A DNA stretch of 64,000 nucleotides from Elusimicrobiota bacterium (lineage in GTDB: Bacteria; Elusimicrobiota; Elusimicrobia; UBA1565): positions 124,001 to 188,000 of the forward strand of contig JACPXC010000046.1 of the NCBI GenBank assembly GCA_016196755.1. The letters run 5' to 3'. Below the pieces are notes generated by a model that saw only the letters and a program-made list of their open reading frames with translations, did not search any database and was not told where the DNA came from. Numbering within the stretch: the stretch's first letter is position 1; every line of letters begins with the position of its first letter. Below are positions 1 through 64,000 of this stretch, one piece after another. Both the position numbers and the translations under genes were made by a program.

Positions 1-346
1 CAAATCCCGGCGGGATGTAGAGCTGGCGGAAGTTCTCGCCCGAGAGCTCGGCGGCCACCCAGCGGCCGAAGGTCGGCGAGCCGCGGCGGATGTCGACGGC
101 CACGTCGAGCACCGTGCCTTCGATGATGCGCACGAGCTTCCCCTGCGGCTTGGCAAGCTGGGCGTGCAGGCCGCGCACCGTGCCGCGCGCGGAGAGGCTC
201 TCGTTGTCCTGGACGAAGACGTCGGGCAGGCCCAGCGCTCCGCCCTTCTTGGCGTGCCAGCTCTCGAAGAAGTAGCCGCGCGGGTCGCGATGGACCGAGG
301 GCTCGACGATGAGGACCCCCGGCAAGGTGGTGGGATGGACCTTCAC
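1..346 (-). CDS. rfbC: dTDP-4-dehydrorhamnose 3,5-epimerase, partial (C-terminal end outside the window)
   Basis: The first 115 or so residues of RfbC, which epimerises dTDP-4-keto-6-deoxyglucose at C3 and C5 during dTDP-L-rhamnose synthesis. Visible family features are the [12 protein letters not shown] segment, the [16 protein letters not shown] segment with the conserved region around the catalytic His, and the [16 protein letters not shown] beta strand. The GTG start overlaps the rfbA stop as GTGA, so the two genes are translationally coupled and rfbA is read first. The C-terminal half runs off the left edge. Identification rests on clear family motifs; the unseen part could only change details. 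Confidence 0.9.
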
Positions 347-1212
347 GGCGCGCCGACGAGGCCCAGCAGGTAGTCGGCGTAGCCGGTCTTGCCGAGCGTC
401 CCAGCCAGGCCGCGCACCTGGGCCTCGGAGATCCAGCCCTGGCGGTAGGCGATCTCCTCGACGCAGGCCACCTTGAGGCCTTGGCGCTCCTCGATGGCGT
501 GGATGAAGGTCGAGGCCGAGAGCAGGGACTCGTGGGTGCCGGTGTCGAGCCAGGCGAAGCCGCGTCCGAGCTGCTCCACATGGAGGTCTCCGGCCGCCAG
601 GTAGACGCGGTTTAAATCGGTGATCTCCAGCTCGCCGCGCTTCGAAGGCTTGAGGTTCTCGGCGAAGGACACCACGCGCTCGTCGTAGAAGTACAGGCCG
701 GTGACCGCGTAGTTGGAGCGCGGCTTCGTGGGTTTCTCCTCGATAGCCGACACCTTGCCGTCCTTGCCGAAGGAGACCACGCCGTAGCGCTCCGGGTCGC
801 GGACCTGGTAGCCGAAGACCGTGGCCCCCGACGGCCGCGCGCCGGCGGCCTGAAGATGCTCGGGCAAGCCGTGGCCGTAGAAGATGTTGTCGCCGAGGAT
901 GAGGACCGAACGCTCCTTGCCGATGTGGCCCTTGCCGATGAGGAAAGCCTGGGCGATGCCCTCGGGCTTGGGCTGGGCGGCATAGGAGAGCCGCATGCCC
1001 AGCCAGTCGCCGTCGCCCAAGAGGCGCTTGAAGCCGTCCTGCTCGTGCGGGGTCGTGATGACCAGGACGTCGCGCACGCCCGCCAGCATCAGCGTGGAGA
1101 GCGGGTAGTAGATCATCGGCTTGTCCCAGACCGGGACCAGCTGCTTGGAGACCGCGCGGGTCAGCGGATAGAGCCGTGTGCCCGAGCCGCCCGCCAGGAT
1201 GATGCCCTTCAC
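343..1212 (-). CDS. rfbA: Glucose-1-phosphate thymidylyltransferase
   Basis: Catalyses dTTP + glucose-1-phosphate to dTDP-glucose, the first step of dTDP-rhamnose synthesis for surface polysaccharide. At 289 aa it has the usual RfbA length. The nucleotide-binding LAGGSGTRL motif is at residues 6-14, followed by [16 protein letters not shown] and the GDNIFYG metal-binding loop near residue 108. It begins with GTG. A perfect TATAAT lies 8 nt upstream on the same strand (1221-1226), so the mRNA may be leaderless. It is followed by rfbC with a 4-bp overlap; rfbB and rfbD are not in view. Confidence 0.96.
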
Positions 1213-1220
1213 CGTCCGCG

Positions 1221-1226
1221 ATTATA
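1221..1226 (-). promoter_or_regulatory. -10 box (TATAAT) of rfbA
   Basis: Perfect TATAAT on the minus strand, separated from the rfbA GTG start by 8 nt. A start point 6-8 nt after the hexamer would fall at the start codon, leaving no room for a ribosome binding site. No clear -35 is visible. Confidence 0.55.
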
Positions 1227-1235
1227 GGAGAAAAA

Positions 1236-1311
1236 TGGTGCCGAGGGCTGGATTCGAACCAGCGACACCTGCTTTTTCAGAGCAGTGCTCTACCAACTGA
1301 GCTACCTCGGC
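1236..1311 (-). tRNA. tRNA-Phe (GAA)
   Basis: A 76-nt cloverleaf read on the minus strand: acceptor GCCGAGG/CCTCGGC, D arm GCTC..GAGC, anticodon arm CTGCT/AGCAG with loop CTGAAAA (anticodon GAA at 1276-1278), T arm GCTGG/CCAGC with TTCGAAT. The 3' CCA is encoded. It lies immediately upstream of the rfbA promoter region and downstream of the zinc-ribbon membrane protein gene. Confidence 0.97.
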
Positions 1312-1350
1312 TTACGACAGGAAAGAAGGCCATTAAACCACATTTGCCGC

Positions 1351-2256
1351 TCAGGCCGCTACGGACTGAGTCTTGCGGCAGCGCGGACAGCGCACGGTGA
1401 CGCGCCGGCCCTTCTCGGGGACCCGCAGGACCGCGCCGCAGTCGCACTTGACCAGGAGCGACACCGCCAGGCCCGTGATGAGCACTCCGGGCAGGACCCC
1501 GCCCAGCACGAACCCCAGGGCTTCCAGGAACAGGCCCCAACCGCGGAAGCCCCTGAGCGCCGCGCTCTCCTTCAGGAACGAACGGAACCCGTAGCCGGAC
1601 TCGCCGCGCCGGCGGCGGAAATCCCGCAGGGGCTCGCCGGGCGGATGGTAGCGCAGGACGACCTTCGGGCCCAGGCCTTCGAGGGCCTTGGCCGACTCGT
1701 TGTAGGCCGCCAGCGAGGCGTTGTAGCCGCTCTGGTGCTCCTTGAACTCGGCGCGCAGGCCCTCGGCCAGGGCTTTGACCTGGGACCGGAACGCCCCGCC
1801 GATCATCACCTTGGTCTCGCCGCCGGCCTCGGCGCCGACCTTGCCTTCCTGTTCGGCGAGCTGGCGCACGGCCTCGCGGCGCTCGGGAACGGTCTTGGCC
1901 CATTCCTCGTGGGACTCGATATCGGCGCGCAGCGTGTCGAGCCGCGCGAGGAGCTCGGCGGCCTGCGGCGAAGGCGCTACGGTGGCGGCGCGGTAGAGCG
2001 ATACCTGCGCCGCGCCGTACGCGGCGCAGGAGAGTACCGCCGCTACGATCAACTCCGGTCTCCTCGGCAATACCCCGCGCCGTCGCAGCACGAAGAGCCA
2101 CCCCCCGGCCGCCAGCGCGCCCAAGGGGACCGCCCCCATCGAGACGGCCCCCCGGCCCCAGGCCGCCGCCGCCGCGGCCGCCGCCAGCGCGGCGGCCGCG
2201 GCCGATATCACGCCGGCCGCCGCAGCCGGGCGCCGAGGATCGGTCTTCTCCGCCAT
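1351..2256 (-). CDS. Membrane protein with central helical domain and C-terminal zinc ribbon
   Basis: A 301-aa protein of unrecognised family. The N-terminal 90 residues are very Ala-rich and hold two or three hydrophobic segments. Residues about 95-190 are charged and helical, probably coiled coil outside the membrane. Another hydrophobic segment (FVLGGVLPGVLITGLAVSLLV, shortened here to its core VLITGLAVSLLV) sits near 245-265. The tail carries CDCG and CPRC pairs spaced like a zinc ribbon. The ribbon probably faces the cytoplasm and could bind protein or nucleic acid; that is inference. It stands alone between the tRNA and the divergent OmpA-like gene. Confidence 0.7.
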   Translation of the reverse strand: MAEKTDPRRPAAAAGVISAAAAALAAAAAAAAWGRGAVSMGAVPLGALAAGGWLFVLRRRGVLPRRPELIVAAVLSCAAYGAAQVSLYRAATVAPSPQAAELLARLDTLRADIESHEEWAKTVPERREAVRQLAEQEGKVGAEAGGETKVMIGGAFRSQVKALAEGLRAEFKEHQSGYNASLAAYNESAKALEGLGPKVVLRYHPPGEPLRDFRRRRGESGYGFRSFLKESAALRGFRGWGLFLEALGFVLGGVLPGVLITGLAVSLLVKCDCGAVLRVPEKGRRVTVRCPRCRKTQSVAA

Positions 2257-2330
2257 CCCCGGATTCTACCCCGTTACGGATTTGCGGTCCACCCCTTGCG
2301 CGACGCCCGAAGAGCCGTTATTAAGATGGT

Positions 2331-2840
2331 ATGCGAACGGTCCTCACCGGAGCGGCCGCCTGCGTGCTGGCCGTCCTCCCCCTCTTGGCCTTCGGGCAGG
2401 GGATCCAGATCACCGCCGGCGACGACACCCCCGACGTCCGCAAGGCCACCCAGGAGCTCAAGGACCTCGAGCGGCGCATCAACCGCCGGGACGTCCCCCC
2501 CATCGAGTTCAAGTTCAACAAGGCCTTCCTCAAGCCCGAGGCCAAGCAGGCCCTGGAGTTCGTGGCCGACGTCATGCTCCGCCACGCCGACCTCAAGCTC
2601 ATGGTATTCGGACACACCTGCGACATAGGCTCCGACAAATACAACATCTGGCTCTCGCAGAAGCGCGCGGAGGCCGTAAAGTCCTATCTCGTCGAGCTCG
2701 GCGTCTACGGCGAGTTCATCCGCGCGAAGGGCTACGGCGAGGCCAAGCCCATCGTGGAGAACGACTCCGAGGAGAACCGCGCCCAGAACCGGCGCGTGGA
2801 ATTCGTCATCACGGCGCGGTGGTGGGACAGCGTCTGGTAA
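2331..2840 (+). CDS. OmpA C-terminal-like peptidoglycan-binding protein
   Basis: A 169-aa exported protein with a signal peptide (residues 1-22, cleavage after LLAFG). The rest is one OmpA_C domain: the FKFNKAFLKPEAKQAL strand-helix, the VFGHTCDIGSDKYN loop in place of GHTD..G..YN, LSQKRAEAVKSYL, and NRRVEFVI at the end. This fold binds the diaminopimelate of peptidoglycan in the periplasm. There is no beta-barrel, so it is a small periplasmic OmpA-like protein rather than a porin. Its 3' end overlaps the start of the lipoprotein gene in another frame, so the two are probably co-transcribed. Confidence 0.85.
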   Translation: MRTVLTGAAACVLAVLPLLAFGQGIQITAGDDTPDVRKATQELKDLERRINRRDVPPIEFKFNKAFLKPEAKQALEFVADVMLRHADLKLMVFGHTCDIGSDKYNIWLSQKRAEAVKSYLVELGVYGEFIRAKGYGEAKPIVENDSEENRAQNRRVEFVITARWWDSVW

Positions 2841-3376
2841 GCCTGGCCCTGGCCGCTAGCCTGGCCGGCTGCGCGTCGACCGGGGAGGTCGCTCTTGCCC
2901 CGGTCCTAAGGGACGTCCCCGAGGACCCCCGCCCCGAGACCCTCTGCGCCAGCCTCGTCTATGGGCTGACCTGCGTCTCCCCGCGCGGCTACGACCTGAC
3001 CGAGGAGCATCCCGGCCCCGGCCCCGTCATGCGCTACTCCTCGCGCGAAGCCACGGCCCCTGAGCGCTCCCACCTCATCCTGCGCGCCTACCCCATGGGC
3101 AAACGCAAGCTCTCGTGGATCGTCGATGAGAACATCCTCAAGCCGCTCGAGCGCGTCGCCGGCGACGTCAAGATGCGCGAGGCCTCGCTCGGGCCGCGCC
3201 GCGGCCTGGCGCTGGCCGCCAAGCGCGAGGGCGAGACCTGGGCCTACGTGCAGATGTTCTTCGCGTTCGCCCAGCGCGACACCGTCTTCGTCATCGAGCA
3301 CGCCGTCCCCGCCACGCGCGCGAAGGCCGAGCGCGAAGTGCTCGAGACCTTCGTCGACTCGATAGCGTTCCGCTAG
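2822..3376 (+). CDS. Predicted outer-membrane lipoprotein of unknown function
   Basis: A 184-aa product starting from GTG at 2822 (GTG at 2819 is also possible). The N terminus has a short charged start, a hydrophobic core and a SLAGC lipobox with the Cys at residue 17, followed by Ser, so it should be lipidated. The mature part has no motif I recognise; it has the alpha/beta look of small periplasmic stress lipoproteins. The start lies inside the 3' end of the OmpA-like gene, which suggests coupling. The stop overlaps the convergent 3373-6066 gene by 4 bp. Confidence 0.7.
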   Translation: MGQRLVSLALAASLAGCASTGEVALAPVLRDVPEDPRPETLCASLVYGLTCVSPRGYDLTEEHPGPGPVMRYSSREATAPERSHLILRAYPMGKRKLSWIVDENILKPLERVAGDVKMREASLGPRRGLALAAKREGETWAYVQMFFAFAQRDTVFVIEHAVPATRAKAEREVLETFVDSIAFR

Positions 3377-6066
3377 CGGAAACGCTCGTACTGCGGCTTC
3401 CACAGCCGCGAGAACCCCAGGGTGATCCCCGTGATGGCCGAGTAGCCCGAGGCCCGCGTGATCTTATGCTGAAAGTAAAACACGTCGATGAACGGCGCCA
3501 ACGTCAGCCGCTCGTAGACGGGGATGTGGTACTTGAGCACGCCGTTGAGCTCGAGACGCAGGTCCGCGGACGTATCCCGCGGGGTGAGGAAGAAGTAGCG
3601 CGCCGTCAACTCGCCGTTGAGGGTGCCGGGACCCGCCGGGACGCCCATCAGCCCGCGCAGGCGCGCGCCGTACTGGTTGACCGGCCGCGCCGGCGTATAG
3701 TCGCGCTGGACGTTGGCCGCGAAGGTCAGCGAACGCAGCAGCGACCCGTTGAAGAGCTCCACGCCGGGAAGAAGGCTGACCTTGTGCTTGCGCCGCGTCA
3801 GCGGCAGGCGCTCGACCTCGCCTTCGTACTCGATGCCCATCGAGGGGCCGTAGGAGCGCGCGATCCAGGTCACCGGGAAGCGCCCGACCTTGACCGAGAC
3901 CGCGGTCCGGGCGTCGGCGCGGTTCTTGGGCGTGTTGAGGACGTCGGACCGTCCCGGCGGGCGCAGGCGCGAGCGGGCGTACTCGATGTCGAGGCCGCTG
4001 GTCCATTTGAGGTCGCCGCTGAGCCAGTCGGCGTCGGACTTGGCCACCCCGCCGATGAGGAGCTCGTCGAAGCCCTGGACGCGCGCGTTCGGGACGCTGG
4101 CCAGCGTCGGGTCGCTGACCACCTTGGTGTTGGAGAAGTTGAGGCCGATGTCTCGGAAATTGATCCGCCACAGGCCGGTCTCGCGCACCGGCGCGCCCGA
4201 GAAGAGCTCGCCGTAGCGGTCGGGCCGCCAGCCGGCCGCCCCCGACGTTCGCAGGGCGGCCACGACGGCGTCATCAAGGGCCCCAAGGGAACGGTTGTCC
4301 CTGGCCGAAGCCAAGGCCGGGAACTGCTCGGATTGGGCCAGCACGCGCTCGGTCAGCGCCACGCGGTAGATGGTGCGCTCGTCGATCGGCACGCCGTGGA
4401 CCGTCCCTCCCGCCCCGAAGCCCCCGGCGGCCAGGCGCAGCCCTCCCGGCGGAAGAGCGGCGTCGGGGTTCTCGAGGCGGCGCGCTTCCGCCAGCAGGAC
4501 CTTCAAGGCCGAGCCCGGCAATTGGACCGTCACGAGCTGGTCGGGCGCGGGGAACCACGAGCGCACCACGCCCTCGCGGAAGTCGCCCGTGGTGCGCTCC
4601 TCCACCGCCTGGACCGGCAGGAAGGCGGCCTCTGCCCCGGTCGACTCGGCCGCCAGGCTGGCCGCCATGCGCCAGAAGTCGAGGTCCTTGAGTCGCGGCG
4701 GAGTTCCGGCCTTGCCGGCGGGATAGAGCCGCCGCGCCCCCGGTAGGAGCGGCGGGGCCGTGCTGGCGTCGACGCCGTAGGCCTCGAAGCGGAACGCGGC
4801 GTAGCCGGGAAGGTCGGGAAGGCTCTCGTCGAGGAGCAGGCGCTCCTCGCGGACGAAGAGGCCGTAGCGGCCCTCGCCCATCGCGCTGCGCCGCAGGGTG
4901 AGATGGTTGACCACGGCCGGCGCGTCGGCGCTCACCAGCAGGGCCGCATCGGCGGGTCCCCGCTCGGGGTCATCGGCCGAGACCGTCTCGAGCTCGGCGT
5001 CGGGGTCGGAAGGCAGGGTGTCCCCCACGATGAGGTCGATGCCCGGGACGCGCGCGCGCAGGCGGGCGTTCTGCGGCGCCGTCAGGTTCGAGAGCGCCAC
5101 GACCAGGTCGGCTTCCTTGCGCAGAGCCGCCGTCGCGTCACGCGCCGCGACGAGCGGGTCGCCCAGGGTGTAGCGCCGCGCGTTGGCCGGAGAGAGCAGG
5201 CGCTGGTAGGCCTCCTGGGCCACGCCGAAGACGCCGACGCGCAGACCGCCGACCCGGAAGACCGCGCGTCCCGGCGAGCTCGGGGCGCCGTCGGCCGCCT
5301 TGAGGTTGGCGGCCACTACCGTCAGCCCGGTGCCGCCCCCCCACAACCCGTCGAGGGCCGCGAACTCCGCCGCCCCGGGGAGCAGGGCTTGGGCCCCGAG
5401 GCGCGCCAAGCCGGCGACCACGGCGGGACCGGAGGAGGCGCCGTTCTCGAAGACGTCGCCGCGGCTCAAGACCAGCAGGTCGTCGCCGTAGCGCTCGCGC
5501 AGGCGCTCGACGGCCGCCGCGACGCGGCCCAGGCCGCCGCGCGTCTTCTGGATGAAGACCGCCCGGCGGCCGCGCAGCTCGTAGACCAGCGCCAGGCAGT
5601 CGGCCCAGGCCGGGGCGCGCGGCAAGTCGGAGTCGGGCAGGGACATGACCAGCCCTCCGCCGCCCGGCGCCGACGAGAAGCGCACAAAGCGGCGGCGCAG
5701 GCGCGGCGGGCGGGGCTCGCCGTCGGCCTCCCGCCGGCGCGCGTAATCCTCGAAACGGCCCAGGAGCTCCGGGTCGGGGGGCAGGATGACGAGATACCCG
5801 CCCGCCGTCTCGAGCGCCTCCGCGGTGCCCGAGAACGCTTCCCCGACGTCGAACTGATAGCGCTCGGTGTCGGTCCGCGCCGGGACGTTCTCGACGGCCC
5901 CGGGCACGGTCTTCTCGGAGCGGAGGAACGCCTCCCAGGACTCGACGAGGTCGGCGGAGACCGTATGGCCCGACTGGCGGAACGAGAGGATGTGGACCGT
6001 CTGCTCGAGCGCGGACGCCGTCCCCGCCGCCCCGGAGAGCGCCGCGGCCAGCGCGGCGGCGATCAT
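3373..6066 (-). CDS. Degenerate 5'-nucleotidase-like protein fused to a C-terminal beta-barrel-like domain
   Basis: An 897-aa exported protein with signal peptide at residues 1-20. Residues of about 190-390 look like the metallophosphatase half of UshA-type nucleotidases (LLVLSRGDVFENG, LARLGAQALLPGAAEFAAL, LTVVAANLK, FRVGGLRVGVFGV, VPGIDLIVGD). Residues of about 440-650 follow the nucleotidase substrate-binding half. The usual GNHEFD metal motif reads GAAEFA, so the Asn and His ligands are absent and activity is doubtful. The last 250 residues are alternating, aromatic-rich strands (GELTARYFFLTP, LAPFIDVFYFQHK) typical of an outer-membrane barrel. The start overlaps the stop of the thioredoxin-like gene by 4 bp, so that protein may be its redox partner. 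Confidence 0.65.
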   Translation of the reverse strand: MIAAALAAALSGAAGTASALEQTVHILSFRQSGHTVSADLVESWEAFLRSEKTVPGAVENVPARTDTERYQFDVGEAFSGTAEALETAGGYLVILPPDPELLGRFEDYARRREADGEPRPPRLRRRFVRFSSAPGGGGLVMSLPDSDLPRAPAWADCLALVYELRGRRAVFIQKTRGGLGRVAAAVERLRERYGDDLLVLSRGDVFENGASSGPAVVAGLARLGAQALLPGAAEFAALDGLWGGGTGLTVVAANLKAADGAPSSPGRAVFRVGGLRVGVFGVAQEAYQRLLSPANARRYTLGDPLVAARDATAALRKEADLVVALSNLTAPQNARLRARVPGIDLIVGDTLPSDPDAELETVSADDPERGPADAALLVSADAPAVVNHLTLRRSAMGEGRYGLFVREERLLLDESLPDLPGYAAFRFEAYGVDASTAPPLLPGARRLYPAGKAGTPPRLKDLDFWRMAASLAAESTGAEAAFLPVQAVEERTTGDFREGVVRSWFPAPDQLVTVQLPGSALKVLLAEARRLENPDAALPPGGLRLAAGGFGAGGTVHGVPIDERTIYRVALTERVLAQSEQFPALASARDNRSLGALDDAVVAALRTSGAAGWRPDRYGELFSGAPVRETGLWRINFRDIGLNFSNTKVVSDPTLASVPNARVQGFDELLIGGVAKSDADWLSGDLKWTSGLDIEYARSRLRPPGRSDVLNTPKNRADARTAVSVKVGRFPVTWIARSYGPSMGIEYEGEVERLPLTRRKHKVSLLPGVELFNGSLLRSLTFAANVQRDYTPARPVNQYGARLRGLMGVPAGPGTLNGELTARYFFLTPRDTSADLRLELNGVLKYHIPVYERLTLAPFIDVFYFQHKITRASGYSAITGITLGFSRLWKPQYERFR

Positions 6067-6488
6067 CGCTTCGGGCGGGTGATCCGGGGGGTGCGGGCCC
6101 GCGGGCGGCCGCGCGAGCGCGCTACGGCGTCGCGGACGAAGGCGCGGATGTCGTCCTCGCTGACCAGGCCCGTGGAGCGGTCGAGCAAGTCGTTGCCGCG
6201 GAACACGACCAGGGAGCTCGGAGCCCCGACCCGCCAGAGTTGGCGGAGGGCGCTCTCGGCGTCGTAGTCGGCCTGAAGGAAGACCGGCACGGTCTTGTCG
6301 GCGTCCTTGCCCAGCCGCTGGAGGGTCTCCTCCTGCTGGCGGCAGAGCGCGCAGGTCTGGGAGGTGAACTGGATGACGACCACGCGGCCCTGGGCCTGAA
6401 GCTCGCGCATGCGCTCGACTTTATAAACGGGAAGCAGCGCCAGGACAGGGGAGGCCGCGGCCAACAGCAAGGAAAGAAACGCGGTCAC
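6063..6488 (-). CDS. Exported thioredoxin-fold protein
   Basis: A 141-aa protein with a signal peptide (residues 1-18) and one thioredoxin domain. VVVIQFTSQTCALCRQQEE carries the active CALC pair, and RVGAPSSLVVFRGND gives the cis-Pro loop. The tail is Arg-rich and probably disordered. It would work in the periplasm on protein thiols or as a thioredoxin-like disulfide reductase. The GTG start has TACAAT only 6 nt upstream (6495-6500) and no Shine-Dalgarno sequence, so leaderless expression is likely. It is the first gene of a two-gene unit with the nucleotidase/barrel protein. Confidence 0.85.
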   Translation of the reverse strand: MTAFLSLLLAAASPVLALLPVYKVERMRELQAQGRVVVIQFTSQTCALCRQQEETLQRLGKDADKTVPVFLQADYDAESALRQLWRVGAPSSLVVFRGNDLLDRSTGLVSEDDIRAFVRDAVARSRGRPRARTPRITRPKR

Positions 6489-6494
6489 CGTGCG

Positions 6495-6500
6495 ATTGTA
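6495..6500 (-). promoter_or_regulatory. -10 box (GCTACAAT) of the thioredoxin-like gene
   Basis: TACAAT within GCTACAAT on the minus strand, 6 nt before the GTG start. The same GCTACAAT octamer stands before the genes starting at 42701 and 48656. Confidence 0.5.
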
Positions 6501-6523
6501 GCTTTTTACGCCTCAAACGAAAG

Positions 6524-6553
6524 CCGCGCATAGGCGGTTATGCCCATGCGCGG
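6524..6553 (-). terminator. Rho-independent terminator of the subtilase gene
   Basis: An 8-bp perfect stem CCGCGCAT/ATGCGCGG with an inner GGC/GCC pairing, 20 nt after the subtilase stop codon, followed on the minus strand by CTTTCGTTTG. Confidence 0.7.
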
Positions 6554-6572
6554 CGGGTCTAAAGGACTAGGC

Positions 6573-7778
6573 TTACTTGCCCCGGATGAACTCCGCGTTC
6601 GGCATGCCCATCCCCTGCTCCTCGCCGCTCAGGCCGTCGAGCGGCTTGGCGGCCTTTTTGAGCGCCGCCATGACGCCGTCCTTGCCCGCGGCGCCTTGCT
6701 GGACGGCCAGAGCGGCCAGACCGGCCGCGTGCGGCGTGGCCATCGAAGTGCCCGAGTAGCGGTCGTAGCCGCCGCCGGGGACGGTGGACTTGACGTCCAC
6801 GCCCGGGGCGATGAAGTCGACCTGCTTGCCGCGGCTGGAGAACTCGGCGACGTTGTTGCCCGAGTCGCTGGCGGCGACCGCGATGCAGGCGTCGTAGGCG
6901 GCGGGGTAGCCCACCGAGCCGCCGGAGTTTCCGGCCGCGCAGAGCAGCGCCACGCCCCGCGCCTTGGCGTAAGAGACGGCCAAGCGCATGAAGACCGAGC
7001 CCCGCGAGGAGCCCAGCGACATGTTGGCGATCTGCATCCCGTTGTTGCCGGCCCAGACCAGGCCCTTGATGATGCTGGTCAAGGAGCCCCCGCCGTCGGC
7101 GTCGAGGACCTTGACCGGGTAGAGCTTCGCGGCCGGCGCCACGCCGACGACTCCCTGGCCGTCGTTGGCCGCCGCGATGGTGCCCGCGACGTGCGTTCCG
7201 TGGCTGTTGTCGTCGGTCGGGGGCTTCTTCGAGTCGATGGCGTTGTAGCCCTTCTGGCAGTTGGCCTTGAGGTCTGGGTGCGCGCAGTCGATGCCCGTGT
7301 CGATGACGGCGACGCGCACACCGCGCCCGTCCACACCGCGCTGCCAAGCCTTCTCGGCGCCGACCCGGACGACGCCCCAGGGCTGCTCGCCCTCGGTGGC
7401 GTCCTGCTTCTCGAACTTCGGCAAGCCGGACATGACGGCGTCGAGGGCCGGCATGGGGACTTGGGAGAAGCCCACGGGAGCCGCGCCGCGGAGCCAGTTC
7501 GTGTAGAAGTCCTCCTCGACGTAGTAGATCGACGGGTCGGCCATCATGCGCATCGCCGAGGGCGAGAACTGGCCGGGCGCCGCCTCCACGATGCGGGCGT
7601 TGAGGCCGTCGATCGACTCGAGGTCGGTGAGGCCGAAGCGTTGGAGCAGCTCTTCCTGCGTGGTCGCGTCGACGTCCGCCTTAAATCCGACGATCAGGCG
7701 CTTCGGCTGTTCCTTTTGTTGGTCCGCGCTCGCGGCCGGGGCCAGCAAGGCTAAGGATAGGATCAGGATGTTTCGCAT
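6573..7778 (-). CDS. Secreted subtilisin-like serine protease (S8)
   Basis: A 401-aa preproprotease. Signal peptide at 1-18; an I9-type propeptide at about 25-95 (KRLIVGFKADVD, SIYYVEED); then the S8 catalytic domain with Asp160 in VIDTGID, His193 in HGTHVAGT, oxyanion Asn284 in AAGNSG and Ser345 in GTSMATPH. All catalytic residues are present, so it should be an active extracellular or periplasmic endoprotease. GGAGGG precedes the ATG by 3 nt. The 5' region holds several TAGG/CCTA repeats, including TAGGTCCTTAGGTA at 7792-7805. A terminator follows the gene. Confidence 0.96.
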   Translation of the reverse strand: MRNILILSLALLAPAASADQQKEQPKRLIVGFKADVDATTQEELLQRFGLTDLESIDGLNARIVEAAPGQFSPSAMRMMADPSIYYVEEDFYTNWLRGAAPVGFSQVPMPALDAVMSGLPKFEKQDATEGEQPWGVVRVGAEKAWQRGVDGRGVRVAVIDTGIDCAHPDLKANCQKGYNAIDSKKPPTDDNSHGTHVAGTIAAANDGQGVVGVAPAAKLYPVKVLDADGGGSLTSIIKGLVWAGNNGMQIANMSLGSSRGSVFMRLAVSYAKARGVALLCAAGNSGGSVGYPAAYDACIAVAASDSGNNVAEFSSRGKQVDFIAPGVDVKSTVPGGGYDRYSGTSMATPHAAGLAALAVQQGAAGKDGVMAALKKAAKPLDGLSGEEQGMGMPNAEFIRGK

Positions 7779-7791
7779 CGTCCCTCCGTGG

Positions 7792-7805
7792 TACCTAAGG
7801 ACCTA
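7792..7805 (-). promoter_or_regulatory. TAGGTCCT motif copy upstream of the subtilase gene
   Basis: TAGGTCCTTAGGTA on the minus strand, starting 14 nt before the ATG. A related TAGGGCCTAG lies at 7813-7822 and a GGCCTAT/ATAGGCC inverted repeat at 7845-7865. If TAGAAT at 7830-7835 is the -10 box, this copy lies in the leader, unlike the other copies. Confidence 0.4.
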
Positions 7806-7903
7806 TTCCCATCTAGGCCCTATGGAAGGATTCTAAGCGCGAAAGGCCTATTTAAGATATAGGCCGCGAGGGACAAAATAATCAGGCCCAAAGGCCCGGG
7901 TTG

Positions 7904-8851
7904 TTAGAGGGCGCCTTCGGGGGCCGCGAACGACCATGACGCGCCGAACTGCCACCAGGCATGGTAGCCCGGACCGTCCAAGCTGTCCCGGATCTGCCGC
8001 GTGATGAGGACTTCGCCTTCTTTCCAGCGCAGGGCGGCGCCGACCGAGGCGTTGAGCTCCGCGGCCGACCAGTTCCGGCCCGAGGTGGGCAGCTCGGCCG
8101 AGCCGACGAGGCGCCACGGGCCTTTCGGGTCGCCCAGCGTGCCGCGCAGCGAGTAGCGCAGGTGCTGGATCCCGGTCAGGTCGGACTTGGCGGGGAGGGT
8201 CTTGTTGAAGAAGTACCAATCCACGCCCCAATCCCCCGAGAGGCCTATCTTGGACTTGGGCTTGAAGAGTCCGATGCCCGCGGGAAGATTGCTGTCCCGC
8301 GTGCCGCCGGGCTGTTCTCCCCAATACGAGCGCAGGCCGGCGCGCCAGGCCTGGAACCGGAGGCCGTCGCGGTCGAGCGGGCGGTGGTCCTCGCGCGCGG
8401 CCTCGAGCCGCCAGGACTTCTCCTCGAGCGCGCCGCCCGCCAGCCAGCTGACCTGGGTCGGACTGACGGCGGGGCCGCTGCGGCGGTCGCTCAAGCAGAA
8501 GGCGTCGCCCATCAGAGCGAGGTTCTTGGAACGGTAGGCGTCGACCAGCGAGAGCTGGTAGAGCGCCAAGGCTTTCCCGGAGCCGTCGGGCCTGGCGGCG
8601 GGGCCGCCCTGGGTGCCGTGCTGGAACCAGCCTAGGCGCGCCAAGCCGGCTTGGCTGCGGCCCTCACCGGCCGGGAACGGCAGGCGGCCCAGTGGACCAA
8701 GGACGGGCGCCTCGGCGCGCGCGGCGCCGGAGAGCAAGCTCAGCGCGAGGAGCGCAGAAAGGTAGTGCGTCGGCCGGCCCAGCGCTCGCGCAGGGGCGCT
8801 AGCTCCGGGCCGCGGTCCAGGACCGACCAACTTCGATCGAGCACGAGCCAT
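7904..8851 (-). CDS. Exported protein of unknown function, probably beta-strand rich
   Basis: Up to 315 aa. The hydrophobic signal segment YLSALLALSLLSGAARA lies at about residues 30-46, so the first 25 residues may not be translated; the true start is uncertain and could lie near 8780. The mature part is rich in Trp, Tyr and alternating hydrophobic residues (GDWGVDWYFFNK, HAWWQFGASWSFA), as in small outer-membrane barrels or carbohydrate-binding proteins. I recognise no family. The small gene at 8740-8898 overlaps its 5' end in another frame and may be coupled to it. Confidence 0.55.
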   Translation of the reverse strand: MARARSKLVGPGPRPGASAPARALGRPTHYLSALLALSLLSGAARAEAPVLGPLGRLPFPAGEGRSQAGLARLGWFQHGTQGGPAARPDGSGKALALYQLSLVDAYRSKNLALMGDAFCLSDRRSGPAVSPTQVSWLAGGALEEKSWRLEAAREDHRPLDRDGLRFQAWRAGLRSYWGEQPGGTRDSNLPAGIGLFKPKSKIGLSGDWGVDWYFFNKTLPAKSDLTGIQHLRYSLRGTLGDPKGPWRLVGSAELPTSGRNWSAAELNASVGAALRWKEGEVLITRQIRDSLDGPGYHAWWQFGASWSFAAPEGAL

Positions 8852-8898
8852 TCGTCGGGGTAACGGCGCATCAGCTCAAGGACGTTCTCGCTCTGCAT
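8740..8898 (-). CDS. Small protein (52 aa), resembles DUF5678-type proteins
   Basis: A short reading frame from ATG at 8898: it starts MQSENVLELMRRYPDEWLVL and ends FLRSSR. The YPDEWLVL segment followed by a short variable loop and Leu/Arg-rich helix recalls the DUF5678 small-protein family (YPgkWVal...), but the assignment is by eye. It overlaps the 5' end of the next minus-strand gene, and the Cys-free, charged composition suggests a cytoplasmic product. It could also be a chance reading frame. Confidence 0.4.
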   Translation of the reverse strand: MQSENVLELMRRYPDEWLVLDRSWSVLDRGPELAPLRERWAGRRTTFLRSSR

Positions 8899-8961
8899 CC
8901 GTCAGTTGTACAAATACCACATTGCGGACATGTTTCGTACACAAGCCGCCGGCGGCTGCAT

Positions 8962-8975
8962 CCTAGGTCCTAAGG
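8962..8975 (+). promoter_or_regulatory. CCTAGGTCCTAAGG motif upstream of the metalloprotease gene
   Basis: The longest match to the recurring motif, 94 nt before the ATG at 9069. It contains the palindromic cores CCTAGG and TAGGTCCTA. It lies between the metalloprotease gene and the divergent small gene at 8740-8898, so it could serve either. Confidence 0.5.
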
Positions 8976-9068
8976 CCCCGTGGGCCCAATGACGCGCGAA
9001 TGGGACCCCTTCGGCTCATGGGGCCCGTCGAAGGTGAGTTGTACCATCAGCCACTTACCGGAGGACGC

Positions 9069-11432
9069 ATGAACGAACGCCATCCCGCCTCGAAGATTTT
9101 CTCCGCCGCGTTAGCGGCCGCCCTGGCCGTCGGCCCCACGCCGCTCTGGGCCCAGATGAACGCCCGGGCCGTCTCCGCCCCGGCCGTCACCGCCGTCCCC
9201 GGCGCCGCCGGCGCCGCCTCGCTGGCCGCCCCGGCCGCCAACGTCGGCCTGACCCCCACCCTCGCCGCGCCCGGGTCGGTCCTGCCCACTCCCAGCCTCA
9301 GCGGCCTCTCGATCGTCGCCGCGAACGTCCCCGTGGCCGCCGCGCCGGCCGCCGCCGCCGCCCTTTCCGGCTCGATCGCCGGTCCGGCGGCCCAGGCCGC
9401 CGTCGGTCCCGCCGCCGCCGCCGTCGAGACTGTCACGGTCGCCGGCAAGCCGGTCCCCAACGCCTTCATCAACGGCACCTCTCCCTATAATAAGCCCCCC
9501 GCGAAGGGTCTGAGCGCCGTCCTCGGCGCGATCACGAAAAGCCTGAGCTTCGGCCGCACCTCCGCCATGTTCACGGGCGGTGCCGTCGGCTTCCGGCCCG
9601 AGGAAGCCGCGCCGCAGGACCGCGACGGCGTCCGCCTCGACCCCAAGCCCAGCCTCCCCCAGCAGACCGAGTCCCCCGGCCTGAGCTGGGACAAGGTACA
9701 GCTCCCCGGCGTCCAGCCGCGCCGCACGCTCCTCCAGCGCTTCGGCATCACGGCCTCGCCGGCCGGCCCGGTCGCGCTGCCGGGCAACCCCACTGACGCC
9801 GCCGGCGTCGAGTCCGCCCTGCGTCGCCTGATCCAGGCCACCCCCAGCGAGTACGGCGGAGTGGCCTCGGCTCAGTTGGCCACGGTCATCGCGCATAGGG
9901 TCGCCGGCCAAAGCGGCTTGGCCGACACCATCTACGTCAACTTCAAGCAGCTCCACAACGGCGTCACCGTCGACGGGACCTTCCTCGGCTTCACGGTGAA
10001 GATCATCGACGGCAAGGCCGTCGTGATCGGCTCCTCGGCCAACCTCTTCCCCTGGCTCGACGTCGACACCTTCGGCCGCTTCGACGACCGCGCCATCCTC
10101 GAGCGCGCGGCGACCCGGCTCGGCCACACCACGGCCTCGCCCGACGACTTCAACGACCAGGGCGTCAAGCTCATGCACCTCGAGGGCCAGTGGCGCGCGG
10201 TGCGCCTGATGATGTCCAAGGCCAAGACCCTGGTGGCCGCCGTCGACATCAACACCGGCCAGACCTTCGCCTGGGACGCCCGCCACAGCCTCAACGTCTC
10301 CGGCAACGTCTCGGGCCGCGCGATCGCCGACGGCCCCATCGAGTCAGGCGTCCCCTCGCCGATGGCGGTCGGCCACGTCGAGATCGTCGCGTCCAACGGC
10401 CGCAAGTACTTCGCCGACTACGAGGGCCGCTTCACGGTAGAGGGCGAGGGCGACGCGCCCGTCAAGCTGACCGTCAAGCTGTCGGGCCGCTACGCCGCGG
10501 TCTCCGACCAGGAGCGCAAGGACCTGGTCGTCACGGTGACGGCCAAGCCCGGCGAAGAGCTGCGCGTCGTCTTTAATCCCGCGGGCAAGGACGAGAACGC
10601 CCTGGCCCAGATGAACGCCTACATCCACACGACCGCGGTCCACGAGTTCCTGACCAAGCACGGCATCAGCCTCACGACGCTCGACAAGCCGATGCCCGTC
10701 AAGGTCAATATCGACGACGAGTGCAACGCCTACTACACGCCCTACAGCCCCAGCCTGAACTTCTTTAAGTCGAGCGCGCGCTGCGCGAACTCGTCCTACA
10801 ACGACGTCGCCCAGCACGAGTACGGCCACGCGCTCGACGACGCCGCCCACGGCGGCATCAAGAACGGCGGCCTGAGCGAGGCCATCGGCGACATGCTGGC
10901 CATGATGCTGACCGGCCAGCCGATCATCGGCCGCGGCTTCCTCAAGGGCGGAAACCCCGACTACATCCGCACCGGCGAGAACAAATACCAGTACCGCTCG
11001 CGCGACGAGGTCCACGCCCAGGGCCAGGCCGGCGGCGGCTTCGTCTGGAAGCTGCGCAAGTCCTTCGTCGCCGCGCTAGGCGAGGTCGAGGGCGTCGCAT
11101 TGACCAACGCCCTGATCCTGCCCGCGATCCTCGCGTCCAACCGCGACATCCCGGCGTTCATCAACTCGGTGCTCCTGCGCGACATCGGCGCCGACGGGGT
11201 CGCCCCGCACTACCAGCAGATCGCCGCCGCGGCCGCCGCGCACGGCATCAAGGTCGCCGAGCCCAAGCCGGGTCAGATCGCCCCGACCGGCGGCTACGTC
11301 CAGGCCGAGAACTGGTGGTCGCCGATCATCTCCGGCCTCTGGTCGGCGTGGCAGACCGCCGCGCAGGTCATGTCGGGTCCGCGCAACGCCCCGGCCGACG
11401 ACAAGCCGGCCAGCGGGCGCTGGGACATCTAG
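9069..11432 (+). CDS. Secreted zinc metalloprotease, thermolysin (M4)-like
   Basis: A 787-aa preproprotein starting at the ATG preceded by GGAGG (the upstream in-frame ATG at 9000 has no such site). Signal peptide at 1-28, then about 110 residues of Ala/Pro/Val-rich sequence, an FTP/PepSY-like propeptide (about 255-335), and the catalytic domain with zinc motif HEYGH at 583-587 and the downstream Glu604 in GLSEAIGD. All zinc ligands and the catalytic Glu are present. A segment around 430-500 (VEIVASNGRKYFADYEGRF) looks like an inserted beta domain. A strong terminator follows. The gene carries the CCTAGGTCCTAA motif upstream. Confidence 0.9.
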   Translation: MNERHPASKIFSAALAAALAVGPTPLWAQMNARAVSAPAVTAVPGAAGAASLAAPAANVGLTPTLAAPGSVLPTPSLSGLSIVAANVPVAAAPAAAAALSGSIAGPAAQAAVGPAAAAVETVTVAGKPVPNAFINGTSPYNKPPAKGLSAVLGAITKSLSFGRTSAMFTGGAVGFRPEEAAPQDRDGVRLDPKPSLPQQTESPGLSWDKVQLPGVQPRRTLLQRFGITASPAGPVALPGNPTDAAGVESALRRLIQATPSEYGGVASAQLATVIAHRVAGQSGLADTIYVNFKQLHNGVTVDGTFLGFTVKIIDGKAVVIGSSANLFPWLDVDTFGRFDDRAILERAATRLGHTTASPDDFNDQGVKLMHLEGQWRAVRLMMSKAKTLVAAVDINTGQTFAWDARHSLNVSGNVSGRAIADGPIESGVPSPMAVGHVEIVASNGRKYFADYEGRFTVEGEGDAPVKLTVKLSGRYAAVSDQERKDLVVTVTAKPGEELRVVFNPAGKDENALAQMNAYIHTTAVHEFLTKHGISLTTLDKPMPVKVNIDDECNAYYTPYSPSLNFFKSSARCANSSYNDVAQHEYGHALDDAAHGGIKNGGLSEAIGDMLAMMLTGQPIIGRGFLKGGNPDYIRTGENKYQYRSRDEVHAQGQAGGGFVWKLRKSFVAALGEVEGVALTNALILPAILASNRDIPAFINSVLLRDIGADGVAPHYQQIAAAAAAHGIKVAEPKPGQIAPTGGYVQAENWWSPIISGLWSAWQTAAQVMSGPRNAPADDKPASGRWDI

Positions 11433-11452
11433 ACCCGAGCGAATCAGAAAGG

Positions 11453-11488
11453 AGCCCTCCGGCCTATGGCCGGGGGGCTTCTTCTTTT
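11453..11488 (+). terminator. Rho-independent terminator of the metalloprotease gene
   Basis: A 12-bp stem (AGCCCTCCGGCC with GGCCGGGGGGCT, one T-G pair), TAT loop, followed by TCTTCTTTT. It lies 20 nt after the stop codon. Confidence 0.85.
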
Positions 11489-11510
11489 CCCGGGCCCGAG
11501 CGCCAGTAGG

Positions 11511-11528
11511 ACTATCCGCGCGGATAGT
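11511..11528. repeat. 18-bp palindrome, left copy flanking the HNH gene
   Basis: ACTATCCGCGCGGATAGT, a perfect palindrome, identical to the copy at 12678-12695. The two copies bracket the HNH gene and mark the limits of a segment with less GC-biased codon use. Confidence 0.85.
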
Positions 11529-11578
11529 ATCCCCCTGCGCCGCGGGAACTTTTTTGCGACTTCTGCGTATATATAGAT

Positions 11579-12694
11579 ATGGAGAGCATTCCGATCGAGT
11601 TCGGGTCGTTGGCGACCACGATAAAGGGATTGGACGATGAAGCCTTGGAGCAACGGCTATCCAGGCTCACTGGGATCGAACGAAAGGCGCTTGTGCTGCT
11701 CCTCGCCCATCTAGGCGAGTTTGACGGACGTAGACTGTATGCCGACCGGGGACAACCCTCTCTGTTTGCCTACTGCGTGAGGGTCCTGGGCTACTCAGAG
11801 CAAGAGGCGTACAAGCGGATCCAAGCCGCGCGCGCGGCGAAGACCTATCCCGTTCTACTCGAACGCCTTGCCGCAGGACGACTTAGCCTGACCGGCATCG
11901 TCATTCTCGCCCCGCACCTGCGCCAAGAGAACATCGAGGAGGTCCTGTCCGCGTCCGATGGCAAGGCTACGAGAGCCCTGGAGGTCATCGCGGCAGAGCT
12001 TGCTCCAAGGCCCGACTCCCCCGATTGCATTCGGGCGCTGCCGCCCCCTAATCCTCCGCATCCTCCCGTGGGCACCAGCCCCTCGGATGCCGAAGTAGGG
12101 TCCGACACGCCGGGGGCACTCCCCTTGGCCGCGGTGAACCAAGACAAAAGGGGGACGCAGACCAGCCCGCCGTCGATCGGCTCCCGGGAAGACATCGAGC
12201 CGTTGTCCTTCCAAAGAATACTCTTTCGCTTTACCGGCAGCTCTGAGTTGCGAAGGAAGTACGACCGCGCCTTGGGGCTCGGCTTGGGACGGGCTGGCGG
12301 CCGCTCGCTGGAAGCCGCATTTGAAGAGGCGCTGGATACTTGGCTCGAAAAATCAGATCCCGAGCGGCGACACGCGCGCCGTCAGGGCGCGAGGCGCTCT
12401 ATTGCCGTACAGGAGGAAGCGGGAAAGAACAGGTCCCGCCGAATCCCCGTCGCGCTACGCGACCAGGTTTGGAACCGAGATGGGGGGCGCTGCACATATG
12501 CTGGAAAGGACGGTGATAGATGTCCAGAGACCAAGTGGCTGGAAATCGACCACGTCATCCCTTTCGCGCTAGGGGGATCCTCGAATGATCCCTCCAACCT
12601 CAGATTGAGTTGCCGCGCGCACAATCAACTCTGGGCACGCCGGATATTCGGGGAGCGGCAAGCTAGGCGGCGCAACGACTATCCGCGCGGATAG
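11579..12694 (+). CDS. HNH endonuclease with N-terminal DUF222-like helical region
   Basis: A 371-aa protein. The C-terminal HNH nuclease has Cys305 (RCTY) and Cys315 (RCPETKW), the IDHVIP core with Asp324-His325, and CRAHN at 345-349, so metal and zinc sites appear intact. The first 140 residues are helical (RLSRLTGIERKALVLLLAHL, LGYSEQEAYKRIQAARA) as in bacterial DUF222/HNH proteins. Residues 145-200 are a Pro-rich linker. There is no Shine-Dalgarno sequence. The last codons (Asp-Tyr-Pro-Arg-Gly-stop) lie inside the right palindrome. Codon use is less GC-rich than in the neighbours, consistent with transfer as a selfish or homing-type gene. Confidence 0.85.
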   Translation: MESIPIEFGSLATTIKGLDDEALEQRLSRLTGIERKALVLLLAHLGEFDGRRLYADRGQPSLFAYCVRVLGYSEQEAYKRIQAARAAKTYPVLLERLAAGRLSLTGIVILAPHLRQENIEEVLSASDGKATRALEVIAAELAPRPDSPDCIRALPPPNPPHPPVGTSPSDAEVGSDTPGALPLAAVNQDKRGTQTSPPSIGSREDIEPLSFQRILFRFTGSSELRRKYDRALGLGLGRAGGRSLEAAFEEALDTWLEKSDPERRHARRQGARRSIAVQEEAGKNRSRRIPVALRDQVWNRDGGRCTYAGKDGDRCPETKWLEIDHVIPFALGGSSNDPSNLRLSCRAHNQLWARRIFGERQARRRNDYPRG

Positions 12695-12695
12695 T
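12678..12695. repeat. 18-bp palindrome, right copy flanking the HNH gene
   Basis: Same sequence as 11511-11528. It contains the stop codon of the HNH gene and lies 9 bp before the convergent mreB stop. Confidence 0.85.
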
Positions 12696-12703
12696 TCGGC
12701 CGG

Positions 12704-13765
12704 CTATTGGCCCTTGTTGAGGGACCGGCGCAGCTTGGAGAGGTTGACCCGGCCGTTGCGCTGCATCTCGTCGAGGACTTCCAGATAGCGCCCGGTGCCG
12801 CGCGCCACGCAGGTCAGGGGGTCCTCGGCGCGCTGGACGGGCAGTTCGGTCTCCTGGCGGATGAGGTCGGGCAGGCCGCGCAGGAGGGCGCCGCCGCCGG
12901 CCACGATGATGCCGCGGTCGACGAGGTCGGCCGAGAGCTCGGCCGGGGTCTCCTCGAGGGCGTCCTTGATCATGTCGATGATGAGGTTGACCGGCTCCTT
13001 GAGGGCCCCGCGGACCTCCTCGGAGCTGATGAGGACGGTGCGCGGCAGGCCGGTGGCCTGGTCGCGGCCCTTGACCTCCATCGTCATCTCCTCCTTGAGG
13101 GGATAGACCGAGCCGATACGCAGCTTGATCTCCTCGGAGGTGGCCTCGCCGATGATGAGGTTGTGCTTGCGGCGTAAAAACTGCTGGATGGCCTCGTCGA
13201 ACTCGTCGCCGGCGATGCCGATGCACTTGGAGACCACCATGCCGCCCAGCGAGATGACGGCGGCCTCGGTGGCGCCGCCGCCGATGTCGACGATCATCGA
13301 GGCGTGCGGCTCGGAGACCGGCAGGCCCGCTCCGATGGCCGAGGCCATGGCCTCGTCGATGAGGAAGACCTCGCGCGCCCCGGCCTGCTCGGCCGACTCC
13401 TGCACGGCGCGGCGCTCGACCTCGGTGATGCCCGAGGGGACGCTTATTACGATGCGCGGGCGCAAAAGGCTCGAGCGCGCGTGCACCTTGCGGATGAAGT
13501 ATTTGATCATCTCCTGCGTGACGTAGAAGTCGGCGATGACGCCGTTCTTTAAGGGACGCACGGTGATGATCGACTCCGGCGTGCGGCCGAGCATGCGCTT
13601 GGCCTCGGTGCCGACGGCCAGCACGCGCCGCGACTCCTTGTCGAGCGCGACGACCGAGGGCTCGCGCAGGACGATGTCCTTGCCCTTCACGCAGACCAGG
13701 GTATTGGCCGTGCCGAGGTCGATACCCATGTCGTTGGAGAACATCCCGAAGATATAGTCGAGCAT
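12704..13765 (-). CDS. mreB: Rod shape-determining actin homologue MreB
   Basis: A 353-aa bacterial actin that assembles on the inner membrane and directs lateral wall synthesis. The family motifs are present: [12 protein letters not shown] (phosphate 1), [54 protein letters not shown] (phosphate 2) and [13 protein letters not shown] (adenosine). The N-terminal MLDYIFGMF is a plausible amphipathic membrane helix. AGGAG lies before the ATG. mreC/mreD are not adjacent. Downstream on the same strand is mtgA after 137 nt on the upstream side, so both belong to wall growth. Confidence 0.97.
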
Positions 13766-13799
13766 GCGCTGGGGCTCCTGGCCTGGATTATGCGTAAAA

Positions 13800-14567
13800 T
13801 CAAAGCGCTTGTATAGACGGCGCGGGCTCGGGCCCGGGAGCGGTCAAGCCGCCCTTGCGGCGCAGGCGCTCGAGATAGACCCTCCGGAGCTTGAGCAGGC
13901 GCTCGTCGGGCTCCACCGACGGGTTGCGGTCGTAGGGGCTGGGCAGGGCGGCGGCCATGCTGACGGCCTCCTCGGGCGAGAGCTCGGCGGCGGCTTTCCC
14001 GAAGTACTCCCGGCTCGCCGCCTCGGCGCCGAACACGCCCTCCCCCCACTCCACGATGTTGAGGTAGATCTCCAGCAGGCGCTCCTTGCCCAGCGTGCGC
14101 TCGAGATGCCGGGCGATGAGGATCTCCCGGACCTTGCGGCCGTAGCTGCGCTCCGGCGAGAGGTAGAGGTTGCGCGCCACCTGCTGGGAGATCGTGCTGG
14201 CCCCGCGCCGGGGACGCTCCCCGCGCAGGTTGGCGCGCAGGACGGGCTCGAGCTCACGCCAATCCACCCCGCGGTGGCGGAAGAAGCGGTCGTCCTCGGC
14301 GATGAGCACGGCCTGGACCAGATGCGGGGAGATCGCGGAGATCGGGACCCAGGTCATCGCCGTGCCTGCCTTCTGCCCCTTGCGCGCCATGCGCCGGGCG
14401 TAGAGCGCCGTGTAGCGGGTGGTGGTGGGGTGCCGGCTCTTGAGGCTGGAGACGTCCGGCAGCCAGAGAAGGTAGCAGACGGCGCAGAGGCCCGCGGCGG
14501 AGGCGACCAGGCCGGCCGCCAGGAAAGAGGACGTTTCCATCTCCGATATACGGCGGCCGGGCCCCAT
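13800..14567 (-). CDS. mtgA: Monofunctional biosynthetic peptidoglycan transglycosylase
   Basis: A 255-aa GT51 glycosyltransferase that polymerises lipid II into glycan strands at the inner membrane. One N-terminal membrane anchor (about residues 14-36). The catalytic motif [12 protein letters not shown] carries the first Glu, followed by [28 protein letters not shown] and ILEIYLN-type motif [17 protein letters not shown], as in MtgA. No transpeptidase domain follows. The gene reads toward mreB with a 34-nt gap, fitting a shared role in rod elongation. The start may be the ATG at 14540 instead of 14567. Confidence 0.93.
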
Positions 14568-14645
14568 TCCCTACAGCATATCCGGCCTGGGGACCGAACG
14601 CCAGGGGCCGGAGCTCTCCGGCTCGGATGGCAGGACCGTTGCTAC

Positions 14646-16382
<1,737 letters not shown>

Positions 16383-16402
16383 GGCCCCGGCAAGCTTGTT
16401 GC

Positions 16403-16408
16403 TATACA
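16403..16408 (+). promoter_or_regulatory. -10 box (TATACA) of the second hybrid kinase gene
   Basis: TATACA ends 9 nt before the ATG at 16418, and no Shine-Dalgarno sequence intervenes. A TTG lies about 17 nt further upstream. Confidence 0.35.
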
Positions 16409-16417
16409 GATGTCTCG

Positions 16418-17824
16418 ATGACTCCTGACAAGCGTCAGCCGCGGTTGCGGCCCGAACGCGCCCCACTGTACCAATACGCCTTGATCTGCGCGGCCGTGAC
16501 CGCCGTCGCCGCGGCGGCCCACTACCACACCCACGGGAGCCACGCCGCCCTGTCGGTAGCGGCCCTCTTTACGGCGGCCGGCGTGCTGTTCGTCCGCTTG
16601 GTGGCCCTCAACGAGACGTCCGCCGCCGCGGCCTGGGAACGCGAGACGGAGTACGTCGCCAGGGAGCTGTCCTTGACCAGCCAACTCCAGCAGTCCCAGA
16701 AGCTGGAGGCCATGGGACGCCTGGCCGGCGGGGTGGCCCATGACTTTAACAACATCCTCACCGCCATCCTGGGCTTCGCCCAACTCGGGCAGGCGGACCT
16801 CTCCGCCGGCTCGGGACTGCGCGCCGACCTGGCCGAGATCGAGCGCGGGGCGCGCCGCGCCGCCGAGCTGACCCGGCAGCTCCTGATCTTCAGCCGTAAA
16901 CAGGCCGTCTCGCCCGCCCTGCTTGAGCCCGCGCAGGTCGTCGCCAACCTGCAGCGCATGCTGGGGCGCATCGTGGGAGAGGACCTGCGCCTCGACTTCG
17001 TCGCGCAGACCGAGGGAGGCAGGATCCTGGCCGACGCCGGTCAGTTGGAGCAGGTGATCCTCAACTTCGTGGTCAACAGCCGTGACGCGATGCCCGGAGG
17101 AGGGACGGTGGAGATCGCCGTCCGCGAGCGCGCGCTGGCGGCGCCTTTGCCATGCTTGGACGGGGCCGTCCCCGCTGGGCGCTATCTCGTCACGTCTGTA
17201 AGCGACAAAGGCAAGGGCATCGCGCCCGAGGACCTGCCGAGGATCTGCGAGCCCTTCTTCACGACCAAGGCTTCCGGCGTAGGGACGGGGCTGGGCCTCT
17301 CGACGGTCTATGGGATCGTGAAGCAGGCCGGGGCCTTCCTGCACGTCGAGAGCGCACGCGGCGTCGGGACGACCATGAGCGTATATTGGCCGAGGCAAGA
17401 GGCGGCGGACGCCACCGAGCGCGCGGTGGTCCAAGTAAAAGGCGGCACGGAGCAAATCCTGCTCGTCGAGGACGAGGAGGCGGTCAGGGATATTGCGATG
17501 CGCGTGCTCGCCAAGGCCGGGTATCGGGTGACGGCCTTCCCGAACGCCGCGGAAGCCCTGGCTTGGACTTTCCAGCCCGGGGCCGCCTTCGAACTCCTGC
17601 TGACCGACGTCGTCTTGCCCGGAGACATGAGCGGCCCCGCCTTAGCCGGAGCGCTGCGTCCCTCTAGGCCCCACGCGAAGGTCCTCTACACATCCGGCCA
17701 TTTCGACTCCAACCTCACCGACCTCGGCGCGCTGGCTCCCGGCGCGCGCTTGCTCCAAAAGCCGTATGCGCGGGAGTCTTTGCTGGAGGCCGTCCGGGCG
17801 GCATTGGACGCGGGGCCGGCATAA
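16418..17824 (+). CDS. Hybrid histidine kinase with receiver, lacking a PAS domain
   Basis: A 468-aa paralogue of the preceding kinase. Two N-terminal hydrophobic segments (about 20-65) are followed directly by HisKA (His108 in VAHDFNNILTAI), HATPase (LNFVVNSRDAM, GTGLGL) and a receiver with Asp397 (LLTDVVLPG) and Lys in LLQKPY. From the HisKA on, the two proteins align nearly without gaps, so they arose by tandem duplication with loss or gain of the PAS sensor. With no sensor domain, it may sense through its membrane segments or act with its neighbour. No dedicated output regulator is adjacent. Confidence 0.9.
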   Translation: MTPDKRQPRLRPERAPLYQYALICAAVTAVAAAAHYHTHGSHAALSVAALFTAAGVLFVRLVALNETSAAAAWERETEYVARELSLTSQLQQSQKLEAMGRLAGGVAHDFNNILTAILGFAQLGQADLSAGSGLRADLAEIERGARRAAELTRQLLIFSRKQAVSPALLEPAQVVANLQRMLGRIVGEDLRLDFVAQTEGGRILADAGQLEQVILNFVVNSRDAMPGGGTVEIAVRERALAAPLPCLDGAVPAGRYLVTSVSDKGKGIAPEDLPRICEPFFTTKASGVGTGLGLSTVYGIVKQAGAFLHVESARGVGTTMSVYWPRQEAADATERAVVQVKGGTEQILLVEDEEAVRDIAMRVLAKAGYRVTAFPNAAEALAWTFQPGAAFELLLTDVVLPGDMSGPALAGALRPSRPHAKVLYTSGHFDSNLTDLGALAPGARLLQKPYARESLLEAVRAALDAGPA

Positions 17825-17847
17825 GCCGAGGCCGGGGGAGCACCCCG

Positions 17848-19059
17848 TCAGCCCCCGAGCAATCGCTTGAAGAAGCCGCCCAGCGGGGAGACGGCAGGCT
17901 TAGGAGCCAGCGCCTGGCGGGCCCGTTCGGCGCGGCGCTTGGCGGCGTCCCGAGCCGAGGTATAGAAAGCGTCGTGGACCGGCTTCGAGGGCTTGTAGCG
18001 CACGATCAGCATGGTCCGGCGCGGCACGACTCGCTGGGGCGCCGAGTGCAGCGTGGAGAGGTCCCCGGTCAGCGCCTCGCGCTCGGCGTTGGTGATGACG
18101 GCCATGCTCAGCGTGGCGGCCTCGGAGGTCTTGTAGCCCCCCGACTCAGGCAGGTAGAGCACCGTGCCGGGACCGTCCAACGCCAGCGTCAGCGTCATGT
18201 AGCCGCCCAGATCGGCGTGAATCGCGTTTCCCGCGGGGACGTCGTCGCGGACGATGCGCAGGTGGGCGTCGCGCAGCTCGAAGGCCTCGCCGGGAAGGGC
18301 CTTGGCCAGCTCGGCATAGGCTCCGTCGAGCAGTTCCTTGAAGCCCCCGCCGCCGTCCTCGCGCGCTCCCGGGTCGGCCTTCCACCGGCCGGCGTCGTAG
18401 AGCTCGATCACCTCGCCTTTCTCGGTCAGCGCGCTCTTGCTCCGCTTGGCGGCCACGGCGGCCATGCGCTCGAGCAAGCCCTCAGGGATGCCCACCCCCG
18501 GGGCGCTGACCGAATGCCCGTTCTTCTTGAGGCCCGGGAACAAGCGGCTCGAACCGGGCGGCGAAAGGCCCGAGGCGCGCCGGCCGAAGCCTCCCTCGCT
18601 CGGGGTCGGCGCGTCGACGGCGTTCAGAGGACCGAGCTTGCCCGCGCCGTCGAACGCCCGCGCGGCGGCGGCGGCCTGGACTCCCGGCCCCTTGCCTAGG
18701 CCTCCCGAGAGCTGGGCTGCGGCGTCGAGGCCGGCGCGGGCTCCCGGGAGCACTCCCGGAGCGTGCTCGGTCGCGGGAAGGGCGAAAGCGGCCTCGATGA
18801 CAGGCGCGGCGGCCGGGGCCGGAGCGATGAGGGCTGGAGTGGGAAGCGAGGGAGAGGCCGTCCTCGGCGCGACCGAGACGACCGGCGTCGGCATGAGACT
18901 TGGCAGGACGCTATGCCCGCTCAAGGTCGGGGCGATCGAGGCTCCGGCCGCGGCCGCTCCGGCCGGAGCCGGGGCGAGCACGGGGGCCTCGACGACCACC
19001 CTGGTCGGGCCCGCCCAAGACGGGACCGCCAGCGCGGCAAGCAGCGCCCATGTCCTCAT
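17848..19059 (-). CDS. Exported Ala/Pro-rich protein with a 2-oxoglutarate oxygenase-like C-terminal domain
   Basis: A 403-aa protein. Signal peptide at 1-16, then about 150 residues of Ala/Pro/Ser-rich low-complexity sequence. The C-terminal 220 residues fold as a domain in which NAIHADLGGYMTLTLAL, DGPGTVLYLP and TLHSAPQRVVPRRTMLIVRY give an HxD...H...R order like Fe(II)/2-oxoglutarate oxygenases of the DUF1826 type. The match is by eye and moderate; an export signal on such an enzyme would be unusual. A TAAACT box 6 nt before the ATG (19066-19071) suggests leaderless expression. It is divergent from the FtsH-like gene with a motif copy in between. Confidence 0.55.
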   Translation of the reverse strand: MRTWALLAALAVPSWAGPTRVVVEAPVLAPAPAGAAAAGASIAPTLSGHSVLPSLMPTPVVSVAPRTASPSLPTPALIAPAPAAAPVIEAAFALPATEHAPGVLPGARAGLDAAAQLSGGLGKGPGVQAAAAARAFDGAGKLGPLNAVDAPTPSEGGFGRRASGLSPPGSSRLFPGLKKNGHSVSAPGVGIPEGLLERMAAVAAKRSKSALTEKGEVIELYDAGRWKADPGAREDGGGGFKELLDGAYAELAKALPGEAFELRDAHLRIVRDDVPAGNAIHADLGGYMTLTLALDGPGTVLYLPESGGYKTSEAATLSMAVITNAEREALTGDLSTLHSAPQRVVPRRTMLIVRYKPSKPVHDAFYTSARDAAKRRAERARQALAPKPAVSPLGGFFKRLLGG

Positions 19060-19065
19060 ACATTG

Positions 19066-19071
19066 AGTTTA
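19066..19071 (-). promoter_or_regulatory. -10-like box (TAAACT) of the oxygenase-like gene
   Basis: TAAACT on the minus strand, 6 nt before the ATG; no Shine-Dalgarno sequence is visible. Confidence 0.35.
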
Positions 19072-19113
19072 GACCCGCGACGGCGTTAAGTCCAGGCATT
19101 TTGGACCTTTCAC

Positions 19114-19124
19114 GCCTAGGTCCA
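19114..19124. promoter_or_regulatory. GCCTAGGTCCA motif between divergent genes
   Basis: Copy of the recurring motif in the 79-bp gap between the oxygenase-like gene and the FtsH-like gene. It lies 43 nt upstream of the -10-like box of the minus-strand gene and 15-66 nt upstream of the possible starts of the FtsH-like gene. Confidence 0.45.
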
Positions 19125-19138
19125 TCGCCCGGGTAAAT

Positions 19139-22015
<2,877 letters not shown>

Positions 22016-22040
22016 CGCCGGAGTGTGATACGCTCTGGTC

Positions 22041-23564
22041 GTGGCCTCGACTCCCGGCGCCTATAGGGCGTTCTACGACGAGCAGTGCGAGGTCTGCCAG
22101 GCGGGCGTCACCTGGCTGCGCCTGCTCGACCGCCGCGGGCTCGTGCGCTGTGAGCCGATGGACCCGGACCGGCTCGCCGCCATCGACCCGCGCCTGAAAG
22201 CCGAGGCCTGCGCGCGCGAGCTCCACGTCCTCGGCCCGGACGGCGAGCTCTTTGTGGGCGGCGCCGCCGTGCGCCGGCTGGCGCGCCTGTTCCCCCCGAC
22301 GTACCTGATCGGCGCCTTCTTGGACCTCCCCGGCCTGCGTGCGCTCTCGGACGCGGCCTACCGCTACGTCGCCCGGCATCGTTACGAGATCAGCAAATGC
22401 CGGGGAGGAGCCTGCCGGACCCTGCTTACCACGCGCTCCCGAGCCCGCGGCTCGATGACTTCCTTCTGGACCTGCTATTCGATGGGGTTCCTGCTCCGGC
22501 TCCCCATGATCCTGGCGTTCGCGGTCCGGCAGACTTGGCGGAACACCCTCGACCATCTCAAGACGCGGCGGCGGCGAGTCGACCTCCTGGGCGGCAAGCT
22601 CCGCGTGTTCTTTCTCGGCTCGGCGACGGCGGACCTGGTGCCGCCGCTGTTCGGCGAGAAGTTCTGGATGATCCTCTACGACGGAATCCTCATCGATCCC
22701 GGCGCCTCGAGCATGCGCGGCAGCGTCCTCCGTCATCTAGGGAAGCTCGAGCGGGGGGCCGTGCGCGCGGTCGTGGCCACCCATGCCCATGAGGAGCACA
22801 TCGGAAACCTCGGCCTGGCCTCGGAACTGACCGGGGCGCCGGTCCTCGCGAGCGAGGCCTGCCTGCCGCTCGTGCGCGCCCCCGCGCGCATCCCATTCAT
22901 GCGCGCGGTCGTGATCGGCCAGCCGGAGCCCTTCCTAGGAGCGCGGGCGCTCTCTTCCTCTATAATGGGCGCTTCCGGAAAGCTCCTCGTCCTGCCCGCT
23001 CCCGGACATTGCGACGACCACGTGGTGCTCTACGACCCGGTCGAGAAGCTGCTGCTCTCGGGCGACGCCTTCGTCGGGACCTATTTCAGCTCGCCCAATC
23101 CCGACGTCGACAGCCAGCGCTGGCTCGAGAGCATGCGGCGCCTGCTTGAACTGCCGATAGAGGTGATGTTGACCGGGCATGGCCACATCTTCACGCTCCG
23201 GACGGACTTTCCCGATATCCCCGGCGTCGTGATACGGGAAGAGCCGCATGCCATACTCCGGGAGAAGCTGGAGTTCCTCGATTGGCTGCGCGGGCAGGTG
23301 CTTTCAGGCCTCTCGGAGGACCTCCCGCCCCAAGCCATCGAAGCTACGCTGTTTCCTTGGAACCGCCGCTGGTCTTGGGAAAATCTATTCTCGGATGAGC
23401 TCGCCCGCCTGCTCAGCGGCGGGGAGTTCTCGCGCAGCGAACTGGTCCGCTCATTTCTTCGCCGCGCAGGGGAGTCGGATCCCCGAGTATTCGAGGTGAG
23501 GGGCTATCGGCGGCGGAACTTGGTTCCCTACCCTGCAAAATCCGGAAAAAATAGACTGAAATAA
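22041..23564 (+). CDS. DCC (DUF393) thiol-redox domain fused to a metallo-beta-lactamase-fold hydrolase
   Basis: A 507-aa protein with GTG start. Residues 8-120 form a DUF393/DCC domain: FYDEQCEVCQAGV has the Cys16-Cys19 pair of this thioredoxin-like family. One hydrophobic segment (about 155-175) follows. Residues about 190-430 form a metallo-beta-lactamase domain with the metal motif THAHEEH (247-253), PAPGHCDDH and SGDAFVG, ending in TGHGH. The substrate is not evident; a glyoxalase-II-like or persulfide role would fit a redox partner but is inference. The last 15 codons lie inside the inverted repeat at 23520-23651, so the original C terminus was probably replaced. Confidence 0.8.
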   Translation: MASTPGAYRAFYDEQCEVCQAGVTWLRLLDRRGLVRCEPMDPDRLAAIDPRLKAEACARELHVLGPDGELFVGGAAVRRLARLFPPTYLIGAFLDLPGLRALSDAAYRYVARHRYEISKCRGGACRTLLTTRSRARGSMTSFWTCYSMGFLLRLPMILAFAVRQTWRNTLDHLKTRRRRVDLLGGKLRVFFLGSATADLVPPLFGEKFWMILYDGILIDPGASSMRGSVLRHLGKLERGAVRAVVATHAHEEHIGNLGLASELTGAPVLASEACLPLVRAPARIPFMRAVVIGQPEPFLGARALSSSIMGASGKLLVLPAPGHCDDHVVLYDPVEKLLLSGDAFVGTYFSSPNPDVDSQRWLESMRRLLELPIEVMLTGHGHIFTLRTDFPDIPGVVIREEPHAILREKLEFLDWLRGQVLSGLSEDLPPQAIEATLFPWNRRWSWENLFSDELARLLSGGEFSRSELVRSFLRRAGESDPRVFEVRGYRRRNLVPYPAKSGKNRLK

Positions 23565-23651
23565 TATGGGGAATTCACCGTCGCCAGCGACGGTAAATAC
23601 GACTTATTATTTCAGCAGTATTTTTCCGAAATTTGCAGGGTAGGGAACCAA
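23520..23651. repeat. 132-bp AT-rich imperfect inverted repeat (MITE- or REP-like)
   Basis: Outer arms begin TTGGTTCCCTACCCTGCAAA and end with its complement at 23632-23651. The pairing continues through CCGGAAAAAATA/TATTTTTCCG and CTGAAATAATA/TATTATTTCAG, with an inner perfect hairpin ACCGTCGC-CA-GCGACGGT at 23577-23594. The composition is far more AT-rich than the surroundings. It carries the stop codon of the upstream gene and lies between convergent genes, so it may also act as a two-way terminator. No second copy occurs in this window. Confidence 0.8.
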
Positions 23652-23658
23652 ATCCGGC

Positions 23659-24528
23659 TTAATTCCAGCCGGCATCCTTCATCAACGCCTCGGATTCCGT
23701 GATCAGCCACTCGGAGACCAGCGCGTCGGGGAGCAGCCCCTTGTCGTCGCGCTTCGCGTCGATTCCCTTCAACGAGCCGGCTTGGGGACCGAAACCGGAG
23801 AGGCGATAGGGAATAAGGAGGAGGCGTCCGCCGTCCTTCTTGGCCTCGGAGGCGTAAGCCTTGATCTCGGCCACCGCTTTCGCATGCGCCTCGGGCCAGT
23901 CGTCACGCAGGGTCAGAGCCTTGACGCTTCTGAAAGGGGCGGCTTTTCGGACTGATTCGACGGCCGGCCCCATCGCCGCGCGCCAACCCGCGTCCGCCGC
24001 ATCGTCGCCCAGCCCGTGGGCGACCAGGAGCACCGATTCCTTCTTCGGGTCCTTGGAAAGCGCCTTCGCGCGCTTGGCCATGATCGGCGGCCCCAGGCCC
24101 GCCTCGAGCAGCCCACGTGAGCTCACCGTGAAAGTCGACTCGCTGACCACGCGCCAGAGCGGCATCAGCTCGGGGTCCATGTGCATGGCGCCGTGGCCGC
24201 CGTGGGCACCATGGCCGCCGTGAGCCGAGGACGCATCCCAATCGGCGGGACGGGGGCCCGCCCCCGGCTCGACGCCGAGGATCTTTTCGGTGCGCGCCAG
24301 GAAGCTGTCGCCTTTTAGGAAGAGCCTTACGACGGCGACCTTGCGCACACCCTTCGCCTCGAGCTCCGAGACCGCCTTCTGCAGGGCGTCGGCCGAGGCC
24401 ATGCCGTAAGCCAGGGCGGTGGGATGCTTGGCGCGCAGGGGTTCTACCGCCTGCTCGACGGCGCGGTTCCACGCCGGGTCTCCGCCGTGCGCCATGACCA
24501 GCACCCCGACCAAGGCCGCCGTCTTCAT
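23659..24528 (-). CDS. Exported CbiX/sirohydrochlorin chelatase-like protein with His-rich insert
   Basis: A 289-aa protein. The N-terminal VLVMAHGGDPAWN and the central VLLVAHGLGDDAAD match the metal-binding HG motifs of the two halves of CbiX/CbiK-type chelatases, so it is a tandem two-domain form. A linker at about 103-118 is almost only His, Gly, Ala and Met (HGGHGAHGGHGAMHM), as in metal-storing chelatases or metallochaperones. A short hydrophobic N terminus makes export possible. No cobalamin or siroheme gene is nearby, so the metal is unknown. It is the last gene of a long operon; its ATG overlaps the NYN stop by 4 bp. Confidence 0.75.
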   Translation of the reverse strand: MKTAALVGVLVMAHGGDPAWNRAVEQAVEPLRAKHPTALAYGMASADALQKAVSELEAKGVRKVAVVRLFLKGDSFLARTEKILGVEPGAGPRPADWDASSAHGGHGAHGGHGAMHMDPELMPLWRVVSESTFTVSSRGLLEAGLGPPIMAKRAKALSKDPKKESVLLVAHGLGDDAADAGWRAAMGPAVESVRKAAPFRSVKALTLRDDWPEAHAKAVAEIKAYASEAKKDGGRLLLIPYRLSGFGPQAGSLKGIDAKRDDKGLLPDALVSEWLITESEALMKDAGWN

Positions 24529-24920
24529 GCCGTCCCTCCGTCCAGCCGTCTTAAAAACTCGCCGATACGCATCGAGCGTCCCCCTTCCTCGCGGACCTCG
24601 CCGGCCAGGCCGGAGTCCTCGGTGACGACGACCACTCCCCGGCCGGAGTCGAGCAGACGGCGCGCGGAGCCCAGGATGGCGGCGTCGGCGTCGCCGTCGA
24701 TCGTGAAGCGCAGGCGCACCGGCGCTCCCGGCACGACCCGGAACGGGCGGCGGGGACCGTCGAAGAAGACCTCGACCTCGATGCGGCCGGCCGCTCCGGC
24801 GGCCAGGGTCGAGAGCTTATGCAGGAAGCCCTCGGTGCGGACCTCCTCCATCTCGGGAAAGCGCGGGTCCCAGGCGCCGCGGCGCACGGCGTTGGTGCCG
24901 TCGACGAGATAGGTCCTCAC
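24525..24920 (-). CDS. NYN-domain (YacP-like) predicted ribonuclease
   Basis: A 131-aa protein with a PIN-like NYN nuclease domain. The GTG start overlaps the helicase stop as GTGA. Acidic motifs are visible: YLVDGTNAVRR at the start, VEVFFDGPRR in the middle, and DADAAILGSARRLLD with VVVVTEDSGLAGEVREEG near the end, as in YacP/Rae1 RNases. A role in RNA decay would suit the neighbouring UPF1-like helicase and rRNA methyltransferase. It overlaps the CbiX-like gene at its stop. Confidence 0.85.
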   Translation of the reverse strand: MRTYLVDGTNAVRRGAWDPRFPEMEEVRTEGFLHKLSTLAAGAAGRIEVEVFFDGPRRPFRVVPGAPVRLRFTIDGDADAAILGSARRLLDSGRGVVVVTEDSGLAGEVREEGGRSMRIGEFLRRLDGGTA

Positions 24921-26917
24921 GCCAGGACCTGCCGGACCGCCCCATCGGAGAACCGGACTTCCAGGACCCAGCGCCTCCGGCGGTCGACGTTCTGCATCGA
25001 ACGCGCCAGCACGACCCCCACCCCGTATTGGGCGTGGTTGATCTCGGCCCCTTGGACCGGGGCTTCGCCCTCGGCGGCCTTGGCGGCCGCGCCCACGGGA
25101 GCCGGCGGCTGGGGGCCCACCGCCACCGGATGCGCGGCCTCGACGAGGCGCCGGAACACGGCGAGCCCGCGCGCCGCGGCCGAGTCGGGGGCGTCCTCGT
25201 CGGCGGTCCCCGCGGCCGCCATGAGAACCTTGCGCGAGCCCAGGATGATGGCCTTGGTGCGCGCGCGGCTGATGGCCACGTTGAGCCGGCGCGGGTCGAA
25301 GAGGAAAGGAGCCAGCCGGGCGATGTAGCGCGGGTCGGAGCTCGTCATCGAGAGGACGATCACCTCGCGCTCCTGGCCCTGGAAGCGCTCCACGGTGCCG
25401 GTTGCCAGGCCCCGCCGGCGCTCGAGCAGGTAGCGCACGCGGTTGCACTGCGCGCGGTACGGAGCCACGATGCCGACCTCCTCCGGAGGGACGCCGCAGC
25501 GCGCCGCCTCGGCCGCCAACGCCGCGGCCCAGCGCGCCTCGGGCTCGCAGAGCGCCTTGTTGCCCTCGTGGGGGACGTCGACGAAGACCAGCGAGCGGTC
25601 GGGGCGGAGGATCTCGGAGAACGGACCGGCCGGCGCGGCGCCGAGCTCGAGGCGGCGGCCGGCGGCCTCCGGCGTCGAAGACAGCGCGTCGTCGTAGAAG
25701 CAGGAACCCACCACCGCGCAAAGCTCGTCGTTGAGGCGCCGGGTCTCGCGCAGCAAAAACGGCGCCCCGTAGCGGGAACGGGCGTGGGAGAGGACCGAGC
25801 CGGCCTCCCCGTCGTCCTCGTCGCCGCGGGCCTCCACGACGGGCGGCAGCTGCATGTCGTCGCCGATGTAGAGCGCCAGCGGGGCGAGCACGCGCGCGCC
25901 CAGGGCCAGGGTCATCGGGGCCTGGCCCGCCTCGTCGAACAGGACGACGTCGAAGGGCTGGACCCCGGGGGTCATCAGGCGCGAGGCGGCGTAGACCGTG
26001 GCCCCGACGATGACCGGGCGCTTCTTGGGGCCGATCCGGAACAGCGGCCGCACGCCGTCGGGGAGGCCCTCGTTGGCGCCGCGCGAGAGGCCGATCTTGA
26101 CCACGTCGCCGGCCAGGAGGTCGGCGGCGCGCGCCGTGGTCTTGGCGTGGCGCCGACCGACGGCGACGACCTCGGCCAGGGCCTGATGGATCGCCGCGTG
26201 CGAGACCGCCGTGACCAGCACGCGCAGGTCGCGCTCGAGGGCCATGTGCAGGGCCAAGCGGGCGAGCAGATGGGTCTTGCCCGAGCCCGGCGGGCCCTGG
26301 ATCGTCAGCCAGTTGCGCGCGCGCAGGGCCTGGGTGAAGGCTTCCAGGGAGCTTCCGGTCAGCCCCTCGGAGAAGGGCGACGGCACCTCATCGGGCGCCA
26401 GGCGGGGCTCCTCGCCGCCCGAAAGCCAGGGCGCCAGGCCGCGCTCCTCGGCCTCGCGCAGCAGGGACAGCTCCACCTCGAGCAGGTCGAAGGCGTCCTC
26501 GTCGAGCACCCAAGGGTCGGGGCCTTCCAAGGCGGCGGGGTTCTCGATCGGCCCGCTCAGGCGCAGCTCGTACTGTCCGTCCTCGAAGCGGTCGTCGACG
26601 AGCTCGAGGCGGGCCACCGAGCGCCGCGGGTCCCCCCGGCTGACCCGCAGGTGCGTGCCGGGCCTAAAACGCGAGTCGTTGCGGCGGCAGCGGAACACCG
26701 CCACCGCCTCGCGGCCGTCACCCTCGGTGGAGACGCAGTACGCCTCGGCCACGGCCAGCCCGGCCTTAACGCGCTCCTCGACCGGCCGGTCGTAGAAGGC
26801 CTCGCGGCCAGACTGGCGCGCCTCGTTCTCGCGCTCGGCGCGCCGCGAGAGCGCGGCGATCTCCGGCGTCTGCGGCTCCCAGCCCTCCGGCAGGCCGGGA
26901 TCGGCCTCTTCGGTCAA
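24917..26917 (-). CDS. Superfamily 1B (UPF1/DNA2-like) helicase
   Basis: A 666-aa protein. The start is a TTG overlapping the rlmI stop as TTGA; no ATG lies close by. An N-terminal OB-like barrel (about 60-170) precedes the two RecA folds: Walker A GPPGSGKT, motif II FDEAGQ, motif III-IV region FLLRETRRLN, TVERFQGQEREVIVLS, and motif VI RLNVAISRARTKAIILGS. These are the marks of UPF1/SMUBP2/DNA2 helicases that unwind RNA or DNA 5' to 3'. An Ala/Pro-rich linker leads to a C-terminal CarD/Tudor-like small domain (GAEINHAQYGVGVVLARS). The operon context with RNA enzymes favours RNA. Confidence 0.9.
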   Translation of the reverse strand: MTEEADPGLPEGWEPQTPEIAALSRRAERENEARQSGREAFYDRPVEERVKAGLAVAEAYCVSTEGDGREAVAVFRCRRNDSRFRPGTHLRVSRGDPRRSVARLELVDDRFEDGQYELRLSGPIENPAALEGPDPWVLDEDAFDLLEVELSLLREAEERGLAPWLSGGEEPRLAPDEVPSPFSEGLTGSSLEAFTQALRARNWLTIQGPPGSGKTHLLARLALHMALERDLRVLVTAVSHAAIHQALAEVVAVGRRHAKTTARAADLLAGDVVKIGLSRGANEGLPDGVRPLFRIGPKKRPVIVGATVYAASRLMTPGVQPFDVVLFDEAGQAPMTLALGARVLAPLALYIGDDMQLPPVVEARGDEDDGEAGSVLSHARSRYGAPFLLRETRRLNDELCAVVGSCFYDDALSSTPEAAGRRLELGAAPAGPFSEILRPDRSLVFVDVPHEGNKALCEPEARWAAALAAEAARCGVPPEEVGIVAPYRAQCNRVRYLLERRRGLATGTVERFQGQEREVIVLSMTSSDPRYIARLAPFLFDPRRLNVAISRARTKAIILGSRKVLMAAAGTADEDAPDSAAARGLAVFRRLVEAAHPVAVGPQPPAPVGAAAKAAEGEAPVQGAEINHAQYGVGVVLARSMQNVDRRRRWVLEVRFSDGAVRQVLA

Positions 26918-28119
26918 TCGATCTCCATGATCGCGCAGTTCAAGTACTCGGTCTCCGGCATGGTCAGGAGCACGGGATGGTCTTTCGCGGCGCCGCGCAG
27001 CTCCACGAGCCGGACCGCCTTCTGGGCCCGCGAGGCCGCCTCGCGCAGGATGTCGACGAAGGTCTCCCGCGAAACATGGTGCGAGCACGCGCTCGACACG
27101 ACGATCCCCCCGCCCGAGAGGATGCGCATCGCGTTGGAGTTAAGGCGCACGTAGGCCTTGATCGCCTTGGGCAAATGCTTGCGCGCGGGCACCAGGCTCG
27201 GCGGGTCCACCAGCACCAGGTCGGGCATGAGCTGCCGCCGCGCCGTCCCGAACTCCTCAAGGATCCCGTCGGCATCCCCTTCTTCAAAAATAACCTTCCC
27301 CTGCAAGGCGTTGAGCTGCGCGCTCTCGCGCGCCAGCTCCAACGCCGGCCCCGAGCTGTCGACGGCGACCACGCGCAGGGCGCCGGCCCGGGCCGCGTGC
27401 AGAGCGAAGGCCCCGCTGTAGCAGTAGAGGTCGAGCACGTTCCGGCCTTTGGCCAGAGCCGCCACCGCCTTGCGGTTGTCGCGCTGGTCGAAGTAGAAGC
27501 CGGTCTTCTGTCCGGCCCCCAGGGCCACGACGAACTTGAGGCCATCCTCCTCGATGACGACGCGCTCCGGGAGCTTGCCGGCCAGCGTGACGCTTTCGGA
27601 CGGCAGGCCCTCGAGGACGCGCGCCGGATGCTCGTTGCGCGCGTGGATGGCCGCGGGCTTGAAGAGCTCGGTCAGCGCCTCCACGATGGGTCCCAAGCTG
27701 CGCTCGATGCCGGCCGAGAGCGCCTCGATGACCAGGCAGTCCTCGAACTTGTCGATGACGAGCCCCGGAAGGCCGTCGGACTCTCCGAAGCATAGCCGAA
27801 ACGAGCGCGCCTCGCCCAGCCAGCGCCGACGCCGCGCCAAGGCGGCGCTCAGCCTGTCCTTGAAGAACGCGGCGTCGATCGGGCGCGGCTCGCGCGCCAG
27901 CAGACGGAACGCGATCAGGCTGTTGGGGTTGTAGAAGCCGATGCCGAACATCTTGCCCTTCGACGAGGTGAGGATGGCCAGGCTCCCGGGAGGCACGGTC
28001 TTCGGGACGGCCGCCAGCTCGTTTGAGAAGACCCAGAGGTGGCCGCGGTTGAGGCGCTCCTCCTCGTTGGGCTTGAGCGTCAGCGTCACGAGCTCCTGCT
28101 TGCCGGTCTCGGTCGTCAT
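26914..28119 (-). CDS. rlmI: Class I rRNA m5C methyltransferase, RlmI-like
   Basis: A 401-aa protein with an N-terminal PUA domain (LTLKPNEEERLNRGHLWVFSNE), an EEHEC-type middle domain and a SAM-binding domain: GQKTGFYFDQRDNR, VLDLYCYSGAFALHAARAGA (motif I), VDPPSLVPAR (motif IV) and SSACSHHVS with the catalytic-type Cys. RlmI makes m5C1962 in 23S rRNA; the site in this organism is assumed by homology. Its stop overlaps the helicase TTG and it begins 2 nt after the purB stop. Confidence 0.9.
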   Translation of the reverse strand: MTTETGKQELVTLTLKPNEEERLNRGHLWVFSNELAAVPKTVPPGSLAILTSSKGKMFGIGFYNPNSLIAFRLLAREPRPIDAAFFKDRLSAALARRRRWLGEARSFRLCFGESDGLPGLVIDKFEDCLVIEALSAGIERSLGPIVEALTELFKPAAIHARNEHPARVLEGLPSESVTLAGKLPERVVIEEDGLKFVVALGAGQKTGFYFDQRDNRKAVAALAKGRNVLDLYCYSGAFALHAARAGALRVVAVDSSGPALELARESAQLNALQGKVIFEEGDADGILEEFGTARRQLMPDLVLVDPPSLVPARKHLPKAIKAYVRLNSNAMRILSGGGIVVSSACSHHVSRETFVDILREAASRAQKAVRLVELRGAAKDHPVLLTMPETEYLNCAIMEID

Positions 28120-28120
28120 G

Positions 28121-29434
28121 TCAGTTTATCCCCGCCCGGCGCATCACCGCGGGGGTGGCCAGGCCGTATTTCTTCAAGTCGAAGCAGGCGGCGAGCCGCG
28201 CCGGTGAGAGCCGCGCGCGCAGCGCCGGGTCGGAGCCGAGGGTCTGCTGGAAGCTGACCCCGGTCCTCCAGGTCTCCATCGCGGCGCGCTGGACGATGTC
28301 GTAGGCGTCGTGGCGGCCGAGGCCGGTGTCGATGAGGGCGAGGAGGACCCCTTGGCTGTAGACGAGACCGTTGGACTTCTCGAGGTTGCGGCGCATGTTA
28401 TCGGGATAGACCACCAGGCCCGAGACGACGCGCGTGAAGCGCGCCAGCATGAAGTCGAGCAGGATCGTGGCATCTGGCAGGGAGACCCGCTCGACCGAGG
28501 AGTGGCTGATGTCGCGCTCGTGCCAGAGCGCCATGTTCTCGTAGCCGGCCAGGGCGTGCGCCCGGACCAGGCGGGCCAGGCCGCAGATGTTCTCGCTGAG
28601 GATGGGGTTCTTCTTGTGCGGCATCGCCGAAGACCCTTTCTGGCCCTTGCCGAAGGGCTCCTCGGCCTCGAGCACCTCGGTGCGCTGGAGGTGCCGGACC
28701 TCGAGCGCCCAGCGCTCCAGCGCGCCGGCCGAGAGCGCCAAGGCCTGCAGGAACTCGGCGTGGCGGTCGCGGGGGACGACCTGGGTCGACACGGTCTCGA
28801 CCTTGAGCCCGAGGCGGCGCAGGACGGCCGCCTCGACCGATGGCGGAAAGTGCGCGTAGCTGCCCACCGCCCCGGAGAGCTTTCCGGTGGACACCGCGGC
28901 CTTGGCCGTCTCGAGGCGCGCCACGCAGCGGTTGCCCTCGGCGTGCCAGCCGGCGAGCTTGAGTCCGAAGGGCAGGGGCTCGGCGTGGATGCCGTGCGTG
29001 CGTCCCACCATCCAGGTGCCGGCATGGCGCTTGGCCAGCGGGCGCAGAGCGGCCAGGAGGCCTTTCCAGCCGGCGAGCAGGATGTCGGCGGCCTCGACGA
29101 GCTGGAGCGCCAGCGCGGTGTCGAGCACGTCGGAGGAGGTCAGGCCGAAGTGCAGGTACTGGTCGACGCGCGGCGCCTTGCGCTTGACCGCCTCGCTGAC
29201 GACCTTGAGCATCGCCACGACGTCGTGGCCGGTCGACTCCTCGACCTCCTTGATCTTCTCGGCCAGCGGCCCCCCGGTCATGAGCGCGCGCAGCACCGCC
29301 AACTCGCCCTTGGGGATGCGCTTGGGGCCGGCCAGGACCTCGAGCCAGGCCAGCTCGACCTCGAGCATGCGCCGGATGCGCCGCTCGGGCTCCCAGACCG
29401 CCGTCATCACGGGACGGGAATAGCGTTCGATCAT
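28121..29434 (-). CDS. purB: Adenylosuccinate lyase
   Basis: A 437-aa fumarase-superfamily enzyme that removes fumarate from SAICAR and adenylosuccinate in purine synthesis. MIERYSRPVMTAVW is the usual N terminus, the ATG overlaps the MFS stop as ATGA, and longer in-frame starts are therefore not used. Motifs: HFGLTSSDVLDTA, MVGRTHGIHAEP (catalytic His), and the flexible signature GSSAMPHKKNP with the catalytic Ser. Length is that of the Bacillus-type PurB. With pyrE in the same operon, it joins purine and pyrimidine synthesis. Confidence 0.97.
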   Translation of the reverse strand: MIERYSRPVMTAVWEPERRIRRMLEVELAWLEVLAGPKRIPKGELAVLRALMTGGPLAEKIKEVEESTGHDVVAMLKVVSEAVKRKAPRVDQYLHFGLTSSDVLDTALALQLVEAADILLAGWKGLLAALRPLAKRHAGTWMVGRTHGIHAEPLPFGLKLAGWHAEGNRCVARLETAKAAVSTGKLSGAVGSYAHFPPSVEAAVLRRLGLKVETVSTQVVPRDRHAEFLQALALSAGALERWALEVRHLQRTEVLEAEEPFGKGQKGSSAMPHKKNPILSENICGLARLVRAHALAGYENMALWHERDISHSSVERVSLPDATILLDFMLARFTRVVSGLVVYPDNMRRNLEKSNGLVYSQGVLLALIDTGLGRHDAYDIVQRAAMETWRTGVSFQQTLGSDPALRARLSPARLAACFDLKKYGLATPAVMRRAGIN

Positions 29435-30693
29435 GCCGCCTCCAGCCGGAAACCGTCTTCCTCGTCGTCGAGACTGCGCCCCAGGAACCGGAAGCCGGCC
29501 CCCGCGCCCAAAGCCGCCAGCGCCACGAGCAGCCACGGCGCGGCCGGGGCGCGCGGCGAGAAGTGCTCGAGGCCGAGGCCGCCCAAAAACGGTCCCACCG
29601 CGGCGCCGACGTGCTGGGCGAAACCGTTGAGGCCCGTGTAGCGGCCGAGCTCCCCGGGGCTGGCCAGGTTAGCCGAGAGCGTGCTGAGGCCGGGGGAGAC
29701 GACGATCTCGCCGAGCGTGACGACGACCATGGCGGCGGCCAGCCCCCCGAACCCCCGGCCGAAGCCGACCATGCAGTACCCGGCCGCGTAGAGCAGGCTG
29801 CCCGCCCAGAGCACCCGCGAGATCTTCCGGCCGCTCATGGCCTTCACCACCGGTGTCTGCAGCGCTACGACCATGGCCCCGTTGATCGTGAACAAAAGGC
29901 CCACCTTGGCCGGGGCGACTCCGGCGTAGAGCACCGCGTGGACCGACAGCGGGGCCACGAGCTGGGTCATGACGGCGCCGATCGCCGCCGTCCAGAGGCA
30001 GAAGCGCAAGAAGCGCGGGTCTACCGGCCCCGAGAAGGGCTCCACGACCGCGCCGGCCCAGGCCGCGATCCCGCTGGGCGGCGGGATGGCGATGGCGGGC
30101 TCCTCCGGGCAGCTGATGTGTCCGGTCGGCCGCCGGTCGTCGAGCGCCAGACGCAGGTAGAGAGCCGTGGCCAGGCAGACGGCGGCGGTGGCCCGGAACA
30201 TCGGCGCGTAGGAGCCGGCCAGAAAGAAGCCTCCCAAGGCCGGCCCCACGGCCCAGCCTAGGTTGCTGGCCACGCGCAGCCAGCCGAAGGCCTCCATGCG
30301 TTCGTGGCGCTGCCAACGCTCGCCCACCCAGGCCTGGGCCGCCGGGAAATAGAGGCTTCCCAGGAACGCCCCCGCCATCTGGACCACGGTGACCTCGGCC
30401 AGACTCCGGCTCCCGGCGATGGCTGACGCCAACAGCCAGGTGAACGCCGCGCGGAAGACCAGCGCCCACACCATCACCGACTTGCGGCCGACGCGGTCGG
30501 AGAGCCGTCCGCCCACCGCGTTGCCGAAGGCCCCGGCGAGGACCGTCACCGCCAAGAACAGCCCGACCTTGCCCATCGCCAGACCGCGTTCGGTGTTGAG
30601 ATAGATCGCCAGATACGGCATCGACACGGACAGACCCGCCAACTGGAGGGTCTGTCCGACGCAGAGGAGCTGGAGCCCGCGGGTTCGGCTCAT
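29431..30693 (-). CDS. Major facilitator superfamily transporter
   Basis: A 420-aa protein with about 12 predicted membrane helices. The loop 2-3 motif GGRLSDRVGRKSVMVW matches the MFS A motif of drug/H+ antiporters, and the second half repeats the pattern weakly (VKAMSGRKISRVLWAG). The length and motif suit a multidrug or metabolite exporter; the substrate cannot be told. It overlaps pyrE and purB by 4 bp on either side, so it is co-translated with nucleotide genes and a nucleobase-related substrate is possible. Confidence 0.9.
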   Translation of the reverse strand: MSRTRGLQLLCVGQTLQLAGLSVSMPYLAIYLNTERGLAMGKVGLFLAVTVLAGAFGNAVGGRLSDRVGRKSVMVWALVFRAAFTWLLASAIAGSRSLAEVTVVQMAGAFLGSLYFPAAQAWVGERWQRHERMEAFGWLRVASNLGWAVGPALGGFFLAGSYAPMFRATAAVCLATALYLRLALDDRRPTGHISCPEEPAIAIPPPSGIAAWAGAVVEPFSGPVDPRFLRFCLWTAAIGAVMTQLVAPLSVHAVLYAGVAPAKVGLLFTINGAMVVALQTPVVKAMSGRKISRVLWAGSLLYAAGYCMVGFGRGFGGLAAAMVVVTLGEIVVSPGLSTLSANLASPGELGRYTGLNGFAQHVGAAVGPFLGGLGLEHFSPRAPAAPWLLVALAALGAGAGFRFLGRSLDDEEDGFRLEAA

Positions 30694-31277
30694 CCGCCCC
30701 CGGAGATTCCGTCGGCCGACCCGGTCAGCGGGATCCCGCGGCGGCAGGGGTCGCAGGCCTCCGCCGGCACGACCTTGATCGGCAGCGACACGAGCGTCCG
30801 CACCGGCACCGTCAGCGGCAGCGGGCCCGTCGAGCGGTCGAGCAGGGCGCCGACCCCGGCGACCTTGACGCCGTAGGCGCCCAAGAGCGAGAGCACCTCG
30901 GCCGTCGTGCGCCCGGCCATCAGCACGTCCTCGACGATGAGCGCGCGCTCGCCCGGCTCGAGCCGAAAGCTCCTGCGCAGGCCCATCGCCTCGCCGCGGC
31001 GCTCGAAGAAGATCGCCCGGCAGCCGCGCACCCGGGCCACCTCTTGTCCCAGCACGACCCCGCCCATCGCCGAGGACGCCACGACGTCCACGTCGGCCGG
31101 GAAGCGGTCGCTCAAGGCCTTGGCCAGCTTGTGGGCCAGGTGCGGATACTGCAGGACGAGCGCGGTCTCGACGAAACGCTCGGTGTGCAGCCCCGACGGC
31201 ATCCGGAAATGGCCGTCCAGGATGGCCCCATGCTCCTGCAGTATGCCCAACGCATCCAGCTTGTTGATCCGAGTCAT
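30690..31277 (-). CDS. pyrE: Orotate phosphoribosyltransferase
   Basis: A 195-aa enzyme that joins orotate and PRPP to OMP in pyrimidine synthesis. ATG at 31277 overlaps the asmA-like stop as ATGA. Motifs: SGLHTERFVETALVL, ASSAMGGVVLGQEVAR, FFERRGEAMGLRRSF with the catalytic Lys replaced by Arg in the flexible loop region, and the PRPP loop ALIVEDVLMAGRTTAEV. Cys residues near the end (CDPCRRG) match the crenarchaeal/deep-branching PyrE type, which binds a tail motif of this kind. Confidence 0.93.
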   Translation of the reverse strand: MTRINKLDALGILQEHGAILDGHFRMPSGLHTERFVETALVLQYPHLAHKLAKALSDRFPADVDVVASSAMGGVVLGQEVARVRGCRAIFFERRGEAMGLRRSFRLEPGERALIVEDVLMAGRTTAEVLSLLGAYGVKVAGVGALLDRSTGPLPLTVPVRTLVSLPIKVVPAEACDPCRRGIPLTGSADGISGGG

Positions 31278-33538
31278 CCGCCCCTCCCGCACGCCACGGC
31301 CTCGGCCAGGTCCGGCATCGGCCGCGTCCGCTTGAGCCCCTCGTCGAGGCCTTTCTCGATGTCCCGGGAGCCGACCTTGCGGCCCCGGAACACGACCTCC
31401 GGCTTGTTCAAATCCTTCACCAGCGAGACGTCGAGGGCGAGCCGCCCTTGGTCGTCGACCATCGAGTACGGCAGGTTCTGCGCCGACTCGGTCATGCGCA
31501 TGATGACGTTCAGGTCGACCGTCTCCTTGGGGAAATCGGCCGTCCCGGCCGTATAGGCCTGGAACGGCTGGGAGTCGAAATGGATGAAGTTGACCCCGAC
31601 GACGCCGGCGCCGGCCGAAAAGTCGCCGAACATGCGCGTAAAGTCGAGGGTGGTCGGTACGGCGGTCTCGAAAGAGCCCCGGCTCTTCTGCCGGATCTTG
31701 TGCATCTCGACGTAGGGGATCAGCAGGACGTTGACGAGCGGGTGGGCCTTCTGCAGCTCGCTGATGTTGCGCAGGTTCCCCGGACCGAACCCGGCCTGGA
31801 AATGGCCGTTGACGGTCTTGAGCTCGCGGGCGATGCCCTGGAGGCTCCAGGACAGGTCGAGGTTCTGGGCCCTGAAATTCGGGCTGGCGATCTCGGACAC
31901 GCGCAGGCGGCCGATCATGTCCGGGAAGCGCTCGGGGATGGCGAGCCGGAGAGTCGAGGCCCAGGGGCGGTCCTTCTGTGGGGTCCTGCCCAATTCCGCC
32001 ATCCGCTGGGCGATCAGGTTCTCGACGGCGGTGTAGGTCTCGTCGACGCGCAGGCGGTCGACCTCGGCGTCGACCGCCACGCGGCCCCAGGTCTTGACCT
32101 CGCGCACGCAGCCCTTGAGCTTGACCCGCGAACCGTTCCAGGTGAGGTTGAGGCGCGGCACGACCAGGTCGGCGCCCGAGAAGCGCACCTCGGCGTCGAG
32201 CTCGGAGAGCACGTTCGAATAGGCGATGTAGGAGCCGCGGGACACCCGGATGGCGGCGTTCTTGAAGCCCTCCTGGGCCCGTATCGTGATATCGGAGTCC
32301 GAGAAGCGCTTGCCGTTCCAGAATTTGAACGCGAAGCCCTTCATGTCGAGCGACCATTGCGTGGTCTTGGGAGCGTCCGAGGTCCCGCCCAGGGACACCA
32401 CGGCGTCGAGGCTGCCGGTCAGGTCGTGCTCGCTCCATGGCGCGTACAGCTCGCCGGCGCGCTCAAGCGGGGCGGCCGTGGTCCGCACGGTGCCGGAGAG
32501 CCGGCGGTCGGCCGCGCCGAGGCGCCCGGAGGCCTCGAGCTTCCAAGGCCCCGCGGAAAGCGTCAGGCCGTCCACGAAGTAGGCGGCGGGGGTGGGTGAG
32601 GACGTGGAGACCGGGGTGGTCCGCACGCGGAGATCCCAGGTCCCGGCCGGCATCGCCCAGCCGTCGGACGCGGCAAAGCCCAGCTCGCGCAGATCCGCGG
32701 AAGTCAGCGCGGGGAAGCTGCCCTTGGCGTCGAAGTCGGGCAGCAAGAGGTTGCGGACCCGGCCGGTGGCCTCGAAGACGCGCCCATCGACCTCGGCCTT
32801 GAGGCGCCGGACCGCGAGCCCGGTGCGCTCGTCGGCGCGCAAGGCGGCGAGCATCAGCTCGAGGTCCGCCTCCAGGCGCAAGGCGTGAGACTTCCCGCGG
32901 AAGGTCCCTTTCCCGGCCAGCTTGAGGCGGCACGGGAACGGCTTGTCGAGGCTGAAGTCGTCGACCGAGAAGAACACGCCGCCCAGGGTCGTGTCGAGGC
33001 CGTGGGCCTTGTCGACCAGGCGCACAACGCCGTCCTCGAGGCGGATCTCGTCAGCGGCCGAGAGCGGCGGCAGGGACAGGCCGGTCCCCTCGCGCGCGCC
33101 GCGCGACGAAAGCAGCATCTCCTCGAGGTTCCACAGGCCGTCGGCCTTGCGGTAGAGGGCCACCCGGGGGTTCACGAGGCGGACCAAGCTCAACACGAAC
33201 CGGCCCTGAAGGAGCGCGGGCAGGCTGTACTTGACGATCATCACCTCGGCCGAGAGGAACACCGGCTGCGGCGCGCCCGGCTGGGAGTACACGACCAGGC
33301 CGGTGACCCGAACGCCTTGGTGGAGGGCGACGCTGACGCTCTGAATGTCGATCCGGCGCTGGAAGGTACGCTCGAGCTGGTTGACGATCATCGGGCGCAG
33401 GCGCTCGGGACTCAGGTTGCGCTGCAGCCAGAATGCCCCCCCCGCCGCAAGCAGAGCCGCGGCCACGAAGGCCGCCGCCAGCGAGCGCCCGAGGAAGCGT
33501 CCGATGGCGCGCCCCCAACTCGGCTTTTGGCTTGCCAT
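31274..33538 (-). CDS. AsmA-family envelope protein
   Basis: A 754-aa protein. One N-terminal membrane anchor (about residues 18-38) precedes a long periplasmic stretch rich in beta strands, beginning with the AsmA signature RPMIVNQLERTFQRRIDIQSVSV. Such proteins form long hydrophobic grooves for lipid transfer between membranes or tune outer-membrane assembly. The size fits a medium-length member. TAGAAT stands 8 nt upstream of the ATG without a Shine-Dalgarno sequence. It heads the operon asmA-pyrE-MFS-purB-rlmI-helicase-NYN-CbiX. Confidence 0.85.
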   Translation of the reverse strand: MASQKPSWGRAIGRFLGRSLAAAFVAAALLAAGGAFWLQRNLSPERLRPMIVNQLERTFQRRIDIQSVSVALHQGVRVTGLVVYSQPGAPQPVFLSAEVMIVKYSLPALLQGRFVLSLVRLVNPRVALYRKADGLWNLEEMLLSSRGAREGTGLSLPPLSAADEIRLEDGVVRLVDKAHGLDTTLGGVFFSVDDFSLDKPFPCRLKLAGKGTFRGKSHALRLEADLELMLAALRADERTGLAVRRLKAEVDGRVFEATGRVRNLLLPDFDAKGSFPALTSADLRELGFAASDGWAMPAGTWDLRVRTTPVSTSSPTPAAYFVDGLTLSAGPWKLEASGRLGAADRRLSGTVRTTAAPLERAGELYAPWSEHDLTGSLDAVVSLGGTSDAPKTTQWSLDMKGFAFKFWNGKRFSDSDITIRAQEGFKNAAIRVSRGSYIAYSNVLSELDAEVRFSGADLVVPRLNLTWNGSRVKLKGCVREVKTWGRVAVDAEVDRLRVDETYTAVENLIAQRMAELGRTPQKDRPWASTLRLAIPERFPDMIGRLRVSEIASPNFRAQNLDLSWSLQGIARELKTVNGHFQAGFGPGNLRNISELQKAHPLVNVLLIPYVEMHKIRQKSRGSFETAVPTTLDFTRMFGDFSAGAGVVGVNFIHFDSQPFQAYTAGTADFPKETVDLNVIMRMTESAQNLPYSMVDDQGRLALDVSLVKDLNKPEVVFRGRKVGSRDIEKGLDEGLKRTRPMPDLAEAVACGRGG

Positions 33539-33546
33539 TACGAGCG

Positions 33547-33552
33547 ATTCTA
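33547..33552 (-). promoter_or_regulatory. -10 box (TAGAAT) of the asmA-like operon
   Basis: TAGAAT on the minus strand, 8 nt before the ATG. It sits in the 19-nt gap after the polyprenol kinase gene and would start the downstream operon on a leaderless mRNA. Confidence 0.45.
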
Positions 33553-33557
33553 ACTTT

Positions 33558-34142
33558 TTAGGCCAATGACAGGACGAAGGCGGAGGCCAGCGGCAGCCAA
33601 AGGTTGTCGTCGGGGAGCGGGGCCGCGAACTCGACGGCCGCCGCGGCCGCGGCGGCGGCGGCCGCCGCCCCCGGCGGGAAGCCGGCTGCCAGCGCCGAGG
33701 CCGCGCAGACCGCCAGGCAGGCCAGCGTCCCTTCCGCCGATTTCCGCTTGCCGCGAAACGTCACGGCATGCCGCCCCAGGGTCTTTCCGGTCAGCGCGGC
33801 GGCCGCGTCGCCGAAGGCCAGGCAGAGGATGCCGGCGGAAACCAGGCGGGGCCGGTCGCCGAAGGCGAGGATCGTCAGCCAGCAGCCCAGGGCCGTCCAG
33901 ACCATGCCGCTCATCCGGCGCTCCTCCTCCGGACGGTGGATGCCGCCGAGGGAGCGCATCAGGAAGGCGTTGACCGCCGGCCGGGTCAAGCGCAGGGCCT
34001 CGACCGCCGCCACGAAGGCGATCCAGCCCGCCAGCCACCGCAGCGAGGCCGCCCGTCCCTGCCAATGGAAGAACGCCAGGTAGCTCAGGCAGAGGAGATG
34101 GAAGGCCTTGCGCCCCAGCTCGCGCCGGATATCAGCGTTCAC
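33558..34142 (-). CDS. Polyprenol/dolichol kinase-type CTP-dependent membrane kinase
   Basis: A 194-aa integral membrane protein with GTG start overlapping the upstream stop as GTGA. About six hydrophobic segments; LGRKAFHLLCL at the N terminus and FGDAAAALTGKTLGRH with FRGKRKSAEGTLA form the CTP-binding signature of the dolichol kinase/VTE5 family. Substrate may be undecaprenol, phytol or a related isoprenoid alcohol. The C-terminal part contains an Ala run encoded by a GCC/GCG tract. Confidence 0.85.
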   Translation of the reverse strand: MNADIRRELGRKAFHLLCLSYLAFFHWQGRAASLRWLAGWIAFVAAVEALRLTRPAVNAFLMRSLGGIHRPEEERRMSGMVWTALGCWLTILAFGDRPRLVSAGILCLAFGDAAAALTGKTLGRHAVTFRGKRKSAEGTLACLAVCAASALAAGFPPGAAAAAAAAAAAVEFAAPLPDDNLWLPLASAFVLSLA

Positions 34143-34846
34143 CGCGCGACCAGCCCCGCGGCCAGCCGGACCGCGCCGCCCCAGAATGCCGCCGTCCCCC
34201 CGCGCACGGTGTCGAAGGCCGAGGCCGCGTCGACCCGTTCGGGGAAGAGACACTTGAGCGCGAAAAGGAGGAGCCCGGCGTTTAGCAGGGCGATCAGAGC
34301 CAGGGAGAGGGCCGGCCCGGCCTCGTCTAAGTCGCTCTGGTGGGTCTCGAGCAGGGAGCGGCCGGTATGGAATAGGTGGAAGGCCAGCGCCGCTCCCATC
34401 GCCGCCAGAAAAGCCTCGCGCGCCCGAGGCGCGCCCCAGCCCCATATCGCCAGCCGGTAGACCCCCGCCACCCCCAAGGCGTAGAGCGGGATCCAATACG
34501 GCGCCAAGGCGACGAAGGGGCTGACGTGGGAGAGGTCGACCCGGCCCGACTCGCCGCGCACCACGAAGGCGAAGACCTTGCCGCCGCCGGCCCAGGCCGC
34601 CAAGGCGTGGGTCAACTCGTGCGCGAAGACATAGGCCCGGCGCAGGCGCAGGCCCAGGAGGTCGCAAGCCGCCCAGGTCGCCGCCCCGGCCGCGAACCAG
34701 AGGCCGTCACCCCGCGCCCCGACGCCCACGGCGGCGGAGGCCGCGGCCCAGAGCGCGCAAGCGGCCGTCGGAGCCAGCACGGCGGCCGCCAACGGCGAGA
34801 CGGCGGCCTTAAGGCGCGACGGCCGCCGGACACGGCGCGGCGTCAC
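34139..34846 (-). CDS. Membrane metallopeptidase-like protein with HExxH (M50-like)
   Basis: A 235-aa protein with about five or six hydrophobic segments. AHELTHALAAW supplies an HExxH zinc motif close to a membrane helix, and DLSHVSPFVALAPYWIPLYAL may supply the third ligand and the Asn/Pro-like motif of site-2-type proteases. The usual NPDG is not seen, so active intramembrane proteolysis is uncertain. It overlaps the genes on each side by 4 bp. Confidence 0.65.
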   Translation of the reverse strand: MTPRRVRRPSRLKAAVSPLAAAVLAPTAACALWAAASAAVGVGARGDGLWFAAGAATWAACDLLGLRLRRAYVFAHELTHALAAWAGGGKVFAFVVRGESGRVDLSHVSPFVALAPYWIPLYALGVAGVYRLAIWGWGAPRAREAFLAAMGAALAFHLFHTGRSLLETHQSDLDEAGPALSLALIALLNAGLLLFALKCLFPERVDAASAFDTVRGGTAAFWGGAVRLAAGLVAR

Positions 34847-35301
34847 TCCAGCATCGCGTCGTCGTAGGGGATCTTCGCCGCGTCGAGCTCGGCCTTCCAG
34901 AGCCGCTTGGCCGAGACCATGCGCTCACGCGCGAGCCTGACGAACTTCGTGTCGGGCGGCGAGAACAGCTCGTCGGCGGTCTTATACCAGTGGTAGGCGA
35001 GCTTGAGCGAGCTCTCGGAGACGGCCTCGTCGCGCCGGAAGGCGGCCAGAAACAGCCGCTCCTTGTGCTCGGCGGCGCCGAGCCGGCCGGCGGCCAGGTC
35101 GGCGTCGAGCTCGGCCTTCTCGCGCCGGTAGGCGTCCTCGAACCAAGCCTTCTTGGCCTCCGGGTCGCGGCTGAAGGCCATGTAGCGGTCGCCGGTCAAG
35201 CAGGCAGTCCGCGCGCGCAGCCAGAGGTCGCCGTAGACCGCGGCCGTGAACGCGGCCGAGGCGACGAGCGTCCACGCCGCGCGCCGAGCCCAGGGAGGCA
35301 T
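34843..35301 (-). CDS. Membrane-anchored helical protein of unknown function
   Basis: A 152-aa protein with one N-terminal membrane segment (about residues 8-28), then a charged, helix-forming domain that faces the periplasm (AFSRDPEAKKAWFEDAYRRE, AYHWYKTADELFSPP). No family is recognised. The start lies 3 nt after the stop of the receiver gene and the stop overlaps the metallopeptidase start, so the three genes form one unit. Confidence 0.75.
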   Translation of the reverse strand: MPPWARRAAWTLVASAAFTAAVYGDLWLRARTACLTGDRYMAFSRDPEAKKAWFEDAYRREKAELDADLAAGRLGAAEHKERLFLAAFRRDEAVSESSLKLAYHWYKTADELFSPPDTKFVRLARERMVSAKRLWKAELDAAKIPYDDAMLE

Positions 35302-35303
35302 CG

Positions 35304-35765
35304 CTACCAGTTCGACGAGAGCGGGCCGCGGTCGGTCTTACGGGTCGTGTCCGGCGGGTTGGTCTTGAGGATGCGGTGCAGGATGCCGGCGAGCACGGCC
35401 GGCTTGATCGGCTTCTCGACGTACTCGCGGACGTTGGGCTCCTGGCGCACCATGTCGATGGTCTGGCGGTCGATGCGCCGCCCGGTGATGACGACGATCG
35501 GGATCGACCGGGCGTCGCCGGACTGGAGCTCCTTTAAGACCTCGAAGCCCCCCATCCCGGGCAGCATGAAGTCCAAGACGATGGCGTCGGGCTGGACCGC
35601 CTCCACCTTGCGCACGGCCTCTTGGCCGTCGGTGGCGCGGTCGACGCGGAAGCCCTCTTTCTTGACGACGTGCTCGAGCAGGTCGAGGATGCTCTCGTCG
35701 TCGTCGACGATGAGCACCAGCTTGCCCTTGGGGTCGCTCAGGGCCGGAGAGGATTCTTCCGTCAC
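35304..35765 (-). CDS. Single-domain response regulator (receiver)
   Basis: A 153-aa CheY-like protein. LVLIVDDDESILDLL gives the acidic pair, AIVLDFMLPGMGG the phospho-acceptor Asp, IVVITGRR the switch Thr and REYVEKPIK the Lys. No output domain follows, so it acts through partner proteins or as a phosphate sink. GTG start. It heads the 33558-35765 unit; no kinase is adjacent, though the orphan hybrid kinases at 14.6-17.8 kb are possible partners. Confidence 0.9.
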   Translation of the reverse strand: MTEESSPALSDPKGKLVLIVDDDESILDLLEHVVKKEGFRVDRATDGQEAVRKVEAVQPDAIVLDFMLPGMGGFEVLKELQSGDARSIPIVVITGRRIDRQTIDMVRQEPNVREYVEKPIKPAVLAGILHRILKTNPPDTTRKTDRGPLSSNW

Positions 35766-35811
35766 GTCTGAGACGGTATCAAATACGCTTCCCCCCCATC
35801 AAACCCGTTCG

Positions 35812-35846
35812 AGTTCTGATTGGGGACACTCCCTGAAGTTCTGATT
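35812..35846 (+). repeat. Left terminal inverted repeat of the IS element
   Basis: Starts AGTTCTGATTGGGGACACTC and ends CTGAAGTTCTGATT; pairs with 37117-37147, which lacks about four bases in the middle. Confidence 0.75.
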
Positions 35847-35889
35847 CTCTGGTAAACGAACGGAGCAGTTTACGCGCTTCGGGCACGTG

Positions 35890-35926
35890 GATCGAAGGAT
35901 TGCGATACAGCCGCAATCCTTCGATC
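35890..35926 (+). ncRNA. Hairpin in the left noncoding end of the IS110-type element (possible bridge RNA part)
   Basis: A perfect 15-bp stem (GATCGAAGGATTGCG with its complement) and 7-nt loop. IS110-type elements are known to transcribe a structured bridge RNA from a noncoding end that guides recombination. Position and structure fit, but nothing here proves transcription. Confidence 0.3.
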
Positions 35927-36022
35927 TGGAGACTTGTATGTTGAATGCCATGCCGGTGCTGAAACCTCCTGGATGCACTAGACTGGCGTCACCGCACGAC
36001 GCCTTTGCAAGGAGGCAAGAAG

Positions 36023-37030
36023 ATGGCTGGACAGCAGACGGGTTTCGTGCCGCGCGATTACGACGTGTTCGCCGGACTAGACGTCGACAAGACGAACATC
36101 TCGGTGACGTTCGTCGACCACGAGATGGCGATCAAGTCGATGAGCCTTCCCAACGACGCGGAAAATCTGCTCGGTTATGTGGCGAAAAAATTCCCCGACA
36201 AACGCGTCGCGTTCGCATACGAGGCGGGGCCGACAGGTTATGGACTTCATGACCGAATCACGGCGGCTGGTTACCCTTGCATGGTGGTGGCGCCTTGCAT
36301 GGTCCCGACAGCGCGGGGCCACCACGTGAAGACCAACCGCCTCGACAGCCAAAAGATCTCGGAGTCGCTCCGAGGCGGACAGCTCAAGAGCATCCACGTG
36401 CCCTCGCCGAGCTATCGGGACCTGCGTCATCTCATCCAGCTCCGCGACACCTGCGTCCGGCAGGCGACGTCGACGAAGCTCCGCATCAAGGGCCTGCTTT
36501 TGTTCGAAGGCATCCCGTTTCCCCAACCCGCGGGCGCCCCAGTGCAGTGGTCGAAGTCCATCGTCGCGAGCCTCAAGACCCTGGCGTGCGGGGGAGGTGT
36601 CCGTTTCAAGCTCGACCAACTCATAGCCGCCCTTGAGTTTTCTAAGAAGCAGGTGCTGGCGACGACCAAAGAGATCCGGCGCGCTTCTGTACGGTGGACG
36701 AAGAAATCTACCGGAACATCCTATTTCTGACGAGCATCCCGGGAATCGGCTGGATTACGGCGAGTCATCTCTTGGCCAGGATCGGGGACTGGCGGAAGAT
36801 GGGCAACGTCCGCCAATTAGGGGCCTATCTTGGCCTGACCCAACGAGAGAACTCGACTGGGGTGGACGTCAAGCAATGAACGGCAAAACGACACTAGGAT
36901 TGGCACGCCTGCGTGCACGCTGCGCGCACGGTCGTGAGGATCAACTGGTCAAAACCTGCGGGGAAACTTGGACTGTGCGCGAAGCGTGCACACAGCTCGC
37001 CAGAACCATTCCGCCGTTCTCCGATCCTCG
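36023..37030 (+). pseudogene. IS110-family DEDD transposase, frameshifted
   Basis: The ATG at 36023 has AAGGAGG 7 nt upstream. The N-terminal RuvC-like part is intact: FAGLDVDKTNISV, FAYEAGPTGYGLHD, and KTNRLDSQKISE with the Asp/Glu residues. The frame breaks near 36690; the C-terminal Transposase_20 part (ILFLTSIPGIGWITASHLL, LGAYLGLTQRENSTG) continues in another frame at 36694-36879, and after a further shift the remains TTLGLARLRA can be read near 36889. At least two frameshifts mean the enzyme is dead. Confidence 0.85.
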
Positions 37031-37116
37031 AATTGCCGGCCGTTCGGCAATTCCAGGATCCACGCGCCCAAGGCCCGTAAATTCCTGTTTCCCCGGACAG
37101 GAAGAATACAGTCCCA

Positions 37117-37147
37117 AATCAGAACTTCAGTGTCCCCAATCAGAAGT
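37117..37147 (-). repeat. Right terminal inverted repeat of the IS element
   Basis: On the minus strand it starts ACTTCTGATTGGGGACACTG and ends AAGTTCTGATT, matching the left end. It lies 7 bp before the stop codon region of the AsnC-type gene. Confidence 0.75.
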
Positions 37148-37154
37148 CCGGATT

Positions 37155-37385
37155 CTAGAGATTGGTCGTGACGAGCGTCTCCGTGGTCTGGACGCCGTGG
37201 ATGCCGCGGATCTCGCGGACGATGAGGCCGGAGAGCTTGTCGATGGTGTCGGCCTCGGCGCTCAGGACGGCGTCCCAGGAACCGAAGGTGAGGAACACGT
37301 CGGTGACGCCCTTGATCGTGCGGATCTGGTTGACGGCCTTCTGCTCGAGCCCGGCGATCAGCTTGCAAAGGACGAACGCTTTCAT
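37155..37385 (-). CDS. Lrp/AsnC ligand-binding domain protein (stand-alone)
   Basis: A 76-aa protein equal to the C-terminal RAM domain of Lrp/AsnC regulators (KAFVLCKLIAGLEQKAVNQI, GVTDVFLTFGSWDAVLSAEA, VREIRGIHGVQTTETLV). It has no helix-turn-helix, so it is an effector-binding oligomer of amino-acid sensing type. AGGAGG precedes the ATG. It follows the lipoate ligase gene and the glycine cleavage genes directly, so glycine or serine is a reasonable guess for the ligand. Confidence 0.88.
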   Translation of the reverse strand: MKAFVLCKLIAGLEQKAVNQIRTIKGVTDVFLTFGSWDAVLSAEADTIDKLSGLIVREIRGIHGVQTTETLVTTNL

Positions 37386-38087
37386 TTAACGCCTCCTGTT
37401 CCAGCGGTCCGACTCATAGCGTTGACGGCGCAGTTCCTCGGCGCGCGCGCTCACGGCGGCGGAGGGCTCGGCGGGCTCGAACAGGGCCTTCCAGGAGACC
37501 GACAGGCCCTCGACGATGGCTTGGCGCGAGAGCTCGGCCCCGGTCCCGAGCACCTCCGGCCTCAGACTGCCCTGATAGAGACCGCGGCCCCGGAGGCGCC
37601 GCAGGGCACCGCCCAGGGCCTTGACCCCGGCCGGCGAGACCAGGTCCTTCGGTTCGGGTCCGGAAAAACATTGGAGACGGAATCCTTCCGTCCGGCCCGG
37701 GGACCACAAGGCGGTCTCGACCCCGAGGGCCTTGAAGCCGAGGTGCGCGGCCAGGTGGATGTCCTTATACACCAGCCCCGGGTCGCTGAGCGTGGGCCAG
37801 GGGAACGTCAGCGAGAAGGTCAGGTCTCCATCGTGATGGACGATGCCGCCCCCCGTGGCGCGGCGCACCAGCGGCATGCTCGCCCCGCCCCAGCGCTCCC
37901 GGACCGCGGCCAGCACGGCGTCGTATTCCTGGGAGATCCCGAAGGTGACCGCATGCGGCACGGGCCCGGCCCAGCGGTAGAACCTGAGCGACAGACCTTC
38001 GACCCCCTCCAACACCGCCTCATCGAGCGCCATCTGGGCCGCCGCGCCCAGCGCCGGCGTCTCGAGCAGGAGCGCCCGGGTCGGCAT
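37386..38087 (-). CDS. Lipoate-protein ligase A family protein
   Basis: A 233-aa BPL/LplA-fold enzyme. ATG at 38087 overlaps the preceding stop by one base. MPLVRRATGGGIVHHDGDLTFSL is the family signature (core RRATGGGIVHHDGDLTF), and the GVKALGGALRRL segment carries the Lys used to bind lipoyl-AMP. It probably attaches lipoate or octanoate to the GcvH protein encoded just upstream. Two-domain LplA is about 330 aa, so this is the short form, like LipM or octanoyl transferases. Confidence 0.88.
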   Translation of the reverse strand: MPTRALLLETPALGAAAQMALDEAVLEGVEGLSLRFYRWAGPVPHAVTFGISQEYDAVLAAVRERWGGASMPLVRRATGGGIVHHDGDLTFSLTFPWPTLSDPGLVYKDIHLAAHLGFKALGVETALWSPGRTEGFRLQCFSGPEPKDLVSPAGVKALGGALRRLRGRGLYQGSLRPEVLGTGAELSRQAIVEGLSVSWKALFEPAEPSAAVSARAEELRRQRYESDRWNRRR

Positions 38088-38515
38088 CAAGCCGCCAGCG
38101 AGAGGATCCTGTCGCGGGTCTGCTCGGGGTCGTCGAGCCCGAAGAGCAGTACGCTCTCCCCATCGCCCGCCACCTCGATGTCGCCCAGGCCCAGCGCGCG
38201 CTGGACCGGGGAGCGTTTGAGGCGCAGTTCGCGCACCGAAGCCAGGGCGATCGAAGCCTCCGCCTTGACGAGGATGCCCGAGCGCACGAAGACCCGGGAG
38301 TTCGTCACCAGATACTCCGTGCTGGCGGCGCGCAGGGCCGGGTAGAGCGCCACGACCGCCCCGGCGACGATGGTCATGAACGCCGCGCTGGCGCCGAAGG
38401 CCTGGAGCGAGAAGCCGGCGGCTCCGGCCAGGACCAGGAAGGCCCCGCCGGCCAAGGACAGCGGCCAGTTCTTGATCGACGGAGCGGCGACGAGAAGCTT
38501 CATCTCCGCCGCCAT
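38087..38515 (-). CDS. Membrane protein with bacterial PH domain
   Basis: A 142-aa protein with two membrane segments (about 15-60) and a bPH2-type (DUF304) domain: YLVTNSRVFVRSGILVKAEASIALASVREL, shown by its core TEYLVTNSRVFVRSGIL. It is the short YdbS type. Function in this family is unclear. It sits between gcvH and the lipoate ligase gene, 9 nt after the gcvH stop, so it is co-transcribed with them. Confidence 0.85.
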   Translation of the reverse strand: MAAEMKLLVAAPSIKNWPLSLAGGAFLVLAGAAGFSLQAFGASAAFMTIVAGAVVALYPALRAASTEYLVTNSRVFVRSGILVKAEASIALASVRELRLKRSPVQRALGLGDIEVAGDGESVLLFGLDDPEQTRDRILSLAA

Positions 38516-38524
38516 GGGACCCCG

Positions 38525-38911
38525 CTACGCCGCGGTCTTGAGGAATTCCTCGTACTGCGCCAGGGTCAGGAGCGCCGCAAGCTGGGCGGCGTCGACGCTC
38601 GTGAGCTTGTAGAGCCAGCCCTGGTCGGTGGCCGAACGGTTGACCGCCGCGGGGTCGGCAGCCAGCGCGGGGTTGGAGGCCTCGACCGTGCCCGAGAGCG
38701 GCGCGTAGATGTCGAAGGCGGCCTTGACCGACTCGACGACGGCCACCGCCTCGCCCTGGGTCACCGCGCGGCCCGCCTTGGGCAGGTCGACGAAGACGAC
38801 GTCGCCGATCTCGTGCTGGGCATGTTCGGTGACGCCGACCACCGCGGACCTTGCGTCGAGGTAGACCCACTCATGGGTCTTGGTGTAGCGGCATTTCGCG
38901 GGCTCGGGCAT
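38525..38911 (-). CDS. gcvH: Glycine cleavage system H protein
   Basis: A 128-aa lipoyl carrier that moves the aminomethyl group between the P, T and L proteins. THEWV at residues 12-16 and the lipoyl site VVESVKAAFDI with Lys63 are as expected. Length is standard. It lies 4 nt after gcvT on the same strand; gcvP is not in the window. A lipoate ligase two genes on should load it. Confidence 0.97.
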   Translation of the reverse strand: MPEPAKCRYTKTHEWVYLDARSAVVGVTEHAQHEIGDVVFVDLPKAGRAVTQGEAVAVVESVKAAFDIYAPLSGTVEASNPALAADPAAVNRSATDQGWLYKLTSVDAAQLAALLTLAQYEEFLKTAA

Positions 38912-38915
38912 GGGA

Positions 38916-40025
<1,110 letters not shown>

Positions 40026-40042
40026 GGTAGCCCAACCTTACC

Positions 40043-40081
40043 AAAAAAAACGCAAGGCCCGCGCCGGGAGGCGCGGGCCTT
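40043..40081 (-). terminator. Rho-independent terminator of the PspA-like gene
   Basis: An 11-bp stem (AAGGCCCGCGC/GCGCGGGCCTT) 20 nt after the stop, followed on the minus strand by GCG and eight T. It separates this gene from gcvT. Confidence 0.9.
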
Positions 40082-40100
40082 GGTTCTCGAGGGCTCGTAT

Positions 40101-40797
40101 CTAGGAGGCTTTGCCGGCCAGCTCCTTCTTCCGCCGCTCGAGCTCCTCGCGGGCCTCGCGGTTGCGGAACTCGTCCTTGGCCTTGCGCAGGACCTCGTCG
40201 GGGTTGGTGTCCGCCGCGTCCTTGGTGCCCGCGGCCTCGGCTTCCTCGCCGCGCACGGCGTCGTCGAAGCGGTCGAGGTTGTCCTTCAGGTCGCCCACCT
40301 GGAATCCGCCGCGCAGCTCGGCCATCTCCTTCTGGACCTTGGCCTGCTCGGCGCGGGTCAGCCCGGCCTGGACCTTGGCCAGCGTCTCCTCGCGCTCCGC
40401 GAAGAACCGCGCCCGGTCGGCTTTGATGTCGACCAGGGTCTTTTCCGCGAGGAGGACCTGCTCCGCGGTGGAGCTCAGCGAGGACTCCAGGGCCTTGCGC
40501 GTGGCGATGAGGCCCAGCGCCATGTCGTCGTTCTTGGGGTCCGAGTCGGTCAGGATGGCGTCGATGCTCTTCTGGAGTTCGGCGATCTTATCGGTGTTGG
40601 ACTTGGCCTGCAGGCGCAGCTTCTCGGTCAAAGTCGAGGCCTGCTGGACCTTGCGGTTGTACTCCGGCTTGGCCGCGTTTAGCTGGTCGACGATGCGCTG
40701 AGCCATCGTCTGCGGAGTCTCGAGAGACTTCACGCCCCGGCCGAACAGGCCCAGGAACGCGTTCCAACCGCGCGCCAACAGGCTCCGGAACGCCGGG
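40101..40797 (-). repeat. Direct repeat copy 2 (second PspA-like domain)
   Basis: About 0.69 kb highly similar to 41346-42033, offset near 1.24 kb. Long runs are identical, for example across KADRARFFAEREETLAKVQA and KDEFRNREAREELERRKKEL. Confidence 0.85.
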
Positions 40798-42701
40798 CTG
40801 AAGTAGGCGCCGGCCGCCACGGCCGCGCCGGCCAGGGCCGCGAACAGGCCGACGGACTCGACGGAGCCGCCGTCCTTGGCCGCGGCGTCGGCCGCGGGCT
40901 CCGCCGCCTTCGGAGCCGAGCCGCCCTCGCGGATGAACGAGAACCAATCCTCGAGGAACATCGTCACGCCGCTGGCCGCCAGCAGACCGAGAGCCGCGCC
41001 CCACGACGCTCCGTGGTAGCCGACCAGGTAGCCGGCCGCCCCGGCTGCGATGAGGCCGAGCAGGCCCCCGAAGAGGATCGCGCCCTGGCTGACCTTGCCG
41101 GAGGTGCCGAAGCCCTTCTCGGCAATCCCGCCCAGGAGGATCATCCCAAGGATGCCGGCCCCCGGCAACAGGGCCACCATGCCGGCTACGCCGGCGAGCG
41201 CACCCGTGAAGAGCCCGGCGTAGACCGCAGCGCCGAGGTTGATGGCGATGTGGGTGACTTGTCCGGTCCAGCGGATGAAGGACTGGTGCTCTTTCGAGAG
41301 GATCCCGGAGAAGTCGACTTTCGCCCCGTCGGCGTCCGCCGTCCCGGTCGCCTTGCCGGCCAGTTCCTTCTTGCGGCGCTCGAGCTCCTCGCGGGCCTCG
41401 CGGTTGCGGAACTCGTCCTTGGCCTTGCGCAGGACCTCGTCGGGGTTGGTGTCCGCCGCGTCCTTGGTCCCCTTGGCGCCGGCTTCTTGGTCGCGCACGG
41501 CGTCCTCGAAGCGGCCGATGTTGTCCTGGAGGTCGCTCACCTGGAACCCGCCGCGCAGCTCGGCCATCTCCTTCTGGACCTTCGCCTGCTCGGCGCGGGT
41601 CAGCCCGGCCTGGACCTTGGCCAGCGTCTCCTCGCGCTCCGCGAAGAAGCGCGCCCGGTCGGCCTTGATGTCGATGAGGGTCTTCTCGGCCAGCTCGAGC
41701 TGGACCGCCGAGGCGGCGATCGAGCCTTCCACGGCCTTGCGGGTGTTGATCATGCCCAGCGCCATGTCGTCGTTTTTGGGGTCGGAGTCGGTCAGGATGG
41801 CGTCGATGCCCTTCTGCAGCTCGGCGACCTTGCCTTTCTCGGCGGCGATCTGCAGGCGCAGCTTCTCGGTCAAAGTCGAGGCCTGCTGGACCTTGCGGTT
41901 GTACTCCGGCTTGGCCGCGTTTAGCTGGTCCACGATGCGCTGGGCCATGTTCTGCGGGGTCTCGAGCGTCTTCACCCCCCGGCCGAACAGGCCCAGGAAC
42001 GCGTTCCAACCGCGCGCCAGCAGGTTCCGGAAAGACGGCGAGAAAGCCGCGCCGGCGGCCACGGCCGCGCCGACCACGGCGACGCCGACGCCGACCTCGG
42101 TGACGAGAGCGCCGTCCTTGTCGGCGGAGCGGCTCAGCCCGGAGAGACGGGCGGCCGCCGGCGCGCCGGGGACCGTGACGCCGTTGCCGCTATTAAAGGA
42201 ACGACCACGCCCGATGAAGAGGGTGTCGAGGGCGACGCCGGTCTGGGAAGCCGAGGCGCCGGGCTTCGCGATGGACTGGACCGTCTGGGCCAGGCCGCGG
42301 GCGGCGGCCGGCACGGCCGCGGCGCGCGCCGACGCGCCGGGGACCGTCACCGACTGGGAGGCGGCCGCGGGGGCCGGCCGAGCCAGCGGAACGGCGGAGG
42401 CCATGGGGAGGGCTGCGGCCGCGGCGCGCGGCGCGGCCGCGGCGGCGGGCGACACGGTCATGCTCGGCATCGCGCTCGGCAGCATCGGGGAAAGGGAGGG
42501 CGTGAAGCCTACGCGCGGGGAGCTCAGCGACGGAGCGCCCACGGACGCCGAGCCGGCGGCGCCGAGGCCGGCCGTCATGGGAGAGATAGGAACGGCGACG
42601 CCGCGCCCGACGACCTGGGCGTAGGCGCGGGTGGCCAGCGGGCCGGGGCTGGCGAGCAAGATCGAGGCGATTAACGTTACCGATAGCGTCTTTTGGATCA
42701 T
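40101..42701 (-). CDS. Exported protein with two tandem PspA/IM30-like domains and membrane segments between them
   Basis: An 866-aa protein. Signal peptide at 1-28, an Ala/Pro-rich stretch to about 200, then a PspA/IM30-like coiled-coil domain (about 224-449: WNAFLGLFGRGVKTLETPQN, LELAEKTLIDIKADRARF, IGRFEDAVRDQEA), a hydrophobic region of several membrane helices (about 465-600), and a second PspA-like copy (about 632-866). The copies are nearly identical in DNA, so the duplication is recent or kept alike by conversion. PspA normally binds the inner membrane from the cytoplasm and has no signal peptide. GGAGGAGA precedes the ATG, and GCTACAAT lies at 42735-42742. Confidence 0.75.
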   Translation of the reverse strand: MIQKTLSVTLIASILLASPGPLATRAYAQVVGRGVAVPISPMTAGLGAAGSASVGAPSLSSPRVGFTPSLSPMLPSAMPSMTVSPAAAAAPRAAAAALPMASAVPLARPAPAAASQSVTVPGASARAAAVPAAARGLAQTVQSIAKPGASASQTGVALDTLFIGRGRSFNSGNGVTVPGAPAAARLSGLSRSADKDGALVTEVGVGVAVVGAAVAAGAAFSPSFRNLLARGWNAFLGLFGRGVKTLETPQNMAQRIVDQLNAAKPEYNRKVQQASTLTEKLRLQIAAEKGKVAELQKGIDAILTDSDPKNDDMALGMINTRKAVEGSIAASAVQLELAEKTLIDIKADRARFFAEREETLAKVQAGLTRAEQAKVQKEMAELRGGFQVSDLQDNIGRFEDAVRDQEAGAKGTKDAADTNPDEVLRKAKDEFRNREAREELERRKKELAGKATGTADADGAKVDFSGILSKEHQSFIRWTGQVTHIAINLGAAVYAGLFTGALAGVAGMVALLPGAGILGMILLGGIAEKGFGTSGKVSQGAILFGGLLGLIAAGAAGYLVGYHGASWGAALGLLAASGVTMFLEDWFSFIREGGSAPKAAEPAADAAAKDGGSVESVGLFAALAGAAVAAGAYFSPAFRSLLARGWNAFLGLFGRGVKSLETPQTMAQRIVDQLNAAKPEYNRKVQQASTLTEKLRLQAKSNTDKIAELQKSIDAILTDSDPKNDDMALGLIATRKALESSLSSTAEQVLLAEKTLVDIKADRARFFAEREETLAKVQAGLTRAEQAKVQKEMAELRGGFQVGDLKDNLDRFDDAVRGEEAEAAGTKDAADTNPDEVLRKAKDEFRNREAREELERRKKELAGKAS
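41346..42033 (-). repeat. Direct repeat copy 1 (first PspA-like domain)
   Basis: First of the two copies. Differences cluster in the IAAEKGKVAELQ / AKSNTDKIAELQ and AVEGSIAASAVQLEL / ALESSLSSTAEQVLL segments. Confidence 0.85.
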
Positions 42702-42734
42702 GAGTCTCTCCTCCGTCCGTCGGAACCGAAAGGC

Positions 42735-42740
42735 ATTGTA
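42735..42740 (-). promoter_or_regulatory. -10 box (GCTACAAT) of the PspA-like gene
   Basis: TACAAT within GCTACAAT on the minus strand, 33 nt before the ATG; here the mRNA keeps a leader with a Shine-Dalgarno sequence. Confidence 0.5.
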
Positions 42741-42791
42741 GCCGCGGTTTCCTTTTTAATCTTGAGCACTTGGGGATATCCCGGATTGAAC

Positions 42792-42817
42792 ATAGGTCCT
42801 AAATCTCTTAGGTCCGG
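42792..42817 (-). promoter_or_regulatory. Double TAGGTCC motif upstream of the PspA-like gene
   Basis: On the plus strand: ATAGGTCCTAA, six bases, TAGGTCCGG, that is two copies 16 bp apart. It lies 52-77 nt upstream of the -10 box and overlaps the stop codon of the 42808-44049 gene. Confidence 0.5.
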
Positions 42818-44049
42818 CCCCGGGCCTCATCGGCCTCGGAGGTCCCAGGGATCGGAACGGCCGCCGCCAGACGGTCCGCGGCGTGATACGCGTGGCGATA
42901 GCCGACGACCAGGTGCACCTGGCGCACACCCCGCGCCGCGGCGTCCGCGGCGGCGGCGTCGGCCTGGGCCGCGGAGCGGACCGCGATGGCGTCGCCGGCG
43001 TCGACCAGGGTCAGCGGCGGCTCGAGCCGGCCCAGCTCGGCCGGGTCGACCCGGTCCGCGAAATAGACGTCGGCCTGGCGGGTCAGCTGCTCGGCCAGGT
43101 CGGTGAACCCGAGCCGGGAGGCCTCCGCCGCGTCGCGCAGGACGCCCCAGCGGCGGAGCGGGCGCAGAGACGTCATGGCGGCCCAGACGAAGGCGCCCAG
43201 CGCGGCCAAGAGCAGCCAGGCGCCGGCGTCCAGCGGCGAATAAGCCAGCCAGGCCAGCGGCAGCACCAGCGTCCCCGGCACCAGAACGGCCTCGGCCGCC
43301 CGCCGCCGGGCGGCGGCCCGGGTCTCGGGGCGGTCGGCCGGCAGGATCTCGGGGACTCCGCCGGCGGCCGCGGCATGGTCGCGCACCTCGCGGCCGGAGG
43401 TGACCCCGTAGAACGCGGGCAGGTTATGCTCGAAATAGACCTCGCCGCCCGCTTCCTCGACCGCGCGCGCCAACTCGACCACGCGGCCGCGGTCGTTGGG
43501 CATCAGCTGGCCGTGGGCCAGCGGGTGGACGTGGTAGACCGCCTCGGAGCGGCGGACGACCAGGGAGGGCAGGGGCCAGGAGGCGTCGATCTCATGGCGC
43601 GGGGCGCCGGAGGCTTGGTCCCAGAGCCGCGACAGCAGGCTCCAGGAGTCCACGGCGTCGGCCGGCATCTCCCTGGCGGGCAGCAGGCCCATCGCGCCCA
43701 GGCTGCGCAGGGCGGCGGGGGCGTCCTTAGCCTTGGCCAAGGCCTCGGCGACACGCTCCCTAGGCAGGCCGGCGGCCTCGGCCCGGGCGAGGACGGCCTG
43801 GGCCGGCGAGAGCGGCGCCGGCGCCGACGGCTCGGCGACGGCGTTGGGCGCGGCGATGGCGGAGAGCGCCGAGGGCCGCGCCGCAGGAGACCCCGGCAGG
43901 GACGGAAAGGTCGGCACGAGCGACGGCGCCGCCAGAGAAGGCGCCGATAACGTCGCGGGCGCCAAGAGCGGCGCCGCCGCTCCCGGCGGCACGGTCAACG
44001 GGACCCGCACCGGCGCCAAAGTCAGCGCCAGCGCGGCGGCCTTCACCAT
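42808..44049 (-). CDS. Ala/Pro-rich membrane protein of unknown function
   Basis: A 413-aa protein. The N-terminal 80 residues are Ala/Pro/Ser-rich with a weak signal (VKAAALALTLAPVRVPL). Residues 80-270 are soluble (YHVHPLAHGQLMPNDRG, VYFEHNLPAFYGVTSG); two membrane helices (about 262-300) follow, then a C-terminal domain ending VHLVVGYRHAYHAADRLAAA. The His-rich, alternating strands recall TraB/PrgY-type proteins, but I cannot assign it. It overlaps the giant-protein gene by 7 bp, so they are co-expressed. Confidence 0.7.
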   Translation of the reverse strand: MVKAAALALTLAPVRVPLTVPPGAAAPLLAPATLSAPSLAAPSLVPTFPSLPGSPAARPSALSAIAAPNAVAEPSAPAPLSPAQAVLARAEAAGLPRERVAEALAKAKDAPAALRSLGAMGLLPAREMPADAVDSWSLLSRLWDQASGAPRHEIDASWPLPSLVVRRSEAVYHVHPLAHGQLMPNDRGRVVELARAVEEAGGEVYFEHNLPAFYGVTSGREVRDHAAAAGGVPEILPADRPETRAAARRRAAEAVLVPGTLVLPLAWLAYSPLDAGAWLLLAALGAFVWAAMTSLRPLRRWGVLRDAAEASRLGFTDLAEQLTRQADVYFADRVDPAELGRLEPPLTLVDAGDAIAVRSAAQADAAAADAAARGVRQVHLVVGYRHAYHAADRLAAAVPIPGTSEADEARGRT

Positions 44050-47000
44050 CCCGACCGCCCGTTGCCGGACTTCGAGCCGCCGCTGAAGCCGCCGGAGCGG
44101 CCGCCGCCCGAGTTGTTGGCGCGCTCGCGGCGCTGGCGCTCGGCGTTGTCGCGGGCTCTCTGAGCGTCCCGCGCGGCCCGCTGACGCGCCTCTTCGGCGC
44201 GGCGACGGCTGGCCTCCTCGGCCTCGGCCGCGGAGATGGCGGAGGCGGCGCTGCCGTAGGCCGACTCGGCGTGGTTTTTGGCCCGGACGTACTCGCCGCG
44301 CCGAAGCGCCGCACGCGCCGAATCGAGCGCGCTGGAGCCCGGAGAACCTGTGATGGAGACTCCATAGGAACCCGACCAGTTGGTGGCCTCGCGGACCCTG
44401 GAGGCGGCCGAGGAGATCGCGGAAACCGCGTTCTGAGCGGCCTGGATCTCCCCGCGCAGGGTCGCGGCGACCAAGCCGGCCCTCGCCGTCACCCTATCGG
44501 CCGTCTGGTCCATCGCGTTCCAGTCGCCGTGGGCCGACTCGAAGGCACGCGAGGCGCCGACCAATTCGCCGCCCAGAGCATCAAGCTCGCCGAAGGCCGC
44601 CGTGATGGCGGGGCTGTCGGCCACCTTGTCGTTGGCCGCCTGGCGTGAGACCTCTCCGGCCGCGTCAATGGCCCGACGCGCGGCCTCGAGGCTGCGTCCG
44701 GCCTCGGCGTAAGCGTCGCGGTCGTTGCGGACCGAGACCCAGACCTTGTCGAGCGCGGCGTTGACGGCCGCCAGCGCGGCCGCCGCCTTGAACGGGTCGC
44801 CCTTGGCGGCTTTCACGGCCTTGCGCGCCTCCTCGAGATCCGTCAGGGCGGCGTCGTAGGCGCTCAGAGACGGCCGCATCGTGCGGCCGTCGCCGATGAC
44901 CTCGGCGTCGTACTGCTTTTTGCGCGAATCAAGGGCGGTCAAAGTCCGACCGTTCTCGGCCACGGCGGCCTCGAGGCGGGTCTTCTTGTCGAGGATCTCC
45001 TCGAGCCGGTGGCGCGCTAGGTCCTGGTGCGCGTCGGCCTGGTCGAGCAGGGAGGCCGCCGCGAGCAGGCGTCCGGCGGCGAACGCCGTCACGGCCTTCT
45101 CGGTCTTGGCCGCGGCTTGGTCCATCCCGGTGCGGGCCTCGGCCGGATTGTCGTCGATCGTCCCGTTCCCGTTGGGGTGCGTGGGATCGCCGGCTCCGAG
45201 AGAGAGGACCGACGGGGCGTAGGCGCGGCGCAATCCCTCGAGCAGGACGATCCGCTCTGGAGCCAGGGTCTCTAGACCGGCGCTCTCGGCCCGCCGGGCT
45301 TCCAAGGTCTTGGCGTGGCCTGACAGGGACTGCAGGGAGAGCCGGACGATATGCGCGGCTTGAGAAGCCGCGGTGTTCCCCGCGCTCAGCGCGGAGGCGG
45401 CCTCGCCCAGCTTGCCCTGTCCGAGGAAGGCCGCGGCCTCTTCGGCGCGCCGGGAGGCGTCGGCCAGGGACGTCGTAGGATCCTGGTCCTTCTCGCGCAA
45501 GGTCGTCTCGGGCTCGAGCCCCAGTCTCCGTCCTACCTGCTCGCGGGCCGCGGCGACCGACGCCGTCCCCCCGGCGATGCCGTCGGCGCGCAGGGCCGCC
45601 AGGTCGGCGACGATGGCGGAGGCTTGGGCGGCGCGGGACCTCAGTTCCTCGGCGCGCCTGTCCAGCGCGGCAAGCTTGGCGGAGCCGTCCGAGGCGGCCA
45701 GCGCCGCGGCGGCGGACTCCGCGGCCCCGGACAAACGCGAGGTCTCGCCGTCGAGCCAGGTCGATCCGATGGCGGCGCCGCCGAGGGCCGCCGTCGCGGC
45801 CGCCGCGGTCGGGAACACGGTGCTCCGGAAGTTCAGGACCGTGGCGACCAGCCTCTGGGCGTCTTGGCCGATGCGGTCGGCGAGCGCGCCGTCGCCGTCG
45901 AGGCCGCCCACCGGGTCGGTCTTCACCGTGACGCGGGCCCGCTCGAGCGCCGCGGCGCCGGCCGCCAGAGCCGATGACGCCATCGACGGCAGGAGGAACA
46001 GTCCGTCGTCGGCGCCGGCGGTCTGGAGCTTCTGCCAGCCCTTCTCGGCCATCGACAGCGCGGTGGTGAAGGATCGCAGCGCCGGCCCATGGCCGGTGAC
46101 GGCGGCCTCGAGCCTGGCCAGGTCCTCGGCGGCCTTCTGGGAGCGCTCGTTGAACGCCGCGATGACCTCGTTGAAGGACTTCTTGAACGGCGCGTAGGCG
46201 GCGAGGTTCCCGTAGAGCTCCTCCTGCCACGAGCGCTTCGTGCCGAGCACGGCCTCGACGCCGTCCTGCGGCTTGAACTCGACGGGCTCGTCCTGCAGGC
46301 GGCGCGCGGCGGCCTCGTAGCGCGAAGGCCAGAACGCGTTGACGAACCAGCCCCAGGAGAAGAGCGACGGCTCCAGGAGGGGGCGCACCTGGTCGTGGAC
46401 CAACTGGGCCGCGGCGAGCAGGATCTTGGCCGTGCCGGCGTTTAGCCGGATGGCCGCCGAGAGCTCGGCCGACTTGCCCACCCAACCGCGCGCCTTAGGA
46501 CCGGACTCCGCGCCGACGTAGGTGTCCAGCTTCAAATCGAGGCCGTCGATGATGGCCTCGAGCTTGACGTCCAGGGCGGTGCTCCAGCTCCGGAACAGCT
46601 CGTCGGCCTTGAGCCCCGCTCGGGCGGCGCGGCGGTTGAGGAAGACCGCGGCGCCCAGGGTCAGGACGTTGGCCAGGGCGAGGAGGATCCAGGTCCACAT
46701 CCGCCGCGAGGCCGCCGAGGCGTCGGCCCGGGCGATCGCCGACTCGGCCGAGCCCAGCACGGACTTCGCCGCTTCGAGGCGCTCGGCGTAGGCCGAGGAG
46801 CCGTCCTCGTAGGCTTCGCGCGCGGCGGCCAAGTCCTGGCGCGCCGTGACGAGGGCCTCCGCCGCGGCGTCGGCGTAGGGACGGCCTGTCAGCTCGGCGA
46901 GCAGGGTCTCGGCGGAGGCGATGCGGTCGGCGCCTCCGGCGAAGGCGGCCAGGGCTTCGCCGTGGGCGCGGGCGGCGGCCGAGACCGAGGCGGCCGCGGC

Positions 47001-48656
47001 GGCGGCGCCGGCCGGGTTCGTCTTGGCGAGCGTCGCCGCGTCCTTGAGGGAGGCGCGCCAGTCCGCGACGGCGGGGCGGGCCAGGTCTCCGGCGGACTTC
47101 GGATGCTCGGCCTGGAAGGAGGAGGCGGCCTTCTCCGAGGCCGCGACGGCCGCAGCGGCGGAGTCGAGCGATTCCACGGCGCGTACGGAATCGCGCTCGA
47201 AGCCGCGGGCGCGGTCGAGGGCGGCGCGGGCCTGGGAGACGGGCCCGGCCAGGGTCTCGGCGGCCGCGCGGGCCTGGCCGGCGGCGAGTTGGGTCTCGGC
47301 GGCGGCGGCGGCCGCGCGCAGGACGGCGGGGCTGGGCCAGGCCATCGCGGCGTAGGCGTCGGGATGCGCGGTCTTAAACGCCGGGCCCTCGCGCTCGAGG
47401 TCGGCGGCCAGGGTCTTGGCCGCGGCCGCGGAGGACTGGACCGAGCTCCTTTCAGCGGCGATCTTGGTCTCGAGCTGGGCCGTGACGTTCTTGACCGTCC
47501 CCTCGACGGCGCCGACGATGTCGCCCGAGCTCTTGAGCGCGGAGACCGCCCAGCGGTCGAGGTTGCCGGCGAACTGGGTCGTGCCGTCGAGTCCCCGCGC
47601 GTTGTAGGCGTCGGCGGTCCGCAGGAGCAGGACATGCTGCTGCATGACGATGGTCAGGATGGCTCCGTCGCGCTCGCCGGTCTGGGGATGCGTCTGGGCG
47701 AGGATCCCTTCCTTTTTATAGAGGCCTTGGCCGGTGGCGAAATCGACGGCGTCGTCGCCGTAGTGGGTCCGGCCCTCGGCGTCGGTGTAGCGCAGGCCCG
47801 AGGCGTCCTGGACGAGGACAGCGGTCCAGTGCTTGCCGGCCATCGAATCGGCCAGGCGCTGGAGCTCGGCCTTGCCGAGACCGACGTCGCCTATGACGAT
47901 GACGCGCACCGAGGCGTCGTAGCGCGCCAGGGCGTCGCCCAGGTCGCGGGCCTGCAGGACGGCGGCCTGCGTGGCCTCCGCGTCCGGCTGGGCCTGGGCC
48001 ACGACGGCAATCGGCGCGGGGACGGCCAGCGGGCGCGCGGGGGCCTGGGCGAGCGACAGAGCGGGGTTGAGGAGAGCGGCGCCCAGCATCAGCGCCGCTA
48101 CGAAGCCTTTGACGCGCGAGAATACGCCTTGCGAGGCGGGCGCTCTGGGCGTAACGCCGCTCGAGTCCCAGGCGGGCGCTCCCAACGCGTTAGCGTTGCG
48201 CCGCAGGGAGGCGTTGACGCGGCGGGAGTCGAAGCGGGCGGCGGGGGCGGCCTGCGCCTCGTCGGAGTAGACGGGAGAGCCGGACGTCATCGGCGCAGGC
48301 GCCGCGGCGGCGGCGGTCCGCAGAGCCGCGGACTGTTTCGCGACGGCGGCGGGCAGGACGGCGGCTGCCGCCGCGGGAGCGGCGGCGACGGCCGCGGCGG
48401 AACGCGCGACGGGAGCCGAGGCGGCAACGGCCGCGCGGGGCGCCGTCGGCAGGGTGCCGGTCAGGCCGGAGGGAGTGAAGGACGGGAGCGTGGACGGCAG
48501 GCTGGGGCCCGCGGCCGGCGCGGCGGCGCCGGCTCCGGAGACCGGGGCGGCGGGACGGCCGACGGGGACAGCGGCGGCGCGCCCGACGCCTTGCGCCAGG
48601 ATGGGCTGGGCGAAGAAAAGAATGGAGGAGACTGCGGCTAAAATCCGGTTTCTCAT
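44043..48656 (-). CDS. Giant exported coiled-coil membrane protein with TPM-like region and Gly/Ser tail
   Basis: About 1537 aa from ATG 48656; GTG 48662 would add two residues. Signal peptide at 1-21, Ala/Pro-rich stretch to about 220, then a possible TPM-like domain (about 225-370: VRVIVIGDVGLGKAELQRLA, GILAQTH). Long Ala/Glu-rich helices follow, with a membrane segment (WTWILLALANVLTLGAAVF) near 655 and more than 800 residues of coiled coil beyond. The tail GGGRSGGFSGGSKSGNG resembles those of TPM proteins. Only part of the fold can be named. TACAAT lies 8 nt upstream of the ATG. The Psp-like gene is two genes on. Confidence 0.75.
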   Translation of the reverse strand: MRNRILAAVSSILFFAQPILAQGVGRAAAVPVGRPAAPVSGAGAAAPAAGPSLPSTLPSFTPSGLTGTLPTAPRAAVAASAPVARSAAAVAAAPAAAAAVLPAAVAKQSAALRTAAAAAPAPMTSGSPVYSDEAQAAPAARFDSRRVNASLRRNANALGAPAWDSSGVTPRAPASQGVFSRVKGFVAALMLGAALLNPALSLAQAPARPLAVPAPIAVVAQAQPDAEATQAAVLQARDLGDALARYDASVRVIVIGDVGLGKAELQRLADSMAGKHWTAVLVQDASGLRYTDAEGRTHYGDDAVDFATGQGLYKKEGILAQTHPQTGERDGAILTIVMQQHVLLLRTADAYNARGLDGTTQFAGNLDRWAVSALKSSGDIVGAVEGTVKNVTAQLETKIAAERSSVQSSAAAAKTLAADLEREGPAFKTAHPDAYAAMAWPSPAVLRAAAAAAETQLAAGQARAAAETLAGPVSQARAALDRARGFERDSVRAVESLDSAAAAVAASEKAASSFQAEHPKSAGDLARPAVADWRASLKDAATLAKTNPAGAAAAAASVSAAARAHGEALAAFAGGADRIASAETLLAELTGRPYADAAAEALVTARQDLAAAREAYEDGSSAYAERLEAAKSVLGSAESAIARADASAASRRMWTWILLALANVLTLGAAVFLNRRAARAGLKADELFRSWSTALDVKLEAIIDGLDLKLDTYVGAESGPKARGWVGKSAELSAAIRLNAGTAKILLAAAQLVHDQVRPLLEPSLFSWGWFVNAFWPSRYEAAARRLQDEPVEFKPQDGVEAVLGTKRSWQEELYGNLAAYAPFKKSFNEVIAAFNERSQKAAEDLARLEAAVTGHGPALRSFTTALSMAEKGWQKLQTAGADDGLFLLPSMASSALAAGAAALERARVTVKTDPVGGLDGDGALADRIGQDAQRLVATVLNFRSTVFPTAAAATAALGGAAIGSTWLDGETSRLSGAAESAAAALAASDGSAKLAALDRRAEELRSRAAQASAIVADLAALRADGIAGGTASVAAAREQVGRRLGLEPETTLREKDQDPTTSLADASRRAEEAAAFLGQGKLGEAASALSAGNTAASQAAHIVRLSLQSLSGHAKTLEARRAESAGLETLAPERIVLLEGLRRAYAPSVLSLGAGDPTHPNGNGTIDDNPAEARTGMDQAAAKTEKAVTAFAAGRLLAAASLLDQADAHQDLARHRLEEILDKKTRLEAAVAENGRTLTALDSRKKQYDAEVIGDGRTMRPSLSAYDAALTDLEEARKAVKAAKGDPFKAAAALAAVNAALDKVWVSVRNDRDAYAEAGRSLEAARRAIDAAGEVSRQAANDKVADSPAITAAFGELDALGGELVGASRAFESAHGDWNAMDQTADRVTARAGLVAATLRGEIQAAQNAVSAISSAASRVREATNWSGSYGVSITGSPGSSALDSARAALRRGEYVRAKNHAESAYGSAASAISAAEAEEASRRRAEEARQRAARDAQRARDNAERQRRERANNSGGGRSGGFSGGSKSGNGRSGW

Positions 48657-48664
48657 AGGCACGG

Positions 48665-48670
48665 ATTGTA
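48665..48670 (-). promoter_or_regulatory. -10 box (GCTACAAT) of the giant-protein gene
   Basis: TACAAT on the minus strand, 8 nt before the ATG at 48656; the GTG at 48662 lies only 2 nt after the box and is a less likely start. Confidence 0.5.
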
Positions 48671-48724
48671 GCCCACCGCGACGCGGTGGAGTATGAGTCG
48701 ACTGGGGTGCCAGGCTTCAGGGAT

Positions 48725-48747
48725 TAGGCCCAGCCGGGCTGGGCCTA
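48725..48747. repeat. Perfect palindrome with 10-bp arms
   Basis: Arms TAGGCCCAGC and GCTGGGCCTA around CGG, about 55 nt upstream of the -10 box of the giant-protein gene. The ends carry the same TAGG/CCTA as the motif. Confidence 0.75.
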
Positions 48748-48767
48748 GAGGCGAGACCGGGGTCTAA

Positions 48768-48779
48768 CCTAGGTCCTAT
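48768..48779 (-). promoter_or_regulatory. CCTAGGTCCTAT motif upstream of the giant-protein gene
   Basis: Copy of the recurring motif, about 98 nt upstream of the -10 box, between the two palindromes of this intergenic region. Confidence 0.5.
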
Positions 48780-48791
48780 CTATCGGAACGG

Positions 48792-48836
48792 AAGTCGGGG
48801 CTTGTTCCTAAGTAACTTAGGAACAAGCCCCGACTT
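48792..48836. repeat. Perfect 45-bp palindrome with 22-bp arms
   Basis: The left arm 48792-48813 begins AAGTCGGGGCTTGTTCC; the right arm is its exact complement, with one central A. It begins 4 nt after the protease stop codon (48840). A T-run is missing on the minus strand (CTTCCGTTCC follows), so it is not a textbook terminator, but such a stem could still stop transcription or protect the mRNA end. Confidence 0.85.
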
Positions 48837-48839
48837 TGA

Positions 48840-49916
48840 TCAGCGGACTGACAAGACCGCGTAGATGCGGCACGTCTCGTGGGGGTAGATATGGTTGTCG
48901 CCGCCCGCCCCCCAGGAGTTGCGGGTGAGGAACAAGAAGGCCCCTGCGTCGTCGACCCTATACCCCGAGATGATCATGGCGTGGGACCCTCCCGCTGTGT
49001 ACGTGCGGATGCCGATCGGCCGTCCGGCGCGCAGCTCGGCCAGCACGGCCGCGGTCTGGTCCGCGCCGGCCCGGCGGCACTCGTCGCGGCCCGTCGTCAT
49101 CGAGCCCGCCCCGACCCCCGCGAAGGACTGCTGCTCCATACGCAGGCCCGCGAAGGCCCTCCGGGTCTCCTCGCGCTGGGCCTCCAGCGTGCGGTCGTTG
49201 CCGCTCAGGTAGTTCTGGAGGATGCGCTGGGCCGTGGGGTCCTGCTGGAGTTGGACCCAATGCGCGCGATGGTCGTAGAGCATCCGGACATACCAGGGTT
49301 CCCTCTGCGCCTGGCGCTCCAGGTCCTCGAGGGTCCGTCGCTCGGCCTCACGGTATTGGCGGTAGCGGCGCAGGAAGTCCTGGTACTGCAGACTGGTCGC
49401 CACGCCGTTGTCGAGGGCGAACTGCAGCGTGCCAGCCGTGTCGTTGCCCTCGGAGAGGTCCCCCCGCCCGCGGCGCAGGTAATTCTCATAGGCGTCCGTA
49501 CTCAGCACGTTGCGGCGCATGAACAGATCGGCCTCCGACAGCTGCAGGCGGGCGCCGGTGCGGCGGAAATGCGCCGCCTCGATGAGCCCGACCGACGCGA
49601 AGGTATGGCAGGAGCCTACGTCGCCCTGGCTACGCGACGGGCTGGGGAACTGCCCCGAGTGGTCGACGCCGGGGTCGCGGGGCGCGGCGGCCGGGGCTCC
49701 CCCCGCCACGGCCGCGCCTCGACCGGCGGCGGGAACCGGGACGGCCGCCACTCCGGCCGCGCCCGCCATCCCGAGGAGCGCCCCGTAGGCGCCTCCGTTA
49801 AGAAACCCGCCCTGGGCCTGCGCCAGGAGGATCCCCTCCTCGCCCCGCGCCGCCGCGCAGGCGAACACCACCGCCGACAGGACCGACGCCGTCCGTGTGC
49901 TCCGTGCCATGACCAC
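48840..49916 (-). CDS. Secreted papain-like cysteine protease (C1)
   Basis: A 358-aa protein. Signal peptide (about 1-25), Ala/Gly-rich stretch to about 80, then a C1-type domain: SQGDVGSCHTFASVG with Gln97 and nucleophile Cys103, SHAMIISGY with His312, and RNSWG with Asn333. The oxyanion Gln, Cys, His and Asn are all present, so the enzyme should be active. A long insert (about 140-250) with many Arg and Gln separates the halves. No classic propeptide is seen; the Ala-rich front may replace it. A 45-bp palindrome follows the gene. Confidence 0.9.
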   Translation of the reverse strand: MVMARSTRTASVLSAVVFACAAARGEEGILLAQAQGGFLNGGAYGALLGMAGAAGVAAVPVPAAGRGAAVAGGAPAAAPRDPGVDHSGQFPSPSRSQGDVGSCHTFASVGLIEAAHFRRTGARLQLSEADLFMRRNVLSTDAYENYLRRGRGDLSEGNDTAGTLQFALDNGVATSLQYQDFLRRYRQYREAERRTLEDLERQAQREPWYVRMLYDHRAHWVQLQQDPTAQRILQNYLSGNDRTLEAQREETRRAFAGLRMEQQSFAGVGAGSMTTGRDECRRAGADQTAAVLAELRAGRPIGIRTYTAGGSHAMIISGYRVDDAGAFLFLTRNSWGAGGDNHIYPHETCRIYAVLSVR

Positions 49917-49996
49917 CTCCCCCTGCTCCTTCAGTCTACGGGGGGATGCGCGGAGCGGCCACGAACGAAAGGGCCGGCCGGGCCCGGGTCCGAACG

Positions 49997-50024
49997 CCCG
50001 CCTACAATGTAGGTCTTAGGCGGG
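49997..50024. repeat. Inverted repeat CCCGCCTA/TAGGCGGG carrying a TAGGTC motif
   Basis: Arms of 8 bp around CAATGTAGGTCT, with an inner CCTAC/GTAGG. It covers the stop codon of the 50016-50339 gene and lies about 80 nt upstream of the papain-like gene start. The TAGGTCTTAGG at 50010-50020 is the divergent sixth copy of the motif. Confidence 0.55.
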
Positions 50025-50339
50025 ACCGTCGACGAGCCGGCCGGCCAGCGCGGCGACGAAGAGCTGCTCGTCGGCGTCGGTCACGCGCGTCATGAGGCGG
50101 TTGGCGGCGCTATAGAGGACCGAGGCCAGATAGGCGCCCTGGACCTCCACGGGCAGGCCGGAGCCCAGGACGCGCTCCACGGCCGGATGGGTCAGGTCGA
50201 CCGTCCACGACCCGGGGTTGGGATAGCTCATCACGCGACGGCCGTCGCCGCGGACGGGACGCGGCCCCGGCCCGCCGCGCCAATACGCCTCCTTCGCCAG
50301 CGCGGACAGGAGCTCCGCCGCGCGCGCGAGGCCGGCCAT
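50016..50339 (-). CDS. Small protein of unknown function at the end of the cysteine operon
   Basis: A 107-aa soluble protein (LTHPAVERVLGSGLPVEVQGAY, RVTDADEQLFVAALAGRLV). No family recognised. Its ATG overlaps the CysO-MoeZ stop by one base, so it is the last gene of cysM-mec-cysO/moeZ and may act in the same pathway. Confidence 0.6.
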   Translation of the reverse strand: MAGLARAAELLSALAKEAYWRGGPGPRPVRGDGRRVMSYPNPGSWTVDLTHPAVERVLGSGLPVEVQGAYLASVLYSAANRLMTRVTDADEQLFVAALAGRLVDGPA

Positions 50340-51772
50340 CAGTACGTGGCGAGGCTCGTGTCGATGCGCTCGGCCCAGGCCAGGATGCCGCCGGCCACGT
50401 TGGAGACGTTCTGGAAGCCCTGCTCCTTGAGGAACTTGGCGGCCTTCATCGAGCGCATCCCGGAGCGGCAGTGGACGAGGATCTCGGCCTTGGGATCGAG
50501 CTCCTTGTAGCGCGTCGGGATCTCGCCGAGCGGGATATGGGTGGTGCCCGCGATGCGGCAGATCTCCAGCTCGTGCGGCTCGCGCACGTCGACGACCACG
50601 ACCCCGCCGTTGGCCATCTTCTCTTTGAGCGTCTCGACGGTGATCTCGGCGACCTTGACGTCCGTCATGGGCTTGGCCTCCTGTCCGCGTCCCGCGCAGA
50701 ACTGGTCGTAGTCTATCAATTGGGTCACGGTGGGATTAGGCCCGCAGAGCGCGCAGGCCGGGTCCTTGCGGAGCTTGAGGCGCTTGAAGCTCATGCCCAG
50801 AGCGTCAAAGAGCAGGAGCGTGCCGATGAGCGGCTCGCCCACGCCGAGCAGGAGCTTCAGGGCCTCGGTGGCCTGCAGGGCGCCGACCACCCCGGGCAGC
50901 ACGCCCAGCACCCCGCCCTCGGCGCAGGACGGGATGAGGCCGGGCGGCGGCGGCTCCGGGTAGAGGCAGCGGTAGCAGGGACCCTTGGCGGCCCAGAAGA
51001 CCGAGACCTGGCCCTCGAAGCGGAAGATGCTGGCGTAGACGTTGGGGATGCCTGCCAGGGCGCAGGCGTCGTTGACGAGGTAGCGCGTGGCGAAGTTATC
51101 GGTGCCGTCGACGACCAGGTCGTAGCCCTTGAAGAGTTCAAGCGCGTTCTTAGAGGTAAGCCGGACCTCGTGCGGCACGACCGACACGTGGGGGTTGAGG
51201 TCCTTGAGACGCGCCGCGGCGGCCGCCAGCTTGGACTTGCCCACGGACTCGGTGCCGTAGAGGACCTGGCGCTGGAGGTTCGAGGCGTCGACCACGTCGA
51301 AGTCCACCACGCCGATGCGGCCGACGCCGGCCGCCGCTAGATAGAGCCCCATCGGCGAGCCCAGCCCGCCCGCGCCGATCATGAGCACCCTGGCGCGCTT
51401 GAGCTTGCGCTGGCCCTCCACGCCCACCTCGGGCATGATGACGTGGCGGTTGTAGCGCGCCAGTTCCTCGCGCGTGAGCTCGTCGGCGGCCGTGGGGGCG
51501 CCGCCGGCGATGGCCGGGACGATCAGGAGCTCGTCGCCGTCCTTGACCGGCGTGGCCGGGCCCTGCAGGCCGCGCACATCGACCTCGCCGAGGTAGATGT
51601 TGACGAAGTTGCGCAGGGTGCCGTCGGCGGCGTAGAGGTGCTGGCGCAGGGCGGCGTGCTCGCGGGTCAAGACGTCCATCGCCTCCCCGACGGTCTTGGC
51701 CGTCACCGGCACCTTGGCGTTCTTCCCGGCCATGGGGCGCAGGGCGGTGGGCAGATGGATCACGACGGGCAT
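50339..51772 (-). CDS. Fusion of sulfur-carrier CysO with MoeZ (adenylyltransferase plus rhodanese)
   Basis: A 477-aa fusion. Residues 1-91 match CysO (IHLPTALRPMAGKNAK, LRNFVNIYLGEVDVRGLQG, LLIVPAIAGG) and end in Gly90-Gly91, but A92 P T follows rather than a free end. Residues about 100-350 are a MoeB/ThiF-type E1 (ARYNRHVIMPEVG, GAGGLGSPMGL, VDGTDNFATRYLVND, zinc pairs CYRC and CALC). The last 110 residues are a rhodanese (VDVREPHELE, active Cys in HCRSGMRS). In mycobacteria MoeZ activates separate CysO, which gives its thiocarboxylate to CysM. Start ATG at 51772. Confidence 0.9.
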   Translation of the reverse strand: MPVVIHLPTALRPMAGKNAKVPVTAKTVGEAMDVLTREHAALRQHLYAADGTLRNFVNIYLGEVDVRGLQGPATPVKDGDELLIVPAIAGGAPTAADELTREELARYNRHVIMPEVGVEGQRKLKRARVLMIGAGGLGSPMGLYLAAAGVGRIGVVDFDVVDASNLQRQVLYGTESVGKSKLAAAAARLKDLNPHVSVVPHEVRLTSKNALELFKGYDLVVDGTDNFATRYLVNDACALAGIPNVYASIFRFEGQVSVFWAAKGPCYRCLYPEPPPPGLIPSCAEGGVLGVLPGVVGALQATEALKLLLGVGEPLIGTLLLFDALGMSFKRLKLRKDPACALCGPNPTVTQLIDYDQFCAGRGQEAKPMTDVKVAEITVETLKEKMANGGVVVVDVREPHELEICRIAGTTHIPLGEIPTRYKELDPKAEILVHCRSGMRSMKAAKFLKEQGFQNVSNVAGGILAWAERIDTSLATY

Positions 51773-52215
51773 AGGTCCTCCTTGAGCTGTACCGTACCTT
51801 CCAAAAAAGACCGGCGGTCGGCGGCCAGCGTCCACACGCGCGCGTCGCCGGCGCCGCGCCCCGACGAGACGATGAGGTAGGCGTAGCTCGGCCAGGCGTT
51901 CTCGAGGTCGTAGGGGGACGGCCAGGCCGGCGCGTCGGGGTGGCTGTGGTAGACGCCCAGCACGGCCAGCCCGCGCGCCTCGAGGGCGCGCTCCGCCTTG
52001 GCTTGGGCCAGAGGGTCGAACGTGAAGCGGTTGGTGCGGTAGCTCGCCGCCTTGTTCTCGAGCGGCACGCTCTCGGTGGCCGACAGCCGGGCGGCCGGCG
52101 AACCGAAATCCGCGGGCAGGCGGCCGGCCAGCAGTCCGCAGCACTCCTCGGGATGCGCGCGCTCCGCGTGGGCGCGGATGGCCTCGAGCTCGGCCGGCCG
52201 GAGCTCCAGGATCAC
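51760..52215 (-). CDS. mec: JAMM/MPN metallopeptidase, Mec-type (CysO-cysteine hydrolase)
   Basis: A 151-aa protein with a GTG start overlapping the cysM stop as GTGA. HPEECCGLLAG gives the Glu, and GVYHSHPDAPAWPSPYD gives the zinc HxH and Asp of the JAMM motif. In mycobacteria Mec cuts CysO-Cys to free cysteine. Here it should also be able to cut after Gly91 of the neighbouring fusion. It overlaps that gene by 13 bp. Cysteine pairs near the N terminus are not catalytic. Confidence 0.93.
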   Translation of the reverse strand: MILELRPAELEAIRAHAERAHPEECCGLLAGRLPADFGSPAARLSATESVPLENKAASYRTNRFTFDPLAQAKAERALEARGLAVLGVYHSHPDAPAWPSPYDLENAWPSYAYLIVSSGRGAGDARVWTLAADRRSFLEGTVQLKEDLCPS

Positions 52216-53171
52216 GGGGACGCCCACCAAGGCTCGTCTAAGTAACGCTCGCCGGGCTCCGGAAAGACCGTGACGACGACGGCCCGGCGGCCCGCCGCGG
52301 CCTCGCGCCGCGCCACGCGCAGGGCCGCGGCCAGGTTGGCGCCGCCCGAGGGGCCGATGAGCAGGCCCTCGCGGCGCGCGGTCTCGCGCACCTGGGCCTG
52401 GGCCTCCTCGGTGGCGATGAAGAACTCCTCGTCGGCCAGGGTCGGGTCGTGGATGCCGGGCATGATGGCGGTGGCCAGGTGCTTGAGGCCCTCGAGGCCA
52501 TGGAACGGCGAGTCGGGCTGGACCGAGGCCGCGCGCAAGCCCGGCTTCTCGGCCTTGAGCCGCGCCGTCGTGCCGCGAAAAGTCCCCGTCGTCCCCAACC
52601 CGGCGACGAAATGCGTCACCGCGCCGTCGGTCTGGGCGAGGATCTCGGGCCCCGTAGTCTCGTAGTGCGCCTTCCAATTCTCCGGGTTGTCGTACTGGTT
52701 CGGGTAGAAGAACGGCCCCGCCTCCTCGTCCATTATCTGGCGGGCCAGGCGCACCGCGCCGTCGGAGCCCTCCAGCGGGCTCGAAACGTCGAGGCGCGCG
52801 CCGAGGGCCAGGAGGATGCGCCGGCGTCCCGCGGAGATCGAGCCCGGCACCGCCAGGCGCACGCCGAAGCCCAGCCGCGCGCCGAGCCAGGCGTAGGCGA
52901 TGCCGGTGTTGCCCGAGGTCGAGTCGAGCAGGGTCCCGCCGGGCTTGAGCGCCCCCGAGGCCAGGCCGGCCAGGACCATGCGCCCCGCGGCGCGGTCCTT
53001 GACCGAGGCGCCGGGGTTGGCCCACTCGGCCTTGGCGTAGAGGCGGACGGAGTCGGAGAGGCCGTCCCAGCGGGTGAGGCGCAGCAACGGAGTGTTTCCG
53101 ATGCCGAGGTCATAGAGGGACGGCAGGGGCGTCGTGGGCGCTAGTGGCATTGCGGTATGTGCAGGGAGCAT
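52212..53171 (-). CDS. cysM: O-phosphoserine/O-acetylserine sulfhydrylase, CysM-type
   Basis: A 319-aa PLP enzyme (312 aa if ATG 53150 is used). The PLP Lys lies in NPGASVKDRAAGRM, followed by STSGNTGIAYAW, the glycine-rich loop VAGLGTTGTFRG, and the C-terminal GPSGGANLAAA. Gene order cysM-mec-cysO/moeZ matches the mycobacterial pathway, where CysM uses O-phosphoserine and CysO thiocarboxylate as sulfur donor. TATAAT at 53176-53181 lies only 4 nt before ATG 53171, so the second ATG at 53150 may be the real start. Confidence 0.92.
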   Translation of the reverse strand: MLPAHTAMPLAPTTPLPSLYDLGIGNTPLLRLTRWDGLSDSVRLYAKAEWANPGASVKDRAAGRMVLAGLASGALKPGGTLLDSTSGNTGIAYAWLGARLGFGVRLAVPGSISAGRRRILLALGARLDVSSPLEGSDGAVRLARQIMDEEAGPFFYPNQYDNPENWKAHYETTGPEILAQTDGAVTHFVAGLGTTGTFRGTTARLKAEKPGLRAASVQPDSPFHGLEGLKHLATAIMPGIHDPTLADEEFFIATEEAQAQVRETARREGLLIGPSGGANLAAALRVARREAAAGRRAVVVTVFPEPGERYLDEPWWASP

Positions 53172-53175
53172 GTAT

Positions 53176-53181
53176 ATTATA
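53176..53181 (-). promoter_or_regulatory. -10 box (TATAAT) of the cysteine operon
   Basis: Perfect TATAAT on the minus strand. Transcription from it would begin near 53169, past ATG 53171 and before ATG 53150. No strong -35 is visible. Confidence 0.5.
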
Positions 53182-53238
53182 CTTGACTAAATAACTCCGG
53201 ATTCAGTCTGTACGCAAAAATACGCAGTCGGGGGACGA

Positions 53239-53574
53239 ATGAGCGAAAGCGAATTGGCGCTGAAGAAATGCATCCCCTGCCGGGGCGACATCCCTCCCAT
53301 GCCTATAGAGGAAGCCCGCCGCCTGCTCTCCCAGCTCCAAGGCTGGGCGCTCAACGATAAAGGCCACCTGGAGAAGTCCTACGCCTTCAAGGGCTTCCGT
53401 CCCGGCCTCGAGTTCGTCAAGCGCGTGGGCGAGATGGCCGAGGAGCAGGGGCACCACCCAGACGTGTTCCTGGCCTGGGGCAAGGTGACGCTCGAGGTCT
53501 GGACCCACAAGATCAGCGGCTTGGCCGAGAGCGATTTCATCTTCGCCGCCAAGGCCGACGCCCTGCTGGGTTAA
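53239..53574 (+). CDS. phhB: Pterin-4a-carbinolamine dehydratase
   Basis: A 111-aa PCD/DCoH-type protein. EEQGHHPDVFLAWGKVTLEVWTHK contains the catalytic His pair (core EEQGHHPDVFLAWGKVTLEV), and LSQLQGWALNDKGHLEKSY is the usual N-terminal part. It dehydrates hydroxytetrahydropterin during pterin recycling. The extra N-terminal ALKKCIPCRGD has a CxxC that may bind metal, as in many PCD-like proteins. No phenylalanine hydroxylase is near. GGGGGA precedes the ATG. The stop overlaps the TPR/kinase-fragment stop by 3 bp. Confidence 0.95.
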   Translation: MSESELALKKCIPCRGDIPPMPIEEARRLLSQLQGWALNDKGHLEKSYAFKGFRPGLEFVKRVGEMAEEQGHHPDVFLAWGKVTLEVWTHKISGLAESDFIFAAKADALLG

Positions 53575-55430
53575 TCGCGTCCGTCCAGGTACTCGAACAC
53601 GAGCAGCAGGTCGTCGCCGTCGCTGACGGCGGTATGGACCCGTCCCAGGCTCGGATGCTCCGAACCCGCGGTCTCCGCCAGCAGCCGGGAGGCCGCCTCG
53701 GGGTCCACGCGTCCCCGGCCGCGCAGGAGCTTGACGGCCACGGCGCGCTTGAGGGTGAGATCGCGGGCTTTGTAGACCGCTCCCCCCAGCGCCGTCTCGA
53801 TGAGGTAGTTGCCGGCCATGACCGTGCCCAAGCCGGCCGCCGGCTCGTCGCCGCGCCGGCGGTTCCAGGCGGCCACGCCCAGCCCGACGAGCGCCAACGC
53901 GGCGCCGGCCGCCGCTAGGCCGACCCTGAGACCCGCGGAGCCGGAGCCCCCGGCCGGGACCGCCTCGGGATGCTCCCCCGCCGAAAACGCCACGAGCGGG
54001 TCGGCGTCCGGAGCCAGGTCGCGCAGCTTGTCCATGACCGGAGCGAAGCGGGCATCGAGCGCGGCCGCCTGCCCGGCCTCGGCCAGCGCCTCGGCGGTCC
54101 GCTTGAGGCCGGCCAGCGCGTAGGCGCGCGCCCAACGGCCCAGCGCGCTGCCGGGCATCAGGCTCAACGCGGCCTCGGAGTCCCGCAGGGCGCCTTGGAA
54201 GTCGCCCTGCCGGTTGCGCGCCGTGGCGCGGAGGTTCAAGGCGCCCACGTGACTGGGCGTAAACTCCAAAAGGCGCGTCGCCTCCCCTTCGGCCTCCCGG
54301 AACCGGCCGTCCCGGAGCAGGGCCTCGGTCAGCATGAGGCGCGGAGCCGGCTCGGCCGGCGCGGCCGCCACGGCCTTGCGCAGGGTGTCGACGGCGCGCG
54401 GCCCGTCTCCGACGCGCTGCTGCTCGCGGGCGCTGCGCATGAGGATGGGGACCGACGGGGCCTCGACGGCGGCCGGCGGGGCGCCGGGAGGCTCCTCGCG
54501 CACGCCGACTACGGGGCGGCCGCGGGGCGCCGCGGACGGCGGCGGCAGCCGGAAGGAGGCGGGAAGCACCCGGGGCTCGGCCAGCATCAGGAGGTCTTTC
54601 GCCTTGGAGTTGCCGGGGTCGAGGCTGACCGCTTTGGCGAGGTCCGCGGAGGCCTCGGGCTTGCGGCCCAGGTTCAGGTTGGCGGCCCCGCGCAGGTAGA
54701 ACAGGCTGGGCTTCTGAGGGTCGCCTTCGATGGCCGTGTCGAGCTGGCCGACGGCCTTGGCGAAGTCGCCCTTGCGGAAGTTCGCGGCGCCGGCTAGGCC
54801 GGCCACGCCGGGGTCGCGCGGGAAGTCCGAGGCAAGCTGGTCGAGCCCGCTCTGCGTGGCGGGGTCGGACAGATTGGGGTTGTTGACGAAAGGATCGAAA
54901 GAATCGACGCCGGCGGGCGGCGTCACCGCCTGCGTGACGAGCTCCGCCTGGGGCGGCGTGAACGCGGCCGGCAGGGCCAGAGGGTTGGCCGCCGCCGCCT
55001 GAGGCCCGACGGTCTCCGCGATATCCTGGGGTGCGACGGAGTCCGGGGGCGCCGCCGGCCCTTGAGGCGTGACGGGCTCCGAGGCGGCGTTGGGCTCGGG
55101 CTTGCCCTTGAGCTTCCCGGCCCAGAGAGCGGAGAACCACGCGCCGTCCTCCGCCGTCGCCGCGGCCGCCTCACCGTCGGACGTCATCGACGCTATGACC
55201 CTGCGCTGCTTCTCGATCCTCTCGAGCAGGGCGGGGTCCTTCGTCTCCGCGTACTGATCCTCGAGCTTCTTGAGCTGGAGCTTCGCGGCCAGCCGGGAAC
55301 TCCGGTCCGCGTCCAAGGCGAACTCGGACAGCCGCGTAGTGGACCTGTTCTCACGATCATCGAAGGTATTCCGCGCTTGCGAGCCCAAAGGCAGCGCGGC
55401 GAGCAGGAGGAGACAGCTCGGGATCGACAT
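53571..55430 (-). CDS. TPR protein with truncated protein-kinase N-lobe
   Basis: A 619-aa paralogue of the next gene. Signal peptide at 1-20, Pro/Ala linker, TPR repeats (about 190-280 and 350-490: FYLRGAANLNLGRKPEASAD, NLRATARNRQGDFQGALRD), a membrane helix (about 517-535), and at the end the start of a Ser/Thr kinase: VMAGNYLIETALGG, VAVKLLR, DGDDLLLVFEYLDGRD. The glycine loop has lost about four residues and everything after the hinge is missing, so it cannot phosphorylate. The break lies exactly at the junction with phhB. Confidence 0.8.
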   Translation of the reverse strand: MSIPSCLLLLAALPLGSQARNTFDDRENRSTTRLSEFALDADRSSRLAAKLQLKKLEDQYAETKDPALLERIEKQRRVIASMTSDGEAAAATAEDGAWFSALWAGKLKGKPEPNAASEPVTPQGPAAPPDSVAPQDIAETVGPQAAAANPLALPAAFTPPQAELVTQAVTPPAGVDSFDPFVNNPNLSDPATQSGLDQLASDFPRDPGVAGLAGAANFRKGDFAKAVGQLDTAIEGDPQKPSLFYLRGAANLNLGRKPEASADLAKAVSLDPGNSKAKDLLMLAEPRVLPASFRLPPPSAAPRGRPVVGVREEPPGAPPAAVEAPSVPILMRSAREQQRVGDGPRAVDTLRKAVAAAPAEPAPRLMLTEALLRDGRFREAEGEATRLLEFTPSHVGALNLRATARNRQGDFQGALRDSEAALSLMPGSALGRWARAYALAGLKRTAEALAEAGQAAALDARFAPVMDKLRDLAPDADPLVAFSAGEHPEAVPAGGSGSAGLRVGLAAAGAALALVGLGVAAWNRRRGDEPAAGLGTVMAGNYLIETALGGAVYKARDLTLKRAVAVKLLRGRGRVDPEAASRLLAETAGSEHPSLGRVHTAVSDGDDLLLVFEYLDGRD

Positions 55431-55434
55431 GCGC

Positions 55435-57882
55435 CTAGAGCGCTCCCACGGCTTGCGCGAACTCGCGCGCGGTCTGAAAGCGCTGGTCCGGCCGGGCGTG
55501 CAGGGCACGGCGCAGGACGGCGTCGGTGACTGGCGGCAGAGACGGCATGCGCTCGCAGGGCGGCGTGAACTGCATGCGCTGCTTCTGGCCGAGCCCGTCG
55601 GGGCCCGGGAACGGGACGCTGCCGGTGACGATCTCGTAGAAGCAGGCTCCCAAGGCGTAGACGTCGGAGGCCGCCGAGACGCTGCCCAGCTCCTGTTCCG
55701 GCGGCATGTAGGCCGGCGAACCCCAGCAGGCCGCGTTGGTCTGCTTGGAAGCCGAGAGGCGCGCCTGGTGGGCCAGGCCGAAGTCCATCACCAGGACCTT
55801 CCCGTCGTTTTGGACCATGATGTTGGCGGGCTTGAGGTCGCGATGGATGACGCGCCCGGCGTGGGCGTGGTCGATCGCCTCCGCCGCCTGCCGCACGACG
55901 GCCTGGGCGTCGCGCAGCGGCAGGTGCCCGAAGTCGGCCAGCAGGTCGCTCAAGGTGCGTCCGTCGACGTACTCGAAGACGAGGAGCAGGTCGTCGCCGT
56001 CGCTGACCACGGTATGGATCTGGACGATGTTGGGATGCTTGAGCCCGGCGACCAACTGGGCCTCCTGCAGGAGCTGCGAGGCGGGCTCGGCGCGCCCGCG
56101 CGAGTACTGGCGCAGCATCTTGATCGCCACCGTCCGCTTGAGGGTGAGGTCCTGGGCCTTGAAGACCACGCCCATCGTCCCGCGTCCCAGCTCGGACTCG
56201 ATCATGTAGTTGCCGGCCAGCAGGGCGCCGGGACCGAGGGTCTGGGAGGCCGAGGGCGGCGCGCTCCGGGGCGCCCGCTCGGGGATGACGATCTCCGCGT
56301 CGGACTCCGCGGGATGGGCCTCGCGCCGTTGGGGGACGGCCTCCGGACGCCGGCGGCGCAGGGCGAAGAGCACGAGCCCGACGGAGGTCAGCGCGGCACC
56401 CGCCGCCGCAAGGCTGACGCGCAGGGGGTCGGAGGGCGCCGCCGCGGCGGCGGTGCGCTCGCCCCCGCCGGCGGTCTCGGCGAAGGCCACCAGCGGGTCG
56501 GCGTCCTCCGCCAGCGCCGCCAGCCGCGCCGACACCGGCGCGAAGCGCTCATCGAGCGCGGCGGCCTGCGCGGCCTCCGCCTGCGCCTCGACGCGGCGCT
56601 TGAGGCCGGCTAACGCGTAGGCCCGCGCCCAATGGCCCAGGGCGCTTTGCGGCATGAGCCGCAGCGAGAGCTCGGTGTCCCGCAGGGCCCCGGCGTAGTC
56701 GCCCAGCCGGTCGCGGGCCGTGGCGCGGAGGTTCAAGGCGCCCACGTGGTTCGGGGAGAACTCGAGCAGGCGCGTCGCCTCCCCCTCGGCTTCCGAGAAC
56801 CGCCCGCCCTTGAGCAGGGCCTCGGTCAGCAGGAGGCGCGGCGCCGGGTTGGCGGGCTCGGCGCGCACGGCCTTCTGGAGTGTGGCCACGGCCCGGACCT
56901 TGTCGCCCACGCGGGCCTGCTCCTGGGCGCTGCGCATCAGGATCGCCGCGGTCTCCGCCGGCGCGGCCTCGGCGGGGGCGGGCTCCTCGTAGCGGGCCGC
57001 CCGCACCCCGGCCGGGCGCGCGGTCGTCCCCCAGGGGAGCGGCACCCGATAGCCGGTGGGGGCCACCTTGTTCTGCGCCAGCATCAGGAGGTCCTTGGCG
57101 TTGACGTGGCCGGGATCGAGCTTCAAGGCGCGGTTGAGGTCGGCGGCGGCCTGCGGGGTCCGTCCGAGGTTGAGGTTGGCGGCGCCGCGCAGATAGTAGA
57201 GGTCGGGGTTGTCCGAGCCGCCGCCGATCGCCGCCCCGAAGAGCCGGTCGGCCCGGGGATAGTCTCCCTGCCGCAGAGCGATGACGCCGTCGACCATGTT
57301 CACGCCCGGGTCGTTGGGAAAGCGCTCCTGAAGGCGGTCCGCGGCGTCCTCGGTGCGCTGGTCGATAGGCTCGTCGGAGAAGGCGCGCTCCGCCGCGCCG
57401 CGGAAGGCGTCCCGGTCCGCGAGGCTCATGGCCTGCGGGTAGACCAGCGCGGGGGCAGCCGCCACCGCCGCCGGCGGCGCCTCCACCGGGGCATCCTCGC
57501 GAGGAGGCGCGGCCGGAGCCTCCGCGCGCAGCAACTCGATCTTGCCGCTAAGCCGGGCGCGGAGGTCCGGGTCCACGGCGCCGGCCAGCTCCTCCTCGAG
57601 CTGATCGATATGCGCGGCCTGCTGGACCCGCGGGTCATGGAGCGACGGCTCCACACCCATCTCTTTGTAGAGCTCTTGGATGTCGGTGAGGTGGCGGCGC
57701 CTGGCCTCGCGGTCGGGGGCGTTCGCCATCGCCTGGATCAAGGCCGCGAGGCGCTGCTTGCGCTCCACCGCCTGGACCGCGGTCGTCAGCGCTCCCACCG
57801 ACAGGCCGATGTCCCCGGCGGCGGGCGCCGGCCATGACAGCGACAGGAGGAGCGCCCACCACCCAAGCGCGGATGCCGTCAT
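55435..57882 (-). CDS. TPR-containing membrane Ser/Thr protein kinase
   Basis: About 815 aa. The start is ATG 57882 or 57903; both begin a hydrophobic signal or anchor. Helical region to 120, TPR repeats at about 180-270 and 340-470 (LYYLRGAANLNLGRTPQAAA, ALNLRATARDRLGDYAGALR), membrane helix near 518-535, then a C-terminal Hanks-type kinase: GRGTMGVVFKA, VAIKML, HRDLKPANIM, MDFGLA and SPAYMPPEQ. All catalytic residues are present. The TPR part lies outside the membrane if the topology is as for other PknB-like kinases, so it may sense envelope proteins. Divergent from a histidine kinase gene. Confidence 0.88.
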   Translation of the reverse strand: MTASALGWWALLLSLSWPAPAAGDIGLSVGALTTAVQAVERKQRLAALIQAMANAPDREARRRHLTDIQELYKEMGVEPSLHDPRVQQAAHIDQLEEELAGAVDPDLRARLSGKIELLRAEAPAAPPREDAPVEAPPAAVAAAPALVYPQAMSLADRDAFRGAAERAFSDEPIDQRTEDAADRLQERFPNDPGVNMVDGVIALRQGDYPRADRLFGAAIGGGSDNPDLYYLRGAANLNLGRTPQAAADLNRALKLDPGHVNAKDLLMLAQNKVAPTGYRVPLPWGTTARPAGVRAARYEEPAPAEAAPAETAAILMRSAQEQARVGDKVRAVATLQKAVRAEPANPAPRLLLTEALLKGGRFSEAEGEATRLLEFSPNHVGALNLRATARDRLGDYAGALRDTELSLRLMPQSALGHWARAYALAGLKRRVEAQAEAAQAAALDERFAPVSARLAALAEDADPLVAFAETAGGGERTAAAAAPSDPLRVSLAAAGAALTSVGLVLFALRRRRPEAVPQRREAHPAESDAEIVIPERAPRSAPPSASQTLGPGALLAGNYMIESELGRGTMGVVFKAQDLTLKRTVAIKMLRQYSRGRAEPASQLLQEAQLVAGLKHPNIVQIHTVVSDGDDLLLVFEYVDGRTLSDLLADFGHLPLRDAQAVVRQAAEAIDHAHAGRVIHRDLKPANIMVQNDGKVLVMDFGLAHQARLSASKQTNAACWGSPAYMPPEQELGSVSAASDVYALGACFYEIVTGSVPFPGPDGLGQKQRMQFTPPCERMPSLPPVTDAVLRRALHARPDQRFQTAREFAQAVGAL

Positions 57883-57994
57883 GATTATAAGGATAGACCC
57901 CATCCCCGCGGGATTCAAGTGCCATTGGGCCCGCATTGATCGCATGTCCCGGTCGGAGTCAGGAGGTCTGGAATCTGATACCATCCGCCGCGGT

Positions 57995-59647
57995 ATGCGT
58001 CCTCCCTCGCTCGAGTCCCTGCCGTTGCGCTTCCAGGTATTCGGGGCATTCTTCCTGCTGCAGGCCGTGGTCCTCATCGGCAGTTTCGCGGCCCTCCACC
58101 GCATGGAGCGGAACCTGGTCGATGCCGAGTTGGAGAAGGCGCTGGCCTCCGCCCTGGCCACGGCCGACGAGCACTTGGACCAGGTCATGGAGAGGATCGG
58201 CGGCCGGGTCCGAAAGACCAACGAGAGCCCCGGGCAATGGACTCGCTTTCGCGAAGTCCATCGGACGCAAGCCGAGGGCCGCTTCTTCGCCAGGCTCAAA
58301 AGCCGGATCGGGGCCGACCATCTCTTCGTCCTGGACCGGGAGGGACGGATCCTCTCCGCGACCACGGGGAAGACCGCGCCCGACCCGTCGGCCCGCGACT
58401 TGCCTCCCATCCGCCAGGCCATCAACGGACGCGAGGCCCGTGGGACGCACGCCTACATGGGCAGGCTCTGGGACATCATCGCCGTCCCGGCCCCCGACCC
58501 GGAGCGGCTCGTACTCGCGGCCTTCCTCGGTCAGGACGAGCGCCGCGCCCGGAGGATATCGAAGATCGCCGGGATCCCGATCGCGCTGAGCGATGGGAAG
58601 AGCGTCGTCGTTTCCGCCATGGAGTCGGGGCTCCAGGAGGCCTTCCAGAGCGAGCTGCCGACTTTCCTCCCCGAGCGGCTCGGCGTCTTCGACGTGGCCG
58701 GAGAGCGCTACGCGACCCACTCCCGGCCCATCTCCGAGACCGTCCGGATCCACGTCATGACCTCCTGGGACAAGGTCGCCGGGCCCCTGGGAAGGCTCAA
58801 GCGCTACCTGGTCCTGCTGGGAGCGCTCAGCCTGTCGCTCTCCATCCTTCTGGGCTACCTCATCGCCCGCGGGATCACGGCGGCCATCCAGGCGCTGGTG
58901 GACCGGCTGCGGGACTCCAACGCGAAGCTCGACGACCTCAACCGGTTCAAGGACCGCTTCTTCGCCATGGTGGCGCACGACCTGCAGAATCCCCTGAGCT
59001 CCATCCTGGGATACGCGGAGTTCCTCGAGAAAGACCCCAAAAACGCCAGGGTTCCGGAATGGGCCGGGGTGCTCCGGCGCTCCGCGGAGATCCTGGGCTT
59101 CCTGACCGCCGACCTCGTGGACTTCACCGCCATGGAGTCCGGGAAACTGCGCATGAAGATCGACGCCATGGACCTCTCCGAGGTGGTCCGCGACGTCGAG
59201 CGCGTGCTGTCCTTCAAGGCGGCCCACCGGCAAGTCGCCTTCTCGATCGACGGGCTGCCCGCCGCCCTGCCCATGCGCGGGGACCCCCGCCGGCTCGCCC
59301 AGCTGCTCCAGAACCTCTGCTCCAACGCGATCCAATACACGCCCATCGGCGGCTCCGTCTCGGTGAGCCTGCGGCCCGGCGCCTCCGAGGTGGAGATCGC
59401 GGTCCGGGACACGGGCATCGGGATAGCCCCGGAGGACCTTCCCCGCATCTTCGGGGAGTTCTTCCAGGCCAAGAACGCGACCCAGATGCGCGCCGGGGGC
59501 TTCGGCCTGGGCCTGAGCATCGTCCAGGAGATCGTCAAGGCCCACGGCGGACGGATAGCGGTCGAGAGCGTCTTGGGCCGCGGCTCGGTCTTCACCGTGC
59601 GCCTCCCGACGGGAACGCGCCAAGCCTTGTCAGACCAGGTCGTTTAG
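57995..59647 (+). CDS. Membrane sensor histidine kinase
   Basis: A 550-aa protein. Membrane helix at 13-33, a periplasmic sensor of about 240 residues (possibly a dCache- or CHASE-like fold; DHLFVLDREGRILSAT), second helix around 275-297, then HisKA with MVAHDLQNPLSSILGYAEF, and HATPase with NLCSNAIQYTP, DTGIGI and GGFGLGLSIV. The partner is the OmpR-type regulator 17 nt downstream. It is divergent from the TPR kinase gene. Confidence 0.92.
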   Translation: MRPPSLESLPLRFQVFGAFFLLQAVVLIGSFAALHRMERNLVDAELEKALASALATADEHLDQVMERIGGRVRKTNESPGQWTRFREVHRTQAEGRFFARLKSRIGADHLFVLDREGRILSATTGKTAPDPSARDLPPIRQAINGREARGTHAYMGRLWDIIAVPAPDPERLVLAAFLGQDERRARRISKIAGIPIALSDGKSVVVSAMESGLQEAFQSELPTFLPERLGVFDVAGERYATHSRPISETVRIHVMTSWDKVAGPLGRLKRYLVLLGALSLSLSILLGYLIARGITAAIQALVDRLRDSNAKLDDLNRFKDRFFAMVAHDLQNPLSSILGYAEFLEKDPKNARVPEWAGVLRRSAEILGFLTADLVDFTAMESGKLRMKIDAMDLSEVVRDVERVLSFKAAHRQVAFSIDGLPAALPMRGDPRRLAQLLQNLCSNAIQYTPIGGSVSVSLRPGASEVEIAVRDTGIGIAPEDLPRIFGEFFQAKNATQMRAGGFGLGLSIVQEIVKAHGGRIAVESVLGRGSVFTVRLPTGTRQALSDQVV

Positions 59648-59664
59648 GTTAAGCTGGACGTGCC

Positions 59665-60366
59665 GTGGCTCCAGCCAAGCAGGGAAGCATCCTGGTCGTC
59701 GATGACGATCCTTTCATCATCGACATCGTCTCCAAGGCCCTGGGCGACGAGGGCTTCGAGGTCCACGCGGCCAAGAGCGTGTTCCAGGCCCGCGGCTCCC
59801 TGGAGCGCGTCCAGCCTTGCCTGGTGGTCCTGGACCGGCGCCTTCCCGGCGGGGACGGTGTGGAGCTCTGCAAGGAGATACGCTCCAACCCGAGGTTCGC
59901 CGCCCTCCCGGTGCTGTTCCTGACGTCCAAGCGCAGCGTGGCCGACAAGCTCGTGGGCCTGAGCGTGGGAGCCGACGACTACCTGCCCAAACCCTTCAGC
60001 CCCGACGAGCTGGTCCTGCGGGTGAAAGCCATCCTGCGCAGGACCCGCGCGGGCCTCGAACCCGCGACTCGCCTGAGATCCGGGGACGTGGAGCTCGACG
60101 CCGACGCCCGCAAGGCCACCTTGCGCGGCAAAGACCTCCGGCTCACGCCCCGGGAGTTCGAGCTCCTTTCCGCCTTCCTGGAGGGCCGCGGCCGGGCGCT
60201 CTCGCGCGGCTTCCTCCTGGAGCGGATCTGGGGCGCCGAGAGCCTCACGGTCACCCCGCACGTCCTCGAGGTGCTGGTCAGCACCCTGCGCGCCAAGCTC
60301 GGGGGCGCATGCAAGCAGCTCGTCAACGTCCTCAACCACGGCTACCGCTGGGAAGACCCCGGCTGA
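59665..60366 (+). CDS. OmpR/PhoB-family response regulator
   Basis: A 233-aa regulator with GTG start. The receiver has VVDDDPFIIDIV, LVVLDRRLPGG and DDYLPKPFSPDEL with all phosphorylation residues. The C-terminal winged helix follows (DLRLTPREFELLSAFLEG, LSRGFLLERIWG, HVLEVLVSTLRAKL). It is the likely partner of the kinase before it. The downstream small secreted protein and exporter are possible targets. Confidence 0.95.
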   Translation: MAPAKQGSILVVDDDPFIIDIVSKALGDEGFEVHAAKSVFQARGSLERVQPCLVVLDRRLPGGDGVELCKEIRSNPRFAALPVLFLTSKRSVADKLVGLSVGADDYLPKPFSPDELVLRVKAILRRTRAGLEPATRLRSGDVELDADARKATLRGKDLRLTPREFELLSAFLEGRGRALSRGFLLERIWGAESLTVTPHVLEVLVSTLRAKLGGACKQLVNVLNHGYRWEDPG

Positions 60367-60433
60367 AGTCCCCCGCCCTCCTGAGCCGGTCCTGAGCCGC
60401 GGCTGATCCGATCCGGAGCACGGCCTGCTACCC

Positions 60434-60476
60434 TTGCGTCTAAGGCGATCCCTCAGGGATCGCGATTAAGACGCAA
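60434..60476 (+). promoter_or_regulatory. Two-part hairpin in the 5' region of the small secreted protein gene
   Basis: Outer stem TTGCGTCT/AGACGCAA and inner stem CGATCCCT/AGGGATCG with a 1-nt loop, ending 2 nt before GGAGG (60478-60482). In the mRNA it would be a long stem next to the ribosome site; it could instead be an operator or the terminator of the regulator gene. Confidence 0.5.
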
Positions 60477-60488
60477 CGGAGGCAGACC

Positions 60489-60863
60489 ATGAAGATCGGA
60501 AAATCGAAGGGAGTCCGGTTGGCGGCGCTGACGGCGGCCCTGTTGGGGACGCTCGGCGCCATGTCGTCGTCGGCTGGGGCCCCCCCCCAGGCGCTGTTCG
60601 TGGAGTCCGGGCCCGGCCTCGGGGGCTGCTACAAGGTGTTTACCGCAAGCCGGTGGGCCGGAGCGATCACCAAGGCCAAGGTCACCGAAGGCGTGCAGCA
60701 GATCACCCTCCCGGCCGCCGCTTACGCCTGGAGAGGGGGGGTGGCCAAGTTCTCGGGCAAAGTCAAGTTGCTGGAGAAATGCTCCTCCTCGAAGGTGATC
60801 AAGGAGAGCCAGTACCTGAAGGGCTACACGCTGGGGGCCGGCAACGTCCTTACCTTGCAGTAG
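60489..60863 (+). CDS. Small exported protein of unknown function
   Basis: A 124-aa protein with signal peptide (1-29, cleavage after SSAG) and a mature part of about 95 residues with two Cys (GGCYKVF and EKCSSSK) that may form a disulfide. Strand-like sequence (KVTEGVQQITLPAAAYAWRG) suggests a small beta-sandwich. No family recognised. GGAGG lies 6 nt before the ATG. Confidence 0.75.
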   Translation: MKIGKSKGVRLAALTAALLGTLGAMSSSAGAPPQALFVESGPGLGGCYKVFTASRWAGAITKAKVTEGVQQITLPAAAYAWRGGVAKFSGKVKLLEKCSSSKVIKESQYLKGYTLGAGNVLTLQ

Positions 60864-60876
60864 ACGTCACGGCACC

Positions 60877-60904
60877 GGGGCGGGCGGGGGATTCCGCCCG
60901 CCCC
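60877..60904. repeat. GC-rich hairpin between the small secreted protein and the receiver/membrane gene
   Basis: An 11-bp stem GGGGCGGGCGG/CCGCCCGCCCC with 6-nt loop, 14 nt after the stop codon. There is no T-run, and it ends 4 nt before the next gene's GGGAGG. Confidence 0.6.
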
Positions 60905-60919
60905 GGCGGGAGGATGGAC

Positions 60920-61999
60920 ATGAAACGCTTGCTGCTGGTCGACGACTGTCCCGAAAGGTGCGTGCCGCTCCGGGCATTCTTCCAGCGCCGGGGCTTCGAG
61001 GTGGCCACGGCCGGGTTCGGGAGGATGGCCTTCGAGGAGAGCCAGCGCACTCCTCCTGACGCGATGATCCTGGACCTGATACTCCCCGATATCCACGGCG
61101 TCGAGCTCTGCCGGAAGCTGCGCGAGAGCCCAAAGACGCGGCATGCCCCCATCCTCCTGGTCACCGCGTTCAAGGCGGGTCCGGCGGACAGGATCGCGGG
61201 CCTGCGCTCGGGCGCCGACGACTTCCTCTGCGCGCCGTTCACTCTCGAGGAGCTATCGGAGCGCCTCCACGCGGCGCTGCGCCGCGCCGCGCCCGCGCCC
61301 CGGCCCGCGGGACTCGAGCTCGCCCTCGCCGGTCTGCTGGTCCCGGAAACGAAGCCGGAGCCGCCCCTCCCGGAGTTTCTGCCCGCCGCGGGAGTCGAAG
61401 CGCTGCGAGACGCTCCGGCGCTGGCGCGCCGGCTGGTTCTGGAGCCCGTCCGGGCGCTCGAAGGCCTCGAGGAGGACAGGGACCATGCGCCCGCCCTCTG
61501 CCTGCTCGGCGCGACCGGGCTGCTGGAGGGCCTGGCCCTGATCGGAGCCGCGCCGGCGGGAGCGGCGTGGCTGCCCCTGCTGCTGCTGGGATTCTCCGGC
61601 GCCTGGCTCTCCTGGCTCGCGCTCTCGAGCTGCGCCTTCATCGCCCTGCCTTTCATGGGCTCGGAGGCTTCCTGGCGGAGGATATCGACCATCGCGGCCT
61701 GCGCCGGGGTCCCCCGGCTCCTGGGCGCGGCGCTCTCCATAACCTACGCGGCCACGGCGGCCGCGCAGGGAGCCTCGGAGTTCCACGCCTTCTCGACCGG
61801 CTTCGACCTCGTCGCGGCCGCCCCCGTCGCGGGCCTGGGAGCCTGGGTCTCGCGCATCGGCTTGATCGACGCCTGGTGGGCGGGCCTGAGCGCCTGGGGC
61901 TTGACCGCGGGCTGCCGCGTGCCGGCCGGCCGGCGAAGGTCCTTCATGGCCCTCGTGGGAAGCCTGGCCCTCGTCCTGGGCCTGGCTACGGGGTACTGA
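60920..61999 (+). CDS. Receiver domain fused to a Yip1-like integral membrane domain
   Basis: A 359-aa protein from ATG 60920, 6 nt after GGGAGG. Residues 1-120 form a receiver: LLLVDDCPE, AMILDLILPDIHG with the phospho-acceptor Asp, ILLVTAFKAG, but the conserved Lys is replaced (DDFLCAPF). Residues about 175-355 carry five membrane segments (LGATGLLEGLALIG, LLLLGFSGAWLSWLAL, FDLVAAAPVAGLGAWVS) like the Yip1 family. It lies 2 nt before the exporter adaptor gene, so it may control or anchor the exporter. The fusion is unusual. Confidence 0.75.
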   Translation: MKRLLLVDDCPERCVPLRAFFQRRGFEVATAGFGRMAFEESQRTPPDAMILDLILPDIHGVELCRKLRESPKTRHAPILLVTAFKAGPADRIAGLRSGADDFLCAPFTLEELSERLHAALRRAAPAPRPAGLELALAGLLVPETKPEPPLPEFLPAAGVEALRDAPALARRLVLEPVRALEGLEEDRDHAPALCLLGATGLLEGLALIGAAPAGAAWLPLLLLGFSGAWLSWLALSSCAFIALPFMGSEASWRRISTIAACAGVPRLLGAALSITYAATAAAQGASEFHAFSTGFDLVAAAPVAGLGAWVSRIGLIDAWWAGLSAWGLTAGCRVPAGRRRSFMALVGSLALVLGLATGY

Positions 62000-62001
62000 A
62001 C

Positions 62002-63042
62002 ATGACCCCTCTACGGAAGCGCGGCCTGGCCTTGGCCTCGGCGCTGGCCGCGGCCCTGGCGCTCAACGTGGGCCGGGACCGGCGCTGGACCGCGGGCGCC
62101 TATGACTGGCGGCCCGTGGTCCGACGGGATCTGGCGCGCACGATCCAATGCCCCGGCGTGGCGGAGGCCGCGCGCGTGGCGACGCTCAAGTCCGCGCTCA
62201 GCGAGCCGGTCGCGGGCAAGCACGCCCGGGAAGGGGCGCGGGTGCACGAGGGGCAGGTCCTGCTGGAACTGGGCCAGAAGAACGTCCGGCTCGAGTTCGA
62301 TCAGAAGGAGGCGGCGTTCCGCGGCGCCCAATCGGACCTGCACCGGGCGGGCAAGGAGCGCACCATCCAGGAGTCGCTGTTCAAGAAGCAGGCCGTGCCC
62401 AAGAGGAACGTGGAGGACGCCCGAGCCGCCCTCCAGAGAGCCGACTACCAATACCGCCTCGCCAGGCAGGAGTCCCTCCTGGCCGGGGAGCGGCTGGAGG
62501 GAGCCCGTATCCTGGCCCCCTTCGCCGGGGTCGTCCTCAAGGACCTCGTGGGCGAAAGCGACAAGGTCCGGGCGGACCAGGAGCTCTTCCTCGTCGGGGA
62601 CGTCTCCCGCTTCCGGGTGCGGGCCAAGGTCGACGAGCTCGACGCTCCCAAGGTCCGGCCCGGGCAAAGGGCGACGATCCTGGTAGACGCCTACCCGGGG
62701 AAGACGCTGTCCGGGAGGGTCCTCTCGATCGCCCCGCAGGCCGAGCGCGACGGCTTCGCCAGGCTGGAACTGCTCGTCGAGGTCGAGGACGCGGCCGGCG
62801 TAGAACTCAAGCACAACCTGTCGGTCGAGGTCCGAGTCGAGGTGGAGCGCATCGCCGGCGCCTACTCGGTGCCCTTGGCCGCCCTGCGGGCCGCGGAGGG
62901 CTCGCAGCGGGTCCTGGCGCGCGGCGCGGGGGGAAGGTTCGCCTGGCGCGAGCTCGAGCTCGGCCGGGTCGCGGGCGAGGACATCGAGGTCCTGCGCGGC
63001 GTGCGCAAGGGCGACGAGGTCGCGGTCCCGAGGGGATCATGA
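62002..63042 (+). CDS. Efflux adaptor (MacA/HlyD-type membrane fusion protein)
   Basis: A 346-aa protein with N-terminal anchor (about 6-24), a lipoyl-like half (SALSEPVAGKHAREGARVHE), a long hairpin coiled coil (about 95-160), LAPFAGVVLKDLVGESDKV, and a beta-barrel/MP region (YSVPLAALRAAEGSQRV). This is the usual MacA order. It would link the inner-membrane transporter to an outer-membrane channel. Its stop overlaps the ATPase start as ATGA. Confidence 0.92.
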   Translation: MTPLRKRGLALASALAAALALNVGRDRRWTAGAYDWRPVVRRDLARTIQCPGVAEAARVATLKSALSEPVAGKHAREGARVHEGQVLLELGQKNVRLEFDQKEAAFRGAQSDLHRAGKERTIQESLFKKQAVPKRNVEDARAALQRADYQYRLARQESLLAGERLEGARILAPFAGVVLKDLVGESDKVRADQELFLVGDVSRFRVRAKVDELDAPKVRPGQRATILVDAYPGKTLSGRVLSIAPQAERDGFARLELLVEVEDAAGVELKHNLSVEVRVEVERIAGAYSVPLAALRAAEGSQRVLARGAGGRFAWRELELGRVAGEDIEVLRGVRKGDEVAVPRGS

Positions 63043-63737
63043 GCGAGGCCGCTCCGCTCTTGGAGCTTCAAGGGGCCGCGAAGACCCACCGGCTCGACGG
63101 CCGGGAGATCGCGGCGCTGAGCCCGGTCAGCCTCCAGGTCGCGCGCGGGGAGTTCCTGGCCGTCGTGGGCCCCTCCGGCTCCGGCAAGTCCACGCTGTTG
63201 AGCTTGCTCGGCTGCCTGGAGCGCCCCTCCTCGGGCAGGCTGCTGATCCTGGGCCGCGACGTCTCCCGCCTCGACGACGACCAACTCTCCTCCCTGCGCG
63301 CGCGCGCCATCGGCTTCGTCTTCCAGTCTTTCAGCCTGTTGCCCTCCCGCGACGCCCTGGACAACGTCCTTCTCGGCGCCCTCTACTCGGGCCTCCCGGC
63401 GCCCGAGCGCCGAGCCGCGTCCCTGCTGACGTCTCTCGGGCTCGGCCACCGCCTGGGCCACAAGCCCTCCATGCTCTCCGGCGGTGAGCGCCAGCGGGTC
63501 GCCATCGCCCGGGCCCTGATGAACGGCCCCGAGCTGCTGCTGGCCGACGAGCCCACGGGCTCCCTCGACCCGGCGGCGGGCGATGCGATCCTGGCGATCC
63601 TGCGCGAGCTCAACCGGCTCGGGCATACGCTGGTCGTGGTCACGCACGACCCAAGGGTCGCGGCGCGCGCCGATCGCGTCATAGAGATGGCCGGCGGGCG
63701 CCTGGCGCGCGAGCGGACCGGGAGGGCCCTGCCGTGA
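63039..63737 (+). CDS. ABC transporter ATP-binding protein (MacB/LolD-type)
   Basis: A 232-aa ATPase. Walker A GPSGSGKST, Q-loop FVFQSFSLLP, signature LSGGERQRVAIARAL, Walker B LLLADEPTGSLD and switch His in VVVTHDPR. The PTGSLDP and LLGCLERP pattern is that of the MacB/LolD/FtsE group. It overlaps both neighbours by 4 bp. Confidence 0.96.
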   Translation: MSEAAPLLELQGAAKTHRLDGREIAALSPVSLQVARGEFLAVVGPSGSGKSTLLSLLGCLERPSSGRLLILGRDVSRLDDDQLSSLRARAIGFVFQSFSLLPSRDALDNVLLGALYSGLPAPERRAASLLTSLGLGHRLGHKPSMLSGGERQRVAIARALMNGPELLLADEPTGSLDPAAGDAILAILRELNRLGHTLVVVTHDPRVAARADRVIEMAGGRLARERTGRALP

Positions 63738-64000
63738 AGGGGGTCCAAGACGCGGTCCGGGCCGCCCTCGTGGACCTGAGGAGAGACACGCCCCGTTCCC
63801 TTCTCTCCTTGTCCGGGGTCGTGATCGGCGCGGCGGCGCTGACCCTGATCCTGGCGATAGGGGGCGGATTCCGCCGCCGCATCCTGGCCGAGGCCGCGCG
63901 GACCGGCAGCCTGCAGGAGCTCCGGCTCTTTCCGGAGCGCCCGGCCGGGCTCCAACCCGGGGACGCGGAGCGGCTCAAGCGCCTCCCCATTCTCGAGGAG
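63734..64000 (+). CDS. ABC transporter permease, MacB/FtsX-type, partial
   Basis: The first 89 residues from GTG 63734, overlapping the ATPase stop as GTGA. One N-terminal membrane helix (SLLSLSGVVIGAAALTLILA) after a short cytoplasmic start, then a periplasmic domain that runs off the window. With the MFP and ATPase genes it forms a MacAB-like exporter for a lipoprotein, peptide or drug; the substrate cannot be told. Confidence 0.88.
   Translation, partial: MKGVQDAVRAALVDLRRDTPRSLLSLSGVVIGAAALTLILAIGGGFRRRILAEAARTGSLQELRLFPERPAGLQPGDAERLKRLPILEE

Follow-up and report, generated by a model that had tools for sequence, protein, structure and literature searches.

An HNH nuclease gene bracketed by identical palindromes and preceded by a promoter-like motif common to DNA-uptake genes in an Elusimicrobiota genome

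In the window (the whole 64,000-nucleotide stretch of an Elusimicrobiota genome analysed here), a gene for an HNH nuclease lies between two identical copies of an 18-bp palindrome, at a site that is empty in two relatives of the same genus. Palindromes are associated with HNH genes of this family well beyond the window, and the type of palindrome goes with the type of protein. We read the HNH gene and its cognate palindrome as a mobile or homing-like unit that would act during competence, with the palindrome as the cognate recognition site, and we give this reading, which is built on sequence comparison, a probability of about one half.

The bracketed gene and its chromosomal site

The palindrome ACTATCCGCGCGGATAGT is present without a mismatch at 11511–11528 and again at 12678–12695, and the two copies flank the HNH nuclease gene (11579–12694, plus strand), which encodes 371 amino acids with a weakly DUF222-like N-terminal region and a C-terminal HNH domain. 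These are the only matches to the 18-mer at three or fewer mismatches in the 64 kb, where shuffled sequence gives a mean of 0.01. The left copy lies 50 bp 5' of the HNH start codon, and between them is a promoter-like element, GGGAACTTTTTTGCGACTTCTGCGTA (11544–11569, plus strand), that ends 9 nt 5' of the ATG; the right copy supplies the codons for D-Y-P-R-G and the TAG stop of the gene. The direct repeat is 19 nt long when the preceding G is included, and a search for a further repeat outside the palindromes of this unit found none. The proposed inserted unit would therefore comprise palindrome, promoter, HNH gene and palindrome, from 11510 to 12695 on the plus strand (about 1.19 kb). It is flanked on the left by a metalloprotease-like gene (9000–11432, plus strand) and on the right by a gene at 12704–13765 (minus strand), with its stop codon 9 bp away from the right palindrome; following the sequence-only reading, we take these neighbours to be a metalloprotease gene and mreB. 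GC3 is 0.70 in the HNH gene, compared with 0.95 in mreB and 0.94 in the metalloprotease gene. The exact pair of palindromes, the right copy as the last five codons and stop, and the less GC-biased codons between them had all been remarked on in the sequence-only reading, and all three are borne out.

The encoded protein matches the Pfam HNH model PF01844 with 23.1 bits (curated cut-off 21.4), and the Pfam search of this protein gave HNH models only, with neither Y1_Tnp nor any other transposase domain. In an alignment of 33 sequences D324, H325 and Cys 305, 315 and 345 are invariant and N340 and H348 are nearly so, in agreement with the earlier remark that the HNH residues are intact. DUF222 matches (E up to 1) are found in 14 of these 33 family members, the best with an E of 1.7e-4, and the window protein itself has none at E up to 1. 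The window HNH family is, as judged from such comparisons, probably a divergent branch related to the DUF222-HNH repeats. Comparison by sequence with solved structures gave weak matches, of which the best (E 0.036) is the HNH of Cas9, and an AlphaFold2 prediction from two sequences has a mean pLDDT of 41.9. An RNA-guided HNH nuclease of the IscB/Cas9 kind was considered and rejected, since IscB scored 24.5 bits against a cut-off of 175 and aligned with the HNH region alone. A phage or plasmid gene was likewise rejected, since there were no matches at 1e-10 in the plasmid and phage collections; matches in viral contigs are confined to the HNH domain. Relatives were found in 44 of the 57 genomes, with 0 to 13 matches per genome among the matches listed; the closest to the window gene by score among the matches listed (L078, 59% identity) is in G017, a genome of another family, and the single named relative found is from an Elusimicrobia metagenome bin. 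Two copies elsewhere in the window's own genome (G000) may be mentioned here. L010 (C14:119866–120678), about 3.3 kb to the left of the window start, is a second HNH relative that is degenerate, with one internal stop, and has a TGCGTTTAAACGCA palindrome upstream. L009 (C57:22652–23668) lies directly 5' of a gene that by eye looks like rpmH, and its position is therefore possibly near the replication origin.

The metalloprotease gene is also next to mreB in two genomes of the same genus, G001 and G002 (blocks of 90–92% and 82–83% nucleotide identity). In both of them (2/2) the junction between these genes contains no HNH gene and no family palindrome; it consists of a terminator and small hairpin repeats in G001 and of about 30 bp in G002. 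Since both junctions are empty, the HNH unit either was inserted in the window lineage or was lost in both relatives, and insertion would be the simpler course. The sequence-only reading had suggested a mobile unit, with which the two empty sites agree, as do the recurrence of bracketing elsewhere and the correspondence between palindrome type and HNH type (below), and the finding that it had said would speak against this, an HNH gene here in all relatives without palindromes, was not made, as the gene is absent where the junction was found. Its expectation that an empty site would retain one palindrome failed, as neither junction has any.

Palindromes and a promoter-like motif at HNH genes

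We surveyed 68 distinct HNH genes (79 loci with a usable frame minus 11 duplicates), drawn from matches that were high-ranked or hand-picked, among the matches listed. HNH genes with no single usable open frame, such as a G005 gene split by a run of Ns, fall outside this set, and two loci that lack the 5' part were left out of the palindrome survey; start codons were chosen by script, and those of L006, L040, L127, L130 and L133 are probably not the true ones. Flanking intervals were long enough upstream of 67 and downstream of 66 of the 68 genes. A palindrome scoring 9 or more lies upstream of 32 of the 67 genes, compared with 8 of 700 flank intervals and 3 of 332 in-gene intervals; downstream, 6 of 66 genes have one. 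For most HNH genes the palindrome is confined to one side, and about half of all the HNH genes lack one that scores high enough; this counts against a mobile unit.

The palindromes vary widely between HNH clades and agree within clades that span families f1 and f2. Between genomes, half-site similarity correlates with HNH protein identity (Mantel r 0.42, 0 of 2000 permutations, 1008 pairs), a test that is independent of the palindrome classes, which were labelled on the HNH tree by eye. In pairs such as L009–L127, L099–L127 and L127–L178 the cores match at 17–18 of 18 positions and the flanks are near background (random identity level 0.40, s.d. 0.06). Some pairs do have common flanks (L139–L142, for example), and these are explained by common descent. 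Other HNH relatives carry palindromes of the ACCTCC and TTATCCAC types, and a further HNH-linked form, TCACTTTC-N6-GAAAGTGA, has a six-base spacer. The strict motif TTATCCACA, which we take to be the DnaA box consensus, has 10 occurrences in the 12.8 kb that precede HNH genes, mostly as outer arms of long palindromes, and none in 131 kb of control sequence. Palindromes of about 38–44 bp with TTATCCAC or TTATCCACA as outer arms and variable centres were seen upstream of L084, L088, L098 and L160 and in the coding end of L164.

Bracketing of the kind seen in the window was examined in the 52 genes that have an upstream palindrome scoring at least 6 and enough downstream sequence. Five of them (the window gene L001, L047, L078, L080 and L102) have their own palindrome again near the 3' end with two or fewer mismatches, whereas mismatched palindromes gave no such case in 1695 comparisons and came closest in a single one, with three mismatches. 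L078, in an order-level relative, has ACTATCCTCAAGGATAGT on the left and ACTCTCCTCAAGGATAGT on the right, both with the odd centre TCAA; DSPQG-stop is read from the right copy, in the same phase as DYPRG-stop in the window. The right-hand palindrome of L102, which belongs to a different clade, also encodes the C-terminus. As judged from asymmetric centres that give the orientation, L078 and L102 have direct end repeats and L080 has inverted ones. A unit in G005 has CCGG-centred palindromes at both ends in the same phase as in the window; its HNH match lies in two frames around the run of Ns, and an earlier stop precedes the right palindrome. The right bracket copy of G003 is contained in a repeat of about 290 bp that is present many times in that genome, so it may be a chance neighbour.

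The motif GGAAC-n16/17-CGTA precedes 59 of the 68 HNH genes, often ending about 9 nt 5' of the start, and its halves may be read as -35 and -10 elements. GGGAACN{15,16}GCGTA occurs at 47 places in the window's own genome, the copy at 11544–11569 among them, compared with 3 in the control. Downstream genes were read for 44 of these places, the other three being HNH genes by position. The motif precedes genes for proteins with Competence (PF03772), Mg_chelatase and DZR_2 domains, SSB proteins, a tyrosine recombinase, toxin-antitoxin proteins and five HNH genes; the Mg_chelatase protein is presumably ComM, and the DZR_2 protein, which also has a sub-threshold phosphoribosyltransferase match, presumably ComF. 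Ten RAYT-like genes (seven Y1_Tnp by Pfam and three judged by eye) also lie behind the motif, and none of the ten has a palindrome (scores of 6 or less). From this company of genes we infer that GGGAAC-n15/16-GCGTA is the promoter of a competence regulon. As it is common to ComEC-, ComM-, ComF-, SSB- and RAYT-like genes, expression of the HNH genes during DNA uptake is likely, and the mobile genes seem to have recruited the DNA-uptake programme.

The palindrome might accordingly be thought a regulator of this whole regulon, a candidate that we rejected since the ComEC-, ComM-, ComF- and RAYT-like genes have the motif and no palindrome; its absence from the RAYT-type genes in particular argues that it is not a general regulon mark. 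A narrower version is that it is an operator, occupied by a dimer of the HNH protein (or of a linked regulator) that keeps its own competence-type promoter repressed, the solo copies being a small regulon or chance leftovers. The palindromes do keep to the 150 bp or so next to the start codon, some of them upstream of the promoter motif and others between the motif and the ATG, and palindrome type does follow protein type. In addition, three family palindromes precede the same promoter before toxin-antitoxin genes with no HNH gene (L013, L015 and L019, at G000 C10:8719, C4:10722 and C28:185304), which also counts against a mobile unit. An operator need not recur at the 3' end, yet those 5 of 52 genes have a second copy of their own palindrome there, some in the coding end; moreover, its position relative to the promoter varies, and most solo copies in the window's own genome do not adjoin this promoter. 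We consider the operator unlikely.

Dispersed copies of the palindromes

The 18-mer ACTATCCGCGCGGATAGT has four exact copies in the 4.59-Mb genome G000, and the degenerate family to which it belongs, ACTnTCCnCGnGGAnAGT / ACTNTCCNCGNGGANAGT, has 22 exact places there and 38 with at most one mismatch (reversed control, 0). The 18-mer is a repeat, but an HNH-linked one, which disposes of the other counter-case raised in advance, a common repeat with no link to HNH genes. This first family is found in 17 of the 57 genomes, the window's own included, at 75 listed places (two more in G049 are outside this tally), of which 67 are fully symmetric, though the pattern does not require two of the pairs to be symmetric. 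One variant per genome tends to hold (14/14 alike in G003, 5/5 in G005 and 7/7 in G014), and between genomes each free position takes all four bases; in G014 the unusual CCGG centre of the HNH-linked copy is found alike in two solo copies. At least 7 of the 75 places lie within 250 bp of an HNH gene (in G000, G003, G005 and G041). A second family, ACCTCCANNNNTGGAGGT, was found at 18 places, distributed over 8 of the 57 genomes (control, 1); five of these places precede an HNH gene by about 280 bp or less.

A good many solo palindromes are embedded in larger dispersed repeats (in G003, G005 and part of G000) and so may have spread as passengers. This counts against a mobile unit, and some at least of the solo copies were indeed spread by other means. 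In a search of G001 and G002 with eight flank pairs, several of which were aligned, some solo sites proved to align with other sequence of similar length; these relatives are too diverged for solo sites to be demonstrable as clean 18-bp insertions. At several places in G000 (for example L014, L017, L020, L025 and L126) family palindromes were seen in the spacer between REP-like inverted repeats, GTGCACGCTTCGCGCACGG. The palindromes might then be passive REP- or MITE-like repeats moved by other machinery, such as RAYT-like transposases, with HNH genes in the same variable spots. This idea draws on the REP-like hairpin repeat that by eye adjoins 15 of the 38 G000 sites on one or both sides, on the approximately 290 bp of flank common to most G003 copies, and on the at least seven Y1 transposases with the same promoter. 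It is nevertheless improbable, as palindrome type follows the HNH tree even between families, cores stay conserved beside flanks that do not, and no such palindrome is found near the RAYT-type genes that have this promoter. Finally, a domesticated competence nuclease that acts on incoming DNA, with the palindrome protecting or marking self DNA, would suit the promoter held in common with ComEC-, ComM-, ComF- and SSB-like genes and the relatives in 44 of 57 genomes (among the matches listed), but is very improbable, as the variable copy number (0 to 13 matches per genome, among the matches listed), divergent paralogues and empty site in close relatives point to selfish rather than housekeeping behaviour.

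Proposed mechanism and comparison with known systems

In the mobile or homing-like unit that we favour, the encoded protein most likely has the palindrome as its cognate recognition site; the palindrome would also mark the unit boundaries, and its symmetry suggests that the protein probably binds it as a dimer. We infer from the arrangement of the sequences the following steps of binding, cutting, transfer and excision. The nuclease would be made when the DNA-uptake genes are on, and would introduce nicks or cuts at cognate palindromes. A solo palindrome would then receive a copy of the unit, by repair or by annealing through the palindromes, and this would give the direct repeat at both ends. 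The same repair or annealing, or recombination between the two copies, would delete the unit and leave one palindrome. Target duplication on entry together with deletion between the copies would explain both the matching ends and the solo copies. Whether the HNH family and its cognate perfect palindromes amount to a separate mobile class, with the palindrome as target and boundary, specificity that differs clade by clade and a host competence promoter, is a more tentative matter, for which we would put the chances somewhat short of even; no system of this kind was described in the literature searched, which comprised no preprints and few subscription papers. If true, this would be an HNH-based counterpart to the RAYT-REP partnership, mobile nucleases would be tied to the competence programme with the spread of a selfish unit timed to DNA uptake, and the family would offer a natural series of nuclease-palindrome pairs with a specificity that could be deduced from sequence.

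A homing gene normally interrupts its own recognition site. As with free-standing homing endonucleases (WHO/HO), for which we draw on part of PMC7282813, the nuclease could spread through target cutting and repair copying, and there are empty and filled sites. The unit differs in having an intact palindrome at each end and empty sites without a palindrome, and a classical homing gene was rejected because the site is not interrupted and the empty alleles in G001 and G002 have no intact site. Insertion sequences and MITEs are similar in that short repeats form the bounds and empty sites exist; the present unit differs in having no transposase and no separate target duplication that we could see, and an insertion sequence was rejected on the lack of a transposase domain and of any repeat outside the palindromes. 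Integron attC sites, which lie next to an integrase, have offset core sites and an extrahelical base and are not perfect palindromes, whereas those of the window are perfect. Neither cognate palindromes nor a competence-type promoter are known to us for REP13E12 of Mycobacterium. The likeness to that DUF222-HNH element lies in the repeated HNH genes (PMC10589994, in the part drawn on here).

RAYT, REP and REPIN systems combine a Y1 transposase with dispersed imperfect palindromes, and, as far as the part of PMC3116915 used here describes them, they resemble the present one in that an enzyme gene stands beside its own palindrome type, the types differ with each enzyme copy, and solo copies are dispersed. 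Palindromes of the enzyme-flanking type are dispersed here too, at the 22 exact family places, and the enzyme has no Y1_Tnp domain, being an HNH nuclease rather than a Y1 HUH transposase; a RAYT system proper was rejected on this ground. Further differences are that the palindromes are near-perfect, may occur at both ends with the right one in the coding end, and number tens of copies rather than hundreds, and that the RAYT-like genes of the same genome are without them. By analogy, then, the HNH-palindrome system is one that would work most like RAYT-REPIN, with a different enzyme.

Follow-up and report, generated by a model that had tools for sequence, protein, structure and literature searches.

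PspA is a membrane-repair protein that is normally small and soluble, and the subunits of PspA, Vipp1 and ESCRT-III are understood to be soluble, gathering on a membrane and later leaving it. A 64,000-nt stretch of an Elusimicrobiota genome (contig JACPXC010000046.1, assembly GCA_016196755.1; hereafter the window) contains an open reading frame that, on a sequence-only reading, seemed to join two PspA/IM30-like domains through several membrane helices in one exported polypeptide. The locus raises the questions of whether these are genuine PspA domains, on which face of the inner membrane they lie, and how a subunit of this family could work when it is fixed in the membrane.

Architecture of the tandem PspA protein

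The 866-aa protein is built from a repeated unit of hydrophobic segment, helix 0 and PspA domain (Table 1), and hydropathy analysis gave six hydrophobic segments beyond the signal peptide, of which those at residues 485–503, 505–523, 542–560 and 565–583 form the linker. The signal peptide and Ala-rich front described in the sequence-only reading were both recovered, with the signal-peptide-like start kept in homologues (MFKKSLASxVSAAVxVAGPGHL...AAAQ), and the several membrane helices said to join the copies correspond to approximately four hydrophobic segments between the domains and one before each. Its PspA motifs and domain boundaries (residues 224–449 and 632–866) were likewise correct. 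The first ~190 residues, comprising the signal peptide and Ala/Pro-rich region, share 54% identity with the N-terminal part of a 372-aa protein that is encoded elsewhere in this genome and is otherwise unrelated (L010, G000:C43:22663-23229), with the common part finishing in an ALDTLF-G motif; this common start may be an export or sorting module.

Table 1 Features of the tandem PspA protein and the upstream cassette genes, with positions in the window.
Feature	Position	Strand	Basis
Multi-PspA putative membrane protein, 866 aa, complete single ORF, ATG start	40101..42701	-	ORF; same N-terminus in homologues
Signal-peptide-like N-terminus, residues 1-28, ATRAYA/Q (slash, end of residue 28)	42618..42701	-	Sequence; hydrophobic 5-23
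Ala/Pro-rich N-terminal region, residues 29-197	42111..42617	-	Similar start in exported protein G000:C43
Hydrophobic segment ahead of domain 1, residues 198-216	42054..42110	-	Hydropathy
PspA/IM30 copy 1 with amphipathic helix 0, residues 223-446 (Pfam 227-446)	41364..42035	-	Pfam, profile, fold
Inter-copy putative membrane linker, ~4 hydrophobic segments, residues 485-583	40953..41249	-	Hydropathy
Gly-Gly module junction, AAKDGG/SVES, residues 611-612	40866..40871	-	GG equivalent at almost all homologue junctions
Hydrophobic segment ahead of domain 2, residues 616-634; repeat of the pre-domain-1 segment	40800..40856	-	Alignment, hydropathy
PspA/IM30 copy 2 with amphipathic helix 0, residues 637-860 (Pfam 641-860)	40122..40793	-	Pfam, profile, fold
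Cassette gene 2: 413-aa protein, N-terminal Ala/Pro-rich region, central hydrophobic stretch	42808..44049	-	Conserved between genes 1 and 3
Cassette gene 1: 1,539-aa exported coiled-coil protein, predicted TPM-fold domain, Gly-rich C-terminus	44043..48662	-	Conservation, model
Predicted TPM-fold domain, residues 225-416 of cassette gene 1	47415..47990	-	AlphaFold pLDDT 75, pTM 0.77; Foldseek

Identity of the repeated domains

Both copies matched the Pfam family PspA_IM30 (PF04012) at model positions 2–217 of 220, with scores of 36.4 bits for copy 1 (41364–42023) and 43.8 bits for copy 2 (40122–40781) against a gathering cut-off of 33.9 bits. The same family was matched by 18 of 21 domain copies from related genomes, each on its own, which argues that the matches in the window are not due to chance. 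A profile of the 21 domain copies aligned over 188 columns to canonical PspA from Elusimicrobiota (four proteins; 95.5%, E 1.4e-8), with the alignment beginning in helix 0 and placing ETPQ in register with EDPK. Helix 0 of both copies is amphipathic and of the lipid-binding type, with hydrophobic moments of 0.56 and 0.52 that were attained by 0.6% and 1.0% of shuffled sequences, respectively.

Fold comparison with PspA (4WHE) and Vipp1 was carried out on an AlphaFold model of residues 195–866, which is uninformative on assembly (pLDDT 50 and pTM 0.25 overall, with hairpins at 70–87). Modelled helix lengths of approximately 17, 56, 77, 19 and 31 residues per domain follow the PspA/Vipp1 order, and the first 16 places in a Foldseek search of the PDB were all occupied by Vipp1 or PspA, with no competing fold. 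The best E-value was modest (1.2e-3) because the query was a low-confidence two-domain model; E. coli PspA (4whe) aligned with a TMt of 0.74 at 2.8 A, and the ESCRT-III protein Snf7 scored somewhat lower. The domains therefore possess the elements of the fold (helix 0, the hairpin of helices 1 and 2/3, and helices 4 and 5), with moderate model confidence in the hairpins only. Pfam, the profile match to canonical PspA and the fold together confirm the earlier proposal of two PspA/IM30-like domains. The form typical of the family, which is no part of the Pfam definition, is a single-domain, soluble, peripheral protein; with two domains, a signal peptide and six further hydrophobic segments, the window protein represents a variant architecture rather than a typical member.

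Our preferred reading, to which we assign a probability of roughly 0.6 based on the sequence and its comparisons, is that this is a permanently membrane-anchored, multi-copy PspA that would form ESCRT-III-like scaffolds with a TPM-domain partner for envelope maintenance. It would thus seem that a known repair polymer has become a fixed part of the membrane.

Membrane topology

Topology was estimated from hydropathy and from the K/R charge of loops. The membrane segments of the 866-aa protein are Gly/Ala-rich, only moderately hydrophobic, anchor-like and putatively membrane-spanning. Short loops carry five K/R residues on the side of domain 1 and none on the other, in agreement with the combination of signal peptide and segment 198–216, which would place domain 1 in the cytoplasm. 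The suggestion that the pair lies outside the cytoplasm is consequently not established, as both the segment and the loop charges point to a cytoplasmic domain 1. Domain 2 may lie either outside or inside the cytoplasm: a spanning segment 616–634 together with four linker helices would make it periplasmic, while an error of one in either helix count would leave both domains cytoplasmic.

It is possible, if on balance doubtful, that a single molecule carries ESCRT-III-like domains on both faces of the inner membrane, domain 1 being cytoplasmic and domain 2 periplasmic. Four linker helices, an even number, and one hydrophobic segment between the copies would give this arrangement if segments 198–216 and 616–634 both span, and in genome G209 the distribution of short-loop K/R residues (~16 on the side of domain 1 and 1 on the other, under our assignment of sides) fits the alternation. 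However, the helix counts are uncertain, as the linker may contain three helices and segment 616–634 may be non-spanning, and the homologues in G203 and G209 have no hydrophobic segment between the signal peptide and domain 1, so that export and loop charge disagree there. In addition, no precedent for a periplasmic PspA was found in the open-licence literature searched. Somewhat less probable again, in our view, is a covalent ESCRT-III scaffold with the TPM partner in which one polypeptide exposes PspA domains on both sides of the inner membrane or threads as many as four through it.

Gly-Gly junctions between modules

Almost every module boundary of the tandem PspA proteins carries a Gly-Gly pair preceded by K/D, in forms such as KKDGANGG (G204), KxKGQAGG or DDKTATGG (genus g9) and AAKDGG (window). 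In one protein of 1,933 aa (L081, G204, ORF 7696–13494), approximately eight boundaries between modules carry KKDGANGG or a close variant. Each duplication may have passed on the pair as a flexible seam, or the junctions may be cleavage sites.

Cleavage would make the protein a polyprotein from which separate membrane-anchored PspA units are freed, a reading that we regard as unlikely. Among the sequences scanned, a Gly-Gly pair leading into a hydrophobic stretch was confined to tandem PspA proteins, apart from the Gly-rich tails of TPM proteins, and the succession of Gly-Gly, helix and basic residues resembles the GlyGly-CTERM signal. Nevertheless, the rhombosortase model TIGR03902 was not found in the window's genome (best score 42.3 bits, cut-off 84), and the rhomboid matches obtained were all generic and below threshold (21.8–46.2 bits against 84), with such matches also present in all 14 control genomes; rhombosortase-type cleavage is accordingly unsupported. 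The window protein has a clear Gly-Gly only at the boundary before domain 2, and a flexible linker between repeat units accounts for the pattern equally well.

The weakest alternative, an exported coiled-coil envelope scaffold that merely resembles PspA because long helical hairpins score against coiled-coil profiles, is very improbable: other coiled-coil families do score weakly on the domains (LAMB1, 1e-5; KIF21A), a PDB sequence search with the full 866-aa protein gave no match and one with the domain profile only a marginal match (Vipp1, E 0.79), but a generic coiled coil was rejected on three grounds, namely the Pfam match, which exceeds the family cut-off and covers helices 0 to 5, the canonical PspA profile match and the sixteen consecutive Vipp1/PspA fold matches.

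The TPM-fold and 413-aa genes of the cassette

The anchored multi-copy PspA that we favour is the last gene of a three-gene cassette on one strand, following genes for a 1,539-aa TPM-fold protein and a 413-aa protein. Both of these genes lie upstream of the tandem PspA gene in every locus with enough flanking sequence (G192, G195, G196, G203, G204 and G209). The 1,539-aa protein has a signal peptide, coiled coils and one membrane-like segment near residues 656–675. Pfam TPM (PF04536) gave no match in the window's genome up to an E-value of 10 and none in six members of the protein family, whereas eight of the top ten Foldseek matches to the modelled domain were TPM entries (7tbr, 2kw7, Arabidopsis AtTLP18.3 twice, BA41 twice, BA42 and Psb32), the best being 7tbr with an E-value of 6.8e-4; the other two were chains of mycobacterial respiratory supercomplexes. 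The model thus indicates a divergent TPM domain that is recognised by fold only. Relatives from another family share ~40% identity with the protein over 1,500 aa.

The 413-aa protein had no match in Pfam, NCBIfam or the PDB. Its family, present in 12 of 341 Elusimicrobiota genomes, has a C-terminal HVVVGHLHAHEVA motif as well as H, E and G residues that are invariant; in G204, a further copy (L090 13711–15042) lies downstream of the tandem PspA gene.

On the downstream side, gcvT adjoins the cassette in the window; a functional link to gcvT-gcvH is unsupported, as the congeners G184 and G185 have gcvT/gcvH without an adjacent cassette. Directly upstream of the cassette is a gene for an exported protein that by eye resembles a papain-type C1 cysteine peptidase (48840–49916, minus strand), and further along the same strand are two adjacent, similar TPR-repeat proteins with a TM segment and, by eye, a serine/threonine kinase domain (53571–55508 and 55435–58425), the former of which seems to end within the kinase domain. 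The plus strand carries an ORF at 36005–36730 that by eye is like the start of an IS110-type transposase, followed by no full-length gene.

Distribution and history of the arrays

The same architecture, looked for in other genomes, is present with 2–4 copies in independent Elusimicrobiota assemblies. Tandem-type PspA domains are carried by 9–10 of 341 Elusimicrobiota genomes, and a scan of 84,980 species genomes, with a reach of fairly close relatives, found relatives only in this phylum. Three copies are present in G209 (1,303 aa) and G204 (1,933 aa), and four in the complete genome G203 (CP096137), in which the frame changes between copies 3 and 4 across a short C-run (~9380–9400 of locus L047), probably through a slip in sequencing or a frameshift of recent origin. 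Copies 2 and 4 of this array are almost identical. An assembly artefact was rejected: the window gene lies within a contig of 219 kb, and independently assembled genomes show the same architecture, among them CP096137 and contigs of 96 kb and 210 kb. Other draft contigs are interrupted where the repeats occur, as genuine repeats would cause.

In genus g9, the domain tree sorts the copies of different species into groups by their position (1, 2 or 3), indicating that the array is ancestral in that genus, while the two copies in the window group together (89/95), as do the three copies of G204 (100/100). Expansion or homogenisation of arrays has thus taken place more than once. A Pfam search found no other PspA in the window's genome. 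Free PspA genes, with open frames of 249–254 aa, occur in other members of the order, and no genome showed both free and tandem PspA, although the numbers are small (5 and ~9 of 341). The cassette was not found in two congeners, and the search gave no relative of the PspA or 413-aa gene elsewhere in their genomes; with such patchy occurrence, the cassette is not essential to the lineage.

The two copies in the window had been described as nearly identical in DNA, which holds for one 300-nt block (40108–40407 against 41350–41649, 93% identity) but is overstated for the domains, which are 84% identical in protein (249 aligned codons: 180 identical, 29 synonymous differences and 40 non-synonymous). 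The differences are patchy, with a longest identical run of 30 codons (p 0.002) and overall clustering exceeded by 0 of 20,000 shuffles, a pattern that fits homogenisation between the copies. However, the silent changes alone are not significantly clustered (p 0.22), and the patches are thus explained equally well by selection acting on parts of the domain.

Proposed mode of action

As a permanently anchored multi-copy protein, the tandem PspA would most probably work by polymerisation of its domains side by side, within one molecule and from molecule to molecule, into ESCRT-III-like scaffolds at the inner membrane, which would stabilise or remodel that membrane. The built-in helices would replace the separate receptors of soluble PspA (PspB/PspC, or YdjG/YdjH), so that assembly would be set by local density and the TPM partner rather than by recruitment from the cytosol. 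The TPM protein itself would be a partner in assembling or guarding envelope complexes.

Comparison with known systems

The domains share with PspA/Vipp1 (IM30), of the bacterial ESCRT-III superfamily, their length, helix order, amphipathic helix 0, fold, the E-[DT]-P motif after helix 0 and the Pfam family PF04012. Canonical PspA is one soluble domain of ~220–250 aa (G189, G190, G228 and G230), whereas the proteins described here have 2–4 domains, membrane linkers and a signal peptide. Multiple PspA_IM30 domains in a protein are not in themselves new: passages of Ravi et al. (2024, PMC11237479) describe tandem repeats and adjacent, occasionally fused PspA genes in cyanobacteria and others, with repeats or fusions in <2% of PspA homologues. 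The claim of a new geometry therefore stands only in part, for the signal-peptide and membrane-module form, which appears to be new; the signal peptide and multi-helix linkers are unmentioned in the passages of PMC11237479 searched, and no description of signal-peptide-bearing, membrane-linked multi-PspA proteins was found in the open-licence literature searched.

Like proteobacterial pspABC, the cassette is expected to have its PspA effector at the inner membrane, but no PspC was detected in the cassette genomes tested and the window's genome has no separate soluble PspA. The closer parallel is pspA-ydjGHI of Bacillus subtilis, as both systems place PspA beside a membrane protein in which a TPM domain is followed by low-complexity sequence or a long coiled coil. 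TPM proteins with such tails are conserved partners of PspA in the passages of Ravi et al. (PMC11237479), which identify Bacillus YdjH as a TPM protein; YdjH binds PspA, which depends on both YdjH and YdjG to localise to the membrane (PMC8581546). The Elusimicrobiota cassette differs in having no SPFH protein, an extra 413-aa gene, a TPM domain too divergent for Pfam and a PspA that itself bears the membrane anchor. It extends the PspA–TPM pairing to a phylum whose cell biology has hardly been studied and would offer a ready-made construct for studies of topology and assembly, in which two to four naturally fused, helix-held subunits would test how far the action of PspA, Vipp1 and ESCRT-III depends on free subunit exchange.
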